Shown here: positions 1 to 33,676 of the stretch, piece by piece
Layout: each line of letters starts with the position of its first letter
Numbering within the stretch: the first letter of the stretch is position 1
DNA from: a virus
Strand: one strand, 5' to 3'
Virus record (IMG/VR): IMGVR_UViG_3300029988_000017
Location: 1 to 33,676 of that record
DNA: 33,676 nt
Translations under genes and position numbers: made by a program
Notes under the pieces: model-generated
Database searches by the model: none
The model's input: the letters and a program-made list of their open reading frames with translations, nothing else
Told to the model about the DNA's origin: nothing

Positions 1-657
1 GGTCAGGCATGTGAACCGACGCATCTGCATCCGCATGGTCAGGTTCTGGCGCTCAACGTAGCTGGTGGAGATATGGCGCGGATCGGGGTTGCCCATGCCG
101 CGCTCTTTCCGGCAGCCTGTGCATTCAGCGGGGCTATAGCGGCCAGCGCCTGCAACCGTGTCGCCGTAGATTTTGACCAAGATGCCATAGTCAATATCGC
201 CGCCGAACGCGCCCTCAATGGCGTCCAGGTAGGTCTTGAGGTTGTCGGTCGTTAGCTGGACCTTGTTTGCCAAGCGGCTCGCGGCGTCCTGCATGAAAGC
301 GTGGGCGCACTCCGCATCGCGGCTGCCGACCAGGAAGGAAACGATCAGCTTCGTATCGGCATCCAGGGCGGTCCACGTCCATAAATCGCCAGCGCCTTCG
401 GGAGCAGCCTTTGCGGCTTCCACGTTCTTCTTTTTCGCATAGCAGAACGACCAGATTTCATCGCATTGCACGCGCTTGGACTTCACGCCGCGCACGTTCT
501 GGTCGTGGAAGTCAATGCAGGCTTCCCCAGCCTCGGCCAGGAGCTTCGCCACCGTGTTGATGCTCACGTCCGCCACGCGGCTGATGGAGCGCATGGAGGA
601 GCCCTCCACCAGCATGTTGAGGATTTGGACACGCTTGGCGGTGGGGAGCTTGTTCAT
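1..657 (-). CDS. IS1-family-like DDE transposase, 3' end beyond the window
   Basis: The reverse strand is open from ATG at 657 to the left edge (219 codons, no stop), so the C-terminus is missing. The N-terminus (MNKLPTAKRVQILNML) leads into a helix-turn-helix (SSMRSISRVADVSINTV). Then come DDE-type motifs: CDEIWSF near residue 75, ALDAD near 107, TTDN near 149, and YVERQNLTMRM near 203 supplying the glutamate. This matches the single-frame IS1-type transposases that cut and join element ends. It is transcribed away from the cassette to its right. The terminal repeats of the element were not identified, so whether it mobilises the neighbouring genes is open. Confidence 0.85.
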   Translation of the reverse strand, partial: MNKLPTAKRVQILNMLVEGSSMRSISRVADVSINTVAKLLAEAGEACIDFHDQNVRGVKSKRVQCDEIWSFCYAKKKNVEAAKAAPEGAGDLWTWTALDADTKLIVSFLVGSRDAECAHAFMQDAASRLANKVQLTTDNLKTYLDAIEGAFGGDIDYGILVKIYGDTVAGAGRYSPAECTGCRKERGMGNPDPRHISTSYVERQNLTMRMQMRRFTCLT

Positions 658-678
658 GCCCCTTTGTAATGAACTTTT

Positions 679-783
679 ATGCTTAGTGTCAAGCATGATT
701 AGTAAGCATCCGAGATTGCGATTATGCTTGCATAAGGCGTAATCTTGATGTAAGCAAGCATGGACAAGTTGTGGAATGCTTAC
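679..783. promoter_or_regulatory. Cluster of TAAGCAT/ATGCTTA operator-like sites
   Basis: Between the transposase start and the P63C gene the heptamer family recurs: ATGCTT 679-684 with AAGCAT 691-696 (an inverted pair), TAAGCAT 703-709, ATGCTTGCAT 724-733, TAAGCAAGCAT 751-761 and ATGCTTAC 776-783. A weak promoter (TTGCGA 716-721, 18-base spacer, TAATCT 740-745) lies within the array. The last site touches the ATG at 784. The layout suggests autorepression of the downstream gene by a dimeric binding protein; the identity of the protein is not shown by the sequence. Confidence 0.6.
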
Positions 784-1767
784 ATGGATGACCTATTTAA
801 GGGGCGCGCAAAAGGCGGCCTCGCCACGGCTCAACAGATGACGAAAGAACAGCTTAAAGAACGTGCTCGCAAAGGCGCGGCTGCGCGGTGGGGCGTTAAG
901 GCAATCCACCGTGGCAACTTTCAAAGAGAATTTGGATTGGACGTTGATTGCTACGTATTGGATGACGAGCAAAAAACAGCCGTTATCAGTCAGCGCGGAA
1001 TGGGGGAGGCGCTTGGGCTGGAAAGGGGCAGCGGCACTGCTTTGCAGCGCTTCCTAGCGACCAAAGCAATGATGGATGCCGTCGGGGCTGAAATCCGTCA
1101 AAAACTCGAAAATCCTATTAAATTTCAATGGGGCACCGGCGGGGCTGGAAGTCCGCCACCGAGCGTTGTTTATGGGTTTGATGCGGCCCTTTTGATTGAT
1201 CTTTGCAATGCAATTATTGCCGCCAATTCAGCGGGTAAGATGCGCCGCCCTCGCGTCGCTGATCAGGCTCGAATTATCTTAACGGCATCGGCCAAGAACG
1301 GCATCAAGGGCCTTGTCTATGCACTGGCTGGCTACAGCCCCTCCGCAGACGAAGTAATCAGCGCGTTCAAGTTGTATGTTCTTGAGGAGGCAAAGAAGTA
1401 CGAGCCAGAGTTCCCCAATGAACTCTATGTGCAATGGTATCGACTATACGACTTGGACGCTCCCGAGCTGGGCAGGCCGTGGTTCTTTAAGCACCTGACA
1501 TTGAACCACGTTTACTACCCGCTAGCAAAAAGCCACGGAAAGATACTAGAGCTTTTGCGCGCAAACAAAGCGCAGGGCGGGGATCGTCGGAAAAGACTAT
1601 TCCAGTTCTTGAATGACATTGGTACGCGCGCTTTGCGAATTCATCTCGGCAGATTGCTTGAGATGGCCGAATCAGCAAAAGAGCGCGCAGCATACGAAAA
1701 GCGGTTCAATGAACGTTTTGGCGACCAGCCAGAATTAGACTTTGAGGCTACCGACCCCACCGCTTAG
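784..1767 (+). CDS. P63C-domain protein
   Basis: The N-terminus has a basic KGG...ERARKGAAARW segment. The C-terminal half has the features of the P63C family: EFPNELYVQWYRLYD, GRPWFFKHLTLNHVYYPL and a QFLNDIGTRALRIHLGRL block. P63C proteins are common in accessory DNA and near mobile elements and have no settled function. I place the start at 784 because GGA stands 8 bases upstream; ATG 760 is in frame but lacks a ribosome site and lies on an operator-like repeat. With 784 the protein has 327 residues. Its 3' end overlaps tail-to-tail by 20 bases with the gene on the other strand. It is probably controlled by the TAAGCAT array upstream. Confidence 0.75.
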   Translation: MDDLFKGRAKGGLATAQQMTKEQLKERARKGAAARWGVKAIHRGNFQREFGLDVDCYVLDDEQKTAVISQRGMGEALGLERGSGTALQRFLATKAMMDAVGAEIRQKLENPIKFQWGTGGAGSPPPSVVYGFDAALLIDLCNAIIAANSAGKMRRPRVADQARIILTASAKNGIKGLVYALAGYSPSADEVISAFKLYVLEEAKKYEPEFPNELYVQWYRLYDLDAPELGRPWFFKHLTLNHVYYPLAKSHGKILELLRANKAQGGDRRKRLFQFLNDIGTRALRIHLGRLLEMAESAKERAAYEKRFNERFGDQPELDFEATDPTA

Positions 1768-1969
1768 CCGCCGCCTTCTTAGCCTGCTCGGCGCGCTGCT
1801 CGGGCGTCATGTTGCGCGCCCGCGCCTGCCCGCCCAGCTTGCCCAGGGCCGCGCCTGGGCTGATGGGAGCAAGCTCCTCGGTTTCCTCTCCGGTCGCCAG
1901 CCGCATGATCTGGACCGCCCGCCCGATCACGTCGGCGGCGCGGGATTCGCCTCTAGGTCCCTTGGGCAT
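1748..1969 (-). CDS. Small basic protein, MPKGPRG type
   Basis: A 73-residue protein starting MPKGPRGESRAADVIG, followed by an acidic stretch and a basic Ala/Lys-rich tail (GKLGGQARARNMTPEQRAEQ, then AKKAAAKRWGR). The tail resembles the AAARW-type N-terminal segment of the P63C protein opposite. GGAGG lies 6 bases before ATG 1969, which makes this start preferable to the longer reading. The family is a recurrent hypothetical in proteobacteria; a nucleic-acid-binding role is an inference from charge only. It overlaps the gene upstream by 17 bases, so the two are probably translated together. Confidence 0.65.
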   Translation of the reverse strand: MPKGPRGESRAADVIGRAVQIMRLATGEETEELAPISPGAALGKLGGQARARNMTPEQRAEQAKKAAAKRWGR

Positions 1970-2207
1970 TGGTGGCCTCCGACTTCCACGTTCCCGCAAC
2001 GGGGCGGGCAGTCCAACCATTCCAGTCCGCATCCCACTCTAACGTGGCCTCCGCCTCGACTTCGCCACCCATATAAATCACCACCAGCATTCCATCGCGA
2101 GGTCCGCCCGGGATGTGAGCTAGGTCCTCAACAGATTTGGTCAACCAGAGGCCGTATCTCTCGACACCCCCCGGCCCCTCGTTTGTGTCGAAATACACCC
2201 TATGCAT
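1953..2207 (-). CDS. Small acidic hypothetical protein
   Basis: An 84-residue protein beginning MHRVYFDTNEGPGGVERYGL, with later motifs HIPGGPRDGMLVVIYM and ATLEWDADWNGWTAR. It is preceded by GGTGG at good spacing from ATG 2207. It is the first of a two-gene leftward unit whose upstream region holds a perfect TGCTTA-ccgc-TAAGCA palindrome, the same motif found before the P63C gene. Co-control of both units is therefore likely. No catalytic motif is visible; a toxin or antitoxin role is possible but not shown. Confidence 0.65.
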   Translation of the reverse strand: MHRVYFDTNEGPGGVERYGLWLTKSVEDLAHIPGGPRDGMLVVIYMGGEVEAEATLEWDADWNGWTARPVAGTWKSEATNAQGT

Positions 2208-2220
2208 GGCACCACCGCTT

Positions 2221-2245
2221 TGCTTACCGCTAAGCATAGCATAAG
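2221..2245. promoter_or_regulatory. TGCTTA-ccgc-TAAGCA palindrome plus second half site
   Basis: A perfect 6+6 palindrome at 2221-2236 is followed by a second related arm (GCATAAGC). It lies 14 bases upstream of the start codon of the leftward pair and matches the sites before the P63C gene at 679-783. It is a probable operator shared by both ends of the cassette. Confidence 0.55.
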
Positions 2246-2268
2246 CTGGGCCGGGACGGGACGCTAGG

Positions 2269-2303
2269 GTGTCTCAGATTTAGAGATTTTCAAACTGAGA
2301 CAC
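2269..2303. repeat. Perfect 9-bp inverted repeat at the truncation point of the GT87 gene
   Basis: GTGTCTCAG at 2269-2277 and CTGAGACAC at 2295-2303 are exact inverted repeats around a 17-base AT-rich centre. The right arm abuts the TAG stop of the glycosyltransferase fragment. It could be the end or scar of a mobile element, or a weak bidirectional terminator; there is no long T-run, so I favour an element scar. Confidence 0.5.
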
Positions 2304-2992
2304 TACCCGGCAAGCCACTGGTGATAAACCGGTGCACCCCAGATCGCCGCCGGCAATAGCGACGCCACCGCCGCGCACGCGCCAGCTACAAGCGCCGGAC
2401 GCCACACGCCGGCCACCAGCAGATATGCCGGCCACAGGCATAGATTTGGCTTGCAGGCCACCAGCGCGCCAATGGCAACTCCTGCCGCAATATCGCGGCC
2501 GGTCCGCATGAGCGCCCAAGCACCAGCACACAAAGCGAACAGCATGGCATAGTCCTGGCCCAGCCAAATACCCGCACTGACATGCGGCACAAGCAGCGCC
2601 CACGTCACGCGCCAGGATTGAACCGGAACCGGCGCATAGAGAACCACAGCAGCGACACCAGCCGCCATCAGTGCGGCCTGCCCCATGATCCACCACGGCG
2701 CCACAGCGAGCGCGGGCAGATACGACAACGCAGCAAAAAACGGCAGCATCGCAGGCGGCGATAGGTTCACGTCCGCCTGACCCGGCACGATCGCCGCCGG
2801 CGTCAGGGCGTATGACGCGTATGGATTGACACCGTGAACCGCAGCCCACCCAGAAGACCAGAGCGCGCCCCATACGCGAAGCTGCGTGCCACCCTGGAGC
2901 GTCAAGCCGGAAAGCGCCGTTGCCGCGGTGACGGCCAGAAGACCCGCCGCAGCCAACGCAAAGACTACCCAGGGTTGCTTGATGCGTATCAT
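2303..2992 (-). CDS. Glycosyltransferase family 87-like membrane protein, C-terminally truncated
   Basis: A very hydrophobic 229-residue protein with six or more membrane segments. Family-like signatures are GVNPYASY near residue 55, VNLSPPAMLPFF near 75, GIWLGQDYAMLFAL near 142, ACKPNLCLWPAYLL near 184 and a final GAPVYHQWLAG. GT87/DUF2029 enzymes transfer sugars from polyprenyl-phosphate donors and usually exceed 380 residues, so roughly the last 40 percent is missing. The reading frame ends exactly at the inverted repeat 2269-2303. GGAG lies 8 bases before ATG 2992. Phages often carry glycosyltransferases that alter host surface sugars; whether this fragment is active is doubtful. Confidence 0.65.
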   Translation of the reverse strand: MIRIKQPWVVFALAAAGLLAVTAATALSGLTLQGGTQLRVWGALWSSGWAAVHGVNPYASYALTPAAIVPGQADVNLSPPAMLPFFAALSYLPALAVAPWWIMGQAALMAAGVAAVVLYAPVPVQSWRVTWALLVPHVSAGIWLGQDYAMLFALCAGAWALMRTGRDIAAGVAIGALVACKPNLCLWPAYLLVAGVWRPALVAGACAAVASLLPAAIWGAPVYHQWLAG

Positions 2993-3096
2993 GATCGCCG
3001 CTCCGCTTGCCTGGCGCGGAGTCTAATACGCAAACATTCACAAACGCAACGGATTAGGCGTGCAGTTCGGCGTTTTAGTACATCCGGCTGCCACAC

Positions 3097-3127
3097 AAAA
3101 AAAGGCGCCAAGTTTCCCCAGCGCCCT
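3097..3127 (-). terminator. Rho-independent terminator after the capsid gene
   Basis: Read on the minus strand, GGCGC, a 12-base loop and GCGCC are followed by seven T residues (A-run 3097-3103 on the given strand). It lies about 25 bases past the capsid stop codon and would end leftward late transcription, separating the head genes from the GT87 fragment. Confidence 0.8.
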
Positions 3128-3150
3128 TTCCCTAACTGTTACCCCAAGCG

Positions 3151-4059
3151 CTACACGCCCGGCGTTCCAAACAGCCCGCGCCAATCGGCCACGTTCGCGC
3201 TGTAGCGCTCATAGCATGCCGCTTTCGCGTTCTTCGTGTCGAAGTCGTTGTCCTGGTCAAAGGATATCTTGTCGCGCTCAAAGTATTGCGCGCCGCGCGG
3301 CACGTTCGTGCGGATAAACCAAGCCGTTGCCGAGCTAAAGTAGTGGTTAACCTTGATCCCCTTCGGGAACACGCCAACCGCACGCAGCACGTTGATCGCA
3401 TTGTTGGCGGTATCGTTCTGAAGCACCGACTTGTAGATGCGGTTCGCTTCGAAGAACAACTGTGGCGGCACATGCAAAGACTGCGGCAGCACGCTGATTT
3501 TCAGGCCACGGTTGTTGACGGTCTGCATGATCTGCACACAGAGGTCTTCGACCGCGAGTTCCGAAAGATCGGCTGCCGTGGTGAGAAGATTGGACTGCGA
3601 GCCGGCAAGCGTCGGGTGTGCGGCAGAAAACACCGCCTGGCCGTCGCCAATCGGATAGGACGAACTGAAACCATTGTTGTAAATGGACGCCAGCACGTTT
3701 TCCTTGGTTTGCCGCATCGAGAAAGCGAGCTGCTGAGCGCGGCGCTTGGAAACCGCTTCATACAGGTCGTCGCGCAGTTCTTCGAACGTCACGATATAGC
3801 CCAACGCATACGCAATGTGCGTGAAGCGCGTTACCGGCCCCTGCACTTCGGTATCGTACACGATCTGCTGACCCTGCGGCTTGACCGGCGCGAGACCAAA
3901 GCCGGTAATTTCGACTTCTTCCTCATACGCCTTGTCCGATGTCTCAATATCGAACAGGTCAACGAACTCCTCCTCGTGCTCGTCATACGAGCGGCCCCAG
4001 AAGGCTTTAATGCCGGGCCAAAGCGCTTTTGGGTGGGAGCCTGTGGTAATTACGGCCAT
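3151..4059 (-). CDS. Major capsid protein (Mu gpT-like/HK97-fold type)
   Basis: A 302-residue protein. Features seen in phage major head subunits: an N-terminal FVDLFDIETSDKAYEEEVE segment, GYIVTFEELRDDLYEAVSKR near residues 87-106, and the characteristic VFSAAHPTLAGSQSNLLTT near 142-160. The C-terminal half has a nucleotide-like VPPQLFFEANRIY segment and ends ADWRGLFGTPGV. The strong AAGGAG 8 bases before ATG 4059 fits high expression. It follows the scaffold and decoration-type genes in the order expected for a head module, and a terminator follows it. No N-terminal prohead cleavage site is obvious. Confidence 0.9.
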   Translation of the reverse strand: MAVITTGSHPKALWPGIKAFWGRSYDEHEEEFVDLFDIETSDKAYEEEVEITGFGLAPVKPQGQQIVYDTEVQGPVTRFTHIAYALGYIVTFEELRDDLYEAVSKRRAQQLAFSMRQTKENVLASIYNNGFSSSYPIGDGQAVFSAAHPTLAGSQSNLLTTAADLSELAVEDLCVQIMQTVNNRGLKISVLPQSLHVPPQLFFEANRIYKSVLQNDTANNAINVLRAVGVFPKGIKVNHYFSSATAWFIRTNVPRGAQYFERDKISFDQDNDFDTKNAKAACYERYSANVADWRGLFGTPGV

Positions 4060-4086
4060 GATTTATACTCCTTCGATGACCGCGGC

Positions 4087-4689
4087 TTACGTGCCGGTCG
4101 TGTTGTTGAGCTGGGCCTGAAGAACCTTCACCAACCACTGAGTGTACGTCGTGCCGGGCGTGTTGCCCTGAACCTGCAACGGCTGAATCAACCGAAGCTG
4201 GCTGGCGGACGTGCCAAGTGTGTTGGAGTCGATCTGCCAGGAAGACAGCGCGGTGATCGTGGAGCCGCCGGAACCGGCGTTCAGCGCGACGTTGCGCGAA
4301 GACGCGGTGACGGCCAGGGCGGACGGGTTCGAGTTTTCCTGGATTCCGTAGAGCAGGAATGGATCGTCGGCCACGTAAATGTAGCCGCCAGTGCTGGCCG
4401 GCAGATAGGCGGGGCTCGATTGGAGCAGCGTCGTTACCAACTGGCCGGCGTTGTTGGCGATGCCAACCATGGGGCCAAGAAGGTAGTTACCGGCGCCGGC
4501 TGTCGCGAGGGTGACGGCCGGAATGCCAGCCGCATCGGCCGTTGCCGTGACGGTTGTGACCGGATCGCCGACGTAAATAGCGGTGCCGTAGGACGGGGAA
4601 ACGTAGTAGACTTTAACGGCGCCATTGTATGCCGCGCCGCTCTGATAAGCCAACGGACGAAGCCCGTAGGGTGCATTCGGGTTTGCCAT
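4087..4689 (-). CDS. Probable head or decoration protein
   Basis: A 200-residue protein opening MANPNAPYGLRPLAYQSGAA, an N-terminal pattern frequent in phage structural proteins found next to capsid genes. It is rich in Ala, Thr, Gly and Ser, almost lacks charged residues in the middle, and looks beta-rich. GAGGTGG precedes ATG 4689. It sits directly upstream of the capsid gene with only a 27-base gap holding the capsid ribosome site. A capsid decoration or minor head role is inferred from position and composition. Confidence 0.7.
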   Translation of the reverse strand: MANPNAPYGLRPLAYQSGAAYNGAVKVYYVSPSYGTAIYVGDPVTTVTATADAAGIPAVTLATAGAGNYLLGPMVGIANNAGQLVTTLLQSSPAYLPASTGGYIYVADDPFLLYGIQENSNPSALAVTASSRNVALNAGSGGSTITALSSWQIDSNTLGTSASQLRLIQPLQVQGNTPGTTYTQWLVKVLQAQLNNTTGT

Positions 4690-4823
4690 GGTGGCGCCAC
4701 CTCATCAAACAGGACACGACGCGCCCACCATGGACGCGACGAACGAGATGACTGGGGTGTGAGCGTGCCTGGCTCAGCGCGGAGCCAATGGCCCCGCCGT
4801 CGAATGACTATGCGCTCGTGGCG
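4690..4823. other. Intergenic stretch in the head operon
   Basis: These 134 bases hold no supportable gene. On the minus strand a GGCTC-cgcgct-GAGCC hairpin is visible, followed by the GAGGTGG ribosome site of the next gene. There is no clear promoter or T-run. It is the longest non-coding gap within the head operon and may hold an RNA processing or regulatory site. Confidence 0.3.
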
Positions 4824-5294
4824 CTATCTGCGGTCGATTTTGATGCCTTGCTGCGGGACGTAGTGCCCAGTTTCGGGCGAGACGTGCAGCTTGCCGGCTC
4901 TAATCTCTTGCATTTTCGCCGCCTCGGCTGACTCAAAGGCTGCGAAGTCTTCCTTATACCACTCCTCTTTGATCTTTAGCAAGTATGCAATGAGGGGGCC
5001 GCCAGTCGGGGCGGTGCCGACGACCTGCTCAACCTTTTGACCCCCTTTAGTGACGTGCTCCCAGCCTTGAGCCTTGAGTTGCTCGATGCGGCCGGGGTGG
5101 TCGTTGACCCAGCGCTGCTCGTAACCGTCTATCTTTGCGGTCTGCATCCGCAGGACGGGGGCTCCGAACGAGCGGACGCGCTGAGTTCCATCAGCCAGAA
5201 CGCCCGCCGCGGTGCGTTGCACTTCCGTCATTTGACGCGTGTCGGCCGGCGCGACCTGGCGCTGCTGCGTCTGCTGAGTGCGAATATCGTTCAT
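4824..5294 (-). CDS. Phage protein of the head region, unknown function
   Basis: A 156-residue hydrophilic protein. The Gln-rich N-terminus (IRTQQTQQRQ) is followed by FGAPVLRMQTAKIDGYEQRW, a basic linker, and a segment YLLKIKEEWYKEDFAAFESAEAAKMQEI likely to be helical. It ends with SPETGHYVPQQGIKIDRR. Its start overlaps the scaffold stop by one base (TAATG), so the two are translationally coupled. No catalytic motif is visible; the position between scaffold and head protein suggests a minor head or assembly factor. Confidence 0.7.
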   Translation of the reverse strand: MNDIRTQQTQQRQVAPADTRQMTEVQRTAAGVLADGTQRVRSFGAPVLRMQTAKIDGYEQRWVNDHPGRIEQLKAQGWEHVTKGGQKVEQVVGTAPTGGPLIAYLLKIKEEWYKEDFAAFESAEAAKMQEIRAGKLHVSPETGHYVPQQGIKIDRR

Positions 5295-6166
5295 TAGTCG
5301 ATTACTCCTGAGTTACGCAGCCATTCTTCTTTCGTAAGCGGCTTGGCGTTTGGCTTGCTGTCGATCTGCTTGCGATACCGCTCAAATGCCGCTTTTTCGT
5401 CGGGCGGCAGTGCGGCGAATAGCGCGTCGATACTCTTGGGGTTAGGGCGCGCGGCCGTTGGTGTGCTGGCCGCCACGGACGCCGGCTGAGCCCGGCGGGG
5501 ATTTGGCGGCGGCGCATCATCGGTTGTCGCCGCGTCGGGGTCTGGGGCGCGATCCCCGGGGAAATTATCGGGAAACGCCGCCCGTATGCGCTTCGTCACC
5601 TCAGCCAGATTTTCCGCCACGGACCAATGCGGTTGCGACTTGAGCAGCTTGCCGTGGATGCGCCTAGCTGCCTCGGCCATGTCGCCATCGGTTTCAAACC
5701 ACTGGTTGTCCTTGACCCAATCCAGCACTTCAGGCGCAATGGCGGGGGCAGCCGGCGCGGGCTTCGTGACGGGTTTGGGTTTCGTCTCGTCAATTTCGGC
5801 CAACTCACGCTCGGCAGCAGCAAACGCCGCCTTGTCGCCGGCTTCCACGGCTTGCTCGCGCTCAGCCAAAACGCGCTCGCGGGCCTTTTTGTATGCTCGC
5901 TCATCGGCCGTTCGCAGCCGCTCCGTCAAATCCAGCACCACGTTCGTAGCGTCGTCCTGACCCTTGCGGATGGCCGCCAAGTCTTGCTCCTGCTTGCGAA
6001 GCCGCTCGCGCAGGATGGGAAGATCATTTTCCCCCTTAGAAACGAACGTTGCTGCGTCGCGCCACGCGCCGGTCGGGCCGCGGTATTCTTCCTTCGGCTT
6101 CCACCCCATCGACCGCGCGCGCGCTTCAACGTCGGTGTCCGTGTCTTGCTCTAGTGCTTGTGACAT
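5294..6166 (-). CDS. Probable head scaffolding protein
   Basis: A 290-residue, highly charged and largely helical protein. It begins with a WKPKEEYRGPTGAWRDAATFV segment typical of phage scaffolds, continues with coiled-coil heptads (LPILRERLRKQEQDLAAI to LAEREQAVEAGDKAAF), a Pro/Ala linker (TKPAPAAPA) and a positively charged C-terminus (KPLTKEEWLRNSGVID) suited to capsid contact. AGGAGG lies 5 bases before ATG 6166. Its place between portal-side genes and the capsid protein supports the call. It would be an internal chaperone of prohead assembly. Confidence 0.75.
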   Translation of the reverse strand: MSQALEQDTDTDVEARARSMGWKPKEEYRGPTGAWRDAATFVSKGENDLPILRERLRKQEQDLAAIRKGQDDATNVVLDLTERLRTADERAYKKARERVLAEREQAVEAGDKAAFAAAERELAEIDETKPKPVTKPAPAAPAIAPEVLDWVKDNQWFETDGDMAEAARRIHGKLLKSQPHWSVAENLAEVTKRIRAAFPDNFPGDRAPDPDAATTDDAPPPNPRRAQPASVAASTPTAARPNPKSIDALFAALPPDEKAAFERYRKQIDSKPNAKPLTKEEWLRNSGVID

Positions 6167-6174
6167 TTTGCCTC

Positions 6175-6630
6175 CTACGCCGCAGCGCTGCTCATTGTGA
6201 TGCCAGGCACGGCCTGGATTTCGTCGTCACCGTTATCGGCCATACCCATGGTGCCGCCGATCTCGCGGTAATCCATGACGCGATAGGCCATGCCGTCGCG
6301 CCCCATGTATTCCTCGCCGGCAAACTTACGGAAACAAATGCGATGACCAGGCGCGGGCTTTGGCGCATCATCGGGCCAGCGGTTGAACCCGGTTGAATCG
6401 TAGGAGAACGCCGCCGGGCCAGTCGCCACGATAACGCCAGTAGTGGCGGACATGGAGCCACTTTCCACCACTTCGTTTGTCATGATGATGCCGCCGCGCG
6501 TTTTGTCGATCGCCCGATCCGGTAGCACCAGCACGCGATCACAGATCGGCTCGATACCACTCTGGTTTTCGCCGGCCCACGATGCCATTTCATACTGCGC
6601 GTGCCTCGTTTTTAGAACGCGGGTGCTCAT
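6175..6630 (-). CDS. GroES-like co-chaperonin
   Basis: Starting at ATG 6630 (ATGA overlap with the gene before) this is 151 residues. A GroES/Cpn10 core is visible: PICDRVLVLPDRAIDKTRGG at residues 28-47, then the stretch where the mobile loop should lie, TTGVIVATGPA near 63, and GHRICFRKFAGEEYMGRDG near 93 with RVMDYREIGG closing the fold. Cpn10 caps the GroEL cage. Phage versions such as T4 gp31 replace host GroES for folding the capsid protein, which fits the position just before scaffold and capsid. It carries a 24-residue N-terminal extension and a C-terminal tail beyond the usual 97 residues. No GroEL is present, so it must work with the host chaperonin. Confidence 0.85.
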   Translation of the reverse strand: MSTRVLKTRHAQYEMASWAGENQSGIEPICDRVLVLPDRAIDKTRGGIIMTNEVVESGSMSATTGVIVATGPAAFSYDSTGFNRWPDDAPKPAPGHRICFRKFAGEEYMGRDGMAYRVMDYREIGGTMGMADNGDDEIQAVPGITMSSAAA

Positions 6631-6932
6631 GCTTGGCTGTCCCTGACTATAAAGGATGACGTGACTTTCACGGTCGTAATCTTCCGGCCGCACAGCATAC
6701 ATTTACGCCGCACGCTCACGTTGAGCGCGGGCATCGCGTGCCACTCCAGGATGCCGCCCTTGAAAAAAGCCCGCTCCCTGGCTGATTGCAGCCAGCAGGC
6801 GATCGCCGCTTCCTCGGAAACCTCTTGGCAGACCACATTGACGTGCCAAGCGTTTGCAGACGCATCAGCGCGCATAACCTTGGCAAACTCCGATTCGAAA
6901 ACACGCGTAGCGGCATCCAAAATGCGGCTCAT
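6627..6932 (-). CDS. Small phage protein with a C-terminal CxxC
   Basis: A 101-residue protein in the connector region. It begins with a helical MSRILDAATRVFESEFAKVM and ends with KCMLCGRKITTVKVTSSF, where one CxxC could bind metal or form a disulphide. Both ends overlap neighbouring genes by four bases (ATGA), placing it firmly in the operon. Function not recognised; head completion or assembly is a positional guess. Confidence 0.65.
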   Translation of the reverse strand: MSRILDAATRVFESEFAKVMRADASANAWHVNVVCQEVSEEAAIACWLQSARERAFFKGGILEWHAMPALNVSVRRKCMLCGRKITTVKVTSSFIVRDSQA

Positions 6933-7375
6933 TTGCGCTTGACCTTGGGCTTTTCGGGCGCCCCCTCATCGCCTTTCGACACCAGCATGCGCGAGAAAAC
7001 GACGCAGAGCGTGGTGTGCAATTGACCGCGCCACTCGGGGTCGTTCATCGCTCCCATCTGATTGACCGCAATGTAGTCCTGCGCGCTGCACCTTGGCCGC
7101 GAGCGCCAATAGAGCGTTTTACCACCACGCTCATCGGCATAGCGCCATGCAGCCGAGAGCCACGCCTCTACCGCCAGCGACTCGTCCTTGAAAAACGCTG
7201 GGAAATGCGCGCCTTGTTCTTTGATGCCGCCGCTCACGAGGCTGACATAGGGCTCGCCCGTTGGGGCTTTCGATGCATCCACGCTCGCCGGCACGTTGGG
7301 GTTGTTCGGAAACCCAAAGGCGTCAACGACATGGAAGTCTTTTTCGAAGGCAGCAACGGCTTCTTCTAGGGTCAT
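6929..7375 (-). CDS. Phage protein, unknown function
   Basis: A 148-residue protein with an acidic helical start (TLEEAVAAFEKDFHVVDAF), a middle GEPYVSLVSGGIKEQGAHFP, a Trp-rich AVEAWLSAAWRYADERGG and a basic tail (EKPKVKRK). It overlaps both neighbours by four bases. The pattern is of a soluble head-region protein; no family name can be assigned from motifs alone. Confidence 0.65.
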   Translation of the reverse strand: MTLEEAVAAFEKDFHVVDAFGFPNNPNVPASVDASKAPTGEPYVSLVSGGIKEQGAHFPAFFKDESLAVEAWLSAAWRYADERGGKTLYWRSRPRCSAQDYIAVNQMGAMNDPEWRGQLHTTLCVVFSRMLVSKGDEGAPEKPKVKRK

Positions 7376-7653
7376 AGTGCCCCCAGCGGTATTGTGTCGC
7401 CATATTTCAGGCCAGCGCGCTTACACTTTAGGAACGCGTCAAGCATGGCAATAACAGGCCCCCTTCTGACAAAGCCTTGTTGCTTCCACCGCGCAACGGT
7501 GCGTCGGGTAACGCCGGCATTGGTGCAAAACGCATCAACCCAGTCGGCGCCCCAAAGTTGCCCGCATGCGGTGACAAACTCGTCCCAGGTAAGCGCTCGC
7601 TGCCACCAAGGGCTTACGGAGCCCCCGACGGCCAGAGTTCCCTCCCTGCTCAT
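7372..7653 (-). CDS. Small protein with helix-turn-helix-like segment
   Basis: A 93-residue protein. After a Trp-rich N-terminus (SPWWQRALTWDEFV) there is CTNAGVTRRTVARWKQQGF at about residues 43-61, which reads as a helix-turn-helix with a wing, and a final helix MLDAFLKCKRAG. It is ATGA-coupled on both sides. A DNA-binding role is an inference; within a late operon it could be a transcription or packaging accessory. Confidence 0.6.
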   Translation of the reverse strand: MSREGTLAVGGSVSPWWQRALTWDEFVTACGQLWGADWVDAFCTNAGVTRRTVARWKQQGFVRRGPVIAMLDAFLKCKRAGLKYGDTIPLGAL

Positions 7654-7853
7654 GAAGCCACCGGCTTATTAATGGGCAAAATGGACTCGTCTGGAGTACG
7701 CCGATAGAACGCGCTGCACGCCTCGCGGATTTGCTCGGGCGCAACTGGAAGCGTCCCACCCAGCAACACTTCGCCGGTCGAGATAACAACAACCTCAAAA
7801 TGCGTCGCGTCTTCCGGAGCCGCATCGCGGGGTAGCGCATTCAGAACTAGCAT
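7650..7853 (-). CDS. Small hypothetical phage protein
   Basis: A 67-residue protein from ATG 7853 (MLVLNALPRDAAPEDATHF). The start is chosen because the stop of the gene before (TAA 7855-7853) shares its last A with this ATG. It contains a short beta-like FEVVVISTGEVLLGGTL and a helix QIREACSAFYRRTPDES. The function is not recognised. Confidence 0.6.
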   Translation of the reverse strand: MLVLNALPRDAAPEDATHFEVVVISTGEVLLGGTLPVAPEQIREACSAFYRRTPDESILPINKPVAS

Positions 7854-8035
7854 TAAGACACCTTCCTCACGCCGTCCTCGTAATCTTCGCGCCGATCCGC
7901 GCTGTTGTGCACCAGCACTTCCCCCTGAAAGAGTGGACCGCACCAGCAATCGACGCTGTTGACGTGCGGGCGCAGATCGTCCAGCGGAACAACCGCCTCC
8001 GCGTCGCAATACCAGCCGCCGCGCATGGTGGTCAC
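7853..8035 (-). CDS. Small Cys-containing phage protein
   Basis: A 60-residue protein with MTTMRGGWYCDAEAVVPLDD and VDCWCGPLFQGEVLVHNSAD. Three cysteines (one CxC) and the acidic nature suggest a compact metal or disulphide fold. It is coupled to both neighbours by overlapping stop and start codons. The function is unknown. Confidence 0.6.
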   Translation of the reverse strand: MTTMRGGWYCDAEAVVPLDDLRPHVNSVDCWCGPLFQGEVLVHNSADRREDYEDGVRKVS

Positions 8036-8343
8036 GGCCCCAACACCTCCTTATAAAACGCACGCACGCTATCCAGCGTCAGCCCAGACACATCGCGCGC
8101 CTCAGCCACGCGCCCGCGCGTCTCCCAATTGGCTACATCGCTAATCACGCCGGTATTGCGCCACTGATTAAGCACCGCCCCCTCCAGCGCCGCCGCCCGG
8201 TCCAACAGGAAGCGCAGGACCACCTTGGACACTGGATGGTGGCGCCATAGGTTGAACTCCTGGTCCGTTAGCTGGCGCAGCGTTCCCAATTCCGACAATA
8301 TCGGCTGGGTTGATTGCGGGGCTTCCGTCGTCTGTTCCGGCAT
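8032..8343 (-). CDS. Phage protein nested out of frame in the portal gene end
   Basis: Starting at ATG 8343 it encodes 103 residues (MPEQTTEAPQSTQPILSELG, then LTDQEFNLWRHHPVSKVVLR, ALEGAVLNQW, ending VRAFYKEVLGP). The composition is protein-like, and the 3' part (8032-8167) is not covered by the portal frame. The first 176 bases overlap the last codons of the portal gene in another frame. It joins the next gene by an ATGA overlap. The function is unknown; a head-tail connector or portal-associated role is a positional guess. Confidence 0.65.
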   Translation of the reverse strand: MPEQTTEAPQSTQPILSELGTLRQLTDQEFNLWRHHPVSKVVLRFLLDRAAALEGAVLNQWRNTGVISDVANWETRGRVAEARDVSGLTLDSVRAFYKEVLGP

Positions 8344-10378
8344 TGAAAGCGTCCACCTTTGCCTTGAGGGTGTCGATTTGCAGCGAATACCAAGCCTGAT
8401 TGACCTCGTGATCGGCTTTCGATGCCTGGGCAAGCTGGTTGATGGCCTGCGCAAATATCAGCACCTCGCTGGCCTTATCCTTGCCGCGGCGAATAGCCAG
8501 ATCGGCCTCCTCATGGACCGCGCGAACCTTCGCCTCCATGCTGCGAAGATCAAGTTCGGACTGCTTGATATGCAGTTCCGCAACCTTGGCCCCAAGCGCC
8601 GGATCAGGCGGCTGTTGCGATAGCAGCAACTTGTCCACGTTCGGGAATAGTGCCGCGTCCAGGATTTCTTCGCGGATAGAGCGCTGGTCAATCCACGGGT
8701 CGCCGCGGAACTGCATTAGGAACTGAGCGCGCCCCAACTTTTGCATATCCGTAATCATCTGCGGATCGCTAATCGGCTCGACGCCCGCGCCAGCCTGATA
8801 ATCGGCCTGGCTAATGTCGTGCCACTCGCTTCCGCGCTGATAGCCGGCCTGTTGCGGTAGGTAGATGCGGTTCAGCCGAAATAGCTTGCGAAATTCTTGC
8901 TTCAACGAGCGGTGAATGCGCTTGTAGATCGCGCTAAAAACCTTCAACCCCTGCTCGATCATGGCCAGTGTTGCCACGCCGGACGTGTTATCGCCCGGCA
9001 AATCGCCGACCATCACATCCTTGACTGCCGCAATCTTCTCGCCACCATCCACCAAGAACTGCAAAAGTTCAAAAAGCACTTGGTTTGGGCCAGGGAACGG
9101 GATCGGAAACACGTTATCCCGAATGTTCGTGCCCTGCGTGTTGACCGGCTTGTATTCGCCCAACTGAAATCGAACCGCGCCGGTATTGATACTTAGCCCG
9201 GCGCCGATAAAGCCGCCGCCAGTGTTGGCCAGCGTGCCGGCATCCACCAACTGATTGAGCGCGGTGTTGATGGCGCAGTTGATCGGATACAGCAGGTTTC
9301 CGAAACCAATGTCGTAGACCTCTGACTCGGGGTTCGGAATAAAGCCGTATTTGGTGTAATAGCTGATCGGTTCAATCTTGCTGACACGATGATCGACGGG
9401 CGAGAACAGCACGCCGTCCTCGTCATACGCAGCCTTGATGCGTGCCAACCGACCGCTGTCCCGCGCTACCGTAACGATATAAGGCTCGGGATAGCCGTCG
9501 CCGTCCAGGTCGTAGCGGCGATGCTGCTCAATAAATGTGATCGGCGCGTCGTCATCGGTGCCCGCGCCCTGATCGGTGCCGTAGTCTTCGTCCAGGTAGA
9601 TGCCGGCGCGCACCTGCTCCTCAACCTGCCAGGGGTAGAGCTCCAGGAGTTCAGAAAGCCGCGGCGCGGTTTCGAAGGACTTGGCGTTGTAATTTACGCA
9701 TAGCTGCTTGGCGGTTACGGTCTCGCTCACATTGCGCTGCATGGCGGGGTCGAAATAGCTTTTGCGGAACATGAGCCCGACGATCGGCAGGATGATGAGC
9801 ATCCTGTCCGTCTGCGGCTCCCATTCCTCCTGCTCCTCCAGAAGTTGCCAACTCATGTGCTGGCCGATCTTGTCCGCGCGCTGCTTTTTCAAACCAGGCG
9901 GAATGCGCCACACAGGCTGCGGTCCGTTCGGGCCTTGCTGCGTCTGAGGCTGGCCGTTGCCATCCAGTTCGGGCACACCATCGTCAGGCCCTTCGATGGA
10001 GCCCTTGACCACATCACGGTCTCGAATGATCGCCGGATAGGCGCGCGCCGCAAATTGGATCGAGGCCGTGGTCATCAGCGGCCAAATGATGTTGGAACTA
10101 TCAGGCCACGGGAATGTTTTCGGTTCCGTGATTTGTAGCGCGAATTTCATCCACTTATCGTAGAGTTCCATCCATTCGGCGCGGCTTTCTTCGTCAATCC
10201 GGTATTCGCGGATGACCAGTTGCGCGATCCGGCCGCGCTCGTCGTCGCTCAGCTCGTCCGCAATGTTTGTTGCGGTGATCCAGCGTCGCAATTGCTCGTT
10301 TGCTTCCTGGTTGGGTCGGGGCGCGTTCGGACCCGGGAGAGCGGCGCCTTCTGGGGGAAGGTCTAGGACGTTGTTCAT
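8168..10378 (-). CDS. Portal protein, large P22-size type
   Basis: 736 residues from ATG 10378 (ATGA overlap with the gene before), close to the roughly 725 of P22-like portals. Motifs: FPWPDSSNIIWPLMTTASIQ near residues 92-111, PIVGLMFRKSYFDPA near 200, NYNAKSFETAPRL near 230, IEPISYYTKYGFIPNPESEV near 338 and GDLPGDNTSGVATLAMIEQG near 463. A long helical region follows (AELHIKQSELDLRSMEAKVR and onwards), then a low-complexity Gly/Pro tail. It forms the dodecameric DNA entry vertex. The gene order terminase, portal, scaffold, capsid supports it. The Gly-rich tail coincides with the overlapping gene 8032-8343. Confidence 0.88.
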   Translation of the reverse strand: MNNVLDLPPEGAALPGPNAPRPNQEANEQLRRWITATNIADELSDDERGRIAQLVIREYRIDEESRAEWMELYDKWMKFALQITEPKTFPWPDSSNIIWPLMTTASIQFAARAYPAIIRDRDVVKGSIEGPDDGVPELDGNGQPQTQQGPNGPQPVWRIPPGLKKQRADKIGQHMSWQLLEEQEEWEPQTDRMLIILPIVGLMFRKSYFDPAMQRNVSETVTAKQLCVNYNAKSFETAPRLSELLELYPWQVEEQVRAGIYLDEDYGTDQGAGTDDDAPITFIEQHRRYDLDGDGYPEPYIVTVARDSGRLARIKAAYDEDGVLFSPVDHRVSKIEPISYYTKYGFIPNPESEVYDIGFGNLLYPINCAINTALNQLVDAGTLANTGGGFIGAGLSINTGAVRFQLGEYKPVNTQGTNIRDNVFPIPFPGPNQVLFELLQFLVDGGEKIAAVKDVMVGDLPGDNTSGVATLAMIEQGLKVFSAIYKRIHRSLKQEFRKLFRLNRIYLPQQAGYQRGSEWHDISQADYQAGAGVEPISDPQMITDMQKLGRAQFLMQFRGDPWIDQRSIREEILDAALFPNVDKLLLSQQPPDPALGAKVAELHIKQSELDLRSMEAKVRAVHEEADLAIRRGKDKASEVLIFAQAINQLAQASKADHEVNQAWYSLQIDTLKAKVDAFNAGTDDGSPAINPADIVGIGNAAPANGPGVQPMAPPSSVQGGPALPVGPGGGAGGGGA

Positions 10379-10836
10379 GACCGATCTAAAGCCCATTCGG
10401 GAGTAGTAAGATGCTCAACATCAACCGCCCCCTGACTGCTGCCCATATCCGTGTACCTCAGTGTCAGGCGCACAGCTTCTTCAGCCGACGCGCTGGCGTA
10501 GAGCGCGCCCAGCGTGAAGGCGGACTGTACGCCGCACACGTAAAACGGCGCCTCATATGTCGTTGGCTGCAACAGCTCATCCCATAGCGTAACGGCACCA
10601 TCAGGGTGAACTTGGAGAGCGCGAAATCCATTCTCGTTCACAACCGCCGGACGATCGCCCGACTTTTGCAGCCAGTTTGCAAACATCGTGCTGGTTGATT
10701 GCGACCCTGCACAGGCAAGTAGTGCGCCATTCGCCATCCGTGTGATCTTTCGCATCTCGCCAGCGACAACACCCCCGCCAAGCCAGATGGAGCGGTCCGC
10801 AGCCATAACGCCGTCGCGGTACACGATAACTGTCAT
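10375..10836 (-). CDS. HslV/proteasome-like Ntn-hydrolase
   Basis: A 153-residue protein starting MTVIVYRDGVMAADRSIWLG. After Met removal the N-terminal Thr would be the nucleophile, as in HslV and proteasome beta subunits, and the following YRDG...AAD reproduces the family's first two strands. MRKITRMANGALLACAGSQS resembles the KI...G.L.G.AG motif, and GALYASASAEEAVRLTL fits the later helices. Phage members of this group are annotated as proteasome-like. The gene lies between large terminase and portal, ATGA-coupled to both sides. A role in prohead maturation or turnover is inferred; activity is not shown. Confidence 0.75.
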   Translation of the reverse strand: MTVIVYRDGVMAADRSIWLGGGVVAGEMRKITRMANGALLACAGSQSTSTMFANWLQKSGDRPAVVNENGFRALQVHPDGAVTLWDELLQPTTYEAPFYVCGVQSAFTLGALYASASAEEAVRLTLRYTDMGSSQGAVDVEHLTTPEWALDRS

Positions 10837-11162
10837 TCAGAACCACCCGCGGCCTGCAAGCCGTTTAGGCTCAACACACCAACCGCGCCCCCATCAAAAG
10901 CCTCAATCGGCGCGGCATTCCCCGCAAACTCGCCGCACCACATATCCGGCTTCACGATAGGAAATGCGGCCATGGACACCGGCTGCTGCTTGCCTGTTAT
11001 TCCATTCATAGAAACAATGATCGAAACCTGCGGCGGATGGCGCCTGCACACGAGATCGGTCTGTTCATGCGTGGACCACCTGCAATCCAGGCACTCTCCT
11101 GGCGCCTTTTTTGACTTTGGTAAAAAGTTGCGCTTGCCGAGAGAAGGTAGGGACTGGTTCAT
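10833..11162 (-). CDS. Phage protein with zinc-ribbon-like cysteines
   Basis: A 109-residue protein. A basic start (NQSLPSLGKRNFLPKSKK) precedes CLDCRW at residues 24-29, with a further cysteine in LVCRRHPPQ near 39 and WCGEF near 76. Four cysteines spaced like a zinc ribbon suggest a metal-binding fold. It follows the terminase stop directly (TAGATG) and overlaps the Ntn-hydrolase gene. It may be a packaging accessory; no family name is certain. Confidence 0.65.
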   Translation of the reverse strand: MNQSLPSLGKRNFLPKSKKAPGECLDCRWSTHEQTDLVCRRHPPQVSIIVSMNGITGKQQPVSMAAFPIVKPDMWCGEFAGNAAPIEAFDGGAVGVLSLNGLQAAGGSE

Positions 11163-12659
11163 CTAATATCCCGTGACGCTAGACCGCGTGCGGTCAGACA
11201 AAAGCGAAGGCCGATAATCCGTGTCGTCCACGGCGCGCGATCGAAGTTCGGACCCGAACAGCCACGCCGCGCCATAGGTGCAGGCATCCGCCACGTGGCT
11301 GTGGGCATTCTTGTTGGGATGCACATCAAACCGCTCGCCAGAAACTTGCATGCGGCGGAAATGATACCCACCCAACAGCGCCTTGCGCAGCCGAACGCAC
11401 CGCGGATGCAGCGTAAATTGCGGCCGGCCATCACGCAGGGTCCGTAGCGGTTTGCGCATCGACTCCAGCCGAAGCTGCTCAGTCTGCGGCGCGGCCATCA
11501 TGTTGATGCCCTTGGCATGCGCGATCTGAAAGCACGTCTTGGTGTCAGTTTGCGCGCGCTGCTGGCCGGCGGGATCACCCACGTCCTCAAATGCCAGCCC
11601 GCGATAGTGGCGCGCCGAGTGCTCCAACACTGTGTCGGAGAACTCATCAAAACCCATGTCCGTGGCCACGATCTCGTCCACCACGTTCCATCGGCCATTT
11701 GGCGTCAACTGCGAGAACACGCACGCCGGCGTAAGTCCGAAATCGTACGAACGTAGCATCACGGCGCCGTCTATCGTCTTGGGGTGCAGCCGCGGGTCTT
11801 CTGGACAATGCATCGTATCGGAATACTCAGGAAACACCGGCTTACCATCGACGGTGAAGCCGTATTCGCCATGTAGATAGACCTTTACCCAGTCGTCGGT
11901 CTTACCCACCCGCTGCTTTTCGTAATACAGCGGTGGCAAATTGGCGATGTTCTCCGCGTTCGGACCCAGCCCAGAGGGCTGCTTGAAGCATTTGTAATAC
12001 GTGCCGGTGGTGTAGTGCGGAATCTTCAGCCCAAGCCGGTCAATCGCGGCGTTCAGCGCCTCAATATCCTCGGTATGGTCTTTTTCCTCAAAAAACTTGT
12101 ACCACTCGCTGTCCGTATCCGGCGGATTGGTGTCGCCGAATATGCCGAACCACTTGCATCCCCCGTCGCGCACCGCCGGATAGCGGCCAACGCGGCCCAT
12201 CATGGCTTCCCAAACCGCCCAGGGAATGTCGCGGCCCTCGTTAAACCACGCGCCAGTGTATTCGGTTGAAAGAAGGTTGCCGATCTGGTCCGGTCGATCC
12301 AGCGCGCGAAACAACACCTCAATCTCGGCGCCAGGCTCGCCCGGTGCGGCGGTCAGAGCCCTGATCGTGTAGCTGTGCGCAGATGGCTTCCAATCGCCAT
12401 AGGTGTACGGCGGGAACCACTGGAGAAACGTTTTGATAGTGGAGTCTTCGAGCTGGCGATAGCTGTTTCGAACGACCGCAAACCGCGACCGCCTTACACC
12501 ATCCGGCCCAGGCGTCTGCTCAATACCGCGCCGCGCAATCTCCATGACGCAGCCCGACGACTTACCACCGCCAAACGGACCCATGAGGCCGCGGATAAAC
12601 GCGTTCGATTGCGCAAATGCATTGATGGTGGGGACGGTCGCGTAGTCGTAGGACGGCAT
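11163..12659 (-). CDS. terL: Terminase large subunit
   Basis: 498 residues. Walker A is GPFGGGKSS at 27-35 (Lys33). An adaptor or Walker B region is TEYTGAWFNEGRDIPW near 132-147, and motif GIFGDTNPPDTDSEWY near 171 follows. The C-terminal nuclease starts with LRSYDFGLTPACVF near 306 and ends with HSHVADACTYGAAWLFG near 455, both typical of the RNase-H-like fold with acidic metal ligands. It drives DNA translocation into the prohead and cuts concatemers. A G-rich ribosome site lies just before ATG 12659. The gene stands directly before the connector and portal genes. Confidence 0.95.
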   Translation of the reverse strand: MPSYDYATVPTINAFAQSNAFIRGLMGPFGGGKSSGCVMEIARRGIEQTPGPDGVRRSRFAVVRNSYRQLEDSTIKTFLQWFPPYTYGDWKPSAHSYTIRALTAAPGEPGAEIEVLFRALDRPDQIGNLLSTEYTGAWFNEGRDIPWAVWEAMMGRVGRYPAVRDGGCKWFGIFGDTNPPDTDSEWYKFFEEKDHTEDIEALNAAIDRLGLKIPHYTTGTYYKCFKQPSGLGPNAENIANLPPLYYEKQRVGKTDDWVKVYLHGEYGFTVDGKPVFPEYSDTMHCPEDPRLHPKTIDGAVMLRSYDFGLTPACVFSQLTPNGRWNVVDEIVATDMGFDEFSDTVLEHSARHYRGLAFEDVGDPAGQQRAQTDTKTCFQIAHAKGINMMAAPQTEQLRLESMRKPLRTLRDGRPQFTLHPRCVRLRKALLGGYHFRRMQVSGERFDVHPNKNAHSHVADACTYGAAWLFGSELRSRAVDDTDYRPSLLSDRTRSSVTGY

Positions 12660-12667
12660 TGGCCCCC

Positions 12668-12874
12668 CTACGTCATTTTGCTGTCACTGGCCCTATATAT
12701 CTCGGCTGTGGGACGCATGCCGGAAGCGGCTGCATCAGCCTTGCTACGGGATATGACTGGTCGCGTGACTGGTTTCAGGTAGGCAAATTCCGACTTCGGA
12801 TCGGCGTGCGCCTGCTCGCTCTCTTGGAAGCAGCAGTCTTGAGGGCCGCCACGGGGAACTGGGGTGCGCGCCAT
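12668..12874 (-). CDS. Small protein before large terminase
   Basis: A 68-residue protein from ATG 12874, whose A is shared with the preceding TGA. Residues: MARTPVPRGGPQDCCFQESE at the start, later YLKPVTRPVISRSKADA. It is basic and Pro-rich and may be disordered. It lies 8 bases before the terminase start. The function is unknown; the small terminase cannot be excluded but there is no clear DNA-binding motif. Confidence 0.55.
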   Translation of the reverse strand: MARTPVPRGGPQDCCFQESEQAHADPKSEFAYLKPVTRPVISRSKADAAASGMRPTAEIYRASDSKMT

Positions 12875-13065
12875 CAACGTGGCGCCTTCGTTGGCTGAGC
12901 GGGCGTAGTGGCTGGATAAGCAGTAGGCTGCGCAGCGCTCGTCGCTTGGTACGCGCACTGGGGACGAGTGTCCGGCACCGCATAAGTATCGCCGAATTTA
13001 TTGACGCCGACCGTGGGGCCGCAGTCGTCTTCCTGCGCTGGCTTTGGTGGTGACTGGCTTGCCAT
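12874..13065 (-). CDS. Small Ala/Pro/Thr-rich protein
   Basis: A 63-residue protein starting MASQSPPKPAQEDDCGPTVG and ending in a low-complexity run (AAQPTAYPATTPAQPTKAPR). ATG 13065 overlaps the stop before it as TGATG; an in-frame GTG three bases upstream is an alternative. Its composition suggests a disordered linker protein. The function is unknown. Confidence 0.5.
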   Translation of the reverse strand: MASQSPPKPAQEDDCGPTVGVNKFGDTYAVPDTRPQCAYQATSAAQPTAYPATTPAQPTKAPR

Positions 13066-13283
13066 CACCCACGCCCCGGATGAAACGCCGCCTGCTTGAT
13101 CGACGGAAACGCTCTGGCCACCTTGCGTGAAACCGTTGTCTTTTCGGCCGCATCGCCATGCTGTGCCACGCGGGCCAGCGCGTTACGCGCATGCGCCTTA
13201 TCCTCAATCGGATAGCGCCCACTAGGCAGCGCAAAATCTTTTGCGGGCAGAGCGCTGCGCTCTTTACCCGTCAACTTAGCCAC
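13065..13283 (-). CDS. DUF6582-like small protein
   Basis: A 72-residue protein with KERSALPAKDFALPSGRYPI and EDKAHARNALARVAQHGDAA. This is a recurrent pattern in phage and prohead-protease neighbourhoods, where the same motif may occur fused to larger proteins. The last part, FPSIKQAAFHPGRG, is basic. It overlaps its neighbours at both ends. The role is unknown. Confidence 0.65.
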   Translation of the reverse strand: MAKLTGKERSALPAKDFALPSGRYPIEDKAHARNALARVAQHGDAAEKTTVSRKVARAFPSIKQAAFHPGRG

Positions 13284-13584
13284 GCGCGCCCAACTTCAGC
13301 TTTTGCTGGTAATCGAAAGCAGCACCTTCAATGTTTTTCCACCATTCGGACAGCGCCGCGTGGAAGCCCGTCAGGACCGGGTTGCCGATATCTAGCACCG
13401 CCGTGGCCGAAACGCCGTCGAGCGTGTAGCTCAGCGTGTGGACGCCGCCGCCGGCCGTGATGGCAACGCCATGGATAATAGCCGGGGAAGCGGCAGTTGG
13501 CGCTGCCGCCTCGCCCTTCAGCGCCGCAAGGTCGCTCTCAACCTTAGCGACCTCGGCCGCAACCTCGGCTGTCGTCTCGCTCAC
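13276..13584 (-). CDS. Small phage protein with helical start and beta tail
   Basis: A 102-residue protein. Residues 1-25 form a helix (TTAEVAAEVAKVESDLAALK); an Ala/Pro linker leads to GVHTLSYTLDGVSATAVLDI, likely beta strands, and a helix GFHAALSEWWKNIEGAAFDY. It is ATGA-coupled to the gene before and overlaps the next by eight bases. It may be a structural accessory; no family is recognised. Confidence 0.6.
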   Translation of the reverse strand: MSETTAEVAAEVAKVESDLAALKGEAAAPTAASPAIIHGVAITAGGGVHTLSYTLDGVSATAVLDIGNPVLTGFHAALSEWWKNIEGAAFDYQQKLKLGARG

Positions 13585-13859
13585 TTACGCACGCCGTGCG
13601 GGCCGTGATCCGGGTTGCGCGACGCGTCCATGAACCCACCACCCATCGGCACGGTCTTGCCGCAGCCGCGCTCGCTGTCAGATAGGGTTTTACCCATCAT
13701 AGCGCGATCGCCCGGAATGCACGTGACGCCAGGGTAATCGTTGACACCGAAGTTCTCGGCCTTAATCGGCCCTTCGCCGCGCGCGTTGGTCTGGTGCTGA
13801 CGCAGCCCCTCGGCTTTGATCTCGCCGCCCGGGCCGTGAGAACTGGATTCGCTCGCCAT
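13581..13859 (-). CDS. Small phage protein, unknown
   Basis: A 92-residue Gly- and charge-rich protein (SSSHGPGGEIKAEGLRQHQT; FGVNDYPGVTCIPGDRAMMG; ending DHGPHGVRK). Two cysteines are present. It is the first gene of the packaging run, preceded by GGAGTTGCACAT before ATG 13859. No known motif can be claimed. Confidence 0.55.
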   Translation of the reverse strand: MASESSSHGPGGEIKAEGLRQHQTNARGEGPIKAENFGVNDYPGVTCIPGDRAMMGKTLSDSERGCGKTVPMGGGFMDASRNPDHGPHGVRK

Positions 13860-13955
13860 ATGTGCAACTCCGCGCGTCAGATTTCGCGGACGCTAGACAC
13901 ACGGCGCGAAGTGCCGCAAGCGAAAAATGATACGAATGCGAACTAGTGTTTGTGA
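13860..13955. promoter_or_regulatory. Gap before the packaging genes
   Basis: These 96 bases separate the nucleotidyltransferase stop from the packaging genes. The minus strand carries repeated CAAAC units at the nucleotidyltransferase end and an AT-richer stretch (CGTATCATTTTTCGC), then the ribosome site. It is the most likely place for a late promoter, but no convincing -35/-10 pair was found, which would fit use of a phage activator. Confidence 0.3.
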
Positions 13956-15008
13956 TTATTTGGGAATGTTTGTAGAGGTTTGCGAATGGTTGCTTGCAGC
14001 GGCCAAGGTAGCAGCCACCGCGTTTCCGTAGGCATCCGCGATCAGGTCGCCGATGAATGCGTGGTCAGGCTCATCAGGCAGCGGCGACACGGCTTGCGCC
14101 GCCTCAACCTGCTCAAGCAACGCTTCGATTTCAGCGCCCACCTCGGCGTAGGGCAGAGCCCCTTGCTTAATAGCCAGTATGTGCGCGGCGTTCGGCAGGG
14201 GAAATGTGATCCAGCCTGTCGCTAGTAACTCCAGTGCCTCGGTTGCAACGCGCACAGCATGTGACAGCGCCTTCCAATCCACGCCCTCATTGCGTTCTGC
14301 GGCCAGGGCGCGGTGCCCATATTCGTCCAACAATCGGGCGTAGATGGCTCGCGTGTCTTTCAGCGACGTAAAATAGGGCGCCTTGCGGTTGCAGCACTCA
14401 AGATGCGGAATGGGGTCGGGGCGGCTCGGATGCTCAATGTGGATAATGGACGTATGCTCAAGCGCCTGATCGGCAATGAACGCCGCCAGTGACGGCGCAG
14501 CCGCTTCCAGTTTTGCCAAGTGACCGTGCTGGGCAATCGCTCCGTCGAACCATTCCACGATATTGCGCACCGCATGAACGCGCGACCCCCGGATGCCGTA
14601 TTTGTTTGCTTGGGTGCGACAGTAGCCGACGAAGCTAGCAGACTTCTTACTGACGAGCCTTGTCCGATTGTTCACGATTTCATGCCATAGCGGCGCAGGT
14701 TCGGCGCGCATGGACACGCGCGGCGCGAACAGCATATCCAGTGCGACAGTCTGGCCCTCGGAAAGCAGTTGTAGGTAGCGGTGGAGCGCGTAGGCTTCTT
14801 CGTCTATTTCGCCAGCGTAGTTCTTTTCGCCATCAACTTTGGGCCGCTTATTGCTGACCGTGTGCTTGACGTTCTGCAAAAGAATGTTGCGCGCTGGCGG
14901 GATGAACACGGCCTTGTAATCAATGTCAGATGCCGGCGTGCTTGTGCCATAGAGGTGCGATCCGAAGCGGATTTCGACCAGATTGGCAGTCGTTTTGTCC
15001 CGCGTCAT
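13956..15008 (-). CDS. RlaP-like nucleotidyltransferase
   Basis: 350 residues. The DNA-polymerase-beta-type active site is plain: FGSHLYGTSTPASDIDYKAV with Gly16-Ser17, Asp28 and Asp30, and a probable third carboxylate in TVALDMLFAP near residue 93. This matches the RlaP group of predicted nucleotidyltransferases, named for its link to T4 RNA ligase in RNA repair. The C-terminal part is helical. Substrate is unknown; tRNA or RNA end modification is one possibility. ATGA overlap joins it to the small gene before. No RNA ligase or kinase gene is seen beside it. Confidence 0.8.
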   Translation of the reverse strand: MTRDKTTANLVEIRFGSHLYGTSTPASDIDYKAVFIPPARNILLQNVKHTVSNKRPKVDGEKNYAGEIDEEAYALHRYLQLLSEGQTVALDMLFAPRVSMRAEPAPLWHEIVNNRTRLVSKKSASFVGYCRTQANKYGIRGSRVHAVRNIVEWFDGAIAQHGHLAKLEAAAPSLAAFIADQALEHTSIIHIEHPSRPDPIPHLECCNRKAPYFTSLKDTRAIYARLLDEYGHRALAAERNEGVDWKALSHAVRVATEALELLATGWITFPLPNAAHILAIKQGALPYAEVGAEIEALLEQVEAAQAVSPLPDEPDHAFIGDLIADAYGNAVAATLAAASNHSQTSTNIPK

Positions 15009-15181
15009 GGTTCGAGTGCGCTTCTGTATATCCCGGCGGGAAAGCCAATAAGGCCAATTCGCAGCAACTCTATCCGGCCAGATTCCTCCCAGGACGATAC
15101 AACAGTTTCAAGATGCGGCATCAGCGGCTGGTAGTTGAACTCTCTCCGCACAGGCTCGCCCTCAGCGCCCAGCCAAAACAT
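15005..15181 (-). CDS. Small protein coupled to the nucleotidyltransferase
   Basis: A 58-residue protein: MFWLGAEGEPVRREFNYQPL, LETVVSSWEESGRIELLRIG and ending AGIYRSALEP. The start ATG 15181 gives a complete frame that overlaps the nucleotidyltransferase start by ATGA. The mix of strand and helix residues looks genuine. The function is unknown; partner of the nucleotidyltransferase by position. Confidence 0.6.
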   Translation of the reverse strand: MFWLGAEGEPVRREFNYQPLMPHLETVVSSWEESGRIELLRIGLIGFPAGIYRSALEP

Positions 15182-15193
15182 GCATGTAAGCCA

Positions 15194-15430
15194 TCACGCC
15201 ACGACCGTATCCCGCAGCCGCTCCCGCGTCTGCCGACGATACCCTTTCGCCCACGTCAGCAGCGCTCCCCATTCATACATGACGACCCGATGAAACATCG
15301 AATACGGCGGCCCGTTTCCTCGGCTGGCCAACGTCGCCAGCGTGGACGGCGCGATGGGATACCCCGCGTCAGTTAAGGCCTTTGCCGCGTCGTTGCGGCG
15401 CAGTCGGGATGTGGGGTCAAGGTCTGTCAC
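15194..15430 (-). CDS. Small helix-turn-helix protein, AlpA/excisionase-like
   Basis: A GTG start at 15430 is chosen: AGGAGA lies 5 bases upstream, and an upstream ATG would give an unlikely basic extension. The 78 residues include LRRNDAAKALTDAGYPIAPS, TLATLASRGNGPPYSMFHR and YEWGALLTWAKG, the layout of a winged helix-turn-helix of the MerR/AlpA type (helix, turn, helix, GxGPPY wing). Such proteins act as excisionases or transcription regulators. It lies in the operon with the nucleotidyltransferase. Confidence 0.7.
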   Translation of the reverse strand: MTDLDPTSRLRRNDAAKALTDAGYPIAPSTLATLASRGNGPPYSMFHRVVMYEWGALLTWAKGYRRQTRERLRDTVVA

Positions 15431-15462
15431 GGCGTTCTCCTGTGTTGGCGCAAAGGATGTGG

Positions 15463-15630
15463 TCACGCAGCCCACCGCTGCTCGGCGCCCAGCGGCCGAT
15501 GCTCCCCGCACCGTCGCCAGTGCGGCCCGAGATGGGCAAACGTCAGGACGACGCGCTGGCGCAACGCCGCGGCAATTATCGTGTAGGGGTCGGGTGGGGC
15601 TGCAGCGGAAAGGCCGGCGTCCAAATCCAT
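15463..15630 (-). CDS. Small hypothetical phage protein
   Basis: A 55-residue protein: MDLDAGLSAAAPPDPYTIIA, LRQRVVLTFAHLGPHW and CGEHRPLGAEQRWAA. ATG 15630 overlaps the preceding stop as TGATG. Length and coupling argue for a real gene. The function is unknown. Confidence 0.55.
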   Translation of the reverse strand: MDLDAGLSAAAPPDPYTIIAAALRQRVVLTFAHLGPHWRRCGEHRPLGAEQRWAA

Positions 15631-15860
15631 CACTTCACCTCATGAGTAAACACACCCACCAACTTCCCGGCTTTCCCAAACATCGCCCCGTCGTGGTGCC
15701 GCACCGTCACCGCGCCGGTGACACCCTTGGATTGCAACACACCCTCCACAGACGCGCCATTGCTCGACCTGGCAGGCAGATGGCCGGGACGCACGAGCGT
15801 TTGCGGCTGGCCTTTATGCCCGAAGGATATGACCGTGTGGGGATGGGCTACATTGCGCAT
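15630..15860 (-). CDS. Small hypothetical phage protein
   Basis: A 76-residue basic protein: NVAHPHTVISFGHKGQPQTL, LVRPGHLPARSSNGASVEGV and a final GKAGKLVGVFTHEVK. AAGAGG lies upstream of ATG 15860. It has seven histidines and looks beta-rich. It overlaps the gene before by 13 bases. The function is not recognised. Confidence 0.5.
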   Translation of the reverse strand: MRNVAHPHTVISFGHKGQPQTLVRPGHLPARSSNGASVEGVLQSKGVTGAVTVRHHDGAMFGKAGKLVGVFTHEVK

Positions 15861-16018
15861 GGGAAAACCTCTTCGCTAACGTGATGCATTACGGCGCGCC
15901 GTTGCCACGCCAGATCGGCACCTACCCGGCGGCTGAGCGCGACCGACGGCTGCTCTACAAACCGCCAAACCAACCAATGGCAAAACACAACGGCACCGAG
16001 GGCTGGGACGCGTTTCAC
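15848..16018 (-). CDS. Small basic protein, GTG start
   Basis: The GTG at 16018 overlaps the stop of the preceding gene as GTGA and gives 56 residues (KRVPALGAVVFCHWLVWRFV; LSRRVGADLAWQRRAVMHHV). One hydrophobic stretch could be a short membrane segment. An ATG at 16075 is in frame but lies inside the preceding gene. The coding call rests on operon continuity, so confidence is moderate. Confidence 0.45.
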   Translation of the reverse strand: MKRVPALGAVVFCHWLVWRFVEQPSVALSRRVGADLAWQRRAVMHHVSEEVFPCAM

Positions 16019-16227
16019 TTCGGCATCACGCGGGTGAGCGGCGATGCTGGCGCTAAGGTTGTCAACGTGGCGCATGAAAGCCGATTCTTTTTTGAACCAT
16101 TAAAGATGCGATCATACTTGGCAGCGCGGTGAGAAATTATATCAGGGGCCATCGCTTTAGAATGCCCCCGAAGTGCGTGCAGCATGGCATCCGATATCAT
16201 GCGCACCTGATTCAGCGTTATGGCCAC
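16015..16227 (-). CDS. Small protein at the head of a leftward operon
   Basis: A GTG start at 16227 has GGAG 8 bases upstream. The 70 residues begin with a helix (ITLNQVRMISDAMLHALRGH) and end ASPLTRVMPK. It is the first gene of the leftward unit that includes the nucleotidyltransferase, diverging from the rightward island. The function is unknown. A rightward open frame at 15881-16132 competes but has no ribosome site. Confidence 0.5.
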   Translation of the reverse strand: MAITLNQVRMISDAMLHALRGHSKAMAPDIISHRAAKYDRIFNGSKKNRLSCATLTTLAPASPLTRVMPK

Positions 16228-16269
16228 ATCGCAGCTCCAAAAAAACTTAGCTTAGCCGCAAAATAGCTG

Positions 16270-16298
16270 TTGACTACGCCGCGTTGTGCGGACATAGT
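16270..16298 (+). promoter_or_regulatory. Promoter P1 of the rightward island
   Basis: TTGACT at 16270-16275, exactly 17 bases, then CATAGT at 16293-16298. It resembles a sigma-70 promoter and matches the second copy at 16891-16919 in spacing and in the TGTGCGG in the spacer. Confidence 0.75.
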
Positions 16299-16311
16299 GA
16301 CGCCACGCCGA

Positions 16312-16346
16312 GGGGATTGGCCCCGGCACGTTGAGGGATTGGCCCC
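16312..16346 (+). promoter_or_regulatory. Hairpin plus SD leader of the first island unit
   Basis: GGGG (16312-16315), a 5-base loop and CCCC (16321-16324), then GAGGGATT at 16333-16340, ten bases of which lie before ATG 16347. The same elements recur at the same distances before ATG 16968. The hairpin could stabilise the message or meter translation. Confidence 0.65.
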
Positions 16347-16541
16347 ATGAACGCTTACGTGATTTCTTACGATGCCGGCTACGAAGCCCCGTTCGGCGCA
16401 GCTCGCTTTGCCGACATCGGCCCCGTGTCGCGCTACGCTACCTACAAAACCCCGTTTCGCTACTTCCCCAGCCACGCGGAGGCCGTAGAGTTCGTGGAGT
16501 CCGTGGGCGGCACCATCATTGATGACGACGCGGAGGGCTAG
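16347..16541 (+). CDS. Small island protein 1
   Basis: A 64-residue acidic protein: MNAYVISYDAGYEAPFGAAR, VSRYATYKTPFRYFPSHAEA and ending GGTIIDDDAEG. It is the first gene of the rightward island, with its own promoter and GAGGG ribosome site. Tyr and Phe are frequent. No family is recognised; a small binding or inhibitor protein is possible. Confidence 0.65.
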   Translation: MNAYVISYDAGYEAPFGAARFADIGPVSRYATYKTPFRYFPSHAEAVEFVESVGGTIIDDDAEG

Positions 16542-16544
16542 GAT

Positions 16545-16850
16545 ATGGCAAACGAGCTCGCATGGCTCCGTAGCAAAGCCGAACTCAAAACTACTGATGT
16601 TCTGTCGGTTTCCGTCGAACGCGGTGCCGAATCTGGGATTGAGCCGGGCAACTACGAGGCGCGGTATTACGCCTTTGAGGGCAATCTGCCGTTTCGTATG
16701 GTCGCTAAATTGCGGGGCTGCAAAGACCTGATTAACGACGAATACACCAGCGAGGTTCTGCGCCTGGGCACAGGCTACCGAGATGGCGAAACGGCATGCC
16801 GTTTCTACCGGACCACATACACACTGATTGCAGAAACTGTGGGGGGCTAA
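16545..16850 (+). CDS. Small island protein 2
   Basis: A 101-residue protein: ANELAWLRSKAELKTTDVLS, ESGIEPGNYEARYYAFEGNL, RMVAKLRGCKDLINDEYTSE and ending YTLIAETVGG. AGGAT lies before ATG 16545, three bases after the previous stop. A terminator overlaps its stop codon. It looks like a globular alpha/beta protein; the function is unknown. Confidence 0.7.
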   Translation: MANELAWLRSKAELKTTDVLSVSVERGAESGIEPGNYEARYYAFEGNLPFRMVAKLRGCKDLINDEYTSEVLRLGTGYRDGETACRFYRTTYTLIAETVGG

Positions 16851-16868
16851 CAACCCTCCAATTTTTTT
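16841..16868 (+). terminator. Rho-independent terminator of island unit 1
   Basis: GGGGGG, loop CTAACAA, CCCTCC (six pairs, one G-T), followed by A and seven T residues. It overlaps the stop codon region of the preceding gene and separates the two units of the island. Confidence 0.7.
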
Positions 16869-16890
16869 ACTCAACCCCCTATTTTTCCGC

Positions 16891-16919
16891 TTGCCTTTGT
16901 CCGCGATGTGCGGCATAAC
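16891..16919 (+). promoter_or_regulatory. Promoter P2 of the rightward island
   Basis: TTGCCT at 16891-16896, 17 bases, CATAAC at 16914-16919. It is offset exactly 621 bases from promoter P1, as are its hairpin, ribosome site and start codon. Confidence 0.7.
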
Positions 16920-16932
16920 ACTGCTACGGCGA

Positions 16933-16967
16933 GGGGCTGTTCCCCGCCGCAACGAGGGATTACCCAG
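16933..16967 (+). promoter_or_regulatory. Hairpin plus SD leader of the second island unit
   Basis: GGGG (16933-16936), 5-base loop, CCCC (16942-16945), GAGGGATT at 16954-16961, then ATG 16968. It is the second copy of the leader before ATG 16347. Confidence 0.65.
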
Positions 16968-17510
16968 ATGCAAGCCACCTATCTCACCAGCGCCGAAACC
17001 GCGAAACTGATCCGCGCCGCGTTGAAGCGCTCTTTCCCCACCACCAAATTTAGCGTTCGCTGCTCGCGTGGTTCGGCCATCTACGTGGAATACACGGACG
17101 GTCCCGCCCTCGCGCTGGTCAAGCCAGTTGCCGACCAATTTCGCGGTGGCCACTTTGATGGCTCTATCGACATGCGTATCGGTCATACGAGCTGGCTCCT
17201 GCCGGACGGCACAGCCACAGTTGCCAGCAACCCAGGCACCGAAGGTAGCGGCGGCTACATCCCGGCACATCGCGAATGGATGCCCAGCCCCGACGCTAAA
17301 CTGGTCCACTTCGGCGCCGATTTTGTTTTCGTGCAGCGCCGCATGTCGGAAGCATTCGCTAACCGCGTGCTGGCTAAAATCGCCGATCGCTTCGGCGACA
17401 CCGGCCTGGGTGTGGCCATCTACAGCGATGGCGCATCGTTCACCGGAGATTATCAGTGGACCAGCCGCGCTTACGAAACCGCAACCCGCTTTATGATCGT
17501 GAAAGGCTAA
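16968..17510 (+). CDS. LPD29-domain protein
   Basis: 180 residues from ATG 16968. The N-terminal half has the look of the LPD29 domain (large polyvalent protein associated): TAKLIRAALKRSFPTTKFSV, SAIYVEYTDGPALALVKPVA and QFRGGHFDGSIDM. LPD domains occur in large phage and conjugative polyproteins thought to act during entry. Here the domain stands almost alone, followed by a C-terminal region GADFVFVQRRMSEAFANRVL and FGDTGLGVAIYSDGASFTG. Its function is not known. It has a separate promoter and leader from the two genes before. Confidence 0.75.
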   Translation: MQATYLTSAETAKLIRAALKRSFPTTKFSVRCSRGSAIYVEYTDGPALALVKPVADQFRGGHFDGSIDMRIGHTSWLLPDGTATVASNPGTEGSGGYIPAHREWMPSPDAKLVHFGADFVFVQRRMSEAFANRVLAKIADRFGDTGLGVAIYSDGASFTGDYQWTSRAYETATRFMIVKG

Positions 17511-17512
17511 CC

Positions 17513-17722
17513 ATGACTCCTGACCAGTTTCGCGCCTGCCTTGATAGCCTCCGCTGGACACAGCGGGGGCTTGCCTCCGCGCTTCTATGCGATGAGCGCA
17601 TGGTGCGAAGGTGGGGAACTGGGGCAATGAATATCCCTGCCCCGATTGCAGTGTGGCTGACTCGGCTAGCCAACGCGCACGACGCCAACCCAGTGCCGGA
17701 CTGGCGCACCCGAGCGCGCTAG
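17513..17722 (+). CDS. Small XRE-type helix-turn-helix protein
   Basis: A 69-residue protein: TPDQFRACLDSLRWTQRGLA, SALLCDERMVRRWGTGAMNI, then PAPIAVWLTRLANAH. This is the helix-turn-helix of small Cro-like proteins (Q..LA..L......R.W..G...IP). It follows the LPD29 gene after two bases and may autoregulate the island, for example at the two TGTGCGG promoters. It is convergent with the DUF5681 gene, the two ending side by side. Confidence 0.75.
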   Translation: MTPDQFRACLDSLRWTQRGLASALLCDERMVRRWGTGAMNIPAPIAVWLTRLANAHDANPVPDWRTRAR

Positions 17723-18073
17723 TCACTCCACCACCTTCGGCATGTTCACCGTGAACACCACGAGGCCGCGCCCTACAGCTTTCCCGTTTTCGTCCTGCTC
17801 CATTGTGGGCTGCACCGGCTTGCCCCACCCGCGTTCGAGCAACGCCACGGCAGCCGTAGCCCGTGCGGCAGGCGGCTTTGTATCGTCCGTTGCGATATCG
17901 ACCAGCGCCTGCATGGCAACAGCAGTATGTTTGCGAGCCATTTCAACGACTTCGGCAACACCCTTTGGCCTTCCGCCTGGGTTGCCAGACTTGCCCGGCA
18001 TGAACCCTGCGCCAGACGCACCACCCCTGCGTTCAACGGCCTTCTTCTCAACGCCATCCGTCTTGTCGCTCAT
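17723..18073 (-). CDS. DUF5681-like protein, possible small terminase
   Basis: 116 residues from ATG 18073 (ATGA overlap). The hallmark GFMPGKSGNPGGRPKG lies at residues 24-39, followed by a helical region (KHTAVAMQALVDIATDDTKP; ARATAAVALLERGWGKPVQP). DUF5681 proteins frequently precede large terminase genes and are candidates for the DNA-recognition subunit. Here it is 5 kb upstream of terL, beyond the rightward island, so the role is tentative. Confidence 0.7.
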   Translation of the reverse strand: MSDKTDGVEKKAVERRGGASGAGFMPGKSGNPGGRPKGVAEVVEMARKHTAVAMQALVDIATDDTKPPAARATAAVALLERGWGKPVQPTMEQDENGKAVGRGLVVFTVNMPKVVE

Positions 18074-18222
18074 AGCCCCTCCACCAGTTCCAGCACGAGC
18101 GCTGCCGAACAGAGCGCGTAGGCAACCAGGTTCAGCCCCAAAACCCAGCCTATCGGGCCGATCGCGATGAAGATGCCGCTGCCGATGGCCCCGGACGTCA
18201 GGTATTTTGCTCGTTTGGTCAT
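18070..18222 (-). CDS. Small two-segment membrane protein
   Basis: A 50-residue protein from ATG 18222: MTKRAKYLTSGAIGSGIFIA, then IGPIGWVLGLNLVAYALCSA and a short acidic tail. A positive N-terminus and two hydrophobic stretches divided by a Pro-Gly turn predict a hairpin in the inner membrane. It is ATGA-linked to both neighbours. A holin-like role is conceivable but there is no lysis context, so the function is open. Confidence 0.6.
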   Translation of the reverse strand: MTKRAKYLTSGAIGSGIFIAIGPIGWVLGLNLVAYALCSAALVLELVEGL

Positions 18223-18410
18223 GGCACTTCTGCCGCTTTCGCCGCATCCGCCTCGGACACGAGCCCCGGCTGCTGGATGAGCCTGGAGCCCGTAGGAGCC
18301 TGCTGGAGCACCGTTGCGGCTTGGGCGTAGTCGGCTGCCACCGACGCAGCCTTGGCCCGCACGGAGGCCAGCCAGTCGGGCCAGGACATGGGTTGCGGCT
18401 TGGGGGTCAT
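18219..18410 (-). CDS. Small helical protein
   Basis: A 63-residue protein: MTPKPQPMSWPDWLASVRAK, AASVAADYAQAATVLQQAPT and ending SEADAAKAAEVP. Mostly an Ala-rich helix. ATG 18410 overlaps the frame before it as ATGA, and the stop overlaps the membrane protein start. The function is unknown. Confidence 0.5.
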   Translation of the reverse strand: MTPKPQPMSWPDWLASVRAKAASVAADYAQAATVLQQAPTGSRLIQQPGLVSEADAAKAAEVP

Positions 18411-18511
18411 GGGGTGACCTGGTTGTGGGCGCACGGCCGCGGGCCTTTCACCCCAGGGATGTGACGCTCAGCATCGTTTGGGATTGTCGAACCTCGCATC
18501 GCTGTTTTCAT
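18407..18511 (-). CDS. Possible 34-residue protein at the edge of the repeat array
   Basis: From ATG 18511: MKTAMRGSTIPNDAERHIPG and ending GPRPCAHNQVTP. It is supported mainly by the ATGA overlap with the following gene. AGAGG directly before the ATG is too close for a normal ribosome site. The longer frame reading back through the ACCGGAA repeats is rejected. Low confidence. Confidence 0.3.
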   Translation of the reverse strand: MKTAMRGSTIPNDAERHIPGVKGPRPCAHNQVTP

Positions 18512-18526
18512 CCTCTGATTTTCCCC

Positions 18527-18664
18527 ACCGGAACCTGCACCGGAAAACGCACCGGAAAGCGTGTCCCCCAAAGGGGATTTCCGGCACCGCACCGGAAACC
18601 CCTTTAGGGGGCTTTCCGAAAACTTCCGGTGCCACCGGAAGTAGCACCGGAACCTGCACCGGAA
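18527..18664. repeat. ACCGGAA iterons and dyad: candidate replication origin
   Basis: Seven ACCGGAA copies on the given strand at 18527, 18539, 18551, 18591, 18634, 18646 and 18658; the two outer groups of three repeat at exactly 12 bases. Between them lies a near-perfect inverted repeat with centre at about 18588: CCCCC-aAAGGGG-at-TTCCGG at the left and CCGGAA-a-CCCCTTTaGGGGG at the right. ACTTCCGGT-gcc-ACCGGAAGT (18622-18642) is a second perfect palindrome. The array directly follows the primase-helicase gene, as expected for an origin or for an operator of replication genes. Confidence 0.75.
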
Positions 18665-18665
18665 G

Positions 18666-20858
18666 CTATTCACCATTCTGGGCTCCTTCAGTGTCCCACC
18701 ACTCCACAGAACGGGGTTCACCGTTGCTTGTGCGGAGGGCGTTGGGACTGTCGGCACGCGTCTTTCTGGCTTTCCGGTATTGAGCGATTTCGACTAATCC
18801 AGACGCCTTGATCTGTTGCAGTGCTTGCGTCTGAGCTGCTTTGCCCTCGATGCCGAGGGAGGCGAATCCCTGCGCGATGGAGCGCGGATCGGCGCTGAGC
18901 CGCGGGCTCCAAGGACCAACCGGAGATCCGCGTGCCACCAACGCTTCGATTTGAGACATAGCGGCCTGATCCAGCGCCACGGTTGGCGGAAACCATGGGA
19001 GCGGGACAGCAACGCGGTCGTGGTTGTCAAGCTGATACTCGATGCGTTCAAACCATTCCGCGTCCTGAATACGTGAGTAATTCTTTTTTGCGTCGTCAAC
19101 TCGGAAATAATCTCGCCGGCTATCTTCCGGAACACCTAGTTTTACACATTCCTCCACGGACATGATGTTAACGGTTAGCGCCACGCGGCCGGCGCCGATG
19201 ATGGACGACGCACCGCGGATTGAGTCCGGGTCGCCTGGAGTTGCCGCGCCTTTGCGGGTGTGGGCCAGGATGCCGAGCGCCAGGCTATGACGCCGCGCGA
19301 AGCTACGGAACGCGGCGAGAACAAGCCTAATGGCTGTGTTGTCGTTTTCCTCCGCTCCGTGCAGTTCCACGAACGGGTCTAGCCAAGCGGAGTCTGGCTT
19401 TAGATCACCGATAATCTGATCAAGCTCATCCATAGCTGACGTGTTCAGCAGCACATTGCCGTCGCGGTTCAGGTGAAGCAGCGTCCCGACATCATTGGGG
19501 CCACATAGAATTAAATTCTTGAGCAGATCGGAAGGTGTGGTGTCGAACTGGCGTGCCATAGCGCTGTAGCGTCTGCGCTGCTCGTCCGCGTCATCCTCGA
19601 CGTTGTAAAACAGGGTTTTTAGCGGGCCTGGCTTGTAGGGTCGGAAGCGTCCGAACTCACGGCCGGTCGCGTGCGCGGCGGTCCACGCCACGGTGAGTGA
19701 CGATTTTCCGGCACTCGGAGGGCCACCCAAGATCGTGACAGCATTGCGCAGCAGGAATCCGGGAGCGACCCATGGGCGCTGTGGGATTTCTTGCTCAGTC
19801 CACGCCTGAGTGATCAGGTAGAGGGTTTTGCGGTTTTCAACCGGAAGTTCCGGCTCGATTACGCCGTAGTCGTCGTGGCTATCTGGATGCGGAACATCGT
19901 CGAGCGGAGGCTCCTCCGGTTCAGACGTGCGCTGCCGGGCCATGTGAAATAGGGTGCCAGCACCGATCTTGCTCGGAGGGCTTTGGTGATAGTGGTCCCA
20001 TCGCTCTTGCGCGGCTGTGGCATCGTAGGAGGCGTGCTGCTGGCTCCATGCGTGCCACATGCCCTGCCCAGCCATAGAGCCGGCGGTAGCGGCGAATAGC
20101 GCCATGCCAACACGGTTCCAGTGCTCCCAATCGGTCGGGCCATCGTTGGGAATGGCGCACATGGCCGCCACCACCTGGAGCGCGTCCGCTGCTTGCAATC
20201 CCTGCACCGATACGGCACCCACACCGGTCCGATAGTTCTCGGGCTTGGCGCCGATCAGTGGCGCGGCGAAGGCCAGCAGCTTCGTTACATCATCCTCTGT
20301 GACGGCTGGAATTTGATCAATCGTGGTTTCGCCTGGCGCATCGCCAATCCATTGCAGATCAGCGCCGGACCAGTGGCGGCCGAAAGCCACGAACTGTTGC
20401 CCGTGGCCTAGCACTTCCAGTTTGTGGCGTGGTCCCGCGATCTTACGCTTTGGCGGCTCGCCTTCGGACGCGCGATAGACGATCAGGATGCGCGGCGAGT
20501 TGGTGCGGAAGCGAATTGGCGCCTCGCCCCAGCGCGCCAATACCGCTGCCTTGATCTGGCCGACGATATCCACGTCATCAATGTCAAGATCGATGCCGCG
20601 AAGACCGTCGCACAGAATTCCGGTATTGAGCGCGTCCGGCTCAGGCGCACTTTCGGCGCCGTCAGGTGGTGTTTGCCGAGCGCGCTCCTGCCACGCCAGC
20701 CCCTTGGGCGCCTTGCCGGAATTTTCCTCGCCGCTTTTGATGTTGTAGACCGCGACTGGCCGGAAACCGCTTTCCCAAAGCCGGGAACGCAGCGAAGCAA
20801 CGGCAGCAATTTGCGCCGGTAAGGGCAATGAGTGCGGCGTGGAAAGCGACATGCTCAT
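18666..20858 (-). CDS. Primase-polymerase and helicase fusion
   Basis: 730 residues from ATG 20858 (ATGA overlap). N-terminal primase-polymerase domain with GIDLDIDD at 88-95 (metal ligands Asp90, Asp92), then RTNSPRILIVYR and a GHGQQFVAFGRH motif. A PriCT-2-like linker, IPNDGPTDWEHWNRVGMALF, is near 240. The C-terminal RecA/RepA-type ATPase has Walker A GGPPSAGKSS near 376 and a Walker B-like SAWLDPFVELHG near 484, with LGILAHTRKG downstream. It would prime and unwind at the origin; the iterons lie right after the gene, which suggests self-contained replication. Confidence 0.88.
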   Translation of the reverse strand: MSMSLSTPHSLPLPAQIAAVASLRSRLWESGFRPVAVYNIKSGEENSGKAPKGLAWQERARQTPPDGAESAPEPDALNTGILCDGLRGIDLDIDDVDIVGQIKAAVLARWGEAPIRFRTNSPRILIVYRASEGEPPKRKIAGPRHKLEVLGHGQQFVAFGRHWSGADLQWIGDAPGETTIDQIPAVTEDDVTKLLAFAAPLIGAKPENYRTGVGAVSVQGLQAADALQVVAAMCAIPNDGPTDWEHWNRVGMALFAATAGSMAGQGMWHAWSQQHASYDATAAQERWDHYHQSPPSKIGAGTLFHMARQRTSEPEEPPLDDVPHPDSHDDYGVIEPELPVENRKTLYLITQAWTEQEIPQRPWVAPGFLLRNAVTILGGPPSAGKSSLTVAWTAAHATGREFGRFRPYKPGPLKTLFYNVEDDADEQRRRYSAMARQFDTTPSDLLKNLILCGPNDVGTLLHLNRDGNVLLNTSAMDELDQIIGDLKPDSAWLDPFVELHGAEENDNTAIRLVLAAFRSFARRHSLALGILAHTRKGAATPGDPDSIRGASSIIGAGRVALTVNIMSVEECVKLGVPEDSRRDYFRVDDAKKNYSRIQDAEWFERIEYQLDNHDRVAVPLPWFPPTVALDQAAMSQIEALVARGSPVGPWSPRLSADPRSIAQGFASLGIEGKAAQTQALQQIKASGLVEIAQYRKARKTRADSPNALRTSNGEPRSVEWWDTEGAQNGE

Positions 20859-21421
20859 TTGCGGTCCGCGTCGGGCCAACCGGCATGCAGCCGATCGTGG
20901 CAAGGGTCGCACACGGGTTGGAGCTCAAATGCTGGCGGAAGACGGCCAAAGTCGTAGGTCTTATGGTGGACCTGAGTTGCTGGGGACAGCAGGCACGCTT
21001 GGCAGAGCCCGTGGTGATGCTGAATTACGCGATTACGGAGTTGTTTCCACTGCGGCGATGCGCGAAGCCATTCTCCATAGTCGGCGCTTTGCGCGGCGCG
21101 CTTACGTTGAAACTCAGCTTGCACCACGCGGCGGCGCTCATCAAGGCCGGATTGAGCATCGTCGCGATAGCGTTCCGGCAGAGCAGGGTCCCATTCGGGA
21201 TACTGCTCCCAATTATGGTGCTGATCACGCGGCAGAGCGCCGCCAGAGTGCTGCGACCCGCACGTCAGGCATTGCAGGCACACGACCCAATGACCGCCGA
21301 CCTTGCGCTTTGTCAGCGTCATTTGCGAGCCGCCACAATATGTCGGTTTCGACAGCGCATCGCACACGCGAACGCGCTGCGATTCTGTCATCGGAGGCCA
21401 TGGATGGGAAAGTTCCATCAC
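20855..21421 (-). CDS. HNH endonuclease
   Basis: 188 residues. The C-terminal part shows the HNH fold: RNRVIQHHHGLCQACLLSPA with CxxC, then TQVHHKTYDF and LQPVCDPCHDRLHAG with the second CxxC and the last His. The N-terminus has extra cysteines (VVCLQCLTCGSQ), likely a second zinc site. HNH enzymes in phages nick DNA during packaging or as homing enzymes. Here it is within the replication operon, coupled by ATGA at each end, so replication or recombination is more likely than packaging. Confidence 0.85.
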   Translation of the reverse strand: MMELSHPWPPMTESQRVRVCDALSKPTYCGGSQMTLTKRKVGGHWVVCLQCLTCGSQHSGGALPRDQHHNWEQYPEWDPALPERYRDDAQSGLDERRRVVQAEFQRKRAAQSADYGEWLRASPQWKQLRNRVIQHHHGLCQACLLSPATQVHHKTYDFGRLPPAFELQPVCDPCHDRLHAGWPDADRK

Positions 21422-21648
21422 GCCACCACGCTCCTAGCGATGTCCGGCGCAAACCGCTCCGACGATGCGCGAATCGCGGCCTCGGAATATCCGGCGTCAC
21501 CAGAGCACCGGACCTCCTGCATTTTATCCTTCACGGCCATAAAGGACCGCCCAAGTGTTTCCGCGATCTGCCGATACGACAGCCCGCGCGCTTGAAGCGT
21601 GAAGGCGCGGTCAATGTCTTCCTCGGTCCATTTTGCTCCCCGGCTCAT
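21418..21648 (-). CDS. Small DNA-binding protein, Myb/GcrA-like helix-turn-helix
   Basis: A 76-residue protein: MSRGAKWTEEDIDRAFTLQA, GLSYRQIAETLGRSFMAVKD and KMQEVRCSGDAGYSEAAIRA. The W..E.I......GLS...IA..LGRS..AV pattern is that of a GcrA or SANT-type helix-turn-helix. It may regulate the replication operon. ATGA couplings on both sides. Confidence 0.7.
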   Translation of the reverse strand: MSRGAKWTEEDIDRAFTLQARGLSYRQIAETLGRSFMAVKDKMQEVRCSGDAGYSEAAIRASSERFAPDIARSVVA

Positions 21649-21794
21649 GCGAACCGCCGCAACGGATCAACGGCGTCTGCGGCCAGGAGGTAATTCCGCG
21701 CCATGAGCCGCCAGTGCTCGCGCATCTGCTCGGGCTGCTTTTCCCACGCGTAGCCGATTTCGCGCGCGACGGCCTCTATGCGCGGATCGTTCAT
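21645..21794 (-). CDS. Small helical protein
   Basis: A 49-residue protein from ATG 21794: MNDPRIEAVAREIGYAWEKQ, EQMREHWRLMARNYLLAADA and ending VDPLRRFA. Both ends overlap neighbours by ATGA. It is almost entirely helical and amphipathic, perhaps a binding partner of the methyltransferase or of the DNA-binding protein. The function is unknown. Confidence 0.55.
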   Translation of the reverse strand: MNDPRIEAVAREIGYAWEKQPEQMREHWRLMARNYLLAADAVDPLRRFA

Positions 21795-22459
21795 GCTGCC
21801 GTCCCCGGTTGCTGGATGAAAAGGTCGGCTTGCAGGTAGGCTTGCTCAACGCGGCGGCAGGCTATGTCGAAATACTTTGGCTCTATCTCGATGCCGATTC
21901 CGCGACGGCCTAGCTTGGCGCACGCTATTAGCGTTGTGCCGCTGCCCATGAAGGGGTCGAGGACGCTATGGCCAGACACAAAGGTCAGGCACCATTCCAG
22001 CAACTCAACCGGCTTTTGCGTGGGGTGTTCGCGCTTAACACCCGCACCTTTTTGGCAAAGCCCCTTCCAAAGATGGGAGAATATACGGTCGTTGCCTTTA
22101 TTGCTGCACCAAGCAAACTCAACGTCCGAAAACGAATCCCACGGCTCCTTATCGCCAAGTTTGTTCCATGCAAGCCAGCGGCCGGACTCTGGAAGTCTGC
22201 GAGCGAAATGATTTGCTCCCCACAAGATAACTTCGGGGAAACCAAGCCAAGGCTTTGGATCACAAGGCTCATCATCACCACGTATGGCTTCGATGTTACG
22301 GATCAAATGACGGCCTAAGCCACCAGACCCTTTTTTATATGATATCCCATAGGGCGGATCAGTAACCACGGCATCCAGGCGCCCGAGCGTAGGCAATATC
22401 TCCCTGCAATCGCCCAGGTAGAGCGTGCAAGCGCCGATGGTTTCCTCGCGGTAGCTCAT
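21791..22459 (-). CDS. DNA N6-adenine or N4-cytosine methyltransferase
   Basis: 222 residues from ATG 22459. Motif IV is TDPPYGISY at 33-41, preceded by LYLGDCREILPTLG; motif I, DPFMGSGTT, lies near 176, followed by GIGIEIEPKYFDIACRRV. The order (IV before I) and sequence match the N6/N4 methylase family. HPTQKPVELLEWCLTF is also typical. No restriction partner is present, so it is an orphan phage enzyme, probably protecting phage DNA from host restriction or controlling replication. Confidence 0.9.
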   Translation of the reverse strand: MSYREETIGACTLYLGDCREILPTLGRLDAVVTDPPYGISYKKGSGGLGRHLIRNIEAIRGDDEPCDPKPWLGFPEVILWGANHFARRLPESGRWLAWNKLGDKEPWDSFSDVEFAWCSNKGNDRIFSHLWKGLCQKGAGVKREHPTQKPVELLEWCLTFVSGHSVLDPFMGSGTTLIACAKLGRRGIGIEIEPKYFDIACRRVEQAYLQADLFIQQPGTAA

Positions 22460-22608
22460 ACTACCACCCCCGCCGCCCGGCATCGGTTCAACGCAGCCTC
22501 GCGCTGTTTGGCTTTCGCCTTATCCAGCATGGCCTTTTGCGCGCGGCTCTTGTTGCCGAACTTGCGCTTTGGGGCCTTCACGGGCTTGCCGTTGTCGTCG
22601 CGGTTCAT
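22456..22608 (-). CDS. Small basic protein
   Basis: A 50-residue Lys/Arg-rich protein from ATG 22608: MNRDDNGKPVKAPKRKFGNK, then SRAQKAMLDKAKAKQREAAL and NRCRAAGVVV. It overlaps both neighbours by ATGA. The charge suggests nucleic-acid binding. The longer upstream start would lie inside the nuclease gene and is rejected. Confidence 0.55.
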   Translation of the reverse strand: MNRDDNGKPVKAPKRKFGNKSRAQKAMLDKAKAKQREAALNRCRAAGVVV

Positions 22609-23090
22609 GCTGCAATTCTCCCACGAAACGGAGCGTCCTGCGTTTCCAGCCACGCCACAGCTTCTTCCGGCGACCGGCAGATTTCCAGCAATGGCGTGCC
22701 GGCGCGCTTGATGCGTTTATGCATCGCGAGCTGATCCGCATTCTTTCGCCCGTTCGCGTCTTTCATTTCAATTACCCACTCGCGGCCACGAAAATGGATG
22801 CCGATATCCGGCCAGCCAGGCTCTTGCCCGTTCAGTTTCGCTTTTAGTTTTTCGTCGCCGTTCCGGTGCTCAGACACCACGGCTTGCACGATCGCATCCG
22901 GGTGCAGAAGCGCTTTGAGCAATTTGATGGTGCGACGCTGGATGGTGGATTCGTAGGGGTTATCAACTTGCTCAGCCTTACTACGCGTTTTCCGCGGCTT
23001 CCGCTGCGGCACGTCCGGCACATCGACGCACGTCACCCCACCCGCCACGTCCTGCGGCGTCGGCCTCCATGCCTGGCGAGTGGGGATCAT
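22605..23090 (-). CDS. VRR-NUC-type nuclease
   Basis: 161 residues from ATG 23090. The VRR-NUC fold shows in YESTIQRRTIKLLKALLHPD, then GQEPGWPDIGIHFRGREWVI near 88-107 with catalytic Asp and EMK just after, and later ADQLAMHKRIKRAGTPLLEI. Such enzymes are PD-(D/E)XK structure-specific nucleases common in phage replication operons and would resolve branched DNA. The gene lies upstream of the methyltransferase and primase-helicase. Confidence 0.85.
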   Translation of the reverse strand: MIPTRQAWRPTPQDVAGGVTCVDVPDVPQRKPRKTRSKAEQVDNPYESTIQRRTIKLLKALLHPDAIVQAVVSEHRNGDEKLKAKLNGQEPGWPDIGIHFRGREWVIEMKDANGRKNADQLAMHKRIKRAGTPLLEICRSPEEAVAWLETQDAPFRGRIAA

Positions 23091-23091
23091 G

Positions 23092-23622
23092 CTAGGCCGC
23101 CTCGTCCAACGCCTCGTCCACAACCGGATTAAGCGGCGCAAACAACCCGGCTAGATCGGCGGAAACCCCGGTCAAAGCGGCGTGCTCCTTAACCACGTCA
23201 GGAGACGATTTCGCTTGCGCCAACTGATCCTTCGTCCAGCCCTTCGCGATTTTGCGTGCTGTTTCGAGGGCGGACAGAAATTCGGCGGTGTCGCGCAGTT
23301 TCTTGCCTGGCGCAGCGCGGAAGCCTGTTGCCTTGAGAGAGGTCTCCGCATGCACGGTGGCCGCCGCCTCGCGCCATGGATCGAGCGCTTCCACCTTAGC
23401 CTCGCGCACCAGCTTTTTTGCGCCGGATTTCACCGCGGCGTAGAACGCATCGGGATCATCAGCGCGGCCGAGAAATACCGCCAGGCCGGCCAGACCGGCA
23501 GCGAGACGCGCGTCCGTGGGAAGATCAGCCAGCGTGTAGGTTTTTCCGTCCCGCGATATGGAACCGGCGCCGTAATCATAAGCGAAACGCTTCACTTCGC
23601 GCGCCTTGTGTTCGGTGGTCAT
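23092..23622 (-). CDS. Phage protein of the replication operon, unknown
   Basis: 176 residues: a basic start (TTEHKAREVKRFAYDYGAGS), a hydrophobic helix ARLAAGLAGLAVFLG and a long charged helical part (VREAKVEALDPWREAAATVH; TARKIAKGWTKDQLAQAKSS). GAGG lies upstream of ATG 23622. The repeated KxLRDTAEFL pattern suggests a helical bundle, perhaps a DNA-binding or loader protein. No family could be assigned. Confidence 0.65.
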   Translation of the reverse strand: MTTEHKAREVKRFAYDYGAGSISRDGKTYTLADLPTDARLAAGLAGLAVFLGRADDPDAFYAAVKSGAKKLVREAKVEALDPWREAAATVHAETSLKATGFRAAPGKKLRDTAEFLSALETARKIAKGWTKDQLAQAKSSPDVVKEHAALTGVSADLAGLFAPLNPVVDEALDEAA

Positions 23623-23642
23623 TATCTATTCCTCATAGTTGC

Positions 23643-23665
23643 GGCCCCAGCGCAATGCCGGGGCC
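23643..23665 (-). promoter_or_regulatory. GC hairpin between operon genes
   Basis: GGCCCC and GGGGCC, an 11-base loop between them, lie in the 57-base gap before the ribosome site of the gene ending at 23092. There is no T-run, so it is a structural or attenuator element, not a plain terminator. Confidence 0.4.
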
Positions 23666-23679
23666 ATGGATGTTTTTGC

Positions 23680-24036
23680 TTACGGAACCGGGCCGTAGCT
23701 GATGCTGGTGAAATCGAACGCGCCGGTATCCGTCGGATCTGGACCGACGAGCACGTAGGCCGACGCGCTTGTGTTGCCATCCTCGGTCATGACCAGCGCG
23801 GCGCCGGTTGCACCGGGCGCGGTGTTGTTCACGGCCACGCCGGTCACGGTGACAACCGAAATCCAGGGTTGCGTGGTGTTGCCCTGCGTCGGCTCGCCAA
23901 CCGCGACGGCATAGGATGGATCGGTACTGGCGGTGGCGACCGGCGGCGGGGTCGGGCCGCCCGGCGGAATGGTGTAGACATAATTGATCGTGGCCGACTG
24001 GCCCACGTCCAAATTGATGGTTGTGCTTTCCGACAT
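23680..24036 (-). CDS. Ig-like or beta-sandwich protein
   Basis: 118 residues from ATG 24036: INLDVGQSATINYVYTIPPG, a Pro-rich loop, SYAVAVGEPTQGNTTQPWIS, VVTVTGVAVNNTAPGATGAA and ending FDFTSISYGPVP. Alternating hydrophobic and Thr/Ser residues predict a single Ig-like beta-sandwich. Such domains usually decorate capsids or tails, so its place in the early block is unexpected. TGAGG precedes the start. The upstream gap holds two GC hairpins (24060-24110). Confidence 0.6.
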   Translation of the reverse strand: MSESTTINLDVGQSATINYVYTIPPGGPTPPPVATASTDPSYAVAVGEPTQGNTTQPWISVVTVTGVAVNNTAPGATGAALVMTEDGNTSASAYVLVGPDPTDTGAFDFTSISYGPVP

Positions 24037-24123
24037 GGTATTTGCCTCAGTCGTTCGTTGCGGGGAGCGGCCCCGCGGCCGATGCGCGCTCACAAGCGCG
24101 GATTTCGTTTGATGGTGTAAAGG

Positions 24124-24225
24124 TCAATCCAACCCTCCCAACATCCAAAGCATCCCGAGCAGGATCACGAGCCCCACGGCGAGCACGAGCAGCACGGTCC
24201 CGGCGATGGCCATGGCGGTGGTCAC
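24124..24225 (-). CDS. Tiny single-pass membrane protein, GTG start
   Basis: A 33-residue protein read from GTG 24225, which overlaps the stop of the gene before as GTGA. The run MAIAGTVLLVLAVGLVILLG forms one transmembrane helix, ending MLWMLGGLD. Either GTG 24225 or ATG 24213 could start it. Tiny membrane proteins in phage early operons may affect the host envelope or exclude other phages; this is inference. Confidence 0.5.
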   Translation of the reverse strand: MTTAMAIAGTVLLVLAVGLVILLGMLWMLGGLD

Positions 24226-24305
24226 GGCACCATCAACACAACGCGCACGACGATCACGCCGACAATGACGCAGAAACAGACCATGCCGAGGGCGATCCAA
24301 ATCAT
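24222..24305 (-). CDS. Tiny single-pass membrane protein
   Basis: A 27-residue protein from ATG 24305: MIWIALGMVCFCVIVGVIVV followed by RVVLMVP. It is an obvious membrane helix, coupled by ATGA to the regulator before and by GTGA to the membrane protein after. Two such genes in tandem suggest a small complex. Confidence 0.5.
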   Translation of the reverse strand: MIWIALGMVCFCVIVGVIVVRVVLMVP

Positions 24306-24691
24306 TTTGCCCTCCCGAACGCGCCGGGACGCATCCCACCGCGCCGTTCGACGCAATCGAACCCCAGGACGTTCGCCACGTAACGACCGGGATTTTTCCG
24401 CCCGCTCAGCATATCGGAAATATGACCAGCGTAGAGTGTGGTCATGCGGGCAAGCGCGCGCACGCCACCAGCATTGGCAACCGCGATGGCGAGCCGGTCG
24501 CGAAGTTCCTCAACCGTCAAAAGAAGCGGCGCGCTCTGCAACGCGCCGCCTAAGTTTCGGGAGGACTCATGGCCGGACCCAGCGCCGGCGCCGCTATCAC
24601 CCTCGCGGGCGATCTCTGCTATGTCGGAAATCTCGCTTTGTTTACCGCCATCACGTGAAAGCGATTTGTTTGTTGCTGACGCTGGCTGCAT
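24302..24691 (-). CDS. Helix-turn-helix regulator
   Basis: 129 residues. The first half is Gly/Ser-rich and probably disordered; the second half has TVEELRDRLAIAVANAGGVR and ALARMTTLYAGHISDMLSGR, a lambda-repressor-like helix-turn-helix with the IS..L.G recognition helix, then YVANVLGFD. AGGAG lies 11 bases before ATG 24691. A terminator lies just upstream, so it may have a separate promoter. It may regulate the switch region; no cleavage or dimer domain is visible. Confidence 0.7.
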   Translation of the reverse strand: MQPASATNKSLSRDGGKQSEISDIAEIAREGDSGAGAGSGHESSRNLGGALQSAPLLLTVEELRDRLAIAVANAGGVRALARMTTLYAGHISDMLSGRKNPGRYVANVLGFDCVERRGGMRPGAFGRAK

Positions 24692-24731
24692 CTAACTCTC
24701 GCTCCTCGGTTGGCATCGGTGGGCAATCTCT

Positions 24732-24761
24732 AAAACCGGCAGGCGTTGGCGCGCCTGTCGG
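24732..24761 (-). terminator. Rho-independent terminator or attenuator
   Basis: Minus strand: CCGaCAGGCG, loop CGCCAA, CGCCTGcCGG, then TTTT. It follows the 24781-24939 gene by about 20 bases. It would separate the immediate early leftward unit from the later early genes, a natural place for antitermination control. Confidence 0.65.
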
Positions 24762-24780
24762 TCAACTAGGGCAGCATTTT

Positions 24781-24939
24781 TTACCCCCGCCCAAACAGCG
24801 CGGCAATGTCGCGCCACTTATCATGGAGGCACATCGCAATGATGATGCCCCATATGAGCGCCGAAATGGCGCGCTGCTTGCCCGCGTCGCTGCGGCACTC
24901 GGAGCGCATTTTCTCGGCGATGTCGGGGGCGATCAGCAC
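24781..24939 (-). CDS. Small hypothetical protein, GTG start
   Basis: A 52-residue protein beginning at GTG 24939: LIAPDIAEKMRSECRSDAGK, then QRAISALIWGIIIAMCLHDK and ending WRDIAALFGRG. One hydrophobic segment is present. It overlaps the end of the preceding gene by seven bases. The longer frame upstream is a shadow of other genes. Confidence 0.5.
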   Translation of the reverse strand: MLIAPDIAEKMRSECRSDAGKQRAISALIWGIIIAMCLHDKWRDIAALFGRG

Positions 24940-25166
24940 GGCCGCGACACATCCAGCATCGCCGCGCGGGTGAATGTCCGCCTTGCGACGTGATTGCCGT
25001 CCATCACCGCCAGCGTCACCAGATCGCCGGTGACGGTCGCGACAAGGATCAGCATCTCGCGGCCGTTCTCGATCAGCTTGTCGCTGAGACAGACCCGGTC
25101 GGCACGGACCGCGGCCAGTTCGACCGGGCGCGGTTCGCAGCGCTCCAGTAGGGGGGCGATCGCCAC
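24933..25166 (-). CDS. Small hypothetical protein, GTG start
   Basis: A 77-residue protein from GTG 25166, overlapping the regulator stop as TAGTG: AIAPLLERCEPRPVELAAVR, then DRVCLSDKLIENGREMLILV and VTGDLVTLAVMDGNHVARRT. It looks beta-rich. It would be made together with the Cro-like regulator. The function is unknown. Confidence 0.55.
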   Translation of the reverse strand: MAIAPLLERCEPRPVELAAVRADRVCLSDKLIENGREMLILVATVTGDLVTLAVMDGNHVARRTFTRAAMLDVSRPC

Positions 25167-25399
25167 TAGTCGGCTCCAGCGGGCGCGCCGCCGATACCCT
25201 CGTCCCAAAGGTCCGGGCGCAGGATATGGCGAGGTATGCCGGTAAAAGCTGCCACCTTGACCGCTTGCTCAGCGGGGATAAATCGAACGCCGTTGACCCA
25301 ATCGCTAACTGCGGCATTGCTGCGGCCCGTAAGGGTGGCCACATCGCCAGCGCGGATGCGGCGTTCCCGGAACAATGGCTTGAGGTTCGGTGCTTCCAT
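25166..25399 (-). CDS. YdaS/Cro-like repressor
   Basis: 77 residues: PLFRERRIRAGDVATLTGRS, NAAVSDWVNGVRFIPAEQAV, then KVAAFTGIPRHILRPDLWDE. This fits the YdaS-type helix-turn-helix (S.AAVS.W..G.R.IP.E......TG....LRPD.W). It is the first leftward gene, facing the rightward operon across a 122-base divergent region with an inverted-repeat operator, so it is the best candidate for a Cro or repressor of the switch. Confidence 0.85.
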   Translation of the reverse strand: MEAPNLKPLFRERRIRAGDVATLTGRSNAAVSDWVNGVRFIPAEQAVKVAAFTGIPRHILRPDLWDEGIGGAPAGAD

Positions 25400-25521
25400 G
25401 CCGGCACAATGCCCCCAACTTTTTTTCGCGTCAACCGAAAAAATAAGTTGACTGCATTTTCAGCTAGGCCTAATTTGCCCCCACGCCGCCGCCCCTGGCT
25501 GCGGACTGAACGGGAGCCACC
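25400..25521. promoter_or_regulatory. Divergent switch region
   Basis: Leftward promoter: TTGACG (25434-25429), 17 bases, CATTGT (25411-25406). Rightward promoter: TTGACT (25448-25453), 17 bases, TAATTT (25471-25476). Between the -35 elements an imperfect inverted repeat, CAACTTTTTT (25417-25426) against AAAAAAtAAGTTG (ending 25450), overlaps both -35 boxes. This is a typical operator for control of both directions by one protein. Confidence 0.7.
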
Positions 25522-25680
25522 ATGAAAGCAATAATCCGCCTGACGACCGACCGCCGCGCCGTTACCGCCCTGGAATACGGCATCATCGCCGGCGTTCTGG
25601 GCTTGGTGCTGATCGTAGTGTTTCAGCACTTCGGCACCACGCTGACCACCCTGTTCGGCAAGATCGGGAGTGCGGTTTGA
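25522..25680 (+). CDS. Flp/type IVb pilin-like small protein
   Basis: 52 residues: MKAIIRLTTDRRAVTALEYG followed by IIAGVLGLVLIVVFQHFGTT and LTTLFGKIGSAV. The TALEYGIIAG stretch, with Glu18 and Tyr19 inside the hydrophobic segment, is the Flp/Fap pilin signature, and Ala13 stands where prepilin peptidase normally cuts after Gly or Ala. The short C-terminal part is also pilin-like. GGGAG precedes the ATG. It is the first gene of the rightward phage operon; no pilus assembly genes are nearby. Confidence 0.75.
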   Translation: MKAIIRLTTDRRAVTALEYGIIAGVLGLVLIVVFQHFGTTLTTLFGKIGSAV

Positions 25681-25830
25681 TGGCCGCCCCGATCTTTATC
25701 ATGTCGCTAGGCGCCGGGCTTCTGGCGCTGGGCGCGACCCTGAACCGCCGCGCTGCGTACGAGGCTGGCCGGCGCGACCAGGACCGTAGCTGGCGGGCTG
25801 CTGCGACCGGGCGGAGTGCGGTTTGATGGC
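25667..25830. repeat. 18-bp direct repeat flanking a small gene
   Basis: The 18 bases GGAGTGCGGTTTGATGGC stand at 25667-25684 and 25813-25830, exact copies 146 bases apart. Each spans the end of one gene (SAV, TGA) and the start of the next (ATGGC). The gene between could be gained or lost by recombination between the copies. Confidence 0.8.
25680..25826 (+). CDS. Small membrane-anchored protein
   Basis: A 48-residue protein: MAAPIFIMSLGAGLLALGAT, then LNRRAAYEAGRRDQDRSWRA and ATGRSAV. It has one N-terminal membrane segment and a basic tail. ATG overlaps the preceding stop as TGATG and its own stop overlaps the next start. It lies exactly between the copies of the 18-bp repeat. Confidence 0.6.
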   Translation: MAAPIFIMSLGAGLLALGATLNRRAAYEAGRRDQDRSWRAAATGRSAV

Positions 25831-26092
25831 GCACGAAGCCTACGCCGCCCGCCAGCGCAACGCCGCCGCCGCGTATCGCGCGAGTGGCTGCATGGACGAA
25901 ATCTGGGAATTGGAGGCCGATTTTACCCTCGCCCGCCAACGCGGCGACCGTAACGAGATTCGCGACATTTTGCCGATGCTGCGAGGCGCCCGCGCTGCTG
26001 AAAACAAGGATCGGCGGAATGCGCTGGCGGCGGCAACGGTTCGGTGGCAGCGCGGTCTGGCGGCGATCAATTATGAACTGGCGGCGGAATAG
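25826..26092 (+). CDS. Small helical hypothetical protein
   Basis: 88 residues from ATG 25826: MAHEAYAARQRNAAAAYRAS, then DEIWELEADFTLARQRGDRN and RNALAAATVRWQRGLAAINY. It is Ala/Arg-rich and helical. It overlaps the previous stop (TGATG). The function is unknown. Confidence 0.55.
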   Translation: MAHEAYAARQRNAAAAYRASGCMDEIWELEADFTLARQRGDRNEIRDILPMLRGARAAENKDRRNALAAATVRWQRGLAAINYELAAE

Positions 26093-26095
26093 ATC

Positions 26096-26257
26096 ATGCC
26101 CCTATTCGATTGCAGATCGCCCGAGTGCCTGGAATGCCAGCGCGCGTTCGGCCCGGATCGTGGTGCTGCCATTGCAGCGGGCATTGCATCCGGCAAGTTT
26201 AAGGCTTGGCCTCAGAAGATTGAACCCATAAACCCCAAACCAAGAGAAACCCCATGA
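26096..26257 (+). CDS. Small Cys-containing protein
   Basis: A 53-residue protein: MPLFDCRSPECLECQRAFGP, then ASGKFKAWPQKIEPINPKPR. C...C.EC-like spacing (Cys6, Cys11, Cys14) suggests a small metal site. The stop overlaps the next start by ATGA. The function is unknown. Confidence 0.55.
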   Translation: MPLFDCRSPECLECQRAFGPDRGAAIAAGIASGKFKAWPQKIEPINPKPRETP

Positions 26258-26499
26258 GCGACGTAGTGGAAGCACCGAAGATGACGTTGAAAAACCTTTC
26301 GGTTCTGGCTTATGCCAATCAATTTACGCACTGGCATTATCGAGGCTTGCCATCCGAAGCGTTGCTGCCCAGTTTTTTTTCTGATGGCAGCGGTATGTTT
26401 GCGCTTGGCGACATGATTACCGTTTCGGATAGTGGCGCAGGCATCAATATTTTTGTCGTCAGAAAGGATGGGGCCGGCGTTGTGGTGGAGGCAGCATGA
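26254..26499 (+). CDS. Small hypothetical protein
   Basis: 81 residues: SDVVEAPKMTLKNLSVLAYA, then HWHYRGLPSEALLPSFFSDG and GMFALGDMITVSDSGAGINI. The second half resembles a small phage protein that carries MF..GD.I.V. It is ATGA-coupled on each side. The function is not known. Confidence 0.6.
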   Translation: MSDVVEAPKMTLKNLSVLAYANQFTHWHYRGLPSEALLPSFFSDGSGMFALGDMITVSDSGAGINIFVVRKDGAGVVVEAA

Positions 26500-26660
26500 C
26501 CCGCGTCACCTATCACAACGGCCCCCACTGGCACACGCGCCTGACGCCGCTGCCAGCGCCGCGGCCGTGGCGGCGGTGGGCAAAGCAGGCGGTGGGCGCG
26601 GTCGCGCTTGTCTGCGTGTTTTGGCTGATTTTGCTGGGGTGTTGGGAGTTTGAGCAGTGA
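26496..26660 (+). CDS. Small membrane protein
   Basis: A 54-residue protein: MTRVTYHNGPHWHTRLTPLP, a Pro/Arg/Trp-rich middle and one membrane helix AVGAVALVCVFWLILLGCW near the C-terminus. It has start and stop overlaps with both neighbours. The topology predicts a basic cytoplasmic N-terminus. Confidence 0.55.
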   Translation: MTRVTYHNGPHWHTRLTPLPAPRPWRRWAKQAVGAVALVCVFWLILLGCWEFEQ

Positions 26661-26743
26661 CCGATGAGCCCGACGAAGGCCTAATTTTCGACCAACGGCA
26701 GCGGGCTTGGGCTTGGCCGATTTCTTATAGGAGATGGAAATAA
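26657..26743 (+). CDS. Possible 28-residue protein, GTG start
   Basis: GTG 26657 overlaps the preceding stop as GTGA and runs to TAA 26741-26743 (TDEPDEGLIFDQRQRAWAWP). The AGGAGA of the next gene lies within it. The overlap and lack of other coding in this stretch support it weakly. Confidence 0.35.
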   Translation: MTDEPDEGLIFDQRQRAWAWPISYRRWK

Positions 26744-27903
26744 TGAGCGAGACACTGGAACGAACCGAATTGGCAGTGCTGCCGAAGTCTGCGCTACCCA
26801 CGGTATTGGCGGCGGATAAAGACGATCTACTCGGCAAACTGCAAGACAGGCTGCGCTCGCTCAAGCTGGACGCCAGCACGCCGAAAGGCCGCGATGAAAT
26901 CCGTTCCGCCGCCGCTGAAGTTGCGCGCACGAAGTCCGCGCTGCTGAAACTGGCTGATGGCGTGAGCGAGGAAGCCCGCAAGACGCACAAGGCCATCGTC
27001 GCTGAAAAACACGTCATTGAAGAAAAGCTGGACGCGCTGAAGGATCAGGTGCGTGCGCCGCTGACGGTCTACGAGCAGATCGAAAAAGACCGTTGCGACG
27101 GCCACGAGCGCGCGCTCGCCCAGATCGAGGCGTTGGCGAATATCCCCGCCGACGCGACCGCCGAGGATATCGCCGGCCTCATTGATGCGTTTGCGCAAAG
27201 CGACCTGATGCACCGGGATTGGAAAGAGTTCGAGCCGCGCGCCCGGAAGGCCGAGACAAACACCCGCAACGCGCTGAAGGCAGCCTATGCTGACGCTGTT
27301 GCCGCTGAGGCCGAGGCAAAGCGCCAGGCCGAGGAACGCGCCGCAGAAGCCGAACGCCAGCGCGTGGAGGGCGCCCGTTTGCAGGCCCAGCGCGAGGCTA
27401 GGATTGCAGCAGAGGCCGCCCAGCGTGCCCGTGAGGAAGCGGAAGCGCGGGCGGCCCAGGAGGCGTCTGACAAAGCCGCTGCGGTTGAACGCGAGCGCCA
27501 GGCTGCGGCCAAGCGGGAGCAGGACGCCAAGGATGCGGCCGAGCGTGCCCAGCGCGAGGCTGCGGCGGCTGAACAGCGGCGAATTGAGGCAGAGGCTAAG
27601 GCGGAAGCCGATCGCATCGCCGCAGAAGAACGCGCGGCTAAAGAGGCGCAGGAGGGCGCCCAGCGTGCCGAGCGCGACAAAGCCGCCGCAGTGGAGGCCG
27701 AGAAGCTCCGCGCTGCACAGGTAGCCGCAGCCGAGAAGGCCGAGGCTGATCGCCGCGCCGCTGACAAAGCGCATCGCGGCAAGATCAACCGGGCGGCTGC
27801 GAACGCGCTGGTGGTTGCCGCCAGGATCACCGAGGAAAATGCCATTGCGATCGTTACAGCGATTGCGCGTGGCGAAATCCCAGCAGTTAGGATCGAATAC
27901 TGA
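26743..27903 (+). CDS. Long coiled-coil protein before the exonuclease
   Basis: 386 residues from ATG 26743 (AGGAGA 8 bases upstream). The N-terminal 170 residues are a folded helical part (LLGKLQDRLRSLKLDASTPK; LDALKDQVRAPLTVYEQIEK); residues 185-345 are an Ala/Glu/Arg coiled coil of TolA type; the end, INRAAANALVVAARITEENA, is compact. Phage proteins of this plan sit next to recombination exonucleases and resemble DUF1351-like helpers. The repetitive codons produce long false frames on the other strand. A scaffold role for the exonuclease and ATPase is inferred. Confidence 0.7.
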   Translation: MSETLERTELAVLPKSALPTVLAADKDDLLGKLQDRLRSLKLDASTPKGRDEIRSAAAEVARTKSALLKLADGVSEEARKTHKAIVAEKHVIEEKLDALKDQVRAPLTVYEQIEKDRCDGHERALAQIEALANIPADATAEDIAGLIDAFAQSDLMHRDWKEFEPRARKAETNTRNALKAAYADAVAAEAEAKRQAEERAAEAERQRVEGARLQAQREARIAAEAAQRAREEAEARAAQEASDKAAAVERERQAAAKREQDAKDAAERAQREAAAAEQRRIEAEAKAEADRIAAEERAAKEAQEGAQRAERDKAAAVEAEKLRAAQVAAAEKAEADRRAADKAHRGKINRAAANALVVAARITEENAIAIVTAIARGEIPAVRIEY

Positions 27904-28823
27904 TGAATACGCATCTTCTCATCCCATCCGTCATATCGGAGCCCGGCGTCTACGACCTGCCGAGCGACCTCTACCATAGCGACCCATGCGACACGCCGAG
28001 CCTATCCGCGGGCATGATAAACGAACTTCTGAAAGCGCCAGCCAAGTGCATGCTGAACAGCAAGCGCCTAAACCCAAACTGGGAAGAACCCGAGAAGCAG
28101 GAGAAATTCTCTATTGGCTCCGTGGCGCACATCATTTTTCTTGAGCCGCATCTGTTCGAGGAAAAGGTTTGCGTGGTGCGTGCTTATACGAAGGACGGCA
28201 AGCCAAGCGACACATGGGCAACACAGGACGCTAAGGATCAAGCGGCAGCCGCGCGCAGGCTTGGCCAAACGCCGATACTGGCGAAGGACATGGAGACTGT
28301 GCTAGCGGCGCGCGCCGCGTTCCAGGCAAACAGCTTTATCCGCACCGCGTTCGATGGCGGCACGTTCGAGCAGTCGATGTTCTGGCGACACCCCCGCTAC
28401 GGCTTTTGGTGCCGTGCCCGGCCGGACTTTATCAAAGACGGCTGGCGGCATCTAAATGATTACAAAGCCACCGCCAACGCAGACCCAGAAGAATTTGGCC
28501 GCCACGCGTTTAATATGGGCTATCATCGCCGTGCCGCGTGGTATCTTGAAGGCGCTGAGGAAATTACCGGCGCGCGGCCCGACCATTACTGGTTTGTGAA
28601 CCAGGAAACGAAAGCGCCGTATCTGCCTGCCGTGGTGGAGTTGGACGAAGAGTCAATCAACATCGGGCGTGAGGAAAACGAAAAGGCTGCCGAGATTTTT
28701 TCCAAGTGCCTTGCAAGCGGTGAGTGGTATGGATACCGCGACCCGCAAACCCGAGACCGCGACACGGCATTTCGCCGCCGCCTGCCGAATTGGGCATTTA
28801 TGCGCAACCTTGAAGGAGTGTAA
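27903..28823 (+). CDS. RecE/DUF3799-like exonuclease
   Basis: 306 residues. The start resembles phage-type exonuclease VIII: PGVYDLPSDLYHSDPCDTPS, SAGMINELLKAPAKCM and EKFSIGSVAHIIFLEPHLFE. The PD-(D/E)XK core is CRARPDFIKD near 169-178 and HLNDYKATANADPEEF near 184-199, with YHRRAAWYLEGA downstream. It would resect dsDNA ends to give 3' tails for the annealing protein. ATG overlaps the preceding stop as TGATG. It is followed directly by the AAA ATPase. Confidence 0.88.
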   Translation: MNTHLLIPSVISEPGVYDLPSDLYHSDPCDTPSLSAGMINELLKAPAKCMLNSKRLNPNWEEPEKQEKFSIGSVAHIIFLEPHLFEEKVCVVRAYTKDGKPSDTWATQDAKDQAAAARRLGQTPILAKDMETVLAARAAFQANSFIRTAFDGGTFEQSMFWRHPRYGFWCRARPDFIKDGWRHLNDYKATANADPEEFGRHAFNMGYHRRAAWYLEGAEEITGARPDHYWFVNQETKAPYLPAVVELDEESINIGREENEKAAEIFSKCLASGEWYGYRDPQTRDRDTAFRRRLPNWAFMRNLEGV

Positions 28824-28826
28824 ACT

Positions 28827-29855
28827 ATGCCCATCGTGCAAATCGCCCCCGTTACCCGAAAGGGAATGAAGCTACTCATTTCGTTGTTTGGAATGTCGGA
28901 AACGGGCAAGACCTACAGTGCGCTCAAGTTGATGGCCGGCATTGAACCGGACCCAGCCAAGCGCGGCTTTCTTGATACGGAAGGCGGCGAGCGAGGCCGC
29001 GCCTATGTGGATGCCATTCCGGGCGGCTATATGTATGGCGCTTTGACGGCCCCGTTCACGCCAGAACGCTATATGGAGGCGCTGCGCGATTTCGTTGCGG
29101 CCGGCGTCACCACGCTCTGTGTCGATAGCGTGTCGCACGCATGGTTTGCCGAGGGCGGCGTTCTGGATATGGTGGAGAACGCGACCGAGCGGAACGACTT
29201 GGCCAAATGGGCAAAGCCGAAGCGTCGCCTGGGCAAGCTGACAAGCCAATGGTTGGGCTGCGGTTTGCACCTGATCCTCTGCTCGCGCGGCAAGCAGCCG
29301 CTCGTCGAGGAAGTGGTAAACGGCAAAAAAACCTATGTGCCCGGCCCCATCGTGCCAATTCAGGAAAAAACCTTGCGGTTCGACATGACCATCATGGCGC
29401 TGATGCTGGGCGATGGCCGCTTTACGATCGACAAGCAGTATGGCGGCAAATGCCCCGGCGCGCTGCGGCCGATATTCCAGGCGCATGAGGTCATGGATGA
29501 TGAAATGGGCAGCAAGCTGATCGCGTGGATTGGCGGCCAGGACACGCTTTCGCCGACTCAACGTTCGCTGCAACTCGCGGCGACCGCCGAAGCTGAAAAG
29601 GGCGCGGAGGCGTTTCGCGAATATTGGAAAACCCTCACGGCACCTGACCGTGCGTTTCTCAAACCGTCGCTGGAAAATTATCAGTCAATCGCAAACGCGG
29701 CTGATGACGACGCCGAGCGGCGGCGGCAGGAAGCGAAGGATCAAGCCGACAATTTGGACGATCCGTTTGGAGATGCCGCAGCCGACAAACCAGCGCTTGA
29801 AAGCGGCGTGCAGCACGTGGGCGGCGATGATCAAGCCGAACGCGAGGCCGCATGA
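28827..29855 (+). CDS. Sak4-like RecA-type ATPase (AAA_24)
   Basis: 342 residues. Walker A is LFGMSETGKTYS at 20-31 (Lys28), GFLDTEGGERGR is near 50 and a Walker B-like VTTLCVDSVSHAWF near 93-106; LHLILCSRGKQP acts like a sensor strand near 150. The C-terminus is acidic (DNLDDPFGDAAADKPA), as in single-strand DNA-binding partners. Sak4-type proteins are phage annealing proteins or recombinases and often pair with exonucleases, as here. Confidence 0.85.
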   Translation: MPIVQIAPVTRKGMKLLISLFGMSETGKTYSALKLMAGIEPDPAKRGFLDTEGGERGRAYVDAIPGGYMYGALTAPFTPERYMEALRDFVAAGVTTLCVDSVSHAWFAEGGVLDMVENATERNDLAKWAKPKRRLGKLTSQWLGCGLHLILCSRGKQPLVEEVVNGKKTYVPGPIVPIQEKTLRFDMTIMALMLGDGRFTIDKQYGGKCPGALRPIFQAHEVMDDEMGSKLIAWIGGQDTLSPTQRSLQLAATAEAEKGAEAFREYWKTLTAPDRAFLKPSLENYQSIANAADDDAERRRQEAKDQADNLDDPFGDAAADKPALESGVQHVGGDDQAEREAA

Positions 29856-30097
29856 CCGCCCGCTACGAGGTCCGCGCCACCCGAGGCCAGTCCTGCGCCT
29901 GGGCCGACATGACGCCGGTCGGCAGCACGGACAGCATGAGCGATGCGCTCGCGCTGATCCTGCACGCGTACACCGTGGACCGCGCGGTCTACGCCTGCCA
30001 GCGCGACACCCGCCCCGACGAGCCGCACGCGGTCACCGATGCGGAGCGCGAGGCGCTGGCGGGGATCATGCCGAAAATGGCGAGGACGATGGGGTGA
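29852..30097 (+). CDS. Small hypothetical protein
   Basis: 81 residues: TARYEVRATRGQSCAWADMT, then DALALILHAYTVDRAVYACQ and EREALAGIMPKMARTMG. It looks alpha/beta. The ATGA overlap with the ATPase and GTGA overlap with the next gene fix its place at the end of the rightward operon. The function is unknown. Confidence 0.6.
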   Translation: MTARYEVRATRGQSCAWADMTPVGSTDSMSDALALILHAYTVDRAVYACQRDTRPDEPHAVTDAEREALAGIMPKMARTMG

Positions 30098-30225
30098 GTG
30101 GGCGGCGTCTTCCTGACTGGCCTGCTGCGATGGGGGCCGAGCTGGCTGCCGCGTACGTGGACGTGTCAGAGACGACGCTGCACGCGCTTCGGGCCAGCGG
30201 GCGCTGTTGCAGGTCGGGGTTTTAG
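30094..30225 (+). CDS. Short helix-turn-helix protein, apparently truncated
   Basis: A 43-residue frame from GTG 30094: SGRRLPDWPAAMGAELAAAY, then VDVSETTLHALRASGRCCRS. The start matches the phage AlpA/excisionase-type helix-turn-helix (LP.WPA.M....AAAY..VS...), but these proteins usually continue with a wing and a second helix. Here the frame ends after the recognition helix. Its stop overlaps by four bases the end of the gene on the other strand. Confidence 0.5.
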   Translation: MSGRRLPDWPAAMGAELAAAYVDVSETTLHALRASGRCCRSGF

Positions 30226-30389
30226 GTCTCGTCGTCCTCGTCGTCATCCTGGCACATCGGACAGTTCGCCGGCCCAGGGCAACGGCCCGGCATATCACCG
30301 CGACACTGGCAGGCATCCTTACGCCACCACTCGCGGTCGCGCCGGTCATCCGCAGCCTCGGCCATGTCGCTGAACGACAGGTCATCCAT
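30222..30389 (-). CDS. Small acidic Cys-rich protein
   Basis: A 55-residue protein from ATG 30389: MDDLSFSDMAEAADDRRDRE, WWRKDACQCRGDMPGRCPGP and ANCPMCQDDDEDDET. Five cysteines spaced CxC...C...C..C could bind zinc. The tail is strongly acidic. It is the last gene of the leftward accessory block and meets the rightward operon head-on. Confidence 0.65.
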   Translation of the reverse strand: MDDLSFSDMAEAADDRRDREWWRKDACQCRGDMPGRCPGPANCPMCQDDDEDDET

Positions 30390-30392
30390 AGC

Positions 30393-30476
30393 TTAATTCC
30401 CGTATTCGCGTTTGGTGACGATCTTGTAGATGCCGGCAAATATCTTGCGCGGTAGCCAGAGCAGGACGTTGGTCAT
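30393..30476 (-). CDS. Tiny basic amphipathic protein
   Basis: A 27-residue protein from ATG 30476: MTNVLLWLPRKIFAGIYKIV followed by TKREYGN. GGAGA stands 8 bases upstream, after an AACCCC leader typical of this block. It could be a small membrane-associated peptide. The long frame through it is a shadow. Confidence 0.45.
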   Translation of the reverse strand: MTNVLLWLPRKIFAGIYKIVTKREYGN

Positions 30477-30502
30477 TTGTTGCGTCTCCGGGGTTTGTAA
30501 GA

Positions 30503-30655
30503 TCAGAACAGGATGCGGCCAACTTGGCACGGCCGCAGTTTGTGCCCGGCAGAGTCGCACCCGCGCGACAATCGCCGCGCGATTAAATGCGCGCCCCAGA
30601 AACGATAACGCACATCTCCGTCGCTTTGGTGCAGCCTGTGTAGGAATGGCGACAT
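30503..30655 (-). CDS. Small basic hypothetical protein
   Basis: A 50-residue protein from ATG 30655: MSPFLHRLHQSDGDVRYRFW, then HLIARRLSRGCDSAGHKLRP and CQVGRILF. The leader AACCCC-ACGGAGA lies just upstream. The residues look protein-like; the function is unknown. Confidence 0.5.
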   Translation of the reverse strand: MSPFLHRLHQSDGDVRYRFWGAHLIARRLSRGCDSAGHKLRPCQVGRILF

Positions 30656-30682
30656 AGCCGTGTCTCCGTGGGGTTAAGGGGC

Positions 30683-31087
30683 TTAGGCCGGGACACTGAA
30701 AAAGTAGAGCCAATCATCCTGGGTCAGCGCCAGCGCCGCATCGCCCTGTGAGCCAAGAACTTCTATCCAGGCATCGTATCCGCTGATCTTGTCCCGGTGA
30801 ACATTGATGCGGCTATTGCACTCGTTCAGGTCTTTGAGAAGGTCTGTGCGAATGTTAACGCCGGTCTGGCGGTATGAGTTGGAGACGACATCCGACAGGC
30901 TTTCCTCGAAGTCCATTCCCTCGGCTTTGATCGTCTCTTTGACCGCCTCTTTCTTTTCGGTCCACCACTTCAAGCGGGACTGATGAAACGCCTTCTTTTT
31001 AGCGGCGCCAGCCAGCACTGCGCTTGCTGTGTAACTGAACTCCCATGCTGTGCGGTTAGCATTTCGCCCTGTGCTAATATCGGCCAA
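30683..31087 (-). CDS. Helical accessory protein, TTG start
   Basis: 134 residues from TTG 31087: AGGAG lies 8 bases upstream with a AACCCC leader. Motifs are WEFSYTASAVLAGAAKKKAF, RLKWWTEKKEAVKETIKAEG, RTDLLKDLNECNSRINVHRD and QDDWLYFFSVPA. A recurrent family in mobile elements shows the same WW..K and DDWLYFF pattern. It looks like a soluble helical bundle. The function is not known. Confidence 0.7.
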   Translation of the reverse strand: MADISTGRNANRTAWEFSYTASAVLAGAAKKKAFHQSRLKWWTEKKEAVKETIKAEGMDFEESLSDVVSNSYRQTGVNIRTDLLKDLNECNSRINVHRDKISGYDAWIEVLGSQGDAALALTQDDWLYFFSVPA

Positions 31088-31113
31088 TTTCGTTACTCCT
31101 AGTTATCGGGGTT

Positions 31114-31236
31114 TTAGGCCGCGCGCGACGCGGGCTTGATGTTCGGGCAGTTCTCCACCCACACGTAGGTTGCGGCGGGCGCTTTGACGGAAAAGGTTTC
31201 TTCGGAAACTTTCTCGCCACCAAGGTAAAAGGGCGT
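31114..31236 (-). CDS. Small protein with a probable ACG start
   Basis: A 40-residue frame: PFYLGGEKVSEETFSVKAPA, then TYVWVENCPNIKPASRAA. The AACCCC leader and GGAG are exactly as for its neighbours, but no ATG, GTG or TTG follows; ACG 31236 stands at 7 bases and ACG 31239 at 4. The only ATG in frame (31335) is deep in the preceding gene. Compare TAACAACG-ATG of the gene at 32130. I infer a near-cognate start or recent loss of the ATG. Confidence 0.5.
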   Translation of the reverse strand, partial: TPFYLGGEKVSEETFSVKAPAATYVWVENCPNIKPASRAA

Positions 31237-31261
31237 CGTTACGCTCCGTGGGGTTTGTGGG

Positions 31262-31525
31262 CTAGGCACTGCCAGCCGAAGCGCCGGCCAGATTGGTAAG
31301 CACTTCTTGGTTGGCGCTTTCGATGTTCTTGGCAACGATCGCCATGGCCATTGCCGGCGTCATGACACGCTGATCCTGCATAGCCACGAGCTGCCCTACC
31401 AGGGCCGACGCCACGGCCAGCATACCTTCACCACCCAGTTTGTCGGCATACGGCTGCATGGCCGCCACCATAGCCATGCGGCAAGCGGCCATATCGGGCG
31501 TCGCGGCGACAACCTTCGTGCGCAT
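31262..31525 (-). CDS. Small Ala/Met-rich protein
   Basis: 87 residues from ATG 31525 (TGATG overlap with the preceding stop): MRTKVVAATPDMAACRMAMV, then LAVASALVGQLVAMQDQRVM and KNIESANQEVLTNLAGASAG. Predicted as helices with no clear membrane segment. The function is unknown. Confidence 0.6.
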   Translation of the reverse strand: MRTKVVAATPDMAACRMAMVAAMQPYADKLGGEGMLAVASALVGQLVAMQDQRVMTPAMAMAIVAKNIESANQEVLTNLAGASAGSA

Positions 31526-31899
31526 CAGGAACCGACCTTCTCGTTCGTGCCGTCCCATGTGAACTCACCCTCGGGGCCGACCGGAAAATGCCCCTGGCAC
31601 CGGCAGCAGAACGTGCCGCTGTAGAACTCAGGATCACGGGCATAAGTCTCAGCCAGCGCCTGGCCCATGCGGGTAAGCGTGCCGCATTTTTCGTGAATGT
31701 AGGAGTGCCGCACTGGCCGCACGAAGCCTTTGGCGCGCTCTGCCTGGCTGAGAACCACGTAGCCCTTCTGTTGGCCGTTCGGCTTTAGCTCGCGGTGATC
31801 GTCAACCACAGGGCCGCCGTCAGTAAGCGTGCGCGCGTCGCGGTCAACCGGAGGCGGCAATTTGTCAAGTCCGAAGGTCTTTTCTAGATCGTTCATCAT
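31525..31899 (-). CDS. Accessory protein with zinc-binding-like cysteines
   Basis: 124 residues: LEKTFGLDKLPPPVDRDART, KPNGQQKGYVVLSQAERAKG, SYIHEKCGTLTRMGQALAET and YSGTFCCRCQGHFPVG. His/Cys pairs in HEKC and FCCRC form a probable zinc site. The pattern recurs in accessory genes of phages and conjugative elements. An AACCCC leader and GAGG lie before ATG 31899. The function is unknown. Confidence 0.7.
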   Translation of the reverse strand: MMNDLEKTFGLDKLPPPVDRDARTLTDGGPVVDDHRELKPNGQQKGYVVLSQAERAKGFVRPVRHSYIHEKCGTLTRMGQALAETYARDPEFYSGTFCCRCQGHFPVGPEGEFTWDGTNEKVGS

Positions 31900-31917
31900 T
31901 CCGCCTCAAGGCTGGGG

Positions 31918-32130
31918 TTAAGGGATCGCGGGCGCTTCAGGGCTGAACTCGGCTGCCAGGGCCGTCGCCAATTTCGCGCACTGTTCGGAAGGCAGCCTGA
32001 TCTGGGTCAGCCACCCGTTCTGTCGCACGGTCAGCACGGCATCGCCGGAACCGTCTAGCGACACGTTGGCGTAGGGCACTAGGTCCGCATCCTCTTGGAT
32101 TGGCGTGTAGGCGAAAATGCACTTCGTCAT
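31918..32130 (-). CDS. Small beta-rich protein
   Basis: 70 residues: TKCIFAYTPIQEDADLVPYA, then NVSLDGSGDAVLTVRQNGWL and LPSEQCAKLATALAAEFSPE. AACCCCGATACGGAGTAACA lies before ATG 32130, the clearest example of the leader of this block. The function is unknown. Confidence 0.65.
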   Translation of the reverse strand: MTKCIFAYTPIQEDADLVPYANVSLDGSGDAVLTVRQNGWLTQIRLPSEQCAKLATALAAEFSPEAPAIP

Positions 32131-32152
32131 CGTTGTTACTCCGTATCGGGGT

Positions 32153-32641
32153 TCACTGGCTCACCAGCGGAAACGGGCTCACAATGACAGGCGGTTCGAT
32201 GTAGAGCGCCTGCACTGTTTTCGTCGCGGGGTTGAGGCAGCTAACCCACGTCCCCTCCGCGCTGGCTGGCGAAAAGAGCCCGTTGGGATCGGCCTGGGGC
32301 AGCCCATGGTTGTTGTCGCTAGGGTTTTCCGGGTTCGTGTATTGGGTGGCATAGGGCAGCCCATAGCCGACGCTATCGCACAGTTTATGGGTGCGGCCGT
32401 TAAGGTCCACAATGTAGGTTGTGGTGGTCACATTTTGGTCGCGCAATTCCAGTATCTGCTTGAGCAGCCGGCGCTCCGCAAAGTTATTGATGGCCGGCAT
32501 GCCAACGGCATCCGTGGCTTGTTGCAGCATGACCTGTTGCGCGGCCGACTGCTTGTCGTCGGCGTCAGGCGTGCAACCCGAGTTTGGGCCGGACAGCAAG
32601 CCGAGAAGGCTGATCGTGGACGCAATGGCGTAAATGTTCAT
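32153..32641 (-). CDS. Probable lipoprotein or secreted protein
   Basis: 162 residues. The N-terminus MNIYAIASTISLLGLLSGPN followed by SGC resembles a lipoprotein signal with Cys23, although the charged n-region is weak. The rest has AERRLLKQILELRDQNVTTT, NGRTHKLCDSVGYGLPYATQ and YTNPENPSD, a motif that recurs in accessory proteins of phages and integrative elements. A periplasmic location is inferred. It follows the membrane protein gene with one base between stop and start. Confidence 0.65.
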   Translation of the reverse strand: MNIYAIASTISLLGLLSGPNSGCTPDADDKQSAAQQVMLQQATDAVGMPAINNFAERRLLKQILELRDQNVTTTTYIVDLNGRTHKLCDSVGYGLPYATQYTNPENPSDNNHGLPQADPNGLFSPASAEGTWVSCLNPATKTVQALYIEPPVIVSPFPLVSQ

Positions 32642-32642
32642 G

Positions 32643-32984
32643 TTACTTCATCTCCGCGAGAAAGGCTTGATCGTCAGAAGGCAGCACCGAAGCATCGAAG
32701 CCGGCGAACCGATGCTGAATGGTTGCGCGGATGATTTCCTTGCCCTCTGGGGTGGCCGACGCATACTGCATGCGCCAGTTATCGAGGTCGCGCGCCATGC
32801 CGTCTTGATACGGTTGCGACTGATGGAATGTGCGATTTTCAATCGCTACTGTGGCGGGCGCGGTAAAATAATAGACGCCGTAGCCGATTGCTGAAACTGC
32901 CGGCAGTGCAATCGCCAGCCAGAACAGGCCGGTAAGCACGAACGGCGACGTCTCACTGATGGCATCTCGCGTGTCTCGAAGCAT
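32643..32984 (-). CDS. Membrane protein of the accessory block
   Basis: 113 residues from ATG 32984: one or two membrane segments in LTGLFWLAIALPAVSAIGYG and following, then NRTFHQSQPYQDGMARDLDN, WRMQYASATPEGKEIIRATI and QHRFAGFDASVLPSDDQAF. The motif QPY.DGMA.DL with IRATI.HRF is a repeated pattern in phage accessory proteins. An AACCCC leader lies upstream. Its role, possibly envelope-associated, is unknown. Confidence 0.7.
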   Translation of the reverse strand: MLRDTRDAISETSPFVLTGLFWLAIALPAVSAIGYGVYYFTAPATVAIENRTFHQSQPYQDGMARDLDNWRMQYASATPEGKEIIRATIQHRFAGFDASVLPSDDQAFLAEMK

Positions 32985-33010
32985 TGTTTTGCCTTTCGGG
33001 GTTTGTGGGC

Positions 33011-33472
33011 TTAGCGCGATACCGCAACATTGGCGGCAGGATGCTCCAGGCAAGCGGCCAAGTAGCGATCTACAAAGTAGACCAGTCCTTCATAGTCGCC
33101 CCAGCCGTTTGACGGGTTGAGCTTCCTGAACCGGCTAGGCTCAGCACGAAGCAAAGCCAGCCCCGTAGTAAGCGGTTCGATGAGTTGCTCGGCCTTCGTA
33201 ATACCGATTTCATCCGGGCGCCAAAGCGGCTTGTAGATACCAGCCTCTCCGGCCATCGTGTTAAGGTTGTGCGTGATGTTGCCGGAATAGACCTCCGTGC
33301 GGTCGGAGTCGTCCGCATTAACGATAGCCACAACCGGCTCAACGCCAGGGTTCAACGCATCCCATTCTGCCCGTGTGATTTCGACATTTGCCCCACCCCG
33401 TCTGACGAATATCGCTTCATACGGTTGCGCCGGACTGGGCTCAGCCACGGTCAAATATACGTCTAGGCTCAT
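33011..33472 (-). CDS. SLDVYLT-type accessory protein
   Basis: 153 residues: MSLDVYLTVAEPSPAQPYEA, NITHNLNTMAGEAGIYKPLW, RPDEIGITKAEQLIEPLTTG and NGWGDYEGLVYFVDRYLAAC. This is a widespread family in phages and other mobile elements, with ITHNL..MA.EAGIY..LWRP as its signature; its biochemical role is unknown. GAGGAA lies 5 bases before ATG 33472, downstream of a structured leader. Confidence 0.75.
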   Translation of the reverse strand: MSLDVYLTVAEPSPAQPYEAIFVRRGGANVEITRAEWDALNPGVEPVVAIVNADDSDRTEVYSGNITHNLNTMAGEAGIYKPLWRPDEIGITKAEQLIEPLTTGLALLRAEPSRFRKLNPSNGWGDYEGLVYFVDRYLAACLEHPAANVAVSR

Positions 33473-33490
33473 TGCTTCCTCGTATTGGGA

Positions 33491-33650
33491 TTTTGGGGTA
33501 GTCCCGGTCTCTCCCGACTGTCACACCACTTTTCGCATCGTCCCGAAGGCCGTTATGGCAGGTGTCGCGTAGTGCCTCAGCTTTCGCAGTCGGCCTCCAT
33601 CTTGTTTGCGCCCTGAAGGATAAGCTGGCGATCCCGGTTTTAGCCGGAAT
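33491..33650 (-). ncRNA. Candidate structured leader RNA
   Basis: In the minus-strand leader, CCGACTG (33593-33587) pairs with CAGTCGG (33520-33514), enclosing ACACC/GGTGT (33565-33561 with 33527-33523) and a stem closed by a UUCG tetraloop (33552-33539, CGgCC-UUCG-GGaCG). A GCGAAAGC mini-hairpin lies between. An outer CCGG-ctaaaa-CCGG hairpin is at 33634-33647. No start codon opens a convincing gene here. A riboswitch-like or processing role for the 33472 gene is suggested by position. Confidence 0.4.
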
Positions 33651-33676
33651 TGGGGGGGTTAAGTTAGATAGCTGGC

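Follow-up and report, generated by a model that had tools for sequence, protein, structure and literature searches.

The repeat array directly behind the primase-helicase gene of this viral contig is probably a phage replication origin, and its likely reader is the initiator encoded by that adjoining gene. We put the probability of this reading at roughly 85%, based on sequence comparison and on analogy with studied origins. The window analyzed is the whole stretch of 33,676 nucleotides (IMG/VR record IMGVR_UViG_3300029988_000017, positions 1 to 33,676). A preliminary description made from the letters of the window had proposed a plasmid- or phage-type origin here, and the proposal is supported by four lines of evidence: arrays with private units recur behind related helicase genes, stay with the primase when packaging genes are swapped, occur on plasmids, and match the layout of studied origins. 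As far as sequence can tell, the data show an array that is physically and evolutionarily tied to the gene of a RepA-type helicase, with a unit of its own in every element and a dyad that different elements have in common. The features of the region are as follows.

18432..18665, no strand: noncoding stretch, with 235 nt identical in the relative L005 and an unrelated terminase module thereafter in that contig.
18526..18557, minus strand: distal iteron triplet, three CACCGGAA on the plus strand, TTCCGGTG on the gene strand, with a 12-nt period.
18553..18618, no strand: large dyad with two CCCC-W-GGGG palindromes (CCCCCTAAAGGGG and CCCCTTTGGGGG on the gene strand) and one iteron (18590-18597); its core is conserved in the relative L006.
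18622..18642, no strand: 10+10 palindrome ACTTCCGGTG-C-CACCGGAAGT, containing one inverted and one direct iteron.
18633..18664, minus strand: proximal iteron triplet with a 12-nt period, directly behind the primase stop codon.
18666..20912, minus strand: primase-helicase gene with Prim-Pol, PriCT-2 (PriCT_2) and RepA-type AAA_25 domains (Pfam).

Eight CACCGGAA units, seven direct and one inverted, are packed into 139 nt around the 66-nt dyad. The core motif ACCGGAA starts at 18527, 18539 and 18551 and again at 18634, 18646 and 18658, which confirms the two triplets at exact 12-nt intervals reported in the preliminary description. One additional copy lies within the dyad at 18591, and an inverted one starts at 18624. 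The inverted repeat of about 48 bases noted earlier was found with arms at 18565-18584 and 18592-18611 and is even longer than described, extending outward via CGGAAAGC and GCTTTCCG to the dyad limits given above, while the palindrome described as a perfect 9+9 is in fact 10+10 with 1 nt between its arms. Read along the gene strand, TTCCGGTGCAGG TTCCGGTGCTAC TTCCGGTGG CACCGGAAG begin one base past the stop and are followed by the dyad, which lies 48 nt from the stop and holds one unit inside, and then by three units, the first of which overlaps the dyad end. The array, previously described as noncoding or nearly so, is noncoding: the primase stop (18666) bounds it on one side and the next minus-strand ORF (start 18434) on the other. 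It is far above chance: the rest of the 33.7 kb holds a single copy of the 8-mer CACCGGAA, inverted, at 22861, and in 100 Markov-shuffled windows any 8-mer reached at most 6 copies (mostly 3) per 150 nt, compared with eight for CACCGGAA. Folding of the region against shuffles gave z = -7.0 and -6.6 for the two strands. No obvious AT-rich melting region or AT-rich block was seen at 18526-18664. The GC-skew check proposed earlier revealed no switch at the array, either in the window or in six plasmids; being uninformative in both, GC skew was dropped as an origin marker.

The gene in front of the array encodes 748 aa when read from a GTG and 730 aa from the first internal ATG. Its Pfam domains and the position of the array right behind its stop bear out the earlier statement that a primase-polymerase/helicase gene adjoins the repeats. 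RSF1010 RepA was the sole PDB sequence match of the protein (1g8y/1nlf, E=2e-5) and also gave the best structural matches to a model of the whole protein. A C-terminal tail of about 100 aa follows the recognized domains. A Pfam scan of this tail returned no DNA-binding match in the window protein, and its model (mean pLDDT 48.6) was too poor for a structure search.

Two close relatives found among viral contigs, L005 and L006, allow the array to be followed through changes in the surrounding genes. The primase of L005 is 100% identical to that of the window (tblastn), and L005 matches the window for 235 nt past the stop, keeping the whole array, before diverging into an Sf6-type terminase module. 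The 6 kb that follow the L005 primase contained no match to either the DUF5681 protein or the large terminase of the window. In L006 the primase is 66% identical and the layout is as in the window, with the core CCCCTAAAGGGGTTTC then GGTGCGGTGC kept and a repeat based on CCGTGC. Because L005 joins the same primase and array to an unrelated terminase module, the array appears to belong to replication rather than packaging. The two relatives together therefore indicate that the array travels with the replication gene and that its unit diverges with it. The exchange itself is clean: L005 8247-11293, with its Sf6-type terminase pair, stands opposite window 11163-18666, with an unrelated terminase and an SU10-like portal. 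Elsewhere among the window genes, an RlaP-type nucleotidyltransferase (PF10127, phrog_388; 13956-15008, minus strand) is encoded between the terminase and replication genes, and an HslV-like peptidase (phrog_1040; 10375-10836, minus strand) by the portal gene; a weak GroES-like co-chaperonin match (phrog_3188) lies at 6175-6702 on the minus strand.

Viral contigs and 398 genomes of Pseudomonadota (the phylum of L011), 89 of these genomes with a match, were the source of the AAA_25 genes, most of which were recruited by protein similarity; the genes belong to phages, integrated elements and plasmids. An array was scored when at least 4 exact copies of one 8-mer fell within -120 to +450 nt of the stop, and 99 distinct genes had enough flank for scoring. 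Arrays were detected at 44/99 AAA_25 genes versus 13/1,473 random positions in the same loci; when at least 5 copies were required, the counts from these sets were 33 and 6, respectively. Six sequences known beforehand to carry repeats had served as seeds for the helicase profile, and seed-free counts were computed separately: after grouping by AAA domain, 32 of 67 clusters had an array, as did 27 of 62 once the clusters holding the seed sequences that prompted the idea were left out. The array units differ among elements, including AGGACACC, CGTTCCCA, GTCCGGCA, CGGCGACA, AATGGCGG, CGATACAG and others. On inspection, weaker arrays were visible in L121, L129, L206 and L208, though these had been scored as array-less, and some AAA_25 genes had no visible array at all. 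An array is present in Microcystis phage Mae-Yong1326-1, and that of Rhodoferax phage P26218 lies about 500 nt downstream of the AAA_25 gene, beyond a small gene. Rhizobium phage RHph_X2_26 carries an AAA_25 gene with no detectable array and was rejected as a described relative. Homologous phages lacking the repeats had been named at the outset as evidence that would refute an origin; this is partly the case, since some AAA_25 genes, that of RHph_X2_26 among them, show no array.

Some loci from the survey show additional features. Arrays past the AAA_25 stop in L045, L115, L130, L144 and L168 have recurrent AT-rich words (ATTGAAAA, AACATATTGA, TGAAATCA) between the iterons, possibly a melting element that the window array is missing. 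In Mae-Yong1326-1 (L231), 15 copies of GCCCTCGC occupy about 220 nt some 2.2 kb past the AAA_25 stop, in the region of an annotated CobT-like gene. In the phage contig L034, which has a GGTGGCGCA array, the protein encoded at 9116-10045 (minus strand), about 2.7 kb upstream of AAA_25, contains a DnaA C-terminal DNA-binding domain (PF08299).

Arrays with unrelated units also have a palindrome in common. The window dyad includes this CCCTWWAGGG element, and the decamer CCCTAAAGGG, counted on either strand, occurs in 16/65 arrays and in 0/1,024 control windows of the same loci. The looser pattern CCT[AT]0-4AGG occurs 1.15 times per kb where arrays have four or more copies, versus 0.07 per kb elsewhere. 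Searching viral contigs with CCCCTAAAGGGGTTTC only returned 22 stretches, some of which were arrays with wholly different units round that palindrome, and this search led to adjacent AAA_25 genes in L025, L026 and L034. The palindrome alone is not diagnostic because other CCCCTAAAGGGGTTTC matches, in A+T-rich contigs such as L015 and L027, resemble ordinary terminators. A TGTCACGC array round a CCCCTAAAGGGG palindrome was also seen in L030 around 1426-1441 (minus strand), a truncated contig in which no recognized helicase gene adjoins it.

The same arrangement was found on plasmids. In the circular records pVL1_6, pR24_3, pMRAD08 and pKp_Goe_795-4, AAA_25 is the only recognized replicase and the array lies at its 3' end; this status follows the annotation, where a further initiator might be concealed among the hypothetical proteins. 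Methylobacterium currus unnamed4, Methylobacterium sp. FF17 pD and Caenibius p1 (12 copies) are further such plasmids, seen around the gene only. The M. lotononidis plasmid unnamed3 has an array and carries RepBC too. Several of the array-bearing plasmids look like phage-plasmids.

Which part of the protein reads the repeats can be approached by comparing the helicase proteins. All 30 aligned proteins match AAA_25, while 15 match Prim-Pol and 5 match Toprim, and arrays of at least 4 copies accompany 18 of 53 proteins shorter than 500 aa. Across this set the constant partner of the array is the RepA-type helicase and not the Prim-Pol domain. An HTH domain above the Pfam cut-off was found at the end of 4 of 10 further helicases. 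The tail of the window protein may have a winged-helix or HTH fold. A clade of four loci, whose arrays fall within the 3'-terminal part of the AAA_25 coding sequence, provides a natural experiment: L152 has 7 copies of CGTGACA and none of CGGGACA, whereas L158, L183 and L205 have 8-9 copies of CGGGACA and none of CGTGACA. Such a concerted one-base change is the behavior expected of binding sites of one protein. The L152 helicase domain is little changed despite the iteron switch. With the array-coded part excluded, the substitutions unique to L152 number 17 in the C-terminal part versus 5 in the helicase, compared with 8 and 11 for the other three loci together (Fisher p = 0.03), an excess that is no more than suggestive. 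Initiator-origin co-evolution would be directly testable in this clade. A global comparison of iteron sharing with C-terminal and with helicase similarity was rejected as a pointer to the reader domain, as both similarities rise together and neither is singled out. As a working hypothesis, the window array may be read by the C-terminal tail of the primase-helicase.

Other functions for the repeats were weighed against an origin. The repeats could be a packaging site (cos/pac), recognized like the R sites of lambda cosB by the small terminase subunit from a neighboring gene. This would fit the DUF5681 protein of unknown function encoded just downstream of the window array and the terminase genes found downstream of the array in several phage-like elements (L233, L238). 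However, 6 kb separate the array from the large terminase of the window, arrays adjoin the helicase gene regardless of what follows them, and L005 keeps array and primase unchanged next to a different, Sf6-type terminase pair. We rejected packaging on the basis of this module swap and regard it as extremely improbable. We also consider it very unlikely that the array is a non-replicative control element, either a terminator with an operator or a partition (parS-like) site. The array does begin right past a stop codon, its palindrome is terminator-like in the A+T-rich contigs, and in some mycobacteriophages a parS site lies directly downstream of repA (PMC7157519). Yet a terminator scan found none at the array, leading us to reject an intrinsic terminator at the dyad, and a promoter scan found none in 18000-21000. 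The absence of CCCTAAAGGG from the control windows likewise argues against a general terminator in those loci, and a parS site would leave the link to the helicase gene unexplained.

It is unlikely, if less remote, that the Prim-Pol domain recognizes the repeats as template sites, in place of the helicase tail binding them as double-stranded DNA. Synthesis by NrS-1 PrimPol begins at TTTGGTTA and also at GTG (PMC8718748), the window unit TTCCGGTGC contains GGTG, and CCPol-MP of SCCmec primes at its own origin iterons (PMC7581432). Against this stand the aligned proteins without a Prim-Pol match, five of them with Toprim instead, and the arrays behind short proteins. Priming at the repeats could nevertheless be a second role.

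For an origin read by its own initiator, we envisage the following sequence of events. First, the C-terminal tail of the primase-helicase would bind the TTCCGGTGC iterons. With protein bound on either side of the dyad, RepA-type helicase hexamers would then assemble and the dyad would be opened or extruded, a role in initiation that is hypothetical for the dyad. Finally, the strands exposed in this way may be primed by the Prim-Pol domain, with the CCCCTAAAGGGG hairpin as a conceivable start site; this is the weakest step. Three IncQ functions, namely RepC iteron binding, RepA helicase and RepB' primase, would thus reside in one chain with its origin directly downstream.

More broadly, the RepA-type helicase gene, the private 3' iteron array and the shared CCCTWWAGGG dyad might define one large unnamed origin class to which IncQ plasmids would belong together with numerous phages, phage-plasmids and integrated elements, an idea that we hold tentatively and at somewhat under even odds. 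Searches of open-access papers yielded no account of arrays of this kind behind RepA-type helicases of phages. If the idea is true, IncQ-like (possibly strand-displacement) initiation would be widespread in tailed phages, and the iteron and the C-terminal reader of the helicase would evolve together as a fast-changing identity tag. The findings themselves yield a simple rule for locating the probable origin of a phage or integrated element that has a RepA-type helicase: inspect the AAA_25 stop codon for a private repeat around a CCCTWWAGGG dyad.

The window array resembles several known origins in how it would work, and it is not filed as a member of any of them because the IncQ, PICI and pRN1 features tested partly failed. 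At the IncQ oriV, RepC, RepA and RepB' act at iterons and ssi sites (PMC6925257). RSF1010-type plasmids share the RepA-type helicase family with the window in both sequence and fold, compact IncQ1 plasmids have iterons directly behind the replication genes, and two of four IncQ plasmids examined have a CCCTTTAGGGG palindrome downstream (GAGCCCTTTAGGGGCTC in oriV). On the other hand, the three IncQ proteins are separate, RepC reads iterons of 20-22 nt, and an AT-rich segment and ssiA/ssiB hairpins are present as well, whereas the window has one fused chain and its units, 8-9 nt long and spaced by 12 nt, flank a dyad. The window ORFs scanned gave no RepC-like match, and in place of separate repC and repB' genes one ORF holds Prim-Pol, PriCT-2 and AAA_25 together.

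In SaPI/PICI elements the origin is directly 3' of rep, with two sets of short, element-specific iterons around an AT-rich region (PMC6092414), and the C-terminal domain of PICI Rep reads the iterons (PMC7581432). In the window, too, a pair of iteron sets follows the initiator gene immediately on its 3' side, but a GC-rich dyad lies between them in place of the AT-rich region. Moreover, these satellites lack phage structural genes of their own, whereas the window encodes portal, capsid and large terminase and is a phage contig. In pRN1 a movable stem-loop behind the PrimPol-helicase gene is required as the origin, with a similar one proposed for phage BIP-1, and the purified replication protein showed no specific origin binding (PMC4234260). 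The window likewise has a PrimPol-helicase gene followed by a dyad predicted to form a stem-loop (z = -7), but pRN1 is an archaeal plasmid with an SF3 helicase and no iterons, and the window helicase is of the RepA/RecA-type AAA_25 family. In SCCmec the isolated C-terminal domain of Cch2 binds direct repeats downstream of its operon, and an origin behind the initiator gene has biochemical support (PMC7581432). Cch2 is similarly an initiator helicase with repeats downstream; it differs in its helicase (MCM-like polarity, 3'-to-5'), its polymerase-derived primase and its iteron, AAGTG. With the present data, tailed phages and phage-like plasmids join the elements that show a similar layout. The window combines features of these known origins, in that its primase and RepA helicase are fused and iterons flank a dyad in the center.
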